Positions 1 to 64,000 of a stretch of DNA of 64,000 bases are shown here, in pieces; position 1 is the first letter of the stretch; the number at the start of each line of letters is the position of its first letter. The position numbers and the translations under genes were made by a program. This stretch comes from Neocallimastix lanati (nom. inval.). Its lineage: Eukaryota; Neocallimastigomycota; Neocallimastigomycetes; Neocallimastigales; Neocallimastigaceae. The notes under the pieces were generated by a model. The model ran no database searches and was not told where the DNA came from. It saw only the letters and a list, made by a program, of their open reading frames with translations. The DNA lies in NCBI GenBank assembly GCA_016946835.1, contig JACVTC010000018.1:1459501-1523500 (forward strand), read 5' to 3'.

Positions 1-281
1 ATAAGATTTATAAATTAAATTTTTGAATGACAGAATTTTGATTATTTTGTTTGGTCATTCCTCATTTCTTAATTATTTATTATAAAATAATATTTATATT
101 AAATTATTTAAATCAGTTAAACAATCAAACCTCAAATTAATAATATTATTTCTATCACATTTAGCATCAATTTAACTTGGCTTCAATATTTTTGTAGAGT
201 TCAATTAAGACACTGATTTCATTTGCTTCATTTATGGCTCTTTTTTTTTTTCCAAATTCCTCGTATTTTTCTTTGATAATC

Positions 282-1360
282 CTAATATGATAAATGTTCA
301 AGTTCATTTAATTGATCTACTAATTCATATAAAGATGATTTTGTTGGAAATAAATTATTTAAATAATTATTGAGTGATTCTGAGGCATTGTTTGTTATAT
401 GTTCTATATTATTATAATAATTCCAAATTTTCATATCATAATCAATTAAATATGTTTTATAAAAATATTCTAAAAATTTTAAAAATTGACAATAATTATT
501 TTTAATGGATTTAATTTTAATTGAAACGTAAATATCAAATATGTATTCAGGATTTATAAATGGTAAATTTGAAATAGCTTTATAAATAAATAAATATATT
601 ATTATCATTTTTTACTTCATTAGAACATTATTTATTTTTTTTTTTTAATTTCTAGTGATTTTTTATAATACTAAATGCAATATTTAATATTGGTATTAGG
701 AAATATTGTTTTTGCTGCTTTAGATATGCCCCTTTCAAAATCATAATGCAAATTTTTTTGATTCAATTATAATATTATTGTTACATGTATTAGTTTTTTT
801 TTTTTTTTTAATTTTTCAAATAATATTTTATATGTTTCTTGTTCTTTATTTTTTAATATTGCAAAAGAAATAGTGTAAAAACTTTATAATTCTTTAGCAT
901 AAGTTCTTGTAATAAATATTTGATAACTAAATTTAGGGGCAATAAAAAATGTACCATCAACAAATAATATCATCATTATATTCCATAAATAATTTTGCTT
1001 GAAAAGGGGATTGAAAAATTATTAAATTAGAATTTTTGAATATCATAAAATTTTCACCTCGCTTTGTTTTATATTATTCAGATTCACTAGGAATTTCAGC
1101 CAATGTTGTTACATTGAATGGTAGTTTTTTATTTAAATTTCTTGATATTTGAGATTTAATTGAACTATACTTTGAACATATAAGTCCCTTTTCTTTAGAA
1201 ATTTTATTATATAGGGGTTTTATTTTTATACTAAAAGGAATTGAACTTTTTTTTTAATTCCATCTTTAATTTTATGTTTCATTATAGTTAGAGATACATC
1301 GTATTCTTTTTTAGGATGATTAGGTGAACTATCATATTTTAAACCCCAGCATGCGCAGAT
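282..1360 (-). pseudogene. Mutator-like (MULE) transposase, decayed
   Basis: This is a DNA-transposon transposase that would cut and rejoin element ends in the nucleus. Read leftward from about 1355, a CxxC-type FLYWCH-like segment comes first (YDSSPNHPKKEYDVSLTIMK at about 1330-1275). Next come a MULE core block with DGTFFIAPKFSYQIFITRTY (about 975-895) and then ILKNKEQETYKILFEKLKK (about 860-810). The C-terminal part is open at 608-282 and contains NNIEHITNNASESLNNYLNN, the usual end of fungal and microsporidian MULE transposases. The frame changes several times: near 970 just before the DGTFF block, near 820-700, and at a stop near 1075. The core is therefore dead. No terminal inverted repeats were identified. 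Family assignment is from motif memory; the breaks are read directly. Confidence 0.75.
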
Positions 1361-1433
1361 CTTGAAACTTCGGCTGTTTCAGTTGCTATGAAATCATTCT
1401 TTTAGTAAAAGATAAATAAAACCTCATATATTC

Positions 1434-1742
1434 TCAATGATTATAGATGTAATAAATATATTGACAGTATTGTTAATACAAACAATAATGGAAACAGTAG
1501 TTGTGATAATGGAGACTACTGATATATCATTTATGACAAAGAAGGGAAGATACCAGACTCTAACCTAGAAATAGAAGTAGAAGTTTCTGATGACCCCTCA
1601 GAAACAAAAATTAATGATGATCAATTTTATAATGAACAAGACCAAGAAAATAATAAAACATTCGCTTTGGCTATGAATTGGAATTGGAATTTTTATTATA
1701 ATAATTTTAATCATTATAATCGCATGTTGTTGTAAACATTAA
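1434..1742 (+). pseudogene. C-terminal remnant of a single-pass membrane protein
   Basis: The plus strand reads a cysteine-containing segment (RCNKYIDSIVNTNNNGNSSC), an acidic stalk (IEVEVSDDPSETK, then EQDQENNKT) and a transmembrane helix of about 18 residues, IGIGIFIIIILIIIIACCC, ending with KH and a stop at 1740-1742. The helix lies in a different frame from the stalk, with the shift near 1675. There is also a stop in the Cys segment near 1512. The order ectodomain, acidic stalk, Gly/Ile helix and Cys cluster is that of a plasma-membrane surface protein. I do not recognise the family. The neighbouring MULE may have helped destroy the gene. The TM helix is clear; that the parts belonged together is inferred. 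Confidence 0.5.
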
Positions 1743-2859
1743 TAGAAATAAAAATTTTTTTTTTTATAATGATTTCCCTAAATTTCAATATTTATGAAAT
1801 ATAAAGAATTACTCATGTCACTTTATAAAGTATCAATTTAAATTACCATATATTTAATTCCATACTCAAAACTATAAATACTTGTGGATAGAGAAAAGAA
1901 AAGAAACATAGAATTCGTAAATATCATGTATTAATATATATACATTAATATATATATTCTATTGAAAGAGGTTAATCACACACGCACACATTAAATCTAC
2001 TTATATTTCAAAATAATAGTAGAATATAAAATATTAATTTATAATTAACTTAGAATTAATATATAATAAATTACTTATAAATAAAAATTTACATTAAGAA
2101 CATAAACGATATATATATATATATATGAGAAAACATCAATTATAAATTAATTAACACGAAAATTTTTTTAGGATATCATTTAGTAACGAAGAATGATTTA
2201 ATAAGAAAAGAAGATTTAAAAATATCAAAAAAAGAAGAAAATGAAAATAGAAATTTATATGATAAGACCAATATTTCTCAAAATACTTAAATGACTCAAT
2301 TATAAATTTGCATATTAAGAAGTCTAATAGTGAAAATTAGCAAAAATTAACCTACAAGAAGATATTAGTTGAAATGTCGAATTATTTATGAATTATAAGG
2401 CAATTTATATTATTTACTTAATAAGTTTAAATAACTAGAATAATATAATTAATTATAAATGCAATCAATTTTAATACCCCAAAATTATGATTATAAAGTA
2501 CACCGATATATAATTAAGGATTTGTTGTAATAGTTATCGCTAAACTATAAAGCGAAAATATATAAGAGTTATCGCTTATCTAGAAAGCGGGTTAAGATTG
2601 AAAGTGATGTAAATCCTAATAAATAAGAGGTATTTATAGATTGAGATGGTATAATATCACCCTTCAAGAGGAAGGTTTTCATCATAAAAATGGTATATAG
2701 ACCATATATGATAAGAGATGTTTTTAGGTACATCTAGAAGTACAGATGGTGTAATAATATTAAATATTTAGTTTTAGAGGAAAATAATTAGATTACAAAT
2801 ATATTTTAAGAAATTATTTTAGCAATATTTAAAATGAATTAAAGAATTAAAATATTGTA
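1743..2859. other. A+T-rich spacer, no gene seen
   Basis: About 1.1 kb with short AT runs, an (AT)n run at about 2111-2126 and no frame longer than a few dozen codons. The part at 2500-2760 is slightly richer in G+C and may be decayed element sequence, but no protein motif was recognised. Confidence 0.5.
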
Positions 2860-3300
2860 AGATTATTGTATTTATGAAAAAGTGAAGTTAGGTTAGTAAA
2901 AGAAATAATTTATAGCTTAATAATATCAAATGAATAATATTATCGAATAGAATAATTTTATATAGGCATTTGCACCAGTAAACCAATTTATTCATTACTG
3001 AATAATTAGATTTAAGAGGGAATGTTAGAATATGTGAAAATAGTTAAATTACTAATAATTAATAATAACATTACTAATCTAATAGTTCTTAGAATATTCA
3101 TGTATTAAGTTATTTCTAATATTGTTAAGCCACATTTAAGATATATAAATACATGTAATTTGTATCTATTTTTACATAAGCCTTAATCTATATAAAATCA
3201 ATATAGAAATAACTCTTTATAATTAATAAATAAAGTTAACTTAATAAGATATAAATCTTATTTTCTAATAAATATAAATAATAAATAATAAATAATATAT
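2860..3300 (+). mobile_element. Ty1/Copia 3' end and LTR, fossil
   Basis: A purine tract (tttaagagggaa, 3011-3022) is followed directly by TGTTAG at 3023, the layout of a polypurine tract and the start of a 3' LTR. The body shares the segment AAATACATGTAATTT and the preceding AAGCCACA with the LTR at 39375, so both belong to one Copia LTR family. Just upstream, a short frame (APVNQFIHY, about 2970-2998) resembles the end of Copia pol. The LTR outer end cannot be fixed; it fades into AT repeats near 3290. The element is broken and old. Confidence 0.5.
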
Positions 3301-3459
3301 ACATAAATAAATAATTAAATAATACAATAATAAATAATTAACTTGTAAAATTAAAACATTCAACTACATTAAATATATCAAAAGTAATGATTATATGAGT
3401 TTATAATTAAGTCAATTTTATTAATATATTTAATGATGAAGAGTTACTGTCACTTTTGT

Positions 3460-3760
3460 TTTTTTTTTTATTAACGACCATAGCAGGATTTCTCCCCAGC
3501 TGCAAATCCGTAGACACACAATGGTTTATTACTGGAGCCCTTATCTGACTTCTTACTTAGTAGGTGGTGCTGTCCCTGCTGGACTGCCTTCCAGTTTCTC
3601 TGCATTAGGGCTCCTTACCCAAGTATTATTACTGCTTGTCATTGTACGATAATCTTACAAATGGGTCTTGCTGCCACAATCTCTGTGATCACGTGACAAT
3701 TGCTCCATAACATACCTATAAGTAAGGATAATTAAATTTTTCATAAGTCACCATATGTTT
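3460..3760 (-). mobile_element. Retroposon-like 3' end with poly(A), possibly LINE
   Basis: Roughly 280 bases have nearly balanced base composition in a very A+T-rich setting. Read on the minus strand the block runs from about 3760 down to 3475 and ends in GGTCGTTAAT followed by a run of A. This is what a non-LTR retroposon 3' UTR with a poly(A) tail looks like. Just 5' of it (about 3830-3750, minus strand) two frames stay open; one ends in NGKFLKRRYKTYGDL and a stop. No reverse transcriptase motif is visible, so LINE or SINE identity is inferred. No clear target-site duplication was found. Confidence 0.45.
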
Positions 3761-4754
3761 TGTATCTCCTCTTAAGAAACTTGCCATTCATACTCAACCT
3801 TCTCAGGTCCGAAAGAAGTGTAAATCGATGAAAGTTGAATTAGAGATCTAGGAGTATCAAATATGGGTATAATACTTAACTGAAGAGAACTCAAGAGCCT
3901 TATTTATATATTTTTTTGTGAAAATAAGGTTAAATAAAAAAAATGTTTTCTAATCTTAATAAATATCTTATCTAGAAAAAGATTAGAAGAAAAAACTAGA
4001 TAAGTTTTTTGATCGATATTCTATTCATATCGATCATCGTATACATTATGTAAAACCAAATATATTATAATATTTGGATAAAACCTTAAAATACCTATTT
4101 TCTATATTTTAATTTAGATCATCAAATAAAAGAAAAAATAAAAAATAACCGAATCTGATCTAAATTAATCTAATTTTCTAAATATCATTAAAATCTAATC
4201 TAAGCTTATAAATATAATACTATCTTTTAAACTAAAATATAAAATTATACAAATACGGAAACTTAGTAATTATTCTTTTAAATGTACAATGTAAAAAATA
4301 AATAAAAGTAATGTTTTACATTAAGTTAATGGTTAAGTGGAAGTGGATAATTTAAATAAATTATTAATATTAATAAGTGTATAAATAATAAATATTTAAT
4401 TAAGTTTATTTATATTTTTTAATTAAAATAATTATTTATAATAAAATAATTAAAAATCAACATGTATATTAAATTATTTAGAAATTTTAATTTTATATAA
4501 AGGTATAAAAATATCGAATTCTCCCTAAATAAAAAAAAGGGACAAAGAGAAAAATAAATAAATAAAAGTAATATAAAATTTTTACATCTTATAAGAGCAT
4601 TGCGTCTCAAACTTTACGGTGAAGAGTACGGGAGAGTACTCTTTAAAATTTTTTGAAAATTTATGGACATTTTAAAAAAAAAAAAAAAAAGAAAAAAAAA
4701 AAAACATATTTTTGTTTTGGTTTTAATATATATGATTAATTTTTTTTATTTACA
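3761..4754. other. Intergenic, A+T-rich, with one hairpin
   Basis: No supported gene. A perfect inverted repeat, AGAGTAC (4623-4629) and GTACTCT (4636-4642), can form a 7-bp stem with a 6-base loop about 110 bp before the gag fossil. Its role is unknown. A poly(A) run lies at about 4674-4703. Confidence 0.4.
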
Positions 4755-5770
4755 ACAGATTAGATAATAAAAAACAATTATAACAAAGTAATATTAGTCG
4801 CTGCAAAAGTGAAAAAAAAAGAACTTCCACCGGTTGAAGATTACAAAAAGAATGTCTTAGAATGGATAGAAGACCTTAAGGAATATCTACTTCTCTATGA
4901 CATAACAGAACCACAAAAGGTATTTACGTGGGTATTAGCCGCTCTGAAAGACGAGATGTTAAGGATGTTATCCATGCTCATGCTTCTAGAAGAAACGGTG
5001 AAAAATGCTACCCATAATTTAGTGAAATACAAAAGGCTGTGGAAAGGTATTTAGTGAAAACTGAAGGTGACAAATGGGCAGTCTTGAGGAATATTACAAT
5101 AACAGAGGGGGGGAAACGCTAAAGCAGGTTAACTACCTCTATAAAAAGTTGTATCATAATCTTAGTCGGGAATATCAGAAATTAATAACCGTCAAGGAGT
5201 ACAAGGAGTTTATTAGTACCAGGATTTTTCCATGCTCTCAGGTATCTTTTGCTAAAGTAGATATACTTTACAAGAGACTTATGAAATCTTGGAGCGTGCT
5301 GAAACAATGGAACAGGAAATTCAGGACAGGAATGAGAGCTCCCAACCAAAAAAGAAGACGAAATTTAAAAAAAAAAAAAAAAATTACTACGGTTGCCAAA
5401 GCCAGAAACTTTCTCACTACTCAGGGCTACCGAGATTACCAACAAAGAAATCATGAAGCTTAATAAGAACTTTACTTCTACTAGGAAATTCACTTCTTCT
5501 AGGAAATCAAAAGGTAATAATGCTTACAATAAAAACATTCAAAAAAAAAAAAAAGTTAATCTTAGTTGGTAAAGGTTGTATCTACTAGGAAACCAATCAT
5601 CATTAGTTGTTTTAGATGTATCCAACTTAGTCATAAGTCCCTACCCCGAATGTACATACTCCTTTAGAGATTTAGCTGAAATGAAAGAGAATGGACTTTT
5701 TAAACTAGAAGATGTGAAAAGGAAAACTTCCAGTAACCAAAACCAATATATTAACCACCAGTCGAGTGCT
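4755..5770 (+). mobile_element. Ty3-type gag fossil
   Basis: Three neighbouring open blocks on the plus strand (about 4809-5054, 5074-5463 and 5576-5833) carry gag-like sequence. The first has the W-rich helical matrix/capsid style (VLEWIEDLKEYLLLYDI, then VFTWVLAALKDEM). The second is helical and ends in a very basic Lys/Arg tail like a nucleocapsid region. No protease, reverse transcriptase or LTR could be tied to it. It is a broken old fragment with several breaks and abuts an opposite-strand gag fossil at about 5770. Confidence 0.5.
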
Positions 5771-5776
5771 AGTAAG

Positions 5777-6400
5777 TCAAGCCCAAAACCAATTCGACTC
5801 CAATTTTGGCCGATAACTCACAACTATATATGAATTTTGACCTTGGAAATTGGAGAATTGTCTATGAGTAGAAATACAATTATCGATCCTAGACGCTATT
5901 GTTTGCATAGCAAAGAGGGATTGAGGTCCAGGAAACATTTCTAAAATTCTAGTAGCAATATGGTCATGTAGACCGGCAAGAAAGGTGTCCATCTTAGCTT
6001 CTTCTTTCCAAGAAGATTCATCGGGGTATTTATTAAATTCTAAAATATAATTCCTGACTTCACCAACTCGTCTTTGTTTGATTGTTCTTAATTTCTGGTT
6101 GGCAATAAAGGTAGAATCATAGCTTCCAAATACTGATTTTAGTCTAGCAATGAACTGACTATAATTAAGGAGACAAGGATCTTGGTTTTCAATAAGAGTA
6201 GCTGCCCGATTCATGGCGTTTCCATACAAGCGAGAAATGATATAAATTACTTTAGCTTCATCGTTCGCAAATCTTTCCGGTTGAATCATAAAAATTAGTT
6301 TCCATTTTAGCTAGAAATCCTTTAAAGAATCGACGATCACCAGCAAAACCGTCCTTAAAGATAGGAATTTCATGGTTATTGTTGTCCATATTGAAATTGA
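5777..6400 (-). mobile_element. Ty3-type gag fossil (5' part of an element)
   Basis: The minus strand carries a typical Ty3 gag. The open block at 6289-5777 has the capsid-like signature YSQFIARLKSVFGS, then GEVRNYILEFNKY, then FLAGLHDHIATRILEM. A plausible gag start (MDNNNHEIPIF) lies near 6389. Only gag is present: pol is missing and the piece abuts an opposite-strand gag fossil. The leader and LTR, if any, would lie at higher coordinates (6400-7330). The fragment is broken; age cannot be judged without a paired LTR. Confidence 0.65.
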
Positions 6401-7350
6401 TAAGGTAGAGTAGAATAAGTTTTCAAAGGTAAATATTAGGCGTTAGAATCCAGAAGTTCCCAAAATGATAGTACAGATTCCAATAATCCAAAAGGTAGTA
6501 GATAAGTAGCAAAAATTCCAAAAGTTCAAAAGTAGTTTATTGGTAGGTCTCCAAGGTTAATAGATAAGAACACAAAATTTTAATAACACTTTATAATATT
6601 TTATAATTAAATATTCCTATTTTATAATAATTTATCAAAAATTACTGAAATATAAACTAGATTATATAGTATTGGATTAACTAAATATATAATCTATCAA
6701 AGTTTTATACGATAAGTTCCTTTAGCCATTTAGTGATAACGCAGATAAAATCGATTGTTAATGTCTTATAGACAAAAGGAAGTAATATTGTTAGATTCTT
6801 TATTATATCTAATTTATTGTTAGCTGAAATGAATAAAACAAATTATTTTCCCCTATATCAATACTATCTGAACACTAAAATGTTACGAAAACAGAGACCA
6901 ACTTCTGTCGTTTTGGAAGTCGTATAAACCTTATATTTATATTTTAATCTTTTTTTTTTAATTATAAAATTATAATATTAATTATAATATTAATTATAAA
7001 ATTATTAATCGATAAAATAGAATAATACTATTGACTCACAAAAATGGAAAAAACTGTCAGTACTATTATTACTAGTGCTGCGAGTAAGCACGAAATAAAA
7101 TTTTAAAATACTATATAATTTTAATCTTACGCCTTCGGTGACGTAAGCCACTTATTGGCCAGAGTTGTTGCAAACCTAGAACCGTTTTCCTTTATAATAG
7201 GCTACGGTGCTCTCTTATAGAGTTTTACCTAGTCTAGAACCAAATCTATTCGTCGAGTACAACACTAAAGAAGACAATTCTTCTAACTCTGTATATAAAC
7301 TCTATTCGCTCCTATAAACGCTTTTTAAATAAATAATAAAATAAAATAAA
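6401..7350. promoter_or_regulatory. Upstream region of the CBM18 gene; possible old LTR
   Basis: About 950 bp between the opposite-strand gag fossil and the CBM18 start. By position it may include that element's leader and LTR. It also holds promoter-like signals for the CBM18 gene: TATATAAA at 7292-7299, about 50 bp before the ATG, and a palindromic box CTTACG (7126-7131) with CGTAAG (7142-7147) whose right arm contains TGACGTAA, a CRE/ATF-type site. The block at about 7030-7320 is less A+T-rich than its surroundings. That the host gene uses these signals is inference. Confidence 0.35.
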
Positions 7351-8026
7351 ATGTACAGGGTTTTTCTTGCTATTATTTCAAGCAAGTAATTTATTAAAAT
7401 AATTAAAAATATAAGTTATTATTATTATTATTTTTTTTATATTATACTAATTTAAAATTAAAAATTATTATTAACCATTCAAATATTTAATTATTATATA
7501 TTTTTATATTTTAAATATAATTATTATAAATTTTATACCACAAATTATTTCATATTTAATATTTATTGTCAATTATTCAAATATTTATTATTATAAACTA
7601 TAATCAACAAATTGTTTCATTTAAATAGGCCGTATATATAAATAATATAAATAAATAAATATATATATAATTAGTATTTTTGAAAGTAATTATCATCAAC
7701 ATATATTTATTATTAACTATTCAAATATTTAATTGTTATAAATATATATATTTGAAATTGTTTTATATAAATAGCTAGTGAGTATAAATATATATATATA
7801 TATATAAATATTATAAATATTTTTTGAAAGTAATTGTAAAAAAAAAAAAAAAAGAAAAATAATATATATATATTAATTACGTATTATTGTAATATTTTTT
7901 ATTATGAATTTAATACAAAAAATTATTTCATACTTATATTTATTGTCAATTATTCAAATATTTATTATTTTGAATTATAATCAACAAATTGTTTCACTTA
8001 AATAGGCTGTAAGTTTAAATTATATA

Positions 8027-8092
<66 letters not shown>

Positions 8093-11080
8093 AATTTATA
8101 AAATTAATTGTAAATATTGTACTTTTATTATCAATTTTTTAAATATTTAATTATAAATTTTTATTTTTTAAATTGTTTTATATAAATAGATGGTATGTAT
8201 AAATATATTTTAGCATATTATTAAATATTTTTGAAATTAATTGTAAATAACATATTTATTATCAATAATTCAAATATTTAATTGTTATAAATATTTAAAT
8301 TTGAAATTGTTTTATATAAATAGCTAGTAAGTATAAATATATATAAAAAAAAATATTATAAATATTTTTTGAAAGTAATTGCAAAAAAACAAATATTTAT
8401 TACGTATTATTGTAATTTTTTTTATTTTACATTTAATAAAAAATTATTTCATACTTATATATTTATTGTCAATTATTCAAATATTTATTATTTTAAATTA
8501 TAATCAACAAATTGTTTCACTTAAATAGGAAGTAAGTTTAAATATATATATATAAATATATTATTAACAACTATTAAAATTAATCATAAATAACGTATAT
8601 TTATTATCAATTATTCAAATATTTAATTATTATAAATTTTTATTTTTTAAATTGTTTTATATAAATAGCTGGTATGTATAAATATATTTTAGTATATTAT
8701 TAAATATTTTTGAAATTAATTGTAAATAACATATTTATTATCAATTATTAAAATATTTAATTGTTATAAATATTTATATTTGAAATTGTTTTATATAAAT
8801 AGCTAGTGAGTATAAATATATATAAAAAAATATTATAAATATTTTTTGAAAGTAATTGCAAAAAAACAAATATTTATTACGTATTATTATAATATTTTTT
8901 TATCATACATTTAATACAAAAAATTATTTCATATAAAGTTGGTTAGTATAAATATATATTTATAAATATAATATTAAAATTATTTGAAATTAATTTTAAA
9001 TAATTTATATATATTAATGATCATTCGAATAATTAATTATTTTAATTTTTGAAAAACAAATTGTTATATATTAATAGGACGTAAGTTTAAATTTATATTT
9101 AGATATAATTAAAATTTTTGAAATCGGTTTAAAGATAAGAAATATTTATTTTAATTATTTAAACAATTTAATTATTATTAATTTAATATATATAATTTAC
9201 TGATTTATATAAATTAGCTCGTAAGTATAAATAATTAAGCATATTATTTAAAAATTTGATGTTTATTTGTAAATAACATATATTTATTATTAATTATTAA
9301 AATATTTCATTAATATTATTCAACAAATTGTTTCATATATATATAGATAGTAAGTAAAAATATGTATTTAATGTAAATATATTATTACAAATTTTTCAAA
9401 TTAATTTATAATTAACATATATCAATTATATCTATTTTACATATTTCGTTGTTATTAAATTTATATTAAAAAATTGGTTTACATTAATAGATGGTAAGTA
9501 TAAATATGTATTTAAATACATTATTTAAAATTTTTTGAAATTAATTTTTAAATATCATCATATATATATATTTATTATCAATATTTTAAATATATAATTA
9601 ATAATGATTTTTTATAATAAAAATTTTTTTATATAAATAGCTAGTAAGTATTAATAATATATAAAAATAAAAAATATTATTAATATTTTTTTAAAAGTAA
9701 TTTTAAATAACCAAGAAGAGGAAGAACAAGAAGAGGAAGAACAAGAAAATAAAGAAGAAGAAGAAGAAAATGAAGAAGAAGAAAGAAATGAAGAAGAAAA
9801 TGAAGAAGAAAATGAAGAAGAAAATGAATAGGAAGAACAAGAAGAAGAAGAAAAGGAAGAAGAAGAAAAGGAAGAATAAGAAGAAAAGGAAGAAGAAGAA
9901 GAAAATGAAGAAGAAAATGAAGAGAAATAAGAAGAGGAAGAAGAAGAAAAAGAAAATGAAGAAGAAGAAGAAAATAATGAAGAAGAAGAAAATAATGAAG
10001 AAGAAGAAAAAGAAGAAGAAGAAGAAAAGGAAGAAGAAAAAGAAGAAGAGGAAGAAGAAGAAAATAATGAAGAAGAAGAAAAAGAAGAAGAAGAAGAAAA
10101 GGAAGAAGAAAAAGAAGAAGAAGAAGAAAAGGAAGAAGAAAAAGAAGAAGAGGAAGAAGAAGAAAAAGAAGAAGAAAATGAAGAAGAAGAGGAAGAAAAT
10201 GAAGAGGAAGAAAATGAAGAAGAGGAAGAAGAAGAAAATAAGAAAGAAGAAGAAGAGGAAGAAGAAAATAATGAAGAAGAAGAAAGTAGGGAAGAAGAAG
10301 AAAAAGAAGAAAATAAAGAAGAAGAAGTAGAAAATGAAGAAGAAAATGTAGTAGAAGAAGAAGAAAATAAGGAAAAAGAAGAAGAAAATGAAGATTCAAC
10401 TGAAGAAGAAGATCAACCTACTGAAAGACAACCAACTGAAAGACAACCAACTGAAAAAGAACCACCAAATGAAGGAGAAGATCAACCAAGTGAAGAAGAA
10501 GATCAGCAAACTCGTGATCCATGGAAATGTGGTGAAGGAATTGGTAGCTGTGCAGAAGGTTTATGCTGTAGCAAGTATGGATGGTGTGGAAAATCTGAGA
10601 AGTATTGCGATGTCAAGAATGGTTGCCAATCTCTATATGGTGAATGTACTGATACTTCCAGAACGATAATTCCAGAACAATGCGGTAAAGGTATAGGTAG
10701 CTGTGCTGAAGGATACTGTTGTAGTAAGTATGGTTGGTGTGGAAAATCTGATAAATATTGTAAGACAGATAAATAGTAAATATGGTAAATGTCCAAAAGG
10801 TGAATGCTGTAGTAAATATGGTTGGTGCGGAATTTCTAGTAAATACTGTAATATAAGTGAAGGCTGTCAATCAGAATTTGGAACCTGCATAGCAAAGAAG
10901 ACCATTACTAAGACCACTACTAAGAAAGCTATTAGTAAATCTAATAATGGAAGATGTGGTAAAAATTATGGCAAATGTCTTCATGGTGAATGCTGTAGTA
11001 AGTATGGTTACTGTGGTACTTCCACAAAGTATTGTAAAAAGAGTTCTGGATGTCAATCCCATTATGGAAAATGTTGGTAA
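7351..11080 (+). CDS. Secreted Glu-rich protein with four CBM18 chitin-binding domains (frame disturbed)
   Basis: Exon 1 starts at ATG 7351 and encodes MYRVFLAIISS, a signal-peptide start, before a donor at 7386 (GTAATT). After 2.3 kb of intron-like units comes a Glu-rich stretch (about 9715-10380), then a Thr/Gln/Pro linker (TERQPTERQPTEKEPP) and four CBM18/Chitin_bind_1 domains. Domain 1 runs 10528-10648, domain 2 starts at 10681, domain 3 at about 10790-10888 and domain 4 at 10955-11074. The hallmark CCSKYGWCG, KYC and GCQ motifs are present. The frame ends at TAA 11078-11080. CBM18 binds chitin, so a cell-wall or extracellular role is likely. Oddities: TAG at 10774-10776 and a frame change between domains 2 and 3, where the end of 2 and first Cys of 3 are missing; and three stops in the Glu frame (9829, 9877, 9928). 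A final acceptor at AG 9930-9931 would avoid these three stops. It may be a recent pseudogene or contain assembly errors. Confidence 0.7.
7386..9715 (+). other. Tandem array of 14 candidate 3-nt microexons between intron-like units
   Basis: Fourteen sites read AG, three bases, GT. The triplets are GCC 7629, CTA 7775, GCT 8006, ATG 8190, CTA 8324, GAA 8529, CTG 8669, CTA 8803, TTG 8939, GAC 9078, CTC 9218, ATA 9347, ATG 9491 and CTA 9641. Acceptors are TAG in 13 and AAG in one. Donors are GTAAGT in eight, GTATGT or GTGAGT in four, GTTAGT in one and GTATAT in one. Spacing is mostly 129-150 bp. Units share blocks such as ATTATTCAAATATTTAATTAT, so they arose by tandem duplication. Two longer spacings (231, 205) look like double units that lost the middle site; 184 is due to a TTA run. 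In phase 0 the triplets read A L A M L E L L L D L I M L. Phase 1 is also open. Phase 2, which the GT donor of exon 1 implies, hits TAG; a GC donor at 7382 would give phase 1. Splicing is inferred, not shown. Confidence 0.6.
8028..8090. repeat. (TTA)n microsatellite
   Basis: About 21 uninterrupted TTA/ATT units inside one intron-like unit. They account for the longer spacing (184 bp) between the third and fourth candidate microexons. Confidence 0.9.
9715..10380 (+). repeat. GAA/GAG purine tract coding a Glu-rich region
   Basis: About 670 bases of almost pure purine on the plus strand, built of GAA, GAG, AAT and AAG codons in the frame that runs into the CBM18 domains. The other plus frames give Lys-rich open frames and the minus strand a Leu-rich one; these are shadows. 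The Glu frame is uninterrupted from 9931. A polypurine tract this long can form triplex or slip during replication, which fits the length variation usual for such linkers. Confidence 0.8.
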
Positions 11081-11284
11081 ATCTATTAATTAAAATAAAA
11101 AAAAAAAAAAAAAAGAATAAAAATAGGTGTTATTACAATTTATAGCTTTTTTTAATAATTTTAAATTTTTAACGTAAAAAAAATTTTTTTTTTTACATTA
11201 AATTTGTAGTAATATTTTAATTTATTTAATTTATTATCAATATTTTAATCTATTATTATAACTTAATAATTTAATATTTCTTTA

Positions 11285-11322
<38 letters not shown>

Positions 11323-12286
11323 TTTTTAAATCTATTATTAACTTTTGAAATCTATTAATTGAAATTTGATAACATATATAAAAATAATTGATATTATACA
11401 AAAATAATTAATTTAAAATAAAAGTTATAATTTAATTAAAATTATTTAAGAAAATTTTATATAATCAAATAAAATTATTTATAAATTTTAAAATTTTTTA
11501 TAATTTGATTATTGATTTTCATTAATTTTTTTTTTTTTTAGTTTCGTGTGTATTATTTTTTTTTAATTATAAACAATATAATAGTATTAGAATTACAATA
11601 ATTAAAATATATATAATATATATAATATATTACTTTCATTATTATTATTTTTTTTCCTATTTTTAATCTCTAATTATTTGTATCCCCATCTTCATTAGTA
11701 TTTCCCTGAAAGGGACATAATTTATCTTTAATTTATAATAAATTGGAAATTTCAACTATAAGTAGGGGGAATTTACTCTCAATGTAAAATCGATTCCATA
11801 GTACGAGGAAATAGTTTATTGGCATTAAAATATTTTTTATATTTATATTTTTATAAATAATATTTCGTAAAAGAAATTGTTTGAAAACTTGGATATAATA
11901 TATATATTTATATATATATATTTTTTTATTTTTTTTATTTTTTTTTTTATTTTTATTATTTTTTTATTATATTTTTTTTTTTATTTATTTAAGAATTATT
12001 TTGGTTAATAATACATTTGATTTATAAATATAATTCTAATAAACTTTTATATATAATTATATAAGTATTTTTTATTTTAAAATCTATATTTTATAATGTT
12101 ATATTTTAAACTATTTTATTTTATTTCATTTTATTTTATAACTTTTATATGTATAAAAATATTATTTTTATTTTTAGTAATTGCAATGACTATGTTAGGT
12201 TAAGTATTGTATTTTTTTTTTTAAAGTCTTATTCTTTATTTTCCATTTTTTTTTTTGATATCCTTTTCTTTTTCTTTTTCTTTTTC

Positions 12287-12320
<34 letters not shown>

Positions 12321-13247
12321 AGTATCCCTTTTTTATTTTATTATTTATTATTTAAATCTTGCTCCTACAATAGTACCAATATGACTTAGGAGCCATATTA
12401 TTAGTAGTTCCTATTATATTTGTTTCAAACACAAATAACTAACAGTAGTCTAGTTCCGCTTACAGAATCTATTATAAGGAGAGTAATTCTCATAAAAGAG
12501 AAAACTTTCTGTATTTTTAAGGGAGGGTTTTGTGGACACCTACACCACACACCATCTATTTTAAAGTTGCTACTTCTTTTGTTTTATTATATACGAATCC
12601 GAGGTTCTATCTTTCCTGGTTCTTAGACTATGGACTATCATACATACATAAGTTTTCTTGGTTCGATCTCGCCCTATTTGACCCATTTTCCAGGTTTTTC
12701 CTCACAAGAGGTTTTTTTTTTTACGAAATATGATGGTTAGGGTTACTGATTAAGTATGAAATGTAGTGCATTTCGCAATGTGGCTTATAAGTAATTTAAA
12801 ATAAAGCCATACATTTTTAAGATATTTTATATTATCATAAAAAAATATTTAAATTATTATTATTTCAAAAGAAATAATAATATATTCTATTAAAAATGAA
12901 TTATTAAAAATTATTTTTATAATTGAATATTAATAAATTATATATATAAAAAAAAAGAATATTTATTATTTATTTAATTATTGAATAAGCAAGTCATATA
13001 CAAAGTACGCCACGTTGTGAAATGCAGGATTGCGAAAAAAAAAAAATTCTACCTTTTAAAATTTATAACTATCTTAAATAAAAAAAAAAATAATAATAAT
13101 AATAATAATAATAAAATTTTAATCCATATTTCAATTTTATATTTATTTATTAATTTTATTTTTTATTTATTTATTTTTTTTTTACTAATTTTAAAATCGA
13201 TTTATTAAATAATAATTAAATATTAATTTATATAAAAATAAAAAATA

Positions 13248-13280
<33 letters not shown>

Positions 13281-13299
13281 AAAATTTATAATTTATTTG

Positions 13300-13348
<49 letters not shown>

Positions 13349-13440
13349 TAAATATTTTAATTTTTAAATTTTTTAAATTTTTTATTTTAATAATCAATTA
13401 TTGTATAAAATTTTTTTTTTATTATACTTACATAATTTAA
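11081..13440. other. Intergenic region, A+T-rich, one less A+T-rich island
   Basis: Mostly homopolymer and dinucleotide runs: poly(A) at about 11291-11318 and 13252-13278, poly(T) at about 12291-12319, (AAT)n at about 13091-13113 and (TA)n at 13306-13330. An island at about 12360-12760 is richer in G+C, has short open plus frames (12420-12733) and ends in a T run. No known protein or RNA was recognised in it. Confidence 0.5.
12749..13045. repeat. Imperfect inverted repeat pair, possible MITE
   Basis: The reverse complement of 12749-12786 contains GCCACATTGCGAAATGCA. The plus strand at about 13009-13026 contains GCCACGTTGTGAAATGCA, two differences in 18. The arms face each other across about 220 bp of A+T-rich sequence. 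A short non-autonomous transposon is possible, but target-site duplications were not found. Confidence 0.3.
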
Positions 13441-13444
13441 TGGG

Positions 13445-13879
13445 ATTCTTACAAATTCATTTTTTTATTTACATCTACACCATGCTTTATTAAATATTCT
13501 CCTAATTCTTTTTTATTACTTTTACTGACCTTAAATATATAGAATATTAACTGTTATATCCATTTAGGCTTCATATCTTTTTTTTAAATATTCTATTAAA
13601 TCTTATTTTCCACTTTCACATACTTAAATTAATTATATTCTTCCATATTTATTTTCTTAAATTTATTTTCGTGAATTATATCTACTCCATGTTCTATGAA
13701 GAATTCCACAAAATTTCTATTTACACTTCCATTGTTTTACCATTTTTATCTTCCATGTATATATATGCTCCATGTTTTTCTAAATATTCAACTAAATCGT
13801 TTTTACCACATTGCGAGACTTTAAATAATGGTATTTCACCATATTTATTTTTTTTTATTTATATTTGATCCATTTTCTA
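13445..13879 (-). pseudogene. Decayed continuation of the ankyrin array
   Basis: After the open frame of the 852-residue ankyrin gene ends at 13880, the minus strand still codes recognisable ankyrin units in shifting frames: EYLVENGSNIN, then GEIPLF, then NDLVEYLEKHGAYIYMEDKNGKT, then FVEFFIEHGVDI near 13700. Several frameshifts and stops are present. The ancestral protein therefore had about four more repeats, and the present stop follows a frameshift near 13890. Confidence 0.7.
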
Positions 13880-16438
13880 CTAAGTATTCTGCAAATCTTT
13901 TGCTCCTAATTCAATTGCTATTAATAATGGTGTTTCACCATCTCTTTTTTCTTTATTTATATCTGCTCCTTTTTTTACTAAGTATTCAAGTAATTCTTTA
14001 TTTCCACTGCTAATTGCTTTTAAAAATGGTGTTTCACCATTTCTATTTTTTTTATTTATATTTGCTCCTTTTTCTACTAAGTATTCTAGTAATTCTTTTT
14101 TTTCATCGCTAATTGCTATTAATAATGGTGTTTCACCAAATTTATTTTCCCTATTTATATCTGCTCCATGTTCAACTAAGAATTCTACAAAATCTTTTGC
14201 TCCTAATTCAATTGCTATAAATAATGGCGTTTCACCATTTCTATCTTCTTTATTTATATCTACTCCATTTTCTACTAGGTATTCTAATAAATCTATATTT
14301 TCACTTCTAATTGCTATTAATAATGGTGTTTCACCATCTTTATTTTCTTTATTTATATCTGAACCATTTTCTACCAAGTATTCTAGTAATTCTTTATTTC
14401 CACTGCTAATTGCTATTAATAATGGTGTTTCACCACTTTTATCTTCTTTATTTATATCTGCACCATTTTCTACTAAGTATTCTACTAAATCTTTATTTTC
14501 ATTAATAATTGCTATTAATAATGGTGTTTCACCATCTCTATTTTCTTTATTTATATCTGCTCCATTTTCTATTAATATTTCTATTATATCATTATCTTCT
14601 AATTCACAGGCATTAAATAATGGTGTTTCACCATCTCTATTTTCTTTATTTATATCTGCTCCTTGTTCTACCAAATATTCAACTAAGTCTTTTTTTCCAC
14701 TTTCACAGGCCTTAAATAATGGTGTTCTACCATATTTATTTTCTTTATTTATATCTGCTCCATTTTCTACTAAGTATTCTACTAATTTTTTTTTTTTAGT
14801 TTCACAGGCCTTAAATAATGGTGTTTCACCATCTTTATTTTTTTTATTTATATTTGCTCCATTTTCTACTAATATTTCTACTAAATCTTTATTTTTATAT
14901 CCAATTGCCTTAAATAATGGTGTTTCACCATCTTCATTTTCTTTATTTATATCTGCACCATTTTCTACTAAGTATTCTACTAAATCTTTATTTTTATTAA
15001 TAATTGCTGTTAATAATGGTGTTATACCATATTCACCTTCCATATTTATAACTGCTTCATGTTTAATTAAATATTCAACTAAATCTTTATTTCCACTTTT
15101 ACAGGCATAAAATAATGGTGTTTCACAATATTTATTTTCTTTATTTACATCTGCTCCAAGTTCAGCTAAATATTCAACTAAATCTTTATTGCCACTTTCA
15201 CAGGCATAAAATAATGGTGTTTCACCGTATTTATTTACTTTATTTATATCTGCTCCATTTTCTACTAAGTATTCTACTAAATCTTTATTTCCGCTTTTAC
15301 ATGCGTTGAATAATGGTCTTTCACCATTTTTATTTTCTTTATTTATAACTGCTCCATGTTCAACCAAATATTCAACTAAATCTTTATTTCCGCTTTTACA
15401 TGAGCTGAATAATGGTGTTTCATCATTTTTATTTTCTTTATTTATAATTGCTCCATGTTCTACTAAATATTCAACTAAATCTTTATTTCCACTTTCACAG
15501 GCATAAAATAATGGTGTTTCACAGTATTTAATTTCTTTATTTATAACTGCTCCATGTTCTACCAAATATTCAACTAAATCTTTATTGCCACTTTCACAGG
15601 CCTTAAATAATGGTGTTTCGCCATTTTTTTTTTCTTTATTTATAACTGCTCCATGTTCTACCAAATATTCAACTAAATCTTTATTTCCGCTTTTACATGC
15701 GTTGAATAATGGTGTTTTACCATATTCATTTTCTTTATTTATTATTGCTCCATGCTCTACTAAATATTCTACTAAATCTTTTTTTTCACTTTCACAGACA
15801 TAAAATAATGGTGTTTCACCATCTTCAGTTTCTTTATTTATATCTGCTCCATGCTCTACTAAATATTCTACTAAATCTTTATTTCCACTTTCACATGCAT
15901 AAAATAATGGTGTTGTACCATAATCACTTTCTTCATTTATATCTGCTCCATTTTCTACTAAGAATTCTACTAAATCTTTATTTCCACTTTCACACACATC
16001 AAATAAAAGTATTTCATTATCCTTATAAAATATTTTTTTTGTATCCACTCCATGTTTTACTAAAAATTTTAATAAATTTTTATTTCCATATTCAATTAAA
16101 TAAGTATCAATTATGGAAAAATCATACCATCTTTTAAAATCTAATTTAATTTTATATTTATTTTTAGAAATTTCATAATTTAAATTCTTGGTAGGTGTTT
16201 TATTTTTATATAGAAAAAGTAAACGTTTAATAAATTCATCATCATAAAACTTTGAAATATTAAAAATATTTTTTAATTTCTTTAAATTTGAATTCTTTAT
16301 TAATTCTTTTATTTCAGAAGAAGTAATATATTTATCATTTTCTTGATCATTTGTTAGAGTTTTTAAACTTTTAGACGTATGTCCATTATTATTATAATCT
16401 TCAGATTTTATATTTCTCTTCTTTTCACGGTTATTCAT
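13880..16438 (-). CDS. Ankyrin-repeat protein, about 22 repeats of 33 residues
   Basis: 852 residues. The N-terminal about 110 residues (MNNREKKRNIKSEDYNNN onward) are charged and of unknown fold. Then about 22 tandem ankyrin units follow, of the form DLVEYLVENGADINKENKYG plus ETPLFKACESGNK, each 33 residues or 99 bp, to residue about 847. Ankyrin arrays are protein-binding solenoids; no catalytic domain is seen, so an adaptor role is likely but the partner is unknown. There is no signal peptide or membrane segment. The start ATG at 16436-16438 is the first in frame. Repeats differ at the loop position (GADINKE, GAVINKE, GAIINKE). Units 4-8 (GAVIN/GAIIN) resemble each other closely, which suggests local duplication. 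The last residues (LQNT) come from a frameshift; decayed repeats continue downstream to 13445. Confidence 0.9.
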   Translation of the reverse strand: MNNREKKRNIKSEDYNNNGHTSKSLKTLTNDQENDKYITSSEIKELIKNSNLKKLKNIFNISKFYDDEFIKRLLFLYKNKTPTKNLNYEISKNKYKIKLDFKRWYDFSIIDTYLIEYGNKNLLKFLVKHGVDTKKIFYKDNEILLFDVCESGNKDLVEFLVENGADINEESDYGTTPLFYACESGNKDLVEYLVEHGADINKETEDGETPLFYVCESEKKDLVEYLVEHGAIINKENEYGKTPLFNACKSGNKDLVEYLVEHGAVINKEKKNGETPLFKACESGNKDLVEYLVEHGAVINKEIKYCETPLFYACESGNKDLVEYLVEHGAIINKENKNDETPLFSSCKSGNKDLVEYLVEHGAVINKENKNGERPLFNACKSGNKDLVEYLVENGADINKVNKYGETPLFYACESGNKDLVEYLAELGADVNKENKYCETPLFYACKSGNKDLVEYLIKHEAVINMEGEYGITPLLTAIINKNKDLVEYLVENGADINKENEDGETPLFKAIGYKNKDLVEILVENGANINKKNKDGETPLFKACETKKKKLVEYLVENGADINKENKYGRTPLFKACESGKKDLVEYLVEQGADINKENRDGETPLFNACELEDNDIIEILIENGADINKENRDGETPLLIAIINENKDLVEYLVENGADINKEDKSGETPLLIAISSGNKELLEYLVENGSDINKENKDGETPLLIAIRSENIDLLEYLVENGVDINKEDRNGETPLFIAIELGAKDFVEFLVEHGADINRENKFGETPLLIAISDEKKELLEYLVEKGANINKKNRNGETPFLKAISSGNKELLEYLVKKGADINKEKRDGETPLLIAIELGAKDLQNT

Positions 16439-17290
16439 ATTAATTGTATTTTATACTGTGTTTTATTATTATTTTTTCTAATTTATTCTTTATAATATAA
16501 AATTATTTTTTATTTTAATAAATATAATTGATAATTATAAAAGCTATTATTTATTTAAAATATATATTATTATAAAATATATATTATTATATTTTTTAAA
16601 TTAATAAAAAAAAATTTTTTTTATATTATATTTTTAATTCATTTAATTAAAATCAAATATGTAATGCAAAATATAAATATTTATAATTATATATGAGATG
16701 ATTGGAATAAAAAAAAAAAAAAGGAAATAAAGTAAAACAAAGAGAAATTCAATCATATTCAATCTATTAAAAAAAAAAAATTCATGTCCGAAATATAAAA
16801 AAATATTTTATAATATATTTTTATTTCTATTTTTAATATAAATCTTTATCTTATAAAAAATATTAATAATTAAATTTTATTTTATTTACAATTATATTAT
16901 GTAATGTATTTCTCATAATTAAAATCATAATTCTTTTATTTTAATAATGCGCCACATATTATAATAATGCGCCACAACAATGAAATAAATAGACATAATA
17001 AATTAGTTCAGCCATTAGTATTTTTACACTTTTTCTTTATGTCAAAAAAATACTTTAGATGAAATACTTCAAAAATAAATAATACTTCAAAAAATTAGAA
17101 ATCTTGCGTTTTTCTTTTTTCTAACTTTTCTTCTCAATAAAAAGATCAATTTTTATAAGAAGTTTACATATTGGAAATAGATAAAACTAATCCTTCAAGA
17201 GCATTATTACTACTCTAATAGAGAGAAACTAAATATTGAATAAAGATAATTCTAAATCACATAATTAATAAAATAAAATAATAAATAAAG
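16439..17290. other. Upstream region of the ankyrin gene
   Basis: About 850 bp without a gene, mostly A+T-rich. It contains the GCGCCACA direct repeat listed separately and poly(A) runs at about 16710-16721 and 16770-16780. Confidence 0.5.
16942..16976. promoter_or_regulatory. Direct repeat TAATAATGCGCCACA, twice
   Basis: The 15-base word TAATAATGCGCCACA occurs at 16942-16956 and 16962-16976, a 20-bp period or about two helical turns. It lies about 500 bp upstream of the ankyrin start. The GCGCCACA core stands out in this A+T-rich setting. Use as a regulator-binding site is inference. Confidence 0.35.
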
Positions 17291-17299
17291 TTAGAACAA

Positions 17300-18640
17300 T
17301 CCTGTGATATCCCGGTAAACATTAATCTATAACTAATGTATTTAACATTGATCTTTTTATTGACTTTACCCTGATATCACTAACATAGAAGCCAGTAAAT
17401 CTACAGCTGATACTGTTAATAAGAAGGCTAGCTCCTAATCCGATGTTACCAACAAAGATGATTTTAAAATGAATATCATCACCTGTCTCAGCGTGATAGT
17501 CCAAGCTATAGAAAGCCAAACGCAATTCATGAGAAGTCTATAACTACTATTGGATTCAATGTGTAACCTGAAAGGAAAGCTTACTTGAAGGAACCCGGTC
17601 TCGAACACCAGCATCAAAAATAATGGGGATATTGTCATCACTTCCTTAGAAATCTTCTCAAATCATCTAGATAACATAAATTCATTCAAGGGTAAAGACA
17701 CATATATTGAATGATTCTTTTCAATGTGCCGTCGCCAGTTTGATTTCTACGAGAAATTCTATGCTTCCGAAAATAAAAGGGTCGAATTTATTGAAGCTCA
17801 CTTAGGTTCTGCTTACGAATAGTATTATATTTTCATGAGTGAGAATCAAAGTGAAAATCCTGATTCAAATTTACTTTTGGAATGAACTTAATAAGTTCCA
17901 CCTTACAGATCTTCCAGATTCACTAAAATTCAAACGATTAAAAGAAATCAAACATAAGTGGGGGTAACGATGCTGACTTCGTTACCAAGTTCAAGTTATA
18001 CGCTTCCCAACTACTGATTCCGGAAATCCTCCAGTTAGAACTTTTCGAAGACCGTGTTCATCCGTTGGTAAAGAAGAACTTGTTGGATTTAGAACATCAG
18101 AGAAGGATTATCGGAAACTACTTCAGTATGCTTGTGAAATACGATAACGAAAGAAATTGCCACTGGGATTTTGATTCCAGTAAAAGGAAAAGGAACTCCG
18201 CCGACAATGAACATAGGAAGAAAAAGAGGTTCAAATCCTATAAAGGACATCTTTTCTCTAGAAATGGTAACAATAATGAAACCAACAACAAATTTAAGGA
18301 TAATAAAAGTAACATGTTATAGAATAACAACAACAATCATAAAAAAAAATACAGATGTGAAGAATAGAATGAAGCAAAAAACTCGAAGAGGGATTTCCAA
18401 TAAATAAATTCAGAATCAAGAGAAAATATTTTCCTTCATAAATACTTCTCTTGGGTTTTCATCAGGTTCAAATTGTGAAAGAAAATCCCATCTACCGGTG
18501 ACATGAGGGAAACCGTTGCCATATTGGACTCCGGTTCCGGGGGTAAATCTAGTTAACGAAGACCTTGCTCATGACTGGGGAATATGACTTCTAAGGAATA
18601 TATTAAATAAAATAGATGAGAACAACACATTAAAATATTT
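17300..18640 (+). mobile_element. Ty3-type gag-protease fossil
   Basis: Plus-strand gag sequence is readable from about 17690 to 18320, including HPLVKKNLLDLEHQRRIIGN (about 18058-18117) and a basic tail rich in Lys, Arg and Asn. A protease-like active-site block with DSG and VNEDLAHDWG follows near 18530-18585. Minus-strand open frames at 17322-17641 are probably shadows. The 5' boundary is uncertain. The element is broken in many places and cut off by the Copia LTR at 18644. The integrase piece at 21700-22564 is in the right order and orientation to be its downstream half. Confidence 0.6.
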
Positions 18641-18643
18641 TAT

Positions 18644-18769
18644 TGTTAAGAATTTTAAGAGAGTTTTTATTTTATTATATAATTTTTACTTTATATATAT
18701 ACGTGCTTATTTAAATATTATTGGTAGAATAACTTATTTTAATTTACATTATTTTTATATTATTTGACA
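18644..18769 (-). repeat. Probable 3' LTR of the Copia fossil
   Basis: On the minus strand the LTR starts with TGTCAAATAA at 18769, right after the polypurine tract. A matching end, TGTTAAG on the plus strand at 18644, gives TGTYAAR inverted termini. That would be a very short LTR (126 bp), so the outer end is uncertain. Confidence 0.4.
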
Positions 18770-21700
18770 CTCCCCCTCAAATCTAACTTTCAATTTTATT
18801 TAGATATTAAAGTTTGATTTGATTAATAGTTATTATTATTATTTCTTATTTTTTTTATCAGATTTCAAAAAATAAATTATTTCTGAATCTATCCATTGAT
18901 GTACTATTTAGGTATTTTGTGAATCCATCTGCTAGATTGTTCTCGGACTTAATATATTTTAATTTTATTGTACCTTTACATGTTAAATCTCTTACGTGGT
19001 GATATTTAATATCAATATGTTTAGATTTTGCGTTAATTGATCTATTCTGGCAATTATAGATAGCGACCTTATTATCAGTATTTATAGTCACCGATTTTAT
19101 TTTAATATTTAATTCTTTAAAAATGTTCATATACCACAATCTGTGTTTTGCACAATCATTAACACTTATATATTCCGATTTCGCCGTAGAAGTAGCGACG
19201 ACATGTTGCAATTTTGAATACCAACTTGTTGGTGAGTCACCGATCATCATTACTAAACCTGAAGTTGATTTTCTTGTCTCTTCGTCCCCGGCATAATCAG
19301 CATCAGCAAAAACTCTTAAAGTTTTTTCATTTGAAAATTTTATACTATAATTCAAAGTACCCTTTAGATATTTAAAAATTTTCTTTACATTGTAGCAGTC
19401 TTCTATTGTTGGGTTTTTACTTTTTCTTGCGGCTCTGACTACGGAGAATATTATATCTGGTCTTGTACATACAGCCAATTATAGTAAATTTCCTATGGCA
19501 CTTCTATAACTTGTCTCATTGAAAGCTTTGCATATATTTTTAATTTCATTTACAGGTTTTAAATTTCTTACTGGTTTAGTATTTGATAAATTGTATCTTT
19601 CAATTAATTCCTTTATATATCCTTTTTGGCTTTTTGGTGTAAGATATATCCATTCTTTTGTTTTTCGAATTTTATGGCGATTACGAAATCAACTTCGCAT
19701 ATATCTTAAATTTTATAAATATTTTTTATTTGATCTTTCACATCTAATATTTCATTTTTCTTACCTATTATTAGAATGTCATCTACATACATTGTTAATA
19801 TACAAATAATTTCTTTGTTTTTATTTTCATTAATGTACACACAGGGTTTGCTAATGAGCCTTTTAAAATTTATTTTTATTAATGTTTCATTTAATTTTTC
19901 GTTCCACTGGAGGCCTGCTTGTTTAAGACCATAAAGTGCCTTCTTTAATTTCCAAAACCCTTTATTTTCCGATGAGTATCCTTCCGGTGGTTTCATATAA
20001 ATTTCTATGTCTAGGTCAGCATTTAAGTATGCTGCGTTGATGTCAATTTGAAATATTTCAAAATTTCTTTGTACAGCTAGGGCAACTATAATTCTAAGAG
20101 ATTCTTGTTTTAATGTTGGTGAGAAAGTGTTTGAATAATCAATACCCAAACGTTTTGAAAAACCTCTCCCAACTAACCTGGCCTTTCGTTTTGTTATATT
20201 TCCATTTTCATCACGTTTATATTTGAATACCCATTTGCATTATATAAGGTTGGCCTTTTTAGGAATATTGTTTACTGTTTGAAAAACATTTATATTCTTC
20301 ATATTGTTTATTTTTTCTTTTATTGCATTCATCCATTCATTTTTATCTGGTAGGTTGAATATATCTTTATAATTTTGTGGTTCACTAAAATAAATATTTA
20401 TTTTCTTTTCTAATTTTGTTTTTTTGATTATGGTATTAACTGTATTATCTTCATTTATTCTTTTATTTCTTCTATCATTATCATTGATTGTGAGAAAACT
20501 AGTTGATGGGGTTGATTCAGAGTTTGTTATGTTTTTATTTTTATCCTTATAATTTTGATCTGAATAAGTATTACTAACTTTATTGATTTTATTATTGAGT
20601 TCTATAGGTGATAAGGTGATTCTATTGTATAAATTGGAGTTATTGAAATTGTTAGTATTAAAATACTTACCGCTCCCCCTGATTTCGGAAGAGGGAATAA
20701 AATTCGAAAAAATATTAGGGATACGAGAGATAAGTTTAGAATCGGCGGGATTATCTTCGAAGAATTCTACAGATCTTGAGAGAATAATTTTGTTCGTTTC
20801 TAGATTAAGGATTTTATAAGCTGAGGAGAGAGGATGGTAGCCAAGGAAAATACCGGGAAGAGCACTACTTTCAAATTTGTTCCTGAAACATTTTGGTACG
20901 AAAAAGAAAACTTTGCAACCAAAGACCTTAAATTGTGAATAATCAACTTTTGACTTAAAAAGAACTTCAAAAGGAATTTTATTATTAATGCCTAAATGTG
21001 GGATTCTGTTGTGTATATAATTTGCAGTGTCAACGGCGCATTCCCAAAATTGGTGACTAAGCCTTGCATCATTTAAAAGAGCTTTAGCAGAAGAAATTAA
21101 AGTTCCATTAAACCTTTCAGCACGTTCATTTTGTTGAGGATTGTGAGGTACTGTAAATTGCTGAGTGATTTCATGATTAATACAGAAAGATTTGAATCCG
21201 TTATTTTTAAATTCAGTACCATTGTCAGAACGTAAGAAAATAATAGTTTTGTTGAACATATTAGTAATGATTTTTGCCCAAACAAGAAATTTATCGAATG
21301 CATCGTTTTTACTTTCGAGAAAGAATACCTAACCGAAACGAGAGAAATCATCAAGGATAGTTAAAAAATATTTATTGCTGAAGAGGGATTCGTTGATAGG
21401 GCCTACTAAATCCATATGCACTAAATCGAAAGTAGACTTTGTTTTGTTTTCTATTTTTTTAAAACTGAAGTTTTTCATTTTTAAATTGGAACAAACGGGG
21501 CACCTTGATTTAATATTAATCTGAAGCAATTTATTTTTAAGGTGAATAATATTAAAATGTCTAAGGCGGCGATACCAAAGGTTGATTTTGTCTTTTCTGG
21601 AGAGATTAGATAAACTGTATACTGAAGGAAAGTTTATAATTTTATTAAAAACTGTATACTGAACTTTCCAATAATCGTCATTTAAAGTGGGTAACCCTGT
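18644..21700 (-). mobile_element. Ty1/Copia element, 5'-truncated fossil
   Basis: Read on the minus strand. The end of the pre-integrase zinc region and the integrase start lie near 21690-21330 (LWYRRL, then CPVC). Integrase core and linker run from about 21330 to 20240 (HNPQQNERAERFNGTL). Reverse transcriptase runs from about 20150 to 19480 (YGLKQAGLQWNEKL, YVDDILIIG). RNase H runs from about 19480 to 18858 (ADADYAGDEETRKSTSGLVM). A polypurine tract (TTGAGGGGGAG) and a 3' LTR follow. Gag, protease and the 5' LTR are absent. The element is broken, with only a handful of breaks in pol, so it is moderately young. It probably inserted into the Ty3 fossil that flanks it. Confidence 0.85.
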
Positions 21701-22564
21701 TAAGTGTACTCAAGATTAAGGTTCTTTTTGAAGAGGGAAGGAAGAATGCTATTGCCAATGCTTTATCTAGAATGGAAACAAGAAAGGGAGGTTGAAGAAT
21801 TAGTTAGTGAAGATAAGGAAGCGGTACTGCTCTCACAAAATTTCAAAGATTTCATTAATCAAAGAATCCTGGTATTAGAAGGGAAGAAATATTATAAATA
21901 AGATGATCGACTTAAGAAAATAGTGGATGATCAAAAAGAGAGGTTTCAGCTAATAGAAGCTGCTCATTCGGTGGGACACAAGGGAATCTATAAAACTTAC
22001 AACTGGTTGAAACCTAACTACTATTGGAAAGAATTGAATAAAGAAATCCAAATATACATCAAGTGTTGCCCAAGGTGTCAAATGTATAAATGCCAAAAAC
22101 AAAATGAAAACTTAGAAAATCTACCAACTAAGCCAGATTTTCCTTTCTCCTGGGTTGGATTCGATCTTTTGGGTCCTATACCGAAAACTAAATTAGGAAA
22201 TAAGTTTATAATAGTTTGAGTAGACTACCTAACTAAGTAGGTAAGAGGATAGAATCGGAACCACTAATAGAAACAGATTCTAATGAAGTGATTAAGTTCT
22301 TAAAGAAGGTGTATGCGTATTATGGTACCCCCCCCGAAGTGTTGATAATTGACAATGGCCCACAATTCTATTCTGACAAAACAAAAGCATTTCTCGTCCT
22401 CCATGATGTTTATGTAAATTACACAACTACTTACCACAAATGAATACGAGAAGCAATGAACAATATTGAAATCCAAAATAAGCTTTGGAATGATAGGCAT
22501 AAACAAATTCGGAGAATGCGTGCTGAATATAAGTCAGGGGATCTAGTATTGGTTCAAGTCTTTA
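21700..22564 (+). mobile_element. Ty3-type RNase H end and integrase fossil
   Basis: The plus strand reads NAIANALSRM, the usual end of Ty3 RNase H, near 21745-21775. An integrase follows: an HHCC zinc finger (HSVGHKGIYKTYNWLKPNYY, then CCPRCQMYKC, about 21965-22095), the first catalytic block WVGFDLLGPIPKTKLGNKF (22150-22210) and VLIIDNGPQFYS (about 22340-22376). A short C-terminal piece (YKSGDLVLVQ) ends at 22560. It is broken and partly deleted. It is interrupted at 22565 by a Copia LTR. Confidence 0.75.
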
Positions 22565-23400
22565 TGTAAAGTTTTTATTTTAAAGAAACAGATAATAATA
22601 ATTTAAAAAAGAAAACAAAGCACATTAAATAAAAAAATTCACTTTTACATTTTATAAAAAATATCTTTTATTATAAACAGTAATTAAATTATGTTATTAA
22701 CTATATAATAGTCAATAACTAATACATCGATTTAAATAATGAAATTTACATGTATTTATATTTTTTCATGATTACATTTTAATATATCATTCCTATCTAA
22801 TTTACATATATTACTATTTATTTATAAACAAATATTTATTACTAATGTTTATATATTTATATTTCAAAACTATCTTTATAAACTATTTAAACTAATTTTA
22901 ACAATTTAAAACCATTCCAAAATTAATTTTAAAGTAATTTAAATTAACTAAACTAAATTAACTAAATTAAATAAAATAACTAAATTAACTAACTTAAATT
23001 CAGATTCAGTACTTGATGTGGATATTGAACGTTGAAGCATGGAGCGTCAACTTATTGGACTATTTCCCATCGCTGTTGATGTTCTTGTTTCAGTATTCCC
23101 AGTATAATCCGCAACAACAAATGATTCTACTTTTTTATTTTTTGTAAAATAAATTCCGTAATTAATTAATTAATTGTTCCTTTAATTTATTTAAATATTT
23201 TTAATACGTATTTCTAATCTTCCATTGTTGGGTTAATAGACCTTTTAGCTGATTTACTTACTGAGAATAATATATCTAGTCTTGTACATACCGCCAGATA
23301 TAATATATTCCTTATCGCCGAACGGTTAAGTTGTTTGAGTCAAATTTTATTTTTTGTAGTTTTTTTATTATCTGTTGGCTTCGTGCTTCTCACTGAGTAA
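22565..23400 (-). mobile_element. Copia-type LTR and pol 3' end, fossil
   Basis: The LTR-like part begins with TGTAAAG at 22565 and resembles the solo LTR at 31173 in sequence and preceding bases (CTTTA). Its inner end is unclear, about 22960. On the minus strand the interval 23400-23000 carries Copia reverse transcriptase/RNase H sequence (VCTRLDILFSVSK near 23285-23245; DYTGNTET near 23110). The element is broken by many changes and lacks most of pol. Confidence 0.55.
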
Positions 23401-23514
23401 CATGATTCTACCACTATTCTCAATATAAAAAACTTGCTTAAAAGAAACGACAAAACTGATTACTATGAACAAGTTACACTTCATAACAGCCCCAAGGAAA
23501 TTGACCTCTACTGC
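23400..23514 (+). mobile_element. Left part of an older Ty3 copy, split by insertion
   Basis: About 110 bases of plus-strand gag, for example NDKTDYYEQV and PKEIDLY, correspond to the gag of the whole Ty3 element (residues about 205-240). The sequence stops at the target site ACTGC and resumes at 30300 on the far side of the inserted copy. This shows a younger copy landed inside an older member of the same family. Confidence 0.7.
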
Positions 23515-24287
23515 TGTAAAGATATTATTAATATCTTTATAAATTTTAATTAAATTTAATCATAAATTTAAGTAAAATTGAAATAAATCTATTAAAAATC
23601 ACGTGTATAAAATTATTGCAAATAATTTTAAACAAAACTTCGACTTCTTCCCAATCATATTAATAAATTAAAAATTTCTCTTGTGAAACTAGTAATTGAA
23701 AATCATTTCTTTTTATGTAATTTAATTTAAATAATAAGAGTTAAGGTTTTTTACAAGATAAATTAACAACATGAAACTATGCAATTAGTCATGTTGAAAC
23801 TTACGGCATTTTATGCTAAATTTATATTAAATAATTATGACAACTTTTATATTATTTTAAAATAGAAAATATATAATAAATTTACTAATAATATTTAAAT
23901 AATAAATAAATAATAAATGAACTCAATTAGAATTGATTATATTTATTTTAGTTATTAATTATAATTCTCTTTATTTAGTAATAGTTAATTATTTATTATT
24001 AGTTTAGGTTAGTATTGTTTTTAAATAAATAGTTAGATAATATAATTCAATAGGAATTATATATTCTAAATGTAATAAGATAAAAATATAAATAGTTAAC
24101 CAAATTTCATGTATTTTAATCGATGTAATTGTTATTAACGATTTATTGTTAATAACACTAATAATTAATAAAGATTATTTTAAAATCTAAATATAATAAA
24201 ACTTATTTGTTTATAAAACATTTTTGTGTTATTTAGTGTTATTATAATTTTTGACTTATAATCTATTTTTTAAATCAAAACTTTATA
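23515..24287 (+). repeat. 5' LTR of the whole Ty3 element
   Basis: Starts TGTAAAGATATTATTAATAT, whose first 21 or so bases form a near-palindrome (AAAGATATT with AATATCTTT), and ends CTTTATA. It is bounded by the ACTGC duplication on the left. No obvious TGG-type tRNA primer site follows. Confidence 0.93.
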
Positions 24288-24665
24288 ATAACAATTACCT
24301 TTTTCTCTCAATAAAATACGTTATAAGTCAAGATTATAACACGTGATACGTTAACAGTGGCTTGTGTGTGGCTTGATTCAAAATATTTTTTTACCAGTTT
24401 TAGATTATTGCTACCAGTTTCAGAATATTGCCACCAGCTCTATAATATTGCTACCGAAATTACAATTACACGTCTTAGAACAAGATTCGAAAAACCATAA
24501 ACCTTTAATATTTTAATTTATAACGTTACGTTTACTCGACAGCACCGCTTCAAAGGATAGAGCTAGATCGACTAGATGAAAAAACGTTATAGTTTGAAAT
24601 ATTTATTTGTTTGATATTTTTGTTAAAGAAATTGCAAAAATTTAAGTCAATTTAAAATAATCAAA
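24288..24665 (+). promoter_or_regulatory. Untranslated leader of the Ty3 element
   Basis: About 380 bp between the LTR and the frame. It contains CAC-rich direct words (ACCAGTTTTAGATTATTGCT, ACCAGTTTCAGAATATTGCC, ACCAGCTCTATAATATTGCT), a threefold 22-24-bp repeat at about 24394-24454 that could be a packaging or primer-related element. Function unknown. Confidence 0.5.
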
Positions 24666-24719
24666 TTGGAGGGATTTAACAACCTAATAAGAAGATTCGA
24701 AGACCTTAACCTGCAAGAA

Positions 24720-27700
24720 ATGAATCAAGAGAATCATCAAGTTCTGCCCCGTAACAATCAAAAGATTGTTAACGAACCACCGCTATTTTCTGGAATCAAG
24801 AAGGACTTTGATGGCTTCCTTACAAGAGCTGAAATAGCTATGGAAGCCAATCCACAAGGTTTCAATAATGACCATACAAAGGTCAGATTTATAATTTCTT
24901 ATCTTGTCGGTGATCCCTTGATATGGGCCTCAAACTTGCGAAGAAATAATGATCCCCTGCTCAATGTTTATGAAGATTTTATTCAAGAATTAAGAAATCA
25001 ATTTGGAGAGCAGGACATGAGCACAGTTGTCGCAAACGGTAAATTATGCAGCATCCGACAACATAAATTTGGTCATGTTAGTGAGTATATAAATGAATTT
25101 AATAAAATCAGCAGACATTCAGATTTTAACGATTCTGCTAAGATTTATATGTTTGTAAAAGGACTTCACTACAAGATGAGGGAGCACCTTGCAGTGGTAA
25201 ATCCAAATCCCAACAACTTAAGAAGACTTTTCACTGATGTCCTTAGTATCGAAAGCTTAACTAAGAGACATGAAATAAATGAATTTTTCTATCATAATTA
25301 TTACCATCGTAAGGAAATAAATAATAATAATCATGCGTCTACTAGTGATCCAATGGAAATAGATTTATACAGAATTAAGAGAGGACAAACGAATACAAGA
25401 TACTTCCCTTCTAACCAGAAATTATATCAAGAAAACTCGAATTCAAGAGATGAAGAAAGAAGGAAAGGATTGTGCTATTATTGTAAAAAACCAGGTCATC
25501 GCCATTTTAACTGTCCGAATAAGAAGAAACCTGCCGGAGTCAAGATTATCAGTAAACAAGAAAACACCGCTACCACACCCTCAAGTAGTTTAAGAAGAAT
25601 CAGAAGAATCAACAGCCAAGAAGATATTGTCAAAGTTAGAAAAATCGTGGAAGAACAAAACTCACTTTTGACAAAGAAAAGTAACATTATTGATTTTTAT
25701 ATCAAAACAAACGATACAGAAGAAGTAAAGGCAAGAGTTTTGATTGATTCTGGATCAGATCTTAACTTTATTCACCCAGAATTTGCGAAGGCTTTTGGAA
25801 TCAAAACCCAACAAATTGAAGAACCATTCCGTGTTACTGGTCTTGGTTACGGAATATCAACAGTTAAAAAGGAAACGGAGAAGTGCATTTTACGATTAAA
25901 AAATCACTTAGAAACCATTCAATTGTATGTACTCAGAATTCCTGATGTTGATATTATTTTAGGTCTACCTTGGATTGAGAAGCATTCGCCTTATAATTAC
26001 CACGACGCAAAGAAGATCTCCTTTGGCTCAGGATTTTGCGCTAGACACTGTAATAACGGTAAAAGAAAAAGAAAGAACAAGATCAAGAACAAGAAAAAGA
26101 ACAAAGGAAAAGAATCTGCTACCGACTTGGAAGAAAATAAAATTATTGAAGACTCAAAAAAAAGAAAATCTTTCTTTGACTCCGATTCCGAATCTGATTC
26201 TGAAGAAGAAATTTCTATTCGTGGCCGCCGAACTCGTATTAGAACTTGCTCTGAATTTAATAATTATGATAGTGATAGTGATATTAATGATACTTTTATG
26301 TTAGATAATTTTAGTAATAGCATTAGTGATAGTGATAACTTTAGCGATAGTGATGATATTATTGTTATGAATTGTGATAGTAAAATTAGTACTAATAGTT
26401 TAAGGATTTTAAAGAAAATTTGTGAATCTAGTAAATGTAAGAAATTAAATGTAATTGAAAAATGTAATGATGAAGATAATAATTTAAATAAAGATGGTGA
26501 AAAGGTCGAAGTACCTGAAATCTATTTGATGTTTAAAGAAGTGTTTAATGAAAATAATTGTAATGTGTTACCTCCGCATCGTAATTATGATTGTGAAATT
26601 AAATTAAAAGATAATTGTAGTCTATTTTATGGTCCGTTGTACCCTTTAACTGAAACGGAGAGAGAAGAATTAAAGAAATATTTAGAAGAGAATTTAAAAA
26701 AGGGTTTTATTAGGAAATCTTCTTCTCCCGCTGGAGCACCTATTTTATTTGTTAGAAAAAAGGATGGTACATATAGACTAGTTATTGATTATAGAAAATT
26801 GAACGAAATGACCATCCGTAACTCTTATCCACTTCCTTTAATTAGTGAATTGTTGGATAGAGTTAAAGGTGCTAAATATTTTACTAAGTTAGATTTAAAA
26901 TCTGCTTATAACTTAGTAAGAATTAAAGAAGGTGACGAGTACAAAACTGCCTTTCGTACAAGATACGGGCACTTTGAATATCTCGTTATGCCTTTTGGGC
27001 TTAAGAATGCCCCTGCTACATTCCAACATTTTATAAATGATGTTCTCAGTGATTACTTAGATGATTTTGTAATCTCTTACATTGATGACATTTTAATTTA
27101 TTCTAATATTTTAGAAGAACATCATGTACATGTTAAGAAAGTTTTAAGAAAATTGTTAGAGAATCATTTAGTTGTTAAATTAGAAAAGTGTGAATTTGAT
27201 GTAACTGAAACTACTTTTCTTGGTTATGTTTTATCAAGAGATGGAATTAAAATGGATAAAGAAAAAGTTAAAGCAATTTTAGATTGGCCTGTTCCAACAA
27301 ACGTTAAAGAAATTCAATCGTTTATTGGACTTTGTAATTATTACAGAATTTTTATTAAAGACTTTGCGAAAATTGCAAATCCTCTCCACAAATTAACTAG
27401 AAAAAATGTTCCTTTTAATTGGAGTTCTGAACAACAACAAGCGTTTGATACTTTAAAAGAATTATTTACTACTGCTCCTATTTTGAAACATCCTGATAGC
27501 AACAAACAATTCATTGTTGAAACTGATGCTAGTAATTTTGCTGTTGGTGCAATTCTTTCTCAGGAATTTGATGGGCATTTGCATCCAATTGCTTTTATTT
27601 CTACTAGCTTAACTAAATCCCAAAGAAATTACCCTATCTATGACAAAGAACTTCTTGCTATTAAAGTTGCATTGGAAGGATGGAGACATTACTTAGAAGG

Positions 27701-29489
27701 AGCTCGCCATCAGTTTATTATTTATACTGATCATAAAAATTTAACCTTTCCTCGAAAACCCGAACTCCTTTCCCAACGTCAAATCCGTTGGTATGAATTC
27801 TTATCTAGATTTGATTTTAAACTAATTTACAGAGCTGGTAAAAAGTCAGGTAAACCAGATATTTTATCAAGACGTAGTGATCATTTATTTGCTAGTGTTC
27901 GTCCTATTTCATGCGTTATTAATTCATGTAGTTTTAAGAATGATTCTTTAATCTCCTCTATTCATGATTCTCTAGCTAATGATGAATTCTATTGCAAAAT
28001 AACTGAATTTCTTAAAAATGATAAATCAAAAGATCCCCCTTTTAGTAAAATCGATAAATTTTCTCTTGACAAAAATGGTTATTTACTTTTTGAAAATTTA
28101 ATTTATGTTCCCAATAAAATTAGAATAAGAGTTTTAGAACTCCATCATGACTCTATTTCTGCTGGTCATTTTGGAATTAATAAAACTATTGAACTTATTT
28201 CTCGTAATTTCTGGTGGCCTAAATTACAAAAAGATGTTAAAATGTTTATTAAATCTTGTGAAATTTGTTCAAAATCCAAAATCCCAAGACATAAGCCATA
28301 TGGTTTACTTTCTCCACTTTCTACACCAAATAGAGCCTGGTCTGCTATCTCTATGGATTTTATTGTTGAACTTCCGAAATCCAAAGATATGACCACTATA
28401 ATGGTTGTTGTGGATCGCTTAACTAAAATGGCTCATTTTATACCTTTTAGATGTCTTCCTACTGCTTCTATTGCTGCTGATTCTTTCATTGCTAATATTT
28501 TTAAACTTCATGGTTTCCCCGATTCTATTATTTCTGATCGTGGTTCTCAGTTTACCTCTGATTTTTGGAATCGTCTTTGCTCTCTTTTAAATATTAAGCA
28601 TTCTTTTTCTACTGCTTATCACCCGCAGACCGATGGTCAAACGGAGAGGGTGAACTCGATATTGGAACAATATCTTCGTTGTTTCATCAATGAAAAGCAA
28701 AATAACTGGCTTGATTTATTACCTTTTGCAGAATTTTCCTATAATAATACTTTACAACAGTCAATAAATCAATCACCATTTTTTGCAAATTATGGTTTTA
28801 ATCCGAAATTTAATCCTGAAATTCCTTCAAATGAGAATCCGCATAGAGCTGAGAAAAGAATATTAAATATTAATGAAAACATTAAATTTTTAAAAGAAAA
28901 CTTAGAGCAAGCAAAAAAGACTTATAAGAAATATGCAGATCTGAAAAGAATGGATTCTCCAGATTTTAAAGTAGGAAATAAAGTTTATCTTTTAAAGGGT
29001 AATACAACAAAGAAAAATAGAAAATTATCTGATCAACTAATAGGACCTTTTGAAATAATAAGAAAAGTTAGTGACTTAGCGTACGAACTTAAACTTCCTA
29101 ATAATATGCGTTGTCACCCTGTATTTCATGTTTCACTTCTCGAACCTTACCATGAAAATGAATTTTCAAACAGAAGAAATACTCGTAGAAGAAATATTAA
29201 TCTTAATACGGATACAATTGATAGAACTCCTGAAAGAATAATTAAAATGAAAACCTTTAACAATAAGAATCGTTACTTGATTAAATGGAAAGGATGCGAT
29301 TTTAGTGAAAATACTTGGATTGATGAAGATCAAATTCTTGATAGACAATTAATACAAGAATATTACAGAAAAGAAAAGAAGAACAAATCTTCGAATGTTA
29401 ACAACGAATTCTGTCAACCACCTGATGATGCAAACGAGTACTATGTTAGACATAAATATCAACCTTTTGTAATTGATCTTCCTTCTTAA
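24720..29489 (+). CDS. Gag-pol polyprotein of the Ty3 chromovirus
   Basis: A single fused gag-pol frame. The open frame begins at 24666 without an ATG; the first in-frame ATG is 24720, giving about 1589 residues. In order, numbered from 24666: gag to about 265, CCHC knuckle CYYCKKPGHRHFNC (about 269), protease VLIDSGSDLNFIHPEF (about 357), Asp/Ser-rich linker (about 500-570), reverse transcriptase VMPFGLKNAPATFQ and YIDDILIYS (about 780-810), RNase H ETDASNFAVGAILS (about 950), integrase zinc finger and DDE core (SMDFIVELP about 1229, SDRGSQFTSDFW about 1288, TDGQTERVN about 1322), and a C-terminal chromodomain (RYLIKWKGCDFSENTWIDED, about 1535). The chromodomain places it with chromoviruses, which read histone marks to choose sites. 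There is no separate pol frame, so gag and pol are made as one product. Confidence 0.93.
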   Translation: MNQENHQVLPRNNQKIVNEPPLFSGIKKDFDGFLTRAEIAMEANPQGFNNDHTKVRFIISYLVGDPLIWASNLRRNNDPLLNVYEDFIQELRNQFGEQDMSTVVANGKLCSIRQHKFGHVSEYINEFNKISRHSDFNDSAKIYMFVKGLHYKMREHLAVVNPNPNNLRRLFTDVLSIESLTKRHEINEFFYHNYYHRKEINNNNHASTSDPMEIDLYRIKRGQTNTRYFPSNQKLYQENSNSRDEERRKGLCYYCKKPGHRHFNCPNKKKPAGVKIISKQENTATTPSSSLRRIRRINSQEDIVKVRKIVEEQNSLLTKKSNIIDFYIKTNDTEEVKARVLIDSGSDLNFIHPEFAKAFGIKTQQIEEPFRVTGLGYGISTVKKETEKCILRLKNHLETIQLYVLRIPDVDIILGLPWIEKHSPYNYHDAKKISFGSGFCARHCNNGKRKRKNKIKNKKKNKGKESATDLEENKIIEDSKKRKSFFDSDSESDSEEEISIRGRRTRIRTCSEFNNYDSDSDINDTFMLDNFSNSISDSDNFSDSDDIIVMNCDSKISTNSLRILKKICESSKCKKLNVIEKCNDEDNNLNKDGEKVEVPEIYLMFKEVFNENNCNVLPPHRNYDCEIKLKDNCSLFYGPLYPLTETEREELKKYLEENLKKGFIRKSSSPAGAPILFVRKKDGTYRLVIDYRKLNEMTIRNSYPLPLISELLDRVKGAKYFTKLDLKSAYNLVRIKEGDEYKTAFRTRYGHFEYLVMPFGLKNAPATFQHFINDVLSDYLDDFVISYIDDILIYSNILEEHHVHVKKVLRKLLENHLVVKLEKCEFDVTETTFLGYVLSRDGIKMDKEKVKAILDWPVPTNVKEIQSFIGLCNYYRIFIKDFAKIANPLHKLTRKNVPFNWSSEQQQAFDTLKELFTTAPILKHPDSNKQFIVETDASNFAVGAILSQEFDGHLHPIAFISTSLTKSQRNYPIYDKELLAIKVALEGWRHYLEGARHQFIIYTDHKNLTFPRKPELLSQRQIRWYEFLSRFDFKLIYRAGKKSGKPDILSRRSDHLFASVRPISCVINSCSFKNDSLISSIHDSLANDEFYCKITEFLKNDKSKDPPFSKIDKFSLDKNGYLLFENLIYVPNKIRIRVLELHHDSISAGHFGINKTIELISRNFWWPKLQKDVKMFIKSCEICSKSKIPRHKPYGLLSPLSTPNRAWSAISMDFIVELPKSKDMTTIMVVVDRLTKMAHFIPFRCLPTASIAADSFIANIFKLHGFPDSIISDRGSQFTSDFWNRLCSLLNIKHSFSTAYHPQTDGQTERVNSILEQYLRCFINEKQNNWLDLLPFAEFSYNNTLQQSINQSPFFANYGFNPKFNPEIPSNENPHRAEKRILNINENIKFLKENLEQAKKTYKKYADLKRMDSPDFKVGNKVYLLKGNTTKKNRKLSDQLIGPFEIIRKVSDLAYELKLPNNMRCHPVFHVSLLEPYHENEFSNRRNTRRRNINLNTDTIDRTPERIIKMKTFNNKNRYLIKWKGCDFSENTWIDEDQILDRQLIQEYYRKEKKNKSSNVNNEFCQPPDDANEYYVRHKYQPFVIDLPS

Positions 29490-29526
29490 AGTTAATCTCG
29501 CAGGAGCTCGACTTAAGGGGCGAGAT

Positions 29527-30299
29527 TGTAAAGATATTATTAATATCTTTATAAATTTTAATTAAATTTAATCATAAATTTAAGTAAAATTGAAATAAAT
29601 CTATTAAAAATCACGTGTATAAAATTATTGCAAATAATTTTAAACAAAACTTCGACTTCTTCCCAATCATATTAATAAATTAAAAATTTCTCTTGTGAAA
29701 CTAGTAATTGAAAATCATTTCTTTTTATGTAATTTAATTTAAATAATAAGAGTTAAGGTTTTTTACAAGATAAATTAACAACATGAAACTATGCAATTAG
29801 TCATGTTGAAACTTACGGCATTTTATGCTAAATTTATATTAAATAATTATGACAACTTTTATATTATTTTAAAATAGAAAATATATAATAAATTTACTAA
29901 TAATATTTAAATAATAAATAAATAATAAATGAACTCAATTAGAATTGATTATATTTATTTTAGTTATTAATTATAATTCTCTTTATTTAGTAATAGTTAA
30001 TTATTTATTATTAGTTTAGGTTAGTATTGTTTTTAAATAAATAGTTAGATAATATAATTCAATAGGAATTATATATTCTAAATGTAATAAGATAAAAATA
30101 TAAATAGTTAACCAAATTTCATGTATTTTAATCGATGTAATTGTTATTAACGATTTATTGTTAATAACACTAATAATTAATAAAGATTATTTTAAAATCT
30201 AAATATAATAAAACTTATTTGTTTATAAAACATTTTTGTGTTATTTAGTGTTATTATAATTTTTGACTTATAATCTATTTTTTAAATCAAAACTTTATA
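29527..30299 (+). repeat. 3' LTR of the whole Ty3 element
   Basis: 773 bp, apparently identical to 23515-24287. It is preceded by a purine-rich stretch (TTAAGGGGCGAGAT, 29513-29526) that serves as the polypurine tract. It is followed by the ACTGC duplication at 30300-30304. Confidence 0.93.
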
Positions 30300-30304
30300 A
30301 CTGC

Positions 30305-32686
30305 ATATAGAGAGGTCCAAATGATGTAAAATATAACTCTCGAACAAAAAATAACGTGAAAAATATAAAGGATTATAGCAAAGAAAGGAGAAATGGAATA
30401 TGTTCTCGTGGTAAGCAGTCTTGACATATGAGTTTCAACTGTCCAAACAAAATCAGATCAAAAAAAAACTCAGAATGTTAAGGAAAGGAAAGGAAAGGAA
30501 CATGCCCGAAAATGATGAAAACCCCTAATCTACCTGAATGAGAAGAATTTTTCAGTAAGAGAAATTTGTCGTGAGGAAAAATATTCTAACAAAACCAATA
30601 TATTAGATTTTTATATCAAAACTAATGATATAGAAGAATCAAAAATCAAGGTATTAATTGATTCTGGATCTGACATAAATTGTATTCATCCAGACATTGT
30701 CATGAAATTAGGTAATCGAAATCAAAAAAAAAAAATCGATACACCTTTCAATATTTTTGGTATCGGCTAAGGGATCCCTACGGCAAACAAAGCCACTGAG
30801 AAATGTATCCTTCCCTCAAAAAGCCCCTTAGAAATCATTCAATTACACATTCTTAGAATCCCGGATGTTGATGTCATTCTCAGTGTTCCTTGGGTTAACA
30901 AACATTGTCCAAGTAATTATTATGATTTAGCAAAGATCGCCTTCAAGTTCCGGATTCTGTGCTCGCCACTATAACAATGATAAAAGAAAAAAGAAGTAAT
31001 GAAAAGAAACAAAAGTAAAAGAAACAAAGTAAAAAAAACAAAATGGTACTTTTAGAGGAGGAATTGCGAGGATCGAAAGAAAATCCGTTAAATGAAGAAC
31101 CTTCTTACTCTATCGTTTAAAATGCCCGGGACTCCAAATCCGAATTTGAGTCCGAGCCAGAACCTTACTTTATGTAAAGTGTTTTTATGGAACAGATTAT
31201 AATTACACGAAAACACAATTAATAGCAATACGCAATTAAATTTGCTTTATTAAAAAAACTTCTCATTTTTTAATATCACTTTATTAAAAAAATAATTTCT
31301 TTTATGAGTTATTAACTGTAAAATAATTAAAAACAACTACATTTTTTTAATAAATAAAATAAAATTACCTGTATTTATACTTTTTCGTAATTATATTATA
31401 GTATATTATTTCTATTTATTCGAACGTATATTCAATATAAAATAAACCAAAACTAATCTAAAATTAAATAAAGTTATAAAAGGACTAAAACTAATTCAAT
31501 AAACTTTTTATTCAATTTGTTTCGACTCAAATTGAATTAGTGCTTATTTATTATTTATTTATTATTCTTTTATTATTAATATCATTAATTATATATTTAG
31601 TATTTAATTTTATGATTATTAAACTAAACTAAAATTAAACTCAACTCTATTATTAAAATATATTTTATTATTAAATTTTAAGTTTTTAGAAATTAATATT
31701 ATATTTCTAAATTTATGATTAATTTGTATAAATTAATTCATTTCATAAATTAATATATTTTACATAATTTAATGTATTAGTATTACTTTGTAAACGTGAA
31801 TTACATTAAGTAACCTAATGTACAATAAATTAATTTATGTATTAAAGATTTTGATTATATCTTTACACTTTAAAGGTCGATTTGAACGTAGGATAAATGA
31901 TGAATCGGATAGTGGTGGTGAATTAGATAATAAATTTATGTTTGATAGTGTTAGTAAATAATGCCACTATAAAATATTCATGCGATGAAAATAAGTTCAA
32001 GTAATGAAATTAAAAACATATAACGATACTAAATCATGTCATAACAACGATTTAAATAAAGATTCAAACTCGGTCACCATACCGAGAATCTATTTAGATT
32101 TCAAAGGAGTATTTAATGAAAAGAATGGCAATGTGCCATCTCCACCATAGGGTGAATGATTGTGAAATAAAATATTTAAAAAAGATAAATACAATGTCCA
32201 TTTTATGGTCCGTTAAACCCTTTAAGGGAGTTGGAGCGTGAAGAAACGAAAGAAACAATTATAGGAATGATTAGATAAAGGTTTTTTTTTTTTATTTAGG
32301 AAATCCACCTCTCCTTCAGAAATCCTGTTGTATTTATTAGAAAAAAGGATGATACATTACGATTAGTTATTGATTATAGGAAGTTAAAACGAAATGACGA
32401 TATGTAACTCCAATCCTTTACCTCTAATTAGCGAGTTATTAGAGAGAGAGTATAAAAAGGGGCTAAGGTATTTACTAAATTAGATTTAAAATCAGGCATA
32501 TAATTTAGTTCGTATCAAAGAAGGGGGATGAATATAAAACTACCTTTAGAACTTGATATGATCATTTTAAATTCTTAGTCATGCCTTTCGGTTTAAAGAA
32601 CACACCTGCCACCTTCACAACATTTTCATTAATGATGTTCTTAGCGACTATTTAGGTGACTTTGCTATCTCATACATTGATGACAT

Positions 32687-32730
<44 letters not shown>

Positions 32731-34790
32731 TTGAAAGATGATTGAGGAACATCATGTTCTTGTTAAAATGGTTTTTTTTGAAAAAGATTACTTGAAAATA
32801 ATTTATATATAAAAAAATTAAAAAAAAAAACCTAAATCGACAAATCCGAAACCACCTTCCTTGGAGTATGTACTTTTAAAAAGAGGGATAGAAAATGGAT
32901 AATGAAAAAAAAAAAAAAAAAAATTAAAGCCATACTAGATTGGCCGATTACCTTCACCTGTCAAAGAAGTTCAGTCCTTCATTTGATTATGCAATTATTA
33001 TTGTCCTTTCATCAAGGATTTTGCTAAAAAAAAAAAAAAGGGCTAATCCAGTTTACATATTATCCAAGGAAGAAGGTTCCCTTTATATGGGGGTAATGAT
33101 CAACAAATAGCTTTGGATAAATTAGAAGAGAGATTCACTTCTGCTCCAATCCTACAATCTTAAGAAATCCTGACACCAACACACCTTTTATTGTTGAGGC
33201 CTATTCCGGTAACTTTGCTGTCGGTGCCGTTTTTTTATCTTAAAAATTTGAAGGCCAATGGCATCCTTTGGAGTTTTTTTTTTTTTATCGAAAAAGCCTA
33301 ACTCAATGTCAAAGAAACTACCAAATTTATGATAAAGAACCATTTAGTATAGCCATTAAAATATGCGCATGAGAAATGGCGATATTATTAGGAAGGAGCT
33401 CGTCATCAATTCGTTGTCTATACCTACCATCAAGAATCTCACTTTCCCTAGGAAAGTCCGGGATGTATCTCTCAACGCCAAATTTAAGATGGTATGAATT
33501 TTTTTGTTAAGATTTGATTATAAGGTTGTTTATCCTTTCTGGAAAGAAATCTGGAAAGCCCAGTATTCTCTTGAGAAGAAGTGACCATTTATTCGCGAGT
33601 CTACATACTGTTTCTAAATATTATTTTAAAATTAGTAAGAAGTTTGATGGATCTTTATCAGATTGTATTTTATCTTCTCTAAATTCTGATAATGTATATA
33701 TTGCAAAATTAGCTTTTACCTTAAGGGTACTTACACCCCCCGTCTTCGGTGCCTCCTATCAAAAATATAGATATATGCCAAAATAGATGAGGAAGGATTT
33801 TTACTTATCGATAATTAAAATATATGTCCTCCAAAAAAAAATCCTTGAGAACAAGAGTTCTTGAACTTCATTACGATTCCATTTCTTCCGGCCATGTTGA
33901 TATGAAGAACACCTCTGAATTAATTTTGATGAAATGTTTGGTAGCCTAAATTATTATCTGAAGTCACTAAATTTTATTAAATCTTGTGAAATAAGTTGTA
34001 AAAAAAAAAAAAAAAAGAAAAAAAAAAAATAAGATTCCACATATTCGTCACAAAACCTTCTGGACTACTTTAACTCCCTTATCTACACCTAAAAGATCTT
34101 GGCCAGATAGATCAATGAAATTTATTAGAAAGCACCTGAAGTCTAAAGATTTTTTTTTTTTACTTGCATTATGGTCAATGGTTGATCGTTTAACCCAAAA
34201 TGGCCCATTTTTTTGTTCCATTCTGCTGTCTTCCTATGGTTTCTATTGTGGCTGATGCTTCTTCTTTCTTTTTTTTTTTTCGTTTGCATGGTTTTACCAG
34301 AATCTATAAAATAATCACTGACAGAGGCTCTCAATTTACTTCTGTCCTTTTTGGAATGAAATTATGCAGTCTCTCTGACATTGAATATAACCTCCCTACT
34401 GATGGTCAAGCAGAGAGGGTGAATGCGATATTGGAATAACATCTTCGTTGTTTCATCAATGAAAGAAAAAATAATTGGGGCTGATCTTTTACCATTTGTT
34501 GAATTTTCCATATAATAAATCCCTACAACAATCAATCAATCAATCAAAAGCCTTTTTTTTATAAAAAAAAATTATGAATTTAATCCAAAAGGATATCCGG
34601 CCATTCCATCCCAACGAAAGACCGAGTAGAACGGGAAAACGTGTAAAACCGAAATTAATGAAAATATTAATCTTTTTAAAAAAAAATTTAAATAAGGCAA
34701 AAAAAAATTTATAAGAAATATGCTGATCAAAAAAGATAGGATACTCCAAGATTTGAAGTTGGTGATAAAGTTTGGTTTACTCAAGGGAAC
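30305..34790 (+). mobile_element. Older Ty3 chromovirus copy, heavily decayed
   Basis: The right part of the copy that begins at about 23400. In order: zinc knuckle remnant (about 30400-30450), protease VLIDSGSDINCIHPDI (about 30650-30700), acidic linker, solo LTR insertion at 31173-31867, reverse transcriptase (about 32200-32950; VMPFGLKN near 32580), RNase H (about 33180-33560), integrase zinc region (about 33860-34020) and integrase core (about 34080-34450; GSQFTS, then TDGQAERVNAILE). It parallels the whole copy throughout. It is broken by well over twenty changes, many in homopolymer runs, including a long T run near 32692. Chromodomain and 3' LTR are missing; a Copia element takes over at about 34795. 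Confidence 0.85.
31173..31867. repeat. Solo LTR inserted in the older Ty3 copy
   Basis: Termini are the perfect inverted pair TGTAAAG (31173-31179) and CTTTACA (31861-31867). Target-site duplications CTTTA lie at 31168-31172 and 31868-31872. It sits in the acidic linker of the older Ty3 copy, whose coding sense resumes after it. No internal region remains, as after LTR-LTR recombination. It resembles the LTR at 22565. Confidence 0.85.
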
Positions 34791-34794
34791 AAGT

Positions 34795-37218
34795 ATAAAA
34801 AAAATAATCAAGCCACAAATTAACCATAATAATCGTAACAATTATAATAACTACGATGATCCCATGGATTTAGACCTAGTATTTAACAGAAATAATAGGT
34901 ATAAAAGCCACAGACAAAATAATTCTCAACGAAGAATTCCAAATAAATACTGCCATATTTGTAACCAACGTGGTCATTTAACAAATGAATGCCATTACAA
35001 CGGGAGAACAAACGGAGCCATGAATCAAACTAAATTTAATAATAATAATAATAATGACTATAATAACAGATTTAATAACAATAATTATAATAATAATAAA
35101 TTTAATAATAATTATGATAAAAATAATAATAAAAATTATAAAAATAATAATAAAAATTATAATAAAAATTATAAAAATCGTAATAATTATATTAATAACA
35201 TTGAAAATAACAATTTACCTGTTGATTATGATGATGACATAAATTATGAAAATTTAAGTCACATGATTAATAATAGTCTTGATAGTGTTGAATTTTTAAA
35301 TAACTTAAATAAATCTACTCATAACCTTAATAATTATAAAAATGATAAAAATAAATTAAATAAAAATTTTAATAATAATCTTAATAATTATGAAAGTAAA
35401 AATAATAATTTACATAAAGAACTTAATAATGATATAAATTACACTAATAATGCTAATTATATTAATAATTATGATAACAATAACAATTGCCCTACTAATG
35501 ACAGCAACGAATCAACTTGGATCTATGATTCTGGTGCAATTGTTCATATTACTAATGACCGAAGTTTATTAACTAACTTTAAAAAATACAAAATTAATTT
35601 AACATGTGCCAACAATTCTGAAATGGAATTCGAGGGATTTGGTACATACAAAGGCTCAATTAACGGTTATGACATTACTTTAAGTAAAGTATTTTATTCT
35701 AGGCACGCAAACAAAAATTTAATTAGTGGTATACAATTTGCCTACACTGAACTAATATCAATTACTAAACTTATTAACAATGAGCCACATCTTATCATTA
35801 CGGATAATGATAATAATATTATTAATACTTATAGCTCAATTGATGAAAGAAACACATTTAGAATCAAAATAAACAATAAATATAATAACTTAATTATGAA
35901 CACCGATAATGATAATCTTTGGCATAGAAGACTTGGTCACTTCTATCACAAAGATTTATCAAAATTTATAAAGGAACACACCACAAGTCATAATAACAAT
36001 GACAATAATTGTATTACTTGTGGAATAGCTAAAATGAAAAGGTTACCTCACAACAGGGTAACTCCTAAAGCTACCAAGTTATTAGATGTTATCCACTCCG
36101 ACATTGTTGGTCCTTTCCCGGATTCATTTTTTGGTTTTAAATTCATCATTACTTTCATTGATGAATTCTCTAGGAAAGCCTGGATTTTTACTATGAAAAG
36201 AAAATCAGATGCCATCGATATTATTATTAATTTTTTCAAATATTTAAATAATATTTTTCCAAAATATAATATTACTAATTTCAAATCGGACCAAGGAAAA
36301 GAATATTGTAGTAGAAGAGTCAACAAATTCTGTAAAAAGAATGGTATTAGAAAACTCTATTCTCCTCCAAGAAATCCTCAAAATAAATGGAATTGCTGAA
36401 CGATTTAATCAAACCATTCTTTATTCCCTAAAATGTTTATTAAGCTGGAGTAAACTCAACATTAAATTTTGGGATTTTGCTATCCGTTATTCAAAATATC
36501 TTTATAATCTTACTCCTCATTCAGGAATAAATAATTAAATTCCCAATGAAGTATTTTATGGTACTCCCATTCATGTTAATCATATTAAAGTTTTTGGATG
36601 CATCGCTTATTATAAGGATTTCTCTCCCAAGAAAGGAAAATTAGATCCTAACGCTAAAAAAGGTTTTTTCTTAGGTTTCAGTAATGATTCTAATTCTTAT
36701 TTAATAATGGACTATAATAATTTTTCTCTACATCAAGTAAGAGAAGTATTATTTCAAGAAGACACCCCTGCCTGCATTACTAAAGATATTACAAAAAGAA
36801 TTTCGCCTTATGTTAAAGACAATAATAATAAATTAAATTTATGTTTAGATTTATCTTTTATCAACAAATTATTAAGCAATTATACAAATAATAATATACA
36901 TAATAATAATGATATCAACAACAATTATGACAATAATGACGATAATTATTTTATTCCTGACAATAATAATATCATTAATATTCCTGATAATCCATCTAAT
37001 AATATTAATATTCATAATAATATTCCTAATAATAATATTAATAATAATAATTATAATAATAATTCTCCTGATGATTATAATGTTAATAATAATAACTTTA
37101 ACAATAATTTAAATATTGATAATTATAATATTTCATATCAAAATAATGAAAAATTTTTAATTAATAAAAATTTGTCAAAAAAATGAACAAAATTTAAATT
37201 ATAATTTCAATAATAATT

Positions 37219-37265
<47 letters not shown>

Positions 37266-39374
37266 TTAATATACGATAAAAATTTTTCAAATAATTTTAT
37301 TAATTCTAATAACAATAATTTTATTGGCTCAAAAATTCAATACAATGGTAAAAATTTTTCTGATACAATAAATTCTGAATTTAATCAAAATTTAGAAAAT
37401 TTTAATCAAAATACAAATACCAATACAATAACCAATGAAAATTTTTCAAACACCAAAAATTTTTCTAATCCAAATTATGTACAAAATTCTAATAATAAAA
37501 AATTTTTAATTAATGAAAATTTTAATTCAAAAAATGATCAAAATTTTATTAATAAAAATTTTTTATCTGAAGAAGATAAAAATAATAATAATATTAATAA
37601 TTTTATTAATAATAATTCAAATAATAATAACATAAATATTTATAGAAATAATAAAAGAAAATCCAAATTTTCCAATAATAATATTATTAAACACTTCAAA
37701 CCTAATATTAATAATAATAATATTGATATTTACAATAATAATAATAATCATAATAATATTATTTCTTATAATAATAATCCTAATAATTTTAATTACAACA
37801 ATGATAATTTAATTAATACTATTGAAACTGAAAATGAAGAAGTTCCGAAAACCTATCAAAAAGCTCTCATTTGTGATCATGCCGATGAATGGGATATTGC
37901 TATCCAAGAAGAACTCAAAAATTTATATGATAATAATACAATGACTTTTGTTAAAAAACTACCAAGAGGAAAACAACCAATTTCTACAAGATGGGTTTTT
38001 GCAATTAAAAAGGATGCAAATAATAAAATTATTAAAAGAAAGGCCAGACTTGTTGCAAGAGGTTTTGCTCAAAGATACGGTATCGATTATGAACTTACAT
38101 ATAGTCCGACATTAAACGTTGATTGTATAAAATTACTTCTCGCTTTTGCTGCTCAATTTCAATGGACTGTTTATCAATTAGATTTTAAATCTGCCTATCT
38201 AAACGCCGCCTTAGACAAAGAAATTTACACCGAAATTCCTTACGGCGATGAAAACTACGGTAAAGGCTATTGGATTCTAAATAAGGCATTGTACGGCCTT
38301 AAACAATCAGGCCGCCAGTGGAATAAAACCATTACAAAATTTTTAACAGAAAACAAATTTCATCAATCCACCACTGATCCATGTGTTTTCTTTAAAAAGC
38401 AGAAGGAAGAACTAACTTGTATTATAGGACTTTATGTTGATGATATGCTAATTATAGGTGAAAATTTCGAAATTGTTAGAATTGTTTCAAGAATTAAAGA
38501 TAACTTTAAGGTATCAAAATGTGGATTTGCTGACTTCATATTAGGAATCAAAATAGAAAGAGAAAATAATGATATTTATATCTCACAAGAAGCATTCATT
38601 GATAATCTATTAAATAAATATAGTATAAATAATAAAAAGAAAATAAAATCACCATGTTCAGTAAATGAAAATAATGAAGATAATGAACATGTTGACAAAA
38701 TAAAATTCAAAAGTATTATCGGATCCTTAATTTATCTTGCAAGATGCACACGTCCAGACATTGCATTTGCTGTTAACTTTGCCGCTAGAAAATCAGAAAA
38801 TCCAACTCAAGCCGATTGGAAAAAAGCTATTAAAATATTAAAATACTTAAATGGAACAAAACATTATAAAATAAGATATGACGGTAAAGGTAAAATAAAT
38901 GCACATACAGATTCAGATTTTGCCGGTAATCCAAATGATAGAAAATCTACTTCAGGACACATTATCTTAATGGGTGCAAATCCTATTTCATGGTATTCTA
39001 AAAAACAAACAACTGTCGCAACGTCTACTGCCGTAGCTGAATATTTAAGTACTACAGAATGTATTAAGAAAGTATTACAAATTAAAAATCTACTTTATGA
39101 ATTATTTGGAGAAACTGAAACTATAGACATATACACGGATAATGAAGCAAGCAAAAGTAGTATTGAAGCAGGTCATTTAAATCCAAAGCTTAGACATATT
39201 AGTGTTAGCTACCATTTCAACAATGAAAATATATTAAATAAAAATGTTCAACTAAAATATGTTAGTACAAATGATATGCTGGCCGATCCATTAACCAAAA
39301 ACCTTAATGGAAACAAAATAACTAATTTTACAAATAAAATTTTTATAAAATAAAAAATTTAATTTAAGGGGGAG
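34795..39374 (+). mobile_element. Ty1/Copia element with Asn-rich linkers, 5'-truncated
   Basis: Parts in order: gag end with CCHC knuckle CHICNQRGHLTNEC (about 34950-34990), Asn-rich spacer (35030-35500), protease STWIYDSGAIVHITND (about 35515-35560), pre-integrase zinc region LWHRRLGHF to CITCGIAKM (35920-36035), integrase core (HSDIVGPFPDS, FKSDQGKEY; 36090-36540), a very long Asn-rich linker (about 36840-37830), reverse transcriptase (ARLVARGFAQRYGIDYELTY, YGLKQSGRQWNK, YVDDMLIIG; 37940-38700) and RNase H (TDSDFAGNPNDRKSTSGHII; 38890-39340). A polypurine tract (TTTAAGGGGGAG) precedes the LTR. The 5' LTR and most of gag are missing. It is broken in only a few places, so fairly young. Confidence 0.9.
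37941..39353 (+). CDS. Copia reverse transcriptase-RNase H block
   Basis: A 470-codon open block of the Copia element above. It covers the whole polymerase domain (catalytic YVDD at residue about 168) and RNase H (TDSDFAG, then ATSTAVAEYLSTTECIKK, then YTDNEASKSS), ending LADPLTKNLNG. The end of this block is the end of pol, 22 bp before the LTR. Reported as part of the fossil, not as a host gene. Confidence 0.85.
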   Translation: MTFVKKLPRGKQPISTRWVFAIKKDANNKIIKRKARLVARGFAQRYGIDYELTYSPTLNVDCIKLLLAFAAQFQWTVYQLDFKSAYLNAALDKEIYTEIPYGDENYGKGYWILNKALYGLKQSGRQWNKTITKFLTENKFHQSTTDPCVFFKKQKEELTCIIGLYVDDMLIIGENFEIVRIVSRIKDNFKVSKCGFADFILGIKIERENNDIYISQEAFIDNLLNKYSINNKKKIKSPCSVNENNEDNEHVDKIKFKSIIGSLIYLARCTRPDIAFAVNFAARKSENPTQADWKKAIKILKYLNGTKHYKIRYDGKGKINAHTDSDFAGNPNDRKSTSGHIILMGANPISWYSKKQTTVATSTAVAEYLSTTECIKKVLQIKNLLYELFGETETIDIYTDNEASKSSIEAGHLNPKLRHISVSYHFNNENILNKNVQLKYVSTNDMLADPLTKNLNGNKITNFTNKIFIK

Positions 39375-39633
39375 TGTTAACTTTATTAATATAAAGTTAT
39401 ATTCTAGCTTAGGTTTAATAAAATATTAAATTAAATTATATTAAATACATTGTAATCATAAATTAAATATAAATTAATATGTATCTAGAACAAGCCACAA
39501 TTAAATATAAATACATGTAATTTTCTCTGTACTTTAAATCTTTGTTAACCATTTATTTATATTCTATAAATAATAAATTTATATTAATTAATAAAACAAA
39601 TTTTAATAATAAATAAATATATTTATTAGTAAA
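39375..39633 (+). repeat. 3' LTR of the Copia element (outer end overprinted)
   Basis: Begins TGTTAACTTTATTAATATAA right after the polypurine tract. It contains AAGCCACA and AAATACATGTAATTT, shared with the LTR at 3023. Its end is not clear; at 39634 the long inverted-repeat arm begins. Confidence 0.7.
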
Positions 39634-40549
39634 ATTTATTTAATTCTTTTTTATTATAATTTGAAATAAAAATTAAAAATTAATGATTTGTGTAACTTAA
39701 ATCAATACGTTACATTACACTTACATTACATTATGATAAACAACTCATGGTATCTCTTATTGGGAGAAGTTTTATATATGATTTATTTATTTATTTATTT
39801 ATTTATTAGTAAATAAAAAGCAAATTATAATTTATTCAATAAATTTAATTATTGTTAAAGAAACTATTAAGTAAATTGTATTATATTTCTATATTTTATA
39901 TTTTATATTTTTATATTTTATTTTTTATATTTTTATATTTTATATTTTTATATTTTATATTTTTATATTTTATATTTTATATTTTATATTTTTATATTTT
40001 TATATTTTTATATTTTATATTTTATATTTTTATATTTTATATTTTATATTTTTATATTTTTATATTTTTATATTTTATATTTTATATTTTATATTTTTAT
40101 ATTTTATATTTTATATTTTATATTTTTATATTTTTATATTTTGTATTTTATATTTTATATTTTATATTTTATATTTTATATTTCATATTTTTATATTTTA
40201 TATTTTTATATTTTATATTTAATATTTTATATTTTTATATTTTATATTTTATAATTCTTTTTTTTTTTATTTTTTTATTATTTATTTATTTATTTTATTA
40301 TTTATTTATCTATTAAAATTTTGCGAAATGAAACTTTTCCGAAATGAAACTTTTGCGAAATGACACACATTCAAATTGTAAACTTGAAATTATTAAGTAA
40401 ATTGGCATAAAACTTTTTGCAAAGAATAATTATAAAAGAATTATTCTTGTTTTTATATTTTTAATTCATTATAAACTATTTATTTAATTAATAAAATTTT
40501 AAGATAATTATAAAGTATTTAAAGTATTTCGTATAAAAAGTATAAAATT
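39634..40549. repeat. Left arm of a long inverted repeat (partner 55489-56333)
   Basis: The segment starting ATTTATTTAATTCTTTTTTA is found again, reverse-complemented and nearly base for base, ending at 56333. The arm holds a TATATTT-type tract (39880-40260), a CGAAATG motif block (40317-40365) and the tail CATTATAAACTATTTATTTAATTAATAA to about 40549. The arms lie about 15 kb apart and face each other across the ankyrin cluster and satellite. Open frames inside the tract are shadows. Confidence 0.85.
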
Positions 40550-41271
40550 AAATATTAAAATTAAAGTATTATAATAATTTTAGAAATTTATTATAAATAA
40601 TAAGGTATTAATATAAAATAATAACTATTTAAAAGAAGAATATAATAAAATAAAATATTAATACAAAATAATATAAAAATAATAAAAAAATAAATTTATA
40701 AATTATTTTCACATTTAACAGTAACATAAAATTTATGTTATAAAATTTTATGTTTACATTAATTTTTATGTTTTTGTATAATTTTATGTATTTACATAAA
40801 TTTATTTTTATCACATTATAATAAATCACGTTTATTTTATGTCACGTAGTTTCAAATATTTTATTAATTTATTTTTATGTAATTATTAATGAGCAAATTT
40901 TATTAATAATTAAAGTTTTTATTGTTATTTTATACCAGTTATATTTACAATATTTTTTTATAATTTAATTATTATTGTTCTTTAAATTTTTTTTTTTTTA
41001 TTTTTTTTATATATTATTTTAATGTAGTTTATATTTTATACAATTAAAAAAAGAGTTTTTCCTTGTTTTTTCCTTTTTTTTTCAATTTTTTTTTTATTAT
41101 ACATTCCATTTTTTATTATTATTATTAGCAATAAAAGAATTTTTAATAAATTCTGCTGTATAAATAAAAGATAGTAAATTCTAATCTTTATTGTTTATAA
41201 TAATTAATAATATAAAAATATTCTTATAATGAAGAGAAGGGAAAGAAAAAGATTTTATGAAATTAATAAAT
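40550..41271. other. 3' flank of an ankyrin gene, duplicated segment
   Basis: No gene. 40740-41040 matches 57735-57960 (TTTATGTATTTACATAAATT, then ATACCAGTTA). 41100-41270 matches the 3' flanks of the other ankyrin paralogues (AAAAGAATTTTTAATAAATT, then TAGTAAATTCTAAT). It is a segmental duplication that travels with the genes. Confidence 0.7.
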
Positions 41272-42312
41272 TTAACTTAATAAATACTTTATTAATTCTA
41301 TATTTCCATTTTTACATGCAATTAATAATGGGGTGTCTCCATCTTTATTTTTCTTATTGATATTCATTCCATAATGAATCAATTTTTTAACTTCTTCAAT
41401 ATTACCTAGTTTACATTCAGAGGTCAGTAAGGTTTCATTATTATCTCTTTTCTTCTTAATTTTTTCAATTATATAATTCTTCTTTTCCAATTTTTTCTTT
41501 TCTTTTTCCTCTTTCTCTATTCTCAGTAATTCCAAATCTTTTTTTATTTTTTCTTTCTCTTTTTTTTCTTTTTCCAATTCTATTTCTGTTATTTCATTTT
41601 CAATTTCTAATACTTCATAATCCTTACTTTCATTTTCTATTCCTTTATTTTCATTAAATTCATTAAATCTTTTCAAAAAGTAATTGTTTCTGTTGAATAT
41701 TACTTCAATTATATTTTTATTTTTACAAAAATTGATTAATTCGATAAATTTATAATTAATTTTTGAAATATTCTTTAATTTACAAAGGTAATATTTTTCT
41801 GAAATCATTTTTTCAATATCATTTTCATCAATTCTTAATTTTATTCCATTTTCTATGGAATATTCCACCAACAATTTAAACATTTCAATATTATTATTTT
41901 GTATTGCCCCAAATATTGGGGTAAATCCACGATAATTTTTTTCATTTAATTTCAAAATAATTTTATTTTCAGTGGCATAATCTATTAACAATTTAACTAT
42001 TTCAACATTATTACGAAGAGTGGCTTTTAAAAGTGGATACCATCCATCTTTATTTTTTTCATTTAATTTCAAAATAATTTTATTTTCAGTGGCGTAATCC
42101 ATTAATAATTGAACTATTTTAATATTATTACGATAAGTGGCTTCTAAAAGTGGATACCATCCAATATTATCTTTTTCATTTAATTCCAAAATAATTTTAT
42201 TTTCAGTAGCATAATCTAAAATATTTTTTAATTTTTGATTATTGCCACTTCTAATTTCCTTATTAAGTTCTTCTTTCAAATCTTCTTTACTTTTATTAAT
42301 AAATAAATCCAT
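41272..42312 (-). CDS. Ankyrin/coiled-coil protein, paralogue A
   Basis: 346 residues from the ATG that matches the family start (MDLFINKSKEDLKEELNKEI); an upstream in-frame ATG at 42345 would add 11. In order: N-terminal cap, then about four 39-residue ankyrin-like units (NIKIVQLLMDYATENKIILK and relatives, each ending GWYPLLKATLRN), and a capping unit (NNIEMFKLLVEYSIENGIKL). A linker with LCKLKNISKINYKFIELINF follows, then a Lys/Glu coiled coil (about residues 225-285) and a terminal canonical ankyrin (NETLLTSECKLGNIEEVKKL to KYLLS). It is probably a soluble binding protein; no enzyme domain, signal or membrane segment is seen. The frame is intact. It lies in the left half of an inverted duplication with paralogues at 51012 and 53129. 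Confidence 0.88.
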   Translation of the reverse strand: MDLFINKSKEDLKEELNKEIRSGNNQKLKNILDYATENKIILELNEKDNIGWYPLLEATYRNNIKIVQLLMDYATENKIILKLNEKNKDGWYPLLKATLRNNVEIVKLLIDYATENKIILKLNEKNYRGFTPIFGAIQNNNIEMFKLLVEYSIENGIKLRIDENDIEKMISEKYYLCKLKNISKINYKFIELINFCKNKNIIEVIFNRNNYFLKRFNEFNENKGIENESKDYEVLEIENEITEIELEKEKKEKEKIKKDLELLRIEKEEKEKKKLEKKNYIIEKIKKKRDNNETLLTSECKLGNIEEVKKLIHYGMNINKKNKDGDTPLLIACKNGNIELIKYLLS

Positions 42313-42345
42313 AATTTTTAAATTTTTTTTTTTATTTCTATTCAA

Positions 42346-42949
42346 TTAATTTTTTTTTATTTTTTTTATATATTTTTTTTTGAAGTTTCTAATAAAAGAA
42401 TGAAATTATTTATAATTTATGTTTAATTTTTTTTTATAATTTATTAATATTATTATTATTATTATTATTTTTTATTAATTTATTTTATGAATTTAAAAAA
42501 AAAAATTTTTTTTTCTTTTTATACTAATAAAAATAACTTAAAAAAATTTTTTTAGTTCCATTTTTTATTTTTTTATTTCCATTTTTTTTAAATTTTTATT
42601 TAAATAAGTAAAAAAAAAAATTCAAAAATTTGGAACTAAAATCAAAAAATTTTAATTTTTTTAATTTTTTTATTTCTTTTTTTTTAATTTTTTTATTTCT
42701 TTTTTTATTATTTAAATTAAATGAATAAATATAATGAAATATATTATTAATATACATAATATATATTAAAATATTATTTACATATATTGTAAATTAATAT
42801 TATTTTAAATTCTTTTATTGAATTTTATATCAATAAATAAATGAATATATTATAATACATTACAATATATATTAAAATATTATTTTCATATTTAATAAAT
42901 TATTTTATTTTAAATTCTTTTAATTGCTATAAATAAAAAAAGGATTAAG
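42346..42949. promoter_or_regulatory. Upstream region of paralogue A with paired TGGAACT sites
   Basis: In the gene's direction (minus strand) the distal site AGTTCCAAATTTTTGAA is at about 42624-42638 and the proximal TGGAACTAAAAAAATTTTTT at about 42541-42560, some 230-245 bp before the ATG. The two words are inverted to each other across about 70 bp. The same arrangement precedes the other paralogues. The rest is A+T-rich without a gene. Confidence 0.5.
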
Positions 42950-45900
42950 AATTAATAATAAATAATAAATAATAAATAATAAATAATAAATAATAAATAA
43001 TAAATAATAAATAAATAATAAATAAATAATAAATAATAAATAATAAATAATAAATAATAAATAATAAATAATAAATAATAAATTATAATAAATAATAAAT
43101 AATAAATAAATAAATAATAAATAATAAATAATAAATAATAAAAAGAGTATTTATTAATAAATAATAAATAATAAATAATAAATAATAAAAAGAGTATTTA
43201 TTAATAAATAATAAATAATAAATAATAAATAATAAATAATAAATAATAAATAAATAATAAATAAATAATAATATATAAAAAATAATAATTGAATAGTAAT
43301 TAATAAATAATAAATAATAAATAATAAATAATAAATAATAACTAATAAATAATAAATAATAAATAATAAATAATAACTAATAAATAAATAAATAATAAAT
43401 AATAAATAATAAATAAATAATAAATAAATAATAATATATAAAAAATAATAATTGAATAGTAATTAATAAATAATAAATAATAAATAATAAATAATAAATA
43501 ATAACTAATAAATAATAAATAATAAATAATAAAAAGAGTATTTATTAATAAATAATAAATAATAAATAATAAATAAATAATAAATAAATAATAATATATA
43601 AAAAATAATAATTGAATAGTAATTAATAAATAATAAATAATAAATAATAAATAATAAATAATAACTAATAAATAATAAATAATAAATAATAAAAAGAGTA
43701 TTTATTAATAAATAATAAATAATAAATAATAAATAGAGTATTTATTAATAAATAATAAATAATAAATAATAAATAATTGAATAATAAATAATAAATAATA
43801 AATAATAAATAATAAATAATAAATAATAAATAATAAAAATAATAAATAATAAATAATAAATAATAAATAATAAATAATAAATAATAAATAAATAAATAAT
43901 AAAAATAATTAAATAATATAATAATAAATAAAAAATGAAGAGTATTTAATAATAATATATAATAAATAATAATATATATAATAAATAATTATATATAATA
44001 AATAATAATTGAATAATAAATAATAAATAATAAATAATAAATAATAAATAATAAATAATAAATAATAAATAATAAATAATAAATAATAAATAATAAATAA
44101 TAAATAATAAATAATAAATAATAAATAATAAATAATAAATAATAACTAATAAATAAATAAATAAATAAATAATAAATAATAAATAAATAATAAATAAATA
44201 ATAATATATAAAAAATAATAATTGAATAGTAATTAATAAATAATAAATAATAAATAATTGAATAATAAATAATTGAATAATAAATAATAAATAATAAATA
44301 ATAAATAATAAATAATAAATAATAAAAATAATAAATAATAAATAATAAATAATAAATAATAAATAATAAATAATAAATAATAAATAATTGAATAATAATA
44401 AAAATAATTAAATAATATAATAATAAATAAATAATGAAAAGAGTATTTATTAATGAATAATAAATAATAAATAATTGAATAATAAATAATAAATAGTAAA
44501 TAAATAATAAATAATAAATAATATATAATTAAATAATAAATAATAAATAATAAATAATTAAATAATAAATAATAAATAATTAAATAATAAATAATAAATA
44601 ATAAATAATAAATAATTGAATAATAAATAATAAATAAATAATAAATAATAAATAAATAATAAATAATAAATAATAAATAATAAATAAATAATAAATAATA
44701 AATAATAAATAATAAATAATAAATAATAAATAATAAATAATAAATAATAAATTATAATAAATAATAAATAATAAATAAATAAATAATAAATAATAAATAA
44801 TAAATAATTGAATAATAAATAATAAATAATAAATAATAAATAATAAAAAGAGTATTTATTAATAAATAATAAATAATAAATAATAAATAATAAATAATAA
44901 ATAATAAATAATAAATAAATAATAAATAAATAATAATATATAAAAAATAATAATTGAATAGTAATTAATAAATAATAAATAATAAATAATAAATAATAAA
45001 TAATAACTAATAAATAATAAATAATAAATAATAAATAATAACTAATAAATAAATAAATAATAAATAATAAATAATAAATAAATAATAAATAAATAATAAT
45101 ATATAAAAAATAATAATTGAATAGTAATTAATAAATAATAAATAATAAATAATAAATAATAAATAATAAATAATAAATAATAAATAATAAATAATAAAAA
45201 GAGTATTTATTAATAAATAATAAATAATAAATAATAAATAGAGTATTTATTAATAAATAATAAATAATAAATAATAAATAATTGAATAATAAATAATAAA
45301 TAATAAATAATAAATAATAAATAATAAATTATAATAAATAATAAATAATAAATAAATAAATAATAAATAATAACTAATAAATAAATAAATAATAAATAAT
45401 AAATAATAAATAAATAATAAATAAATAATAATATATAAAAAATAATAATTGAATAGTAATTAATAAATAATAAATAATAAATAATAAATAATAAATAATA
45501 ACTAATAAATAATAAATAATAAATAATAAAAAGAGTATTTATTAATAAATAATAAATAATAAATAATAAATAGAGTATTTATTAATAAATAATAAATAAT
45601 AAATAATAAATAATAACTAATAAATAAATAAATAATAAATAATAATAAATAATAATAATAATAAATAATAATATATAAAAAATAATAATTGAATAGTAAT
45701 TAATAAATAATAAATAATAAATAATAAATAATAAATAACTAATAAATAATAAATAATAAATAATAAAAAGAGTATTTATTAATAAATAATAAATAATAAA
45801 TAGAGTATTTATTAATAAATAATAAATAATAAATAATAAATAATTGAATAATAAATAATAAATAATAAATAATAAATAATAAATAATAAATAATAAAAAT

Positions 45901-47995
45901 AATAAATAATAAATAATAAATAATAAATAATTGAATAATAAATAATAAATAAATAATAAATAATAAATAAATAATAAATAATAAATAATAAATAATAAAA
46001 AGAGTATTTATTAATAAATAATAAATAATAAATAATAAATAATAAATAATAAATAATAAATAATAAATAATAAATAATAAATAATAAATAATAAATAATA
46101 AATAATAAATTATAATAAATAATAAATAATAAATAAATAAATAATAAATAATAAATAATAAATAATTGAATAATAAATAATAAATAATAAATAATAAATA
46201 ATAAAAAGAGTATTTATTAATAAATAATAAATAATAAATAATAAATAATAAATAATAAATAATAAATAATAAATAAATAATAAATAAATAATAATATATA
46301 AAAAATAATAATTGAATAGTAATTAATAAATAATAAATAATAAATAATAAATAATAAATAATAACTAATAAATAATAAATAATAAATAATAAAAAGAGTA
46401 TTTATTAATAAATAATAAATAATAAATAATAAATAATAACTAATAAATAATAAATAATAAATAATAAAAAGAGTATTTATTAATAAATAATAAATAATAA
46501 ATAGAGTATTTATTAATAAATAATAAATAATAAATAATAAATAGAGTATTTATTAATAAATAATAAATAATAAATAATAAATAATAAATAATAAATAATA
46601 AATAATAACTAATAAATAAATAAATAATAAATAATAAATAATAAATAAATAATAAATAAATAATAATATATAAAAAATAATAATTGAATAGTAATTAATA
46701 AATAATAAATAATAAATAATAAATAATAAATAATAACTAATAAATAATAAATAATAAATAATAAAAAGAGTATTTAATAATAAATAATAAATAATAAATA
46801 ATAAATAGAGTATTTATTAATAAATAATAAATAATAAATAATAAATAATTGAATAATAAATAATAAATAATAAATAATAAATAATTGAATAATAAATAAT
46901 AAATAATAAATAATAAATAATAAATAATTGAATAATAAATAATAAATAATAAATAATAAATAATTGAATAATAAATAATAAATAATAAATAATAAATAAT
47001 AAATAATAAATAATAAATAATAAAAATAATAAATAATAAATAATAAATAATAAATAATAAATAATAAATAATAAATAATAAATAATAAATAATAAATAAT
47101 TGAATAATAATAAAAATAATTAAATAATATAATAATAAATAAATAATGAAAAGAGTATTTATTAATGAATAATAAATAATAAATAATTGAATAATAAATA
47201 ATAAATAGTAAATAAATAACAAATAATAAATAACATACAATTAAATAATAAATAATAAATAATAAATAATTAAATAATAAATAATAAATAATAAATAATA
47301 AATAATTGAATAATAAATAATAAATAAATAATAAATAATAAATAAATAATAAATAATAAATAATAAATAATAAATAATAAATAATTGAATAATAAATAAT
47401 AAATAATAAATAATAAATAATAAATAATTGAATAATAAATAATAAATAGTAAATAAATAATAAATAATAAATAATATATAATTAAATAATAAATAATAAA
47501 TAATTAAATAATAAATAATAAATAATTAAATAATAAATAATAAATAATAAATAAAAAATAATAAATAATAAATAATTAAATAATAAATAATTAAATAATA
47601 AATAATAAATAAATAATAAATAATAAATAATTGAATAATAAATAATAAATAATAAATAATAAATAATAAAAAGAGTATTTATTAATAAATAATAAATAAT
47701 AAATAATAAATAATAAAAAGAGTATTTATTAATAAATAATAAATAATAAAAAGAGTATTTATTAATAAATAATAAATAATAAAAAGAGTATTTATTAATA
47801 AATAATAAATAATAAATAATAAATAATAAATAATAAATAATTGAATAATAAATAATAAATAATAAATAATAAATAGAGTATTTATTAATAAATAATAAAT
47901 AATAAATAATAATTGAATAATAAATAATAAATAATAAATAATAAATAATAAATAATTAAATAATAAATAATTAAATAATAAATAAATAATAAATA
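42950..47995. repeat. 5-kb heptamer satellite (TAATAAA)n with higher-order structure
   Basis: Almost continuous TAATAAA/AATAAAT heptamers for 5 kb. Recurrent marker words interrupt them: AAAAAGAGTATTTATTAATA (well over a dozen copies), a block with ATATATAAAAAATAATAATT then GAATAGTAATT (ten copies, near 43271, 43434, 43591, 44204, 44935, 45100, 45431, 45671, 46294 and 46675), AATAACTAATAAAT and AATAATTGAATAAT. The markers recur in the same order at irregular multiples, a mark of unequal exchange. C and G are nearly absent. It holds no genes; long open frames across it are artefacts. Confidence 0.95.
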
Positions 47996-48800
47996 TAATT
48001 ATGATAAAATAAATTGTATTATTTTTTTATTTTTTTAATAATATTTTCTTTCATAATAGATTTTATTTAAAGAGAGAGTATAATAAAATGAAGATATTTT
48101 CTAATTCAATCATTTTTAATTTAATTTTATTTTTTTATTTATATATTTATATATTTTACATTTTATTTTGGAATTCTACAGGAGTATATATTAATTAAAA
48201 TTTATAATAATAAAATTATAAAAAAAAAAAATCTAAAAAACATCTTTTCACTTTGAAATTTTTAAAAATGGGAAAAAAAAATATACATGGATATTTATTT
48301 ATAGAAGTGAATGATTAAAATATAAAAAATTAAAATAATATAAACAATTAAATAAAACCAAAATGAGTTGTAAAAAAAATAAAATAAAATTTAAGAAAAA
48401 AAAGCCTATTAAATTTATATATTTAAAGTTATAATTAAATATTTTAATTATAAAAAATTATTAAATAACAACACATCAAAATAAAAATTAATAAAAAAAA
48501 TATTTTAAAATAAAAAAAAATTTTTTTTTTTTTAAATATAATTTTTTTTTTGTTCTTAATTTTTTATTTAATTATGAAAAAAAAAAATTTTACATTATTA
48601 TCTATAATAGAAGAATTTTTAATAAATTCTGTTGTAAAAAAAAAAAATTATAATTTCTAATTATTTTTTATAATAAATAAAATAAAATAAAAATATAAAG
48701 AAAAGGGTTTTTTAAAATAAAAATAAAAAATTATAATTTCTAATTTTTTTTTTATAATAAATAAAATAAAATAAAATTATGAAGAAAAGGGTTTTATAAA
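47996..48800. other. A+T-rich spacer between satellite and ankyrin pseudogene
   Basis: About 800 bp with no supported gene. A duplicated stretch (AAATTATAATTTCTAATT) occurs at about 48643 and 48729 with similar flanks, a local duplication of about 85 bp. Confidence 0.5.
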
Positions 48801-48805
48801 ATAAT

Positions 48806-49380
48806 CACTTAATAAATATTTTATTAATTCTATATTTCCATTTTTACATGTAATTAATAATAGTGTATCTCCATCTTTATTTTTCTTATTGATATTTCAT
48901 TCCATAATGAATTAATTTTTTTTTAACTTCTTTAGTATTACCTTGGTTAATAAGGTCTCATTATTATCTCTTTTATTTTTAATTTTTTCAATTATATAAT
49001 TCTTCTTTTCCAATTTTTTCTTTTCTTTTTCTTATTTTATCTTTCGTTCATTTTCCAATTTTGATTTCAGTAATTCATTTTCTTTTTTCAATTCTATTTT
49101 CATTAATTCATTTTCAATTTCTAATACTTCAAATTTCTTACACTCATTTTCTATTCTTTTATTCTCATTAATTTCATTAAATTTTTTCAAAAAGTAACTG
49201 TTTTTGCTGAATATTACTTCAATTATATTTTTATTTTTTACAAAAATAGATTAATCTTATAAATTTAGTATTTATTTCTGAAAAACTTTTTAATTTACAA
49301 AGCGGAATTTTTCCGAAAACGTATTTTCAATATCATTTTCATCAATTATAAATTTTATTCCTTTTTTTATGGAATATTTA
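48806..49380 (-). pseudogene. Ankyrin/coiled-coil paralogue B, 5'-truncated pseudogene
   Basis: The minus strand holds the C-terminal half of the family: the linker near 49300-49250, the Lys/Glu coiled coil (about 49150-49000) and the terminal ankyrin ending NGNIELIKYLLS near 48810. Several frameshifts are visible, for example near 48920 and 48950, and in the linker near 49240. The gene is cut at about 49380, exactly where a fold-back element starts (ATTTATTTATCTATTAAAAT). The N-terminal ankyrin array is gone. Confidence 0.8.
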
Positions 49381-49383
49381 TTT

Positions 49384-49912
49384 ATCTATTAAAATTTTGC
49401 GAAATGAAACTTTCACGAAATGAAAATTTGCGAGAAATGACACACACTCAAATTGTAAATTTAAAATTATTAAGTAAATTGGCATAAAACTTTTTGCAAA
49501 GAATAATTATAAAAGAATTATTCTTGCTTTTATATTTATAATTCATGATAAACTATTTATTTAATTAATAAAATTTTAAGATAATTATAAAGTATTTAAA
49601 TTATTTTGTATAAAAACTAAAAAATTAAATATTAAAAATAAAGTATTAAAAATAAAGTTTTATTCATAAAATAATAATTTTAGAAATTTATTATAAATAA
49701 TAAGATATTAATATAAAATAATAATTATTTAAAAAAAGATTATAATAAAATAAAATATTAATACTAAATAATATAAAAATAATAGAAAATAAATTTATAA
49801 AATTATTTTCACGGGGGAGGAGCATTTCGCAAAATTTCATTTCGGAAAATTTCATTTCGGAAAATTTACATAAAAAGTTTCATTTCGCAAAATTTTTAAT
49901 AAATAAATAAAT
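49384..49912. mobile_element. Fold-back/MITE-like element with CGAAATG terminal repeats
   Basis: The left terminus (TTATCTATTAAAATTTTGCG, then AAATGAAACTTTC, then CGAAATG) is mirrored on the right (CATTTCGCAAAATTTCATTT, then CGGAAAATTTC, ending CGCAAAATTTTTAATAAATA). Each terminus is itself built from short iterated words, TTTTGCGAAATGAAAC and TTTTCCGAAATGAAAC. The interior (about 49430-49800) has no gene; it includes TTGGCATAAAACTTTTTGCA. Related termini lie at 40317, 55664-55796, 56340-56440 and 57589-57720. Non-coding, so it would need a transposase in trans; the class is unknown. Confidence 0.65.
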
Positions 49913-50375
49913 TAATAATAAAATAAATAAATAATATATAAAATTTAAATAAAAAACTAAATAAATAAAAATAAATATATAAAACTATAATAAATAAATA
50001 AATTTTAAAATTAAATTTTTAAAAAAAAATATACATATATATATGGACATATATAAAATATACATTATATAATAATAAATATTCATTAGAATTAACGCTT
50101 TAAAAAAATAAAATATTTTATCATATGATTTAAACGTTTTATAATTTTTTAAAATATATATAAGAATTTTATATATATAAAAAAAAATAAGTATTAATAA
50201 TTTAAAAGATGTAAAGGATAATAATTTAAAATATAATTATTAAAAAAAAATATTAAAAAATAATATTTAAATAATTAATTGATCATTTTACACCTTTTAA
50301 GTCCTTGCGCAGTATTTTAAAAATCTTAAATTGCTAATAAATTTTTTTAATAAAAGAAATATTTATAAATAATTC

Positions 50376-50418
<43 letters not shown>

Positions 50419-50500
50419 TGAGGACATCATAAAAAAGGGAGTTAAAAGTAGCACAAAATTAGGATGATTTTAGGTGGTATCTATTTTTTTATTTTATATT
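49813..50500. repeat. Direct repeat copy 1 (copy 2 at 56335-57030)
   Basis: About 690 bp starting GGGGGAGGAGCATTTCGCAA and including TTGATCATTTTACACCTTTT, CCTTGCGCAGTATTTTAAAA and GATGAGGACATCATAAAAAA. It is repeated in the same direction at 56335-57030 with few differences. A more diverged partial copy lies at about 61390-61660. Copy 1 precedes an ankyrin gene; copy 2 precedes a T-rich tract. No coding sequence. Confidence 0.85.
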
Positions 50501-51011
50501 TTATATTTTATATTTTTTATTTTATATTTTTTATTTTTATTTTATATTTTATATTTTATATTTTTTTTTATTTTATATTTTTATATTTTATATTTATTCA
50601 TTTAATTTAAATAATAAAAAAAAAATTAAAAAAATTAAAATTTTTTGATTTTAGGTCCAAATTTTTGAATTTATTTTTTTTTTTTTTAATTATTTAAATA
50701 AAAATTTAAAAATTAAAAAAAATAAAAAAAATGGAACTAAAAAAATTTTTTTAAGTTTTTTTTATTAGTATAAAAAGAAAAGAAAATTTTTCATAAAAAA
50801 AAAAATTTTTTTTTTTAAATTCATAAAATAAATTAATAAAAAATAATTATAATAATAATAATAATAATAATATTAATATTAATAAATTATAAAAAAAAAT
50901 TAAACATAAATTATATATAATTTCATTCTTTTATTAGAAACTTAAAAAATAAAATAAAATAAAAAAATACAAAATAATAATTGAATAAAAATAAAAAAAA
51001 TGTTAAAAATT
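50501..51011 (+). promoter_or_regulatory. Upstream region of paralogue C with paired TGGAACT sites
   Basis: A TATTTTA-rich tract (50470-50600) is followed by the conserved pair: TTTTAGGTCCAAATTTTTGA at about 50650-50669 and ATGGAACTAAAAAAATTTTT at about 50731-50750, about 265-280 bp before the ATG. A shared downstream stretch (TTTCATTCTTTTATTAGAAA at about 50921-50940) also precedes paralogue D. Confidence 0.5.
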
Positions 51012-52074
51012 ATGGATTTATTTATTGATAAAAGTAAAAAAGATTTGAAAGAAGAACTTAATAAGGAAATTAGAAGTGGCAATACACAAAAAGTAAAAAA
51101 TATTTTAAATTATGCCACAGAAAAAAAAATTATTTTGAATTTGAATGAAAAAGATAAAGATGGATATTATTCACTTTTAGAAGCCACTTTTTATTATAAT
51201 ATTGAAATAGTTCAATTATTAATCGATTATGCCAATATAAATAAAATTATTTTAGAATTAAATAAAAAAAATAATTATGGATATAATTCACTTTTAAGAG
51301 CTACTTATTTTAATAATATTGAAATAGTTCAAATGTTAATCGATTATGCAACTGAAAATAAAATTATTTTGGAATTAAATGAAAAAAAGGATTATGAATT
51401 TACTCCAATATTTGTGGCAATGCAATGGAATAATATTGAAATGTTTAAATTGTTGGTGGAATATTCTATAGAAAATGGAATTAAATTAAGAATTGATGAA
51501 AATGATATTGAAAAAATGATTTCAGAAAAATATCCGCTTTGTAAATTAAAGAATATTTCAGAAATTAATTACAAATTTATATTCAGCAATAGCAGTTACT
51601 TTTTGAAAAAATTTAATGAATTTAATAAGAATAAAGGAATAGAAAATGAAAATAGGGATTATGAAGTATTAGAAATTGAAAATGAAATAACAGAAATAAA
51701 ATTGGAAAAAGAAAAAAAGGAGAAAGAAAAAATAAAAAAAGACTTGGAATTACTGAGAATAGAAAAAGAGAAAAAAGAAAAGAAAAAATTGGAAAAAGAA
51801 AAAAAGGAGAAAGAAAAAATAAAAAAAGACTTGGAATTACTGAGAATAGAAAAAGAGAAAAAAGAAAAGAAAAAATTGGAAAAGAAGAATTATATAATTG
51901 AAAAAATTAAGAAGAAAAGAGATAATAATGAAACCTTACTGACCTCTGAATGTAAACTAGGTAATATTGAAGAAGTTTAAAAATTAATTCATTGTGGAAT
52001 GAATAACAATAAGAAAAATAAAGATGGAGATACATAATGGAAATATAGAATTAGTTAAATATTTATTAAATTAA
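51012..52074 (+). pseudogene. Ankyrin/coiled-coil paralogue C, damaged C-terminus
   Basis: The start MDLFIDKSKKDLKEELNKEI matches the family; an in-frame ATG at 51000 adds four residues. About three 39-residue ankyrin-like units follow, then the capping unit NNIEMFKLLVEYSIENGIKL and the linker, from which about 16 residues (IELINFCKNKNIIEVI in paralogue D) are missing. The Lys/Glu coiled coil carries an in-frame duplication of about 29 residues (LEKEKKEKEKIKKDLELLRI and following, twice). The frame stops at 51978-51980 inside the terminal ankyrin, where AAA has become TAA. Downstream the last about 30 codons remain but with a further deletion near 52033. The protein may still be made without its last repeat. 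Confidence 0.8.
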
Positions 52075-52994
52075 GTTATAATTTCATAAATTTCTTTTCT
52101 TTCCTTTCTCTTCATAATTAGTATATTTTTATATTATTAATTATTATAAACAATAAAGATTAGAATTTACTATTTTTTATTTATAAAGCAGAATTTATCA
52201 AAAATTCTTTTATTATAAATAATAATAATAAAAAATGGAATGTATAATAAAAAAAAAATATAAAAAAAAGTAAAAACTCTTTTTTTAATTATATAAAATA
52301 TAAACTACATTAAAATAATATATAAAAAAAATAAAATTAAAAAAAAAAATTTAAATAATTTTCAACTCAACATTAAAAATATTTCATTTCAATTTTTTTA
52401 TTTTTTTATTTTTTTATTTTTTTTATTTATTTTTTTATTTTTTTTATTTTATTATTTATTATTTATTAAATATTATTTATTTATTTTTTATTATTTAATT
52501 ATTTAATTATTTATTATTCAATTTCAATTATTTATTATTTATTATTTATTATTTATTATTCAATTATTTATTATTTATTATTTATTTATTATTATATTAT
52601 TTAATTATTTTTATTATTATTTATTATTCAATTATTTATTATTTATTATTATTTATAATTATTTATTACTCAATTATTTATTATTTATTAATAAATACTT
52701 TTTTAATTATTTTTATGATTTATTATTCAATTATTTATTATTTATTATTATTTATAATTATTTATTACTCAATTATTTATTATTTATTAATAAATACTTT
52801 TTTAATTATTTTTATGATTTATTATTAATTTTTAATCTTTTTTTTTATTTATGGACATAAATAGCAATTAAAAGATTTATTAAAAAAAATGGAACTAAAA
52901 AAATTTTTATAAATGATTTTTATTTGTATAAAAAGAAAAGAAAATTTTTCATAAAAAAAAATTTTTTTTTTTTAATTCATAAAATAAATTAATA

Positions 52995-53028
<34 letters not shown>

Positions 53029-53128
53029 ATAAATTATAAAAAAAAAATTAAACATAAATTATAAATAATTTCATTCTTTTATTAGAAACTTAAAAAATAA
53101 AATAAAATAAAAAAAAAATTTAAAAATT
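52075..53128. other. Spacer between paralogues C and D
   Basis: Begins with the family 3' flank (AACAATAAAGATTAGAATTT at about 52152), then A+T-rich sequence and the inverted satellite piece (52440-52835). It ends with the family 5' flank: ATGGAACTAAAAAAATTTTT at about 52889-52908, about 235 bp before the ATG of D, and TTTCATTCTTTTATTAGAAA at about 53069-53088. Confidence 0.6.
52440..52835. repeat. Small inverted copy of the heptamer satellite
   Basis: TTATTTA-type heptamers, the reverse complement of the 43-48 kb satellite, with its marker words (ATTAATAAATACTTTTTTAA, TTATTATTCAATTATT). It includes a tandem duplication of about 110 bp (about 52618-52720 and 52729-52830). Confidence 0.85.
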
Positions 53129-55222
53129 ATGGATTTATTTATTGATAAAAGTAAAAAAGATTTGAAAGAAGAACTTAATAAGGAAATTAGAAGTGGGAAT
53201 ACTCAAAAAGTAAAAACTATTTTAGATTATGCCACTAAAAATAAAATTATTTTAGAATTAAATGAAAAAGATGAAGATGGATATAATTCACTTTTAAGAG
53301 CCACTTCTTATAATAATATTGAAATAGTTCAATTGTTAATAGATTATGCCACTGAAAATAAAATTATTTTGAAATTAAATGAAAAAAATAAATATGGAAG
53401 TTATCCACTTTTAAGAGCCACTTATTGTAATATTGAAATAGTTCAATTGTTAATTGATTATGCCAATAAAAATAAAATTATTTTGAAATTAAATGAAAAA
53501 AATAAATATGGATATTATCCACTTTTAAAAGCCACTTATGAAAATAATTTTGAAATAGTTCAATTGTTAATAGATTATGCCAATAAAAATAAAATTATTT
53601 TGAAATTAAATGAAAAGATTGAAGATGGATATTATCCACTTTTAAAAGCCATTGAAAATAATAATATTAAAATAGTTCAATTGTTAATAGATTATGCCAC
53701 TGAAAATAAAATTATTTTAGAATTAAATGAAAAATATTATTATGGATATTATCCATTTTTAAAAGCCATTGATAATAATAATATTAAAATAGTTAAATTG
53801 TTAATAGATTATGCCACTGAATATAAAATTATTTTGAAATTAAATGAAAAAAATAATTATGGAGAGTATCCACTTTTAAAAGCCACTGATAAGAATAATA
53901 TTGAAATAGTTCAATTGTTAATAGATTATGCCACTGAAAATAAAATTATTTTGAAATTAAATGAAAAAAATAATTATGGAGAGTATCCACTTTTAAAAGC
54001 CACTGATAAGAATAATATTGAAATAGTTCAATTGTTAATAGATTATGCCACTGAAAATAAAATTATTTTAGAATTAAATAAAAAAAATAATTATGGAGAG
54101 TATCCACTTTTAAAAGCCATTGATAATAATAATATTAAAATAGTTAAATTGTTAATAGATTATGCCACTGAAAATAAAATTATTTTGAAATTAAATGAAA
54201 AAGATGAAGATGGATATTATCCACTTTTATATGCCACTTCTTGTAATAATATTGAAATTGTTCAATTATTAATAGATTATGCCAATAAAAATAAAATTAT
54301 TTTAGAATTAAATGAAAAAAATAAATATGGAGACTATCCACTTTTATATGCCACTTATCCTAATAATAATATTGAAATTGTTCAATCATTAATTGATTAT
54401 GCCAATAAAAATAAAATTATTTTAGAATTAAATGAAAAAGATAATATTGGATGGTATCCACTTTTAAAAGCCACTTATTGTAAAAATATTAAAATGGTTA
54501 AATTATTAATGGATTATGCCAATAACAATAAAATTATTTTAGAATTAAATGAAAAAGATGAAGATGGATTTACCCCAATATTTGGGGCAATACAAAATAA
54601 TAATATAGAAATGTTTAAATTGTTGGTGGAATATTCTATAGAAAAAGGAATAAAATTAAGAATTGATGAAAATGATATTGAAGAAGTGATTTCGAAAAAA
54701 TATTACCTTTGTAAATTAAATAATATTTCAAAAATTAATTATAAATTTATCGAATTAATCAATTTTTGTAAAAATAAAAATATAATTGAAGTAATATTCA
54801 GCAGAAAGAGTTACTTTTTGAAAAAATTTAATAAAATTAATAAGAATGAAAGAATAGAAAATGAAAATAGGGATTATGAAGTATTAGAAATTGAAAATGA
54901 AATAACAGAAATAAAATTGGAAAAAGAAAAAAAGGAGAAAGAAAAAATAAAAAAAGATTTGGAATTACTAAGAATAGAAAAAGAGGAAAAAGAAAAGAAA
55001 AAATTGGAAAAGAAGAATTATCTAGTGAAAAAAATTAATAATAAAAGAGATAATAATGAGACCTTATTGACCTCTGAATGTAAGCAAGGTAATATTGAAG
55101 AAGTTAAAAAATTGATTCATTATGGAATGAATATCAATAAGAAAAATAAAGATGGAGACACGCCATTATTAATTGCATGTAAAAATAGAAATATAGAATT
55201 AGTTAAATATTTATTAAGTTAA
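53129..55222 (+). CDS. Ankyrin/coiled-coil protein, paralogue D (intact, expanded array)
   Basis: 697 residues, the best-preserved member. In order: cap MDLFIDKSKKDLKEELNKEI; about twelve ankyrin-like units of 39 residues (IEIVQLLIDYATENKIILKL then NEKNNYGEYPLLKATDKN) at residues about 27-480; a capping unit IEMFKLLVEYSIEKGIKLRI; a linker with LCKLNNISKINYKFIELINF; a Lys/Glu coiled coil (about 575-635); and a terminal canonical ankyrin ending VKYLLS. The units are six residues longer than the usual 33, the extra being the KIILKLNEK strand-like stretch. Three neighbouring DNA units (starting 53851, 53968 and 54085) have an exact 117-bp period; the first two are nearly identical. The array is therefore expanding. 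Probably an intracellular scaffold; partner unknown. Start chosen as the first ATG, matching the paralogues. Confidence 0.92.
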   Translation: MDLFIDKSKKDLKEELNKEIRSGNTQKVKTILDYATKNKIILELNEKDEDGYNSLLRATSYNNIEIVQLLIDYATENKIILKLNEKNKYGSYPLLRATYCNIEIVQLLIDYANKNKIILKLNEKNKYGYYPLLKATYENNFEIVQLLIDYANKNKIILKLNEKIEDGYYPLLKAIENNNIKIVQLLIDYATENKIILELNEKYYYGYYPFLKAIDNNNIKIVKLLIDYATEYKIILKLNEKNNYGEYPLLKATDKNNIEIVQLLIDYATENKIILKLNEKNNYGEYPLLKATDKNNIEIVQLLIDYATENKIILELNKKNNYGEYPLLKAIDNNNIKIVKLLIDYATENKIILKLNEKDEDGYYPLLYATSCNNIEIVQLLIDYANKNKIILELNEKNKYGDYPLLYATYPNNNIEIVQSLIDYANKNKIILELNEKDNIGWYPLLKATYCKNIKMVKLLMDYANNNKIILELNEKDEDGFTPIFGAIQNNNIEMFKLLVEYSIEKGIKLRIDENDIEEVISKKYYLCKLNNISKINYKFIELINFCKNKNIIEVIFSRKSYFLKKFNKINKNERIENENRDYEVLEIENEITEIKLEKEKKEKEKIKKDLELLRIEKEEKEKKKLEKKNYLVKKINNKRDNNETLLTSECKQGNIEEVKKLIHYGMNINKKNKDGDTPLLIACKNRNIELVKYLLS

Positions 55223-55488
55223 GTTATAATTTCATAAAATTCTTTTCTTTCCCTTCTCTTCATAATTAGAATTTATTTTATTAATTATTAATTATTGTAA
55301 ACAATAAAGATTAGAATTTACTATCTTATATTTATAGAGCAGAATTTATTAAAAATTCTTTTATTGCTAATAATAATAATAATAAATGGAATGTATAATA
55401 AAAAAAAATTTGAAAAAAAAAGGAAAAAAAAGGAAAAACTCTTTATTTAATTATATAAAATATATTTATAGAGCAGAATTTATTAAAA
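55223..55488. other. 3' flank of paralogue D with a duplicated tail
   Basis: The family 3' flank (AATAAAGATTAGAATTTACT). The word TATTTATAGAGCAGAATTTA occurs at about 55328 and again at about 55462, directly at the edge of the inverted-repeat arm. This suggests the arm was joined by an event that duplicated about 30 bp. Confidence 0.5.
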
Positions 55489-56116
55489 ATTTTATACTTT
55501 TTATACGAAATACTTTAAATACTTTATAATTATCTTTAAAATTAATTAATTAAATAAATAGTTTATAATGAATTAAAAATATAAAAAAGCAAGAATAATT
55601 CTTTTATAATTATTCTTTGCAAAACGTTTTATGCCAATTTACTTAATAATTTCAAGTTTACAATTTGAGTGTGTGTCATTTCTCGCAAATTTTCATTTCG
55701 GAAAAGTTTCATTTCTCAAAATTTTTTGTGTCATTTCGCAAAAGTTCATTTCGCAAAAGTTTCATTTCGGAAAAGTTTCATTTCGCAAAATTTTAATAGA
55801 TAAATAAATAATAAAATAAATAAATAAATAATAAAAAAATAAAAAAAAAAGAATTATAAAATATAAAATATAAAATATAAAATATAAAATATAAAATATA
55901 GAAATATAAAATATAAAATATAAAATATAAAATATAAAAATATAAAATAAAAAAAATATATATAAAATAAAAAATATAAAATAAAAAATATAAAAATATT
56001 AAAATATAAAAATATTAAAATATAAAAATATAGAAATACAATACAATTTACTTAATAATTTCTTTAACAATAATTAAATGTATTGAATAAATTATAATTT
56101 GCTTTTTATTTACTAA

Positions 56117-56183
<67 letters not shown>

Positions 56184-56333
56184 ATCATATATAAAACTTC
56201 TCCATTATTAGAAATACCATGAGTTGTTTATCATAATGTAATGTAAGTGTAATGTAACGTATTGATTTAAGTTACACAAATCATTAATTTTTAATTTTTA
56301 TTTCAAATTATAATAAAAAAGAATTAAATAAAT
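55489..56333. repeat. Right arm of the long inverted repeat (partner 39634-40549)
   Basis: Reverse complement of the left arm: TTTATACTTTTTATACGAAA at the left edge, a block of CATTTCG words (55664-55796), an AATATAA-rich tract (55857-56035), an (AAAT)n run (56117-56185) and AAAAGAATTAAATAAAT at the right edge. It abuts GGGGGAGGAGC of the 690-bp direct repeat. Confidence 0.85.
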
Positions 56334-56334
56334 G

Positions 56335-57030
56335 GGGGAGGAGCATTTCGCAAAATTTCATTTCGGAAAGTTTCATTTCGGAAAATTTACATAAAAAGTT
56401 TCATTTCGCAAAATTTCATTTCGGAAAAGTTTCATTTCGCAAAATTTTTAATAAATAAATAAATTAATAATAAAATAAATAAATAATATATATAATTTAA
56501 ATAAAAAACTAAATAAATAAAAATAAATATATAAAACTATAATAAATAAATAAATTTTAAAATTAAATTTTTAAAAAAAAAAATATATATATATGGACAT
56601 ATATATATTAAATATATATTATATAATAATAAATATTCATTAGAATTAACGCTTTAAAAAAATAAAATATTTTATCATATGTTTTAAACGTTTTATAATT
56701 TTTTAAAATATATATAAGAATTTTATATATATAAAAAAAATAAGTATTAATAATTTAAAAGATGTAAAGGATAATAATTTAAAATATAATTGTTAAATTT
56801 AAAATATAATTATTAAAAAAAATATTAAAAAATAATATTTAAATAATTAATTGATCATTTTACACCTTTTAAGTCCTTGCGCAGTATTTTAAAAATCTTA
56901 AATTGCTAATAAATTTTTTTAATAAAAGAAATATTTATAAATAATTCAGTTAAAAGAAAAAAAAAAAAAGATGAGGACATCATAAAAAAGGGAGTTAAAA
57001 GTAGTACAAAGTTAGGATGATTTTAAATAG
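56335..57030. repeat. Direct repeat copy 2 (copy 1 at 49813-50500)
   Basis: Same sequence and orientation as 49813-50500, including the CATTTCG terminus (56340-56440), the GATCATTTTACACCTTTTAA segment and GATGAGGACATCATAAAAAA. It differs by a small insertion near 56795 and a slightly longer terminus. Confidence 0.85.
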
Positions 57031-57588
57031 TATTTATTTATTTTTATTTTTTAAATTATATTTTATATTTTATATTTTATATTTTATATTTTATATTTTT
57101 TATTTTATATTTTTATTTTTTTTTTATATTTTATATTTTTTTTTATTTTATATTTTATATTTTATATTTTTATTTTATATTTTTTATATTTTTTATATTT
57201 TTTTTTTTTATTTTTTATTTTATATTTTTTATTTTTATTTTTTATTTTTTATTTTATATTTTTATATTTTTATTTTTTATTTATATTTTATATTTTATAT
57301 TTTATATTTTTTTTATATTTTATATTTTTATATTTTATACTTTATATTTTTTTTTTTTTATTTTATATTTTTATATTTTATATTTTTATATTTTATATTT
57401 TATATTTTTTTTTTATATTTTATATTTTATATTTTATATTTTATATTTTATATTTTTTATTTTTTTTTTTTTTATTCTTTATTTTTTATTTTATATTTTT
57501 TATTTTATATTTTATAATTCTTTTTTTTTTATTTTTTTATTATTTATTTATTTATTTATTTTATTATTTATTTATCTATTTATTAAAA
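57031..57588. repeat. TATTTTA-rich tract
   Basis: About 500 bp of TATATTTTA/TTTATATTT words, like those at 39880-40260 and 50470-50600. The open frame across it (57017-57517, Phe/Tyr/Ile only) is low-complexity and not a gene. Confidence 0.85.
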
Positions 57589-57720
57589 TTTTGCGAAATG
57601 AAACTTTTCCGAAATGAAATTTTTGCGAAATGAACTTTTGCGAAATGACACAAAAAATTTTGCGAAATGAAACTTTTCCGAAATGAATTTTTGCGAAATG
57701 ACACACACTCCGAAATAATA
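57589..57720. repeat. Iterated CGAAATG terminus, two blocks
   Basis: TTTTGCGAAATGAAACTTTT and CCGAAATGAAATTTTT are followed by GCGAAATGAACTTTT and a second run after GACACAAAAAATTTTG. It is one terminus of the fold-back family, duplicated in tandem, without an obvious partner terminus nearby except the inverted one at 56340-56440. Confidence 0.65.
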
Positions 57721-57970
57721 TTCGCTAATGTTTACATTAATTTTATGTTCTTGTATAATTTTATGTATTTACATAAATTTATTTTTATCACGTTATATTA
57801 AATCACGTTTTATTTATATCACGTGTATAAAATGATTTATTAATTTATTTTTATGTAATTATTAATGAAAAAATTTTATTAATAATTAAAGTTTTTATAG
57901 TTATTTTATACCAGTTACATTTACAATATTTTTTTATAATTAACTTTAATTATTATTATTTTATTTTTAA

Positions 57971-58001
<31 letters not shown>

Positions 58002-58466
58002 AACTAACTTTATATGAATTCATCATAATAATTGAAATAAAATGAAATGAAATGAAATTGATAATTAAACACTAACGTCCAGAAGAAGAATTAAATGTTT
58101 TAATACTAAAAAACTATAATAGAATAATAACATGAAAAAAAAATGATAATATGATAACAAAAAAAATTTTTTTTGATAAAAGTTTTTTATTTTTTTATTT
58201 TATTTTTTTTTTTTAATTTTAATTTTTTTTATATATTAATTTAATGTAGTTTAAATTTTATATAATTAAAAAATGTGTTTTTCCTTTTTTTTTTTATATT
58301 TATCTTATATATACAAGATTTTTTATTATTATTATTTATAATAAAAGAATTTTTAATAAATTCTGCTTTATAAATAAAAAATAGTATATTCTAATTTGTT
58401 TTTTTTTCTTAGCAATTAATAAAATAAAAATTTACTTACAATGAAGAGAAGGGAGAGAAAAAGGTT
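57721..58466. other. Duplicated 3' flank of paralogue E
   Basis: No gene. 57735-57960 matches 40740-40990. 58076-58130 (GTCCAGAAGAAGAATTAAAT, then TACTAAAAAACTATAATAGA) matches about 61810-61860 beside paralogue F. The family 3' flank (58330-58400) follows. Confidence 0.6.
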
Positions 58467-59728
58467 TTATGAAATTTTAACTTTTACTTCTTTATCACTT
58501 AATAAATATTTAATTAATTCTATATTTCCATTTTTACATGAAATTAATAATGGCGTGTCTCCATCTTTATTTTTCTTATTGATATTTATTCCATAATGAA
58601 TTAATTTTTTAACTTCTTCAATATTATCTTGTTTACATTCAGAGGTTAATAAGGTCTCATTATTATCTCTTTTATTATTAATTTTTTTTATTATAAAATT
58701 CTTTCTTTCCAACTTTTTTTCTTCTTTTTTCCCCTCTTTTTCTATTCTCAGTAATTTCAAGTCTTTTCTTATTTTTTCTTTCTCCTTTTTTTCTTCTTCC
58801 AATTCTATTCTCATTATTTCATTTTCTTTTTTCATTTTTTCTTTCTCATTTTTTCTTCTTCCAATTCTATTTTCTTTATTTCATTTTCAATTTCTAATAC
58901 TTCATATTTTTTACTTTCATTTTCTATTCTTTTATTTTCATTAAATTCTTTAAATTTTTTCAAAAAGGAACTGTTTTTGCTGAATATTACATTAATTATA
59001 TTTTTATTTTTACAAAAATTGATTAATTCGATGAATTTAAAATTAATTTCTGAAATATTCTTTAATTTACAAAGGTAATATTCTTCCGAAATCATTTCCT
59101 CAATATCATTTTCATTAATTATTAATTTTATTCCTTTTTCTATAGAATATTTCACCAATAATTTAAACATTTCAATATTATTATTTTGCATTACCTCAAA
59201 TATTGGTGTATATCCACTATATCCACAATAACTTTTTTCATTTAATTGAAAAATAATTTTATTTTTATTGGCATAATATATTAATAAATGAACCATTCCA
59301 ATATTATTATAATGAGTGTCTTTTAAAAGTGGATACCATCCATCTTCACGTTGTTTATTTAATTCCAAAATAATTTTATTTTTTGTGGTATAATCTATTA
59401 ATAATTGAACTGTTTCAATATTCTTTTTAATTATGGCAGTTAAAAGTGGATACCATCCTTCACATTCATCCATTTCATTTAATTCCAAAATAATTTTATT
59501 TTCCGTGGCATAATCTATTTGCAATTGAACTATTTTAGTATTATTTCGTAATATAGCCATTAAAAGTGTATATATTCCATCCTCATCCTTTTCATTTAAT
59601 TCCAAAATAATTTTATTTTTTGTGGCGTAATCTAAAATATTTTTTATTTTTTGAGTATTATCATAAGAAATTCCAAATTCAAGTTCTTTTTTCAAATCTT
59701 CTTTACTATTATCAATTAATGAAACCAT
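58467..59728 (-). pseudogene. Ankyrin/coiled-coil paralogue E, one frameshift
   Basis: The ATG at 59728 (MVSLIDNSKEDLKKELEFGI) matches the family start; the open frame extends upstream to 59791. About four 39-residue ankyrin-like units follow (KIVQLQIDYATENKIILELN, ETVQLLIDYTTKNKIILELN), then a capping unit and the linker LCKLKNISEINFKFIELINF. The coiled coil starts in one frame (IELEEEKMRKKK, stop at 58832-58834) and continues in another from 58835 (MKKENEIMRIELEEEKKEKE) to the terminal ankyrin at 58467. A single frameshift in an A-rich coil splits the gene; the frames overlap as ATGA. The terminal ankyrin ends with ten extra residues (DKEVKVKIS) past the usual LLS. It could be a sequencing or assembly error in a poly(A) run. 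Confidence 0.85.
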
Positions 59729-62201
59729 AATTGATAATTTCTTTTTATATTTATAAAAATTTTTTTTTTTTTTTAAAAAAAAACTTTTCATAATTTATGA
59801 TTAATTTTTTTTTATATTTTTATTTTTTTATTTAATTTTTTTATTCATATTAAGCATTTAAAAAAATAAAAAATAAATTTTTCTATAAAAGATTTTCTTT
59901 TTCTTTTATACTAATAATAATAATAATAATAATAATATTTTTTTTTAGTTCCATTTTTTTATTTTATTTTTAAATAATATTAAAAAAAATTTAAAAAATT
60001 TAAAAATAACTGGATCTAAGAAAAAAAAAAAACAAATTTTAATTTTCTAATTTATTTATTATATTTTTTATATTTTATTATTAAAATTAAATGAATAAAT
60101 ATACTATAATATATTATTATTTATATATAAAAATATTATTTACATATATTGATAAGAAAATAACTAATTTAATAATAAAACATAATATTTTAATGTATGA
60201 AATTATTGTATACAAATTGTATTATCATGAAATATAAATATAAATTTATTAATAATTTAAGTTATTTAAGAATTTATAATATATTAGAAATATATTTAAT
60301 AATTTAAAACTTTGTTCTTTATAATAATAATAATAATAATAAAATGCAAGTAAACTTTTGTATATTTTGAAGAGAAGAAGAAAAGTAAACGAAAGAAAAG
60401 AAAAAGGAAAACTTAATAATGAAATATTAATATTAAAAAAAATAAAAAATATAAGAATAACTAGTATAATTAAATATACGTGTTTATTAATTATTAGTGT
60501 TACTTTATAAAAATATTTTATTTTTATTTGTAGTTAACGTTTAATATATTAAAAAACTATTATTTATATATAAAGAGTAAATATAAATAATAAAAGGTCA
60601 CTTTTACAAATACTTTAATAAGTAATAAAGTAGTCTCGTTTGTATAAATTTTTCTTTATACCAGAGTGTTCGGAGAGAAATTTATCATATATTATAAAAT
60701 AATATTATTTTTAATTCTTTTATTTCTTTTTATTTTTAAAAATATAAAGAAATACTAAAAAAATAATAAATATCATCCATATTCATTTTTATTTATTTAT
60801 TTATTTATTTTACATTTTAATTTGAAATTCTATATCTAATTATAAAAATAAGAACAAAAAAAAAAACAGAACAATAAAATTTCATAACTTAAAATTATTT
60901 TGAAAATTTTAAAATTTTATTATTTTTTTTTTATCAATTGTTAAATGATTAAATTTTCTACTACTTAATATAATATGATTTAGAGAGTATTAAAGTAATA
61001 ATTAATATCATTTTTTTTATATTAATAAATATAATTATATATATTTTTTTATATTCTTTTATTTTTTTATTTTTTAATATTTTTGTTTTTATTTTTTATT
61101 ATAAAAATAAAACTTCAAAAATAAAAAAAAAATATTTATTTATTTATTTATCTGTATTTATTTTAATAATGATATATAATTATAATATATATTTATATTT
61201 ATATTTAATTTTTTATAATTGTTATTATTACTATTATAATTATTATTATTTTCATATCAATGATAAAGTTATAAAAGTTATAAATAAAAAAAAAAGAATG
61301 AAAAACATCTTTTTATTCTGAAATTATTAAAAAATAAAAAATATTCATATAATATTTAACAAAATGAAAAAAATATATATACTTATATATAATAAATAAA
61401 TATACATTATATAATAATAAATATTCATTAGAATTAAAGCTTTAAAGAAATAAAATATTTTATTATACATTTTAAACGTTTTATAATATTTCAATAAATA
61501 TATATGATTAATAATAATTTTATATATATAAAAAAAAGTATTAATAATTTAAAAGATGTAAAGAATAATAGTTTAAAATATAACATATTAAAATTAAAAA
61601 ATAATTATTATAAAGATTAAAAAATAATATCTGAATAATTTAATTGATCATTTTTACACCTTTTTAATTTGGAGAAGACCCTTGGTTAATTGGGTTTTAT
61701 AAATTAAAATATATTAATAAAGGTTAATTAAATATAACGATACTATTAAAATTAGTAGCACATAAAAGTCCCGCATATCAAAATGAAACGAAATTGATGA
61801 TTAAATAAGAATGTCCAGAAGAAGAATTAAGTGTTTTAATACTAAAAACTATAATAGAATAACAACATAAAAAAAATATGATAATATGATAAAAAAAATT
61901 TTTTTTTTATATAAATTTTTTTTTATATAAATTTTTTATTTTTTTATATTATTACTTTTTTTAATTTTAATTTTTTTTATATATTATTTTAATGTAGTTC
62001 ATATTCTATATAATTAAAAAATGAGTTTTTCCTTTTTTATATATATATATATTTTTTATTATACAATCAATTTTTTTTATTATTTTTTATAATAAAAGAA
62101 TTTTTAATAAATTCGCTGTATAAATAAAAGATAGTAAATTCTAATTTTTATTGTTTACAATAATTAATAAATTAAAAATATACTAATTATGCAATTATAA
62201 C
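59729..62201. other. Spacer between paralogues E and F
   Basis: No supported gene in 2.4 kb. It contains the AGTTCCA proximal site of E (59947-59953, about 220 bp upstream), a weaker distal partner (AACTGGATCTAAG near 60008), a diverged copy of the 690-bp repeat (about 61390-61660), the GTCCAGAAGAAGAATTAAGT duplication (about 61812) and the family 3' flank of F (62090-62200). 60330-60420 is a purine-rich stretch of unknown origin. Confidence 0.55.
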
Positions 62202-63157
62202 TTAACTTAATAAATATTTAACTAATTCTATATTTCCATTTTTACATGCAATTAATAATGGCGTGTCTCCATTTTTATTTTTCTTATTGATATTCATTCC
62301 ATAATGAATTAATTTTTTAACTTCTTCAATATTACCTAGTTTACATTCAGAGGATAATAAGGTTTCATTATTATCTCTTTTATTTTTAATTTTTACCATT
62401 ATATAATTCTTTCTTTCCAACTTTTTTTCTTCTTTTTTCTCTTTTTCTATTCTCAAAAATTCTAAGTCTTTTTTTATTTTTTCTTTTTCCTTTTTTTCTT
62501 TCTCCAATTCTATTTTTGTTATTTCATTATCAATTTCTAATACCACATAATCCTTACTTTCATTTCTTTTTCTTTTATTTTCATTAAATTCATTAAATCT
62601 TTTCAAAAAGTAATTGTTTCTGTTGAATATTACTTCAATTATATTTTTATTTTTACAAAATAGATTAATTTTATAAATTTAGAATTAATTTCTGAAATAT
62701 TCTTTAATTCACAAAATGAAGAATGTTTCGAAATCATTTCCTCAATATCATTTCCATCAATTATTAATTTTATTTCCTTTTCTAGAGAATATTTCACCAA
62801 CATTTTAAAGATTTCAATATTATTCCATTGCATTGCCTCAAATAATGGGGTACATCCATATTCATTTTTTTTATTTAATTCCAAAATAATTTTATTTTTA
62901 TTTGCATAATCTATTAATAATTTAACCATTTCAGTGGAATAATCGATTAACAATTTAGCCATTTTAATATTATTATCAGAAATAGCACTTAAAAGTGGAT
63001 AACATCCATAGTCATCTTTTTCATTTAAATCCAAAATAATTTTATTTTCTGTGGCATAATCTATAATAGTTTTTACTTTTCGAGTATTGCCATATCTAAT
63101 TTTCCTATTAAGTTCTCTTTTCAAATCTTCTTTACTTTTATCAATAAATGAATCCAT
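62202..63157 (-). pseudogene. Ankyrin/coiled-coil paralogue F, one frameshift
   Basis: The ATG at 63157 (MDSFIDKSKEDLKRELNRKI) matches the family. The array is short: one full 39-residue unit, a partly duplicated helix (AKLLIDYSTEMVKLLIDYAN), one further unit and the capping unit NNIEIFKMLVKYSLEKEIKL. The frame shifts in the linker near 62655, where relatives read ELINFCKNKNIIEVIF. It resumes with FNEFNENKRKRNESKDY, the coiled coil and an intact terminal ankyrin ending VKYLLS at 62202. One small indel therefore splits an otherwise complete gene. Confidence 0.85.
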
Positions 63158-63650
63158 AATTTTTAACTTTATTTTTATATTTATTTAATAATTTTTTTAT
63201 ATTTTTTATGAATTTCCTTTCAAAAATCAAAATTATTTATAATTTATTAATATTATTATTATCATTATTATTTATTTATTTATTATAAGTATTTGAAAAA
63301 AAAATCTTTTTTTATAAAGGATTTTCTTTTCCTTTTATACAAATAAAAATAATTAAAAAAGTTTTTTTACTTCCATTTTTTTTTTAAATAAAATTTAAAT
63401 AATTAAAAAAAAAATTAAAAATTTAAAATATTTAAAAATAATTTGGAACTAAAAAAAAAATTTTAATTTTTTAAATTTATTTATTATCATTTTTTTTTTT
63501 AATTTTTGTTTTAATTTTATTTTAATTTTTTTTTTTTTTTTTTCAATTTTATAATTTTTCAAATTTTATTTTTTTTTTTTTTTTTATTTTTTTTTATTAT
63601 TTTTTTTATTATTTTTTTTTATTATTTCATCATAAAAAAAAAACATTTTT
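63158..63650. promoter_or_regulatory. Upstream region of paralogue F with TGGAACT-type sites
   Basis: On the minus strand a proximal variant TGGAAGTAAAAAAACTTTTT lies at about 63358-63375, some 210 bp before the ATG. The distal AGTTCCAAATTATTTTTAAA lies at about 63434-63453. Same inverted-pair layout as the other paralogues, with one substitution in the proximal site. A T-rich tract fills 63490-63650. Confidence 0.45.
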
Positions 63651-63654
63651 TCAT

Positions 63655-64000
63655 TAATACTTGCGTTGATCTTGGATTTATTGATTAATTCTGGCAGTTT
63701 ATATTGTAGACCTATTATCGATGTTAATTGTAATGAAATTTAAATTTATATAATCAATTCATTTAATATGTTTATGTACCATAGGCTATGCTTTGTACAC
63801 TCACTAACACCATAATATTCTAATTCAGCAGTAGATGTCGCTACACATTTCTGCAGCTTAGAATACCAGTTAGTTGGCGCATTTTCCAATCATCATCAAG
63901 AATCCAGAGGTCGACTTTTCTCGATTCGGTTTCGCCCGCGTAGTCTGCATCTATGTATACCTTCAACGACCTTTCCTTTGTGAACTTTATCTCGTAGTTG
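63655..64000 (-). mobile_element. Ty1/Copia RNase H fossil, runs off the window
   Basis: The minus strand reads YEIKFTKERSLKVYIDADYA (63996-63940), then SKLQKCVATSTAELEYYGVS (about 63860-63800) and KHSLWYINI (about 63790-63765). These are the RNase H blocks of Copia pol. G+C is higher than in the flanks. It is broken, and the rest lies beyond position 64000. Confidence 0.75.

Follow-up and report, generated by a model that had tools for sequence, protein, structure and literature searches.

The window, a stretch of 64,000 nucleotides from Neocallimastix lanati, contains fourteen consecutive units in which exactly three bases stand between a splice acceptor and a splice donor. These triplets belong to an array type that very probably consists of real protein-coding exons of 3 nt. 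Such arrays lie in a micro-exon gene family, of which the window contains a damaged member.

All 14 AG-NNN-GT units of the original prediction are present at 7629-9643, see Table 1. As predicted, the acceptor is TAG in 13/14 units (the exception is AAG before 8939) and the donor fits GTNNGT in 13/14 (the exception is GTATAT after the first unit). The units share sequence and are tandem duplicates, in agreement with the earlier reading, with a start-to-start spacing of 129-150 bp in 10 of the 13 cases and of 231, 184 and 205 bp in the remaining three. The sequence TAGNNNGTNNGT occurs 13 times on the two strands of the window, 12 of these inside the array. The triplet had been described as the most variable part of the unit. 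This is correct relative to the adjoining splice positions: over the 14 units, column entropy is 1.8, 1.1 and 1.8 bits in the triplet, whereas it stays at 0.0-0.6 bits across the six acceptor positions before it and at 0.0-0.9 bits across donor positions 1-12. Some deeper intron columns are equally variable, up to 2.0 bits. The G+C content is 45% in the triplets and 8% in the intron cores. The 14 triplets are open in phase 1, while phase 2 through the array meets 3 stops in 13 codons. Three further units survive as remnants (near 7543, 7921 and 8442), in which acceptor, triplet and donor have been lost together. The 64-kb window has no Rfam match at gathering scores and no predicted tRNA.

Table 1. 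Features of the array gene in the window, microexons in 5' to 3' order.
Feature	Position	Strand	Basis or remark
Candidate first coding exon, ATG to GC donor (GCAAGT at 7382)	7351..7381	+	phase 1, from family models
Unit remnant	7530..7570	+	acceptor, triplet and donor all lost; others like it near 7921 and 8442
Microexon 1 GCC, 3 nt	7629..7631	+	sequence
Microexon 2 CTA, 3 nt	7775..7777	+	sequence
Microexon 3 GCT, 3 nt	8006..8008	+	sequence
Microexon 4 ATG, 3 nt	8190..8192	+	sequence
Microexon 5 CTA, 3 nt	8324..8326	+	sequence
Microexon 6 GAA, 3 nt	8529..8531	+	sequence
Microexon 7 CTG, 3 nt	8669..8671	+	sequence
Microexon 8 CTA, 3 nt	8803..8805	+	sequence
Microexon 9 TTG, 3 nt, AAG acceptor	8939..8941	+	sequence
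Microexon 10 GAC, 3 nt	9078..9080	+	sequence
Microexon 11 CTC, 3 nt	9218..9220	+	sequence
Microexon 12 ATA, 3 nt	9347..9349	+	sequence
Microexon 13 ATG, 3 nt	9491..9493	+	sequence
Microexon 14 CTA, 3 nt	9641..9643	+	sequence
Last exon, Glu-rich then CBM18 modules	9716..11077	+	AAG acceptor 9713-9715, phase 1

About ten distinct arrays of this kind exist in the fungus's own genome (199 Mb). A genome-wide search with the spacer left free from 0 to 15 nt gave 93 matches, 92 at 3 nt and one at 6 nt, versus 6 for the reversed control pattern, and an array by chance is therefore excluded. Contigs that repeat another array account for 20 of the 93 (C70 2, C351 6, C431 6, C571 6); without them there are 73 matches, 72 at 3 nt and one at 6 nt. 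The original prediction had named the same sites in many non-genic places as the outcome contrary to it; instead, the motif sites of the whole genome are these arrays plus one site on C31, a site on C135 having proved to be an array member. A weight-matrix scan of 10 arrays (spacer free from 1 to 30 nt, threshold 10) returned 235 matches, with a spacer of 3 nt in 221 and of a multiple of 3 in 231, compared with 2 on the reverse strand and 2 in one first-order Markov resample of each array. The duplicate contigs C351, C431 and C571 were left out of this count and of the triplet-stop counts below, while C70, which repeats six C104a triplets, was kept. The units within an array are not independent, as they are related by duplication. 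Weaker DNA matches on C14, C25, C38, C79, C121 and a second region of C112 (L021) showed no 3-nt spacer in a scan that excluded others, e.g., C1, C2, C19, C31, C37, C46 and C53. An apparent 12-unit duplication in C268 was dropped, as loci L002 and L003 overlap. Some units deviate. At the position of a GGG exon in C268, the contigs C104a, C351 and C431 all have ten consecutive G, a length that does not divide by 3, and at least two units (one in C445, one in C268) have kept the acceptor and lost the donor. The latter two are placed inside longer introns in the gene models.

The arrays lie in genes with a common architecture, modelled whole for C445 and in part for C104b and C268. It comprises two exons reading as a signal peptide, longer microexons of 6-51 nt, many of which contribute Cys residues, and a last exon that is giant and Glu-rich and has CBM18 modules wherever its end was read. 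In the family an array is only part of a longer microexon run, which the earlier reading had not seen. The C445 model has 83 exons (82 before the last), 62 of them of 3 nt, and GT-AG introns. It is open for 2236 residues, while the other frames of its microexon part contain 8 and 53 stops. It also contains the longest uninterrupted series of 3-nt exons, 53, with introns of about 130 nt. Its Glu-rich stretch ends in Ser/Thr repeats and six CBM18 modules; PF00187 matches the C-terminus with 145.7 bits in 6 stretches (cut-off 27.8). In the C104b model the last exon is preceded by 41 others, including 22 of 3 nt, and the frame is open over the 4220 codons covered (other frames: 8 and 29 stops). 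The C268 model has 64 exons, 47 of 3 nt, in a locus of 10.6 kb.

Exon lengths are multiples of 3 in 80/82 exons before the last in C445, 39/41 in C104b and 62/64 in C268; in C445 the two others are exons 1 and 2 (20 and 56 nt). From exon 3 on, the introns of all three models are in phase 1. Thus, in each of them most internal exons are very short, multiples of three and of one phase, the criterion for a micro-exon gene. Since the internal exons from exon 3 are all multiples of 3 in one phase, the protein would change by one residue, with the frame kept, whenever a 3-nt unit is gained, lost or skipped. Homologous downstream exons that can be aligned also differ among loci by multiples of 3, e.g., 42/45/45/51. 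The N-terminus appears hydrophobic by inspection in C445, C104b, C268 and C643a, and the N-termini of C445 and C104b match no Pfam family. The longer exons were positioned by hand in all three models. In C445 two exons (9 and 3 nt) were added by hand and a 7-nt match was discarded, in C268 a 2-nt match was dropped and AAG and TAG exons were added, and in C104b TCA, AAG and TAG exons were added.

In-frame stops number 0/183 and 0/148 in the models, and triplet shuffles are free of stops in 13% and 28% of trials. The triplets alone contain 3 stops in 212 in phase 1 (shuffle mean 6.4) and are nearly as open in phase 0, with 2 in 222. We read the three phase-1 stops as artefacts, because a 12-nt exon between two triplets is omitted in such a count (C104a, C104b, C268); a stop in the array-only translation of C104b has the same cause. 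Stop avoidance by itself is weak evidence. The G+C content in the arrays is 26-52% in the triplets vs 7-8% in the intron cores. Between C104a and C268, changes are found at 0/30 AG positions, 2/90 donor positions, 99/2138 intron positions and 6/45 triplet positions; for this single pair of loci the triplets differ from the introns with p 0.019 (Fisher).

The strongest argument for splicing comes from a database protein. Two N-terminal queries were run against a database of 5.8 billion proteins. The C104b query, among proteins of about 165-525 residues, retrieved a single relative, P0121 (E 3.5e-54), which is encoded on a JGI contig of 1,132 bases. The C445 query, with 0 hits in 1507 candidates, covered only proteins of about 1,230-3,910 residues, and this range excluded P0121, so it could not have been found. 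Read in phase 1, the 46 exons of the C268 array (45 of 3 nt, one of 6 nt) predict 48 residues, and P0121 has the identical residue at 46 of these positions. The alignment score is 262; none of 2000 random exon orders scored above 62, and the other two frames gave 17 and 22. The only gap against P0121 has the size of one 3-nt exon, in line with the earlier suggestion that such proteins could vary in length by single residues. The claim of spliced 3-nt microexons, each adding one residue in a CBM18 gene, is thereby supported for the family.

For the model of 64 exons, 150/154 residues are identical to P0121, and 184/201, with 11 gaps, when the start of the Glu-rich stretch is included. The C268 exons outside the array, as well as the AAG and TAG 3-nt exons, were positioned after P0121 was seen, by likeness to C104b exons fixed earlier. 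No 18-nt exon for the P0121 residues ENDCEK was found in C268, and it is missing from the model. In the fungus's own genome the array-coded segment has no contiguous match at E up to 10. As a contig of 1,132 bases is too short for a locus of 10.6 kb, P0121 should derive from spliced RNA. The evidence from P0121 is that of a single sequence. Among the tryptic peptides predicted from an array of the C268 type is GWTPWPINSLASLR. Neither PDB nor NCBIfam yielded a credible match to P0121, and its predicted structure (made without alignment, mean pLDDT 50) was not used.

In the window gene, the GC donor of the candidate first exon leaves phase 1, as in the family; with the GT donor at 7386 as the alternative, the phase would be 2. 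The last exon contains in-frame stops at 9829, 9877 and 9928 and a frame break near 10774. PF00187 is found at 9931-10773 and at 10697-11077, with 2 stretches in each piece and 53.3 and 64.8 bits, above the curated cut-off of 27.8. Over the last 110 residues the exon is 79% identical to the C445 C-terminus. A signal peptide-like N-terminus was not recognised in this copy by inspection, and the pattern of the canonical exon 2 of the family has no match on C90, the contig of the window. Its Glu-rich part is interrupted by the three stops, the frame breaks within the CBM18 region, its contig lacks a canonical exon 2 and, by inspection, retroelement-like fragments lie directly upstream; this copy is probably a dead fragment whose 14 microexons are now unused, a reading compatible with coding arrays in the family. 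Against it, both splice signals are kept in 14/14 units while the three remnants lost theirs whole, and phase 1 fits the GC-donor first exon, the open series of 14 triplets and the acceptor of the Glu-rich exon. The stops could also be assembly errors in A-rich sequence.

Other explanations concern the arrays as such. An array could be an AT-rich satellite within one large intron, its splice-like sites never used, and it is true that the units are plainly tandem duplicates and that no transcript of the window copy was seen. However, P0121 holds the residues predicted by the C268 array in their order, the triplets alone have a coding-like G+C content, and the spacer is a multiple of 3 in 93/93 genome-wide matches, so this reading is very improbable, and P0121 rejects it for the family. 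Slightly less probable still is recursive splicing, in which the units would be ratchet points for the stepwise removal of one long intron, with the triplets finally lost. Acceptor and donor standing back to back do resemble ratchet sites, but in such a site no base is retained between them, and the triplets are retained in P0121. The explanation we prefer itself includes stepwise intron removal, but with the triplets retained. The least credible suggestion is that the motif is a two-part DNA- or RNA-binding site whose 3-nt spacer is free to vary, the tandem units being arrays of such sites. The variable core with its long conserved flanks (AAATAG ... GTAAGTATAAAT) might speak for it, but it is rejected by the spacer lengths and P0121, as it gives no reason why 6 nt is the only other spacing, why the units lie between coding exons in three modelled genes or why they spell a protein found elsewhere.

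By structure, not homology, the closest parallels to these coding arrays are the schistosome micro-exon genes and the aphid bicycle genes. According to the accessible part of PMC10526429, the former have in Schistosoma mansoni 10-20 very short exons, mostly of 15 bp (range 6-81 bp in the main text, 3-81 bp in the abstract), and introns of 0.1-5 kb. As described there, much of their coding sequence lies in short exons that are mostly multiples of three, they encode secreted proteins with a signal peptide (putative in the fungus), and the family is spread over the genome and hard to annotate. Unlike them, the fungal models count 41-82 exons ahead of the last one. Of these, 22-62 are 3-nt exons, which form tandem exon-intron arrays and are separated by introns of about 130 nt. 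In the part of PMC9168663 available, bicycle genes are insect genes for putative effectors with unusually small internal exons, nearly all starting at codon position 2, as do the internal exons of the fungal models, although this is a structural resemblance only. The megacycle gene has >100 microexons for about 2000 residues, by our arithmetic some 60 nt each (2000 residues over about 100 exons), and arrays of one-codon exons are not described in that text. Exons of 1-3 nt can be spliced, as illustrated by the 1-nt exons of plant APC11 and VPS55 with strong GTRAGT donors; in contrast to the fungal arrays, the plant cases given in the accessible part of PMC8831610 are single exons or adjacent microexon pairs in otherwise ordinary genes.

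CBM18 modules at the C-terminus are shared with CBM18 (PF00187) proteins of anaerobic gut fungi, and the database relatives include, among the matches listed, Anaeromyces, Piromyces and Neocallimastix proteins. Four of the four relatives examined contain neither a Glu-rich stretch nor a microexon-coded domain; one of them has no start. A literature search, with most subscription papers outside its scope, found no published record of microexons in anaerobic fungi, and in the wider literature none of the matches listed joins the two terms. Judged from titles and the beginning of abstracts, the papers found on tandem, consecutive or adjacent microexons concern the RPS24 gene and algae or plants.

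The sequence pattern, the exon lengths, the open frames and the match to P0121 are demonstrated. We suggest that the family proteins have a signal peptide-like N-terminus, a Cys-rich domain encoded by microexons in phase 1 and, after it, a Glu-rich stretch of great length, and that a segment within the Cys-rich domain would be coded one residue per exon. The proteins are probably secreted and may be anchored in the fungus's own chitin wall, with the array serving as a putative variable segment. With only 3 nt between them, acceptor and donor leave no room for simultaneous binding, so splicing would probably pair the nearest strong sites over each short intron, one after another. The units would multiply by tandem duplication of exon and intron. 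It can be speculated, and we consider it possible but somewhat doubtful, that this is a new, one-codon-per-exon way to write and diversify a protein, in which part of a secreted protein could lengthen, shorten or change residue by residue and at no risk to the frame, through duplication or loss of tandem units and possibly through skipping in individual transcripts. The splice signals would remain constant, with the triplets evolving more rapidly than the introns around them.

Gene prediction may miss such genes; the two N-terminal queries gave one relative in the length ranges searched. If the coding arrays are real, the spliceosome includes dozens of successive 3-nt exons per transcript, beyond the 10-20 short exons of the schistosome genes. 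The family would then be a direct test bed for splice-site pairing on exons too small to define and for the order of intron removal, and it would provide a safe route to protein variation in steps of a single residue.

The best support for one-codon exons in the family of CBM18 micro-exon genes comes from an outside database protein, P0121. Contigs of the same genome are numbered with a C, and C104a and C104b are separate arrays on contig C104. Composition and the CBM18 relatives point to a kinship of the fungus with anaerobic gut fungi. The predicted N-terminus of the C104b gene gave a single match among 5.8 billion proteins, namely P0121 (E 3.5e-54), which has 248 residues and originates from a 1,132-base JGI contig. 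The C268 gene model (64 exons, 10.6 kb), decoded in phase 1, is identical to P0121 at 150 of 154 residues. From its array alone, which comprises 45 three-nucleotide exons and a single 6-nt exon, a segment of 48 residues is predicted; P0121 carries the identical residue at 46 of them. This alignment scores 262, whereas 2000 shuffles of the exon order average 28 and never exceed 62, and the other frames of the array score 17 and 22. Thus, the original prediction that each 3-nt exon adds one residue is supported for the family, not for the window copy, with P0121 as the one matching outside sequence.

The C268 triplets were listed by the array scan, and P0121 came from a later search with the C104b query. 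The comparison was not blind for the C268 exons lying outside the array, nor for AAG (in the array) and TAG (after it) among the 47 exons of 3 nt: these were placed once P0121 was known, on the basis of their likeness to C104b exons that had been fixed earlier. P0121 is one residue longer than predicted (GIGG versus GRG), which is the size of one 3-nt exon. Extended into the Glu-rich part, the alignment has 184 of 201 identities and 11 gaps; an exon for the ENDCEK of P0121 was not found in C268. The array-coded segment has no contiguous match in the fungus's own genome at E up to 10, and the matches of P0121 to the C268 locus are confined to individual larger exons. As the 1,132-base contig is too small for this locus, the source of P0121 should be spliced RNA or a copy thereof. 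A protein search with the N-terminus of the C445 gene, under length limits that excluded proteins of the size of P0121, found no relative.

In the window, the fourteen consecutive AG-NNN-GT units proposed earlier are indeed present at 7629–9643; TAG acceptors and GTNNGT donors each occur in 13 of the 14. The assignment to a CBM18 gene is supported by the PF00187 modules that end the Glu-rich last exon. The triplets have a G+C content of 45% versus 8% in the intron cores. In three further unit remnants acceptor, triplet and donor are gone together. The window copy and the family have the same last exon in the same phase, and the identity to the C-terminus of C445 is 79% over the last 110 residues. 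The window copy is damaged. In the frame expected from the array, the last exon contains stops at 9829, 9877 and 9928 and a frame break near 10774, and the canonical family exon 2 was not found in this copy.

Features of the window outside the array
Feature	Position	Strand	Note
Last exon, Glu-rich then CBM18 modules	starts 9716		downstream of array; PF00187
99-bp (33-residue) repeat, 23 copies	13733–16438	minus	with 852-aa ORF
Identical 300-nt direct repeats, two	23515–23814, 29527–29826		6012 bp apart
ORF, 1607 aa	24666–29489	+	between the 300-nt repeats
(AATAAAT)n satellite	42950–47985		about 5 kb

Among the other elements, 23515–30271 looks like a young LTR retrotransposon, and the 33-residue repeat is one we take to be ankyrin-like. 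Just upstream of the array, at 4800–6400, there are stretches that by inspection resemble retroelement fragments.

Alignment of homologous loci places the array in the middle of a microexon series that is much longer. Three gene models were built by hand (C445, C104b and C268). The first two exons (20 and 56 nt) together leave phase 1, and the hydrophobic N-terminus predicted from them reads like a signal peptide. In all three models the exons between exon 2 and the last one all have lengths that are multiples of 3, as are the length differences between those homologous exons that could be aligned. In the C445 model, 82 exons precede the last, and 62 of these are 3 nt long (longest unbroken run 53). 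They are separated by GT-AG introns with a median of 132 nt, and the model is open for 2236 residues to the first stop. In the predicted protein, the N-terminal Cys-rich domain includes a (DFD)n segment encoded by the array and is followed by a very long Glu-rich region, TDSATV repeats and six CBM18 modules. The C445 array (L011/L012) contains a higher-order repeat of three units, ATG-ATT-TTG, which in phase 1 spells (Asp-Phe-Asp)n. In the C104b model the last exon is preceded by 41 others, of which 22 measure 3 nt, and the frame stays open across the 4220 codons fetched.

In the microexon parts, the other two frames contain 8 and 53 stops in C445 and 8 and 29 in C104b. Stop avoidance alone is however not decisive, because shuffling the triplet order within the same exons leaves no stop in 13% and 28% of trials, and the bare triplets are nearly as open in phase 0 as in phase 1 (2 stops in 222). 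Between C104a and C268, changes are found in 0 of 30 AG positions, 2 of 90 donor, 99 of 2138 intron and 6 of 45 triplet positions. This hints that the coding triplets change faster than the introns (Fisher p 0.019, from one pair with small numbers).

Besides C90, the contig of the window in the 199-Mb assembly, similar arrays are found on C268, C445, C643 (two), C104 (two), C112, C235 and C135, while C571, C351, C431 and C70 carry near-copies. Units within one array are mutual duplicates, and the counts that follow are therefore not independent events: a genome-wide pattern search with the spacer free from 0 to 15 bases gave 93 matches, 92 with 3 bases and one with 6, while the reversed control pattern gave 6. 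Without the four near-copy contigs, 72 with 3 bases and one with 6 are left. In a weight-matrix scan of ten arrays (spacer 1–30, threshold 10), for which strict hits (spacer 1–24) from four of these same arrays had served as training set, the spacer is a multiple of 3 in 231 of 235 hits; the reverse strand and a first-order Markov resample gave 2 hits each.

Three relatives of the end of exon 2 lie at C135:1578558, 1590718 and 1595799, and eight 3-nt exons form an array (L032) after the first of these. At C31:165777 a lone intact AG-AAT-GT site lies outside the known arrays, near a segment that is 81% similar to the array of the window. On C104 (L015), C351 (L018) and C431 (L017), which are near-identical contigs, the position of a GGG exon in the related C268 gene is taken by a run of ten G, with the splice signals on both sides intact.

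The acceptor and donor flanking a 3-nt exon are unlikely to be occupied at the same time, so the introns should leave one after another. Each short intron is probably recognised as a unit, which would allow exons too small for exon definition, and the strong donor GTAAGTAT would compensate for the absent exon context. A unit losing both sites would let two introns merge, which fits the three remnants in the window, while loss of the donor alone should harm unless the unit is skipped. At least two units without a donor are present, one each in C445 and C268, and P0121 has no extra residue at the place of the latter; skipping of such units thus seems tolerated.

Schistosome micro-exon genes have 10–20 very short exons, mostly of 15 bp (PMC10526429). 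In aphids, bicycle genes contain about 17 exons on average, and a single megacycle gene contains more than 100 microexons (PMC9168663). Single 1-nt exons are known in plants (PMC8831610). No array of one-codon exons is described for these systems in the available parts of these papers. A literature search on one-codon exon arrays or microexons in anaerobic fungi gave nothing on the subject among the matches listed, and a term search of the Neocallimastix genome paper (PMC12341934) found neither "intron" nor "exon". In type, the genes are extreme micro-exon genes; the array of one-codon exons may in itself represent a new kind. The family protein is chitin-binding and probably secreted, and it may be located in the fungus's own wall.
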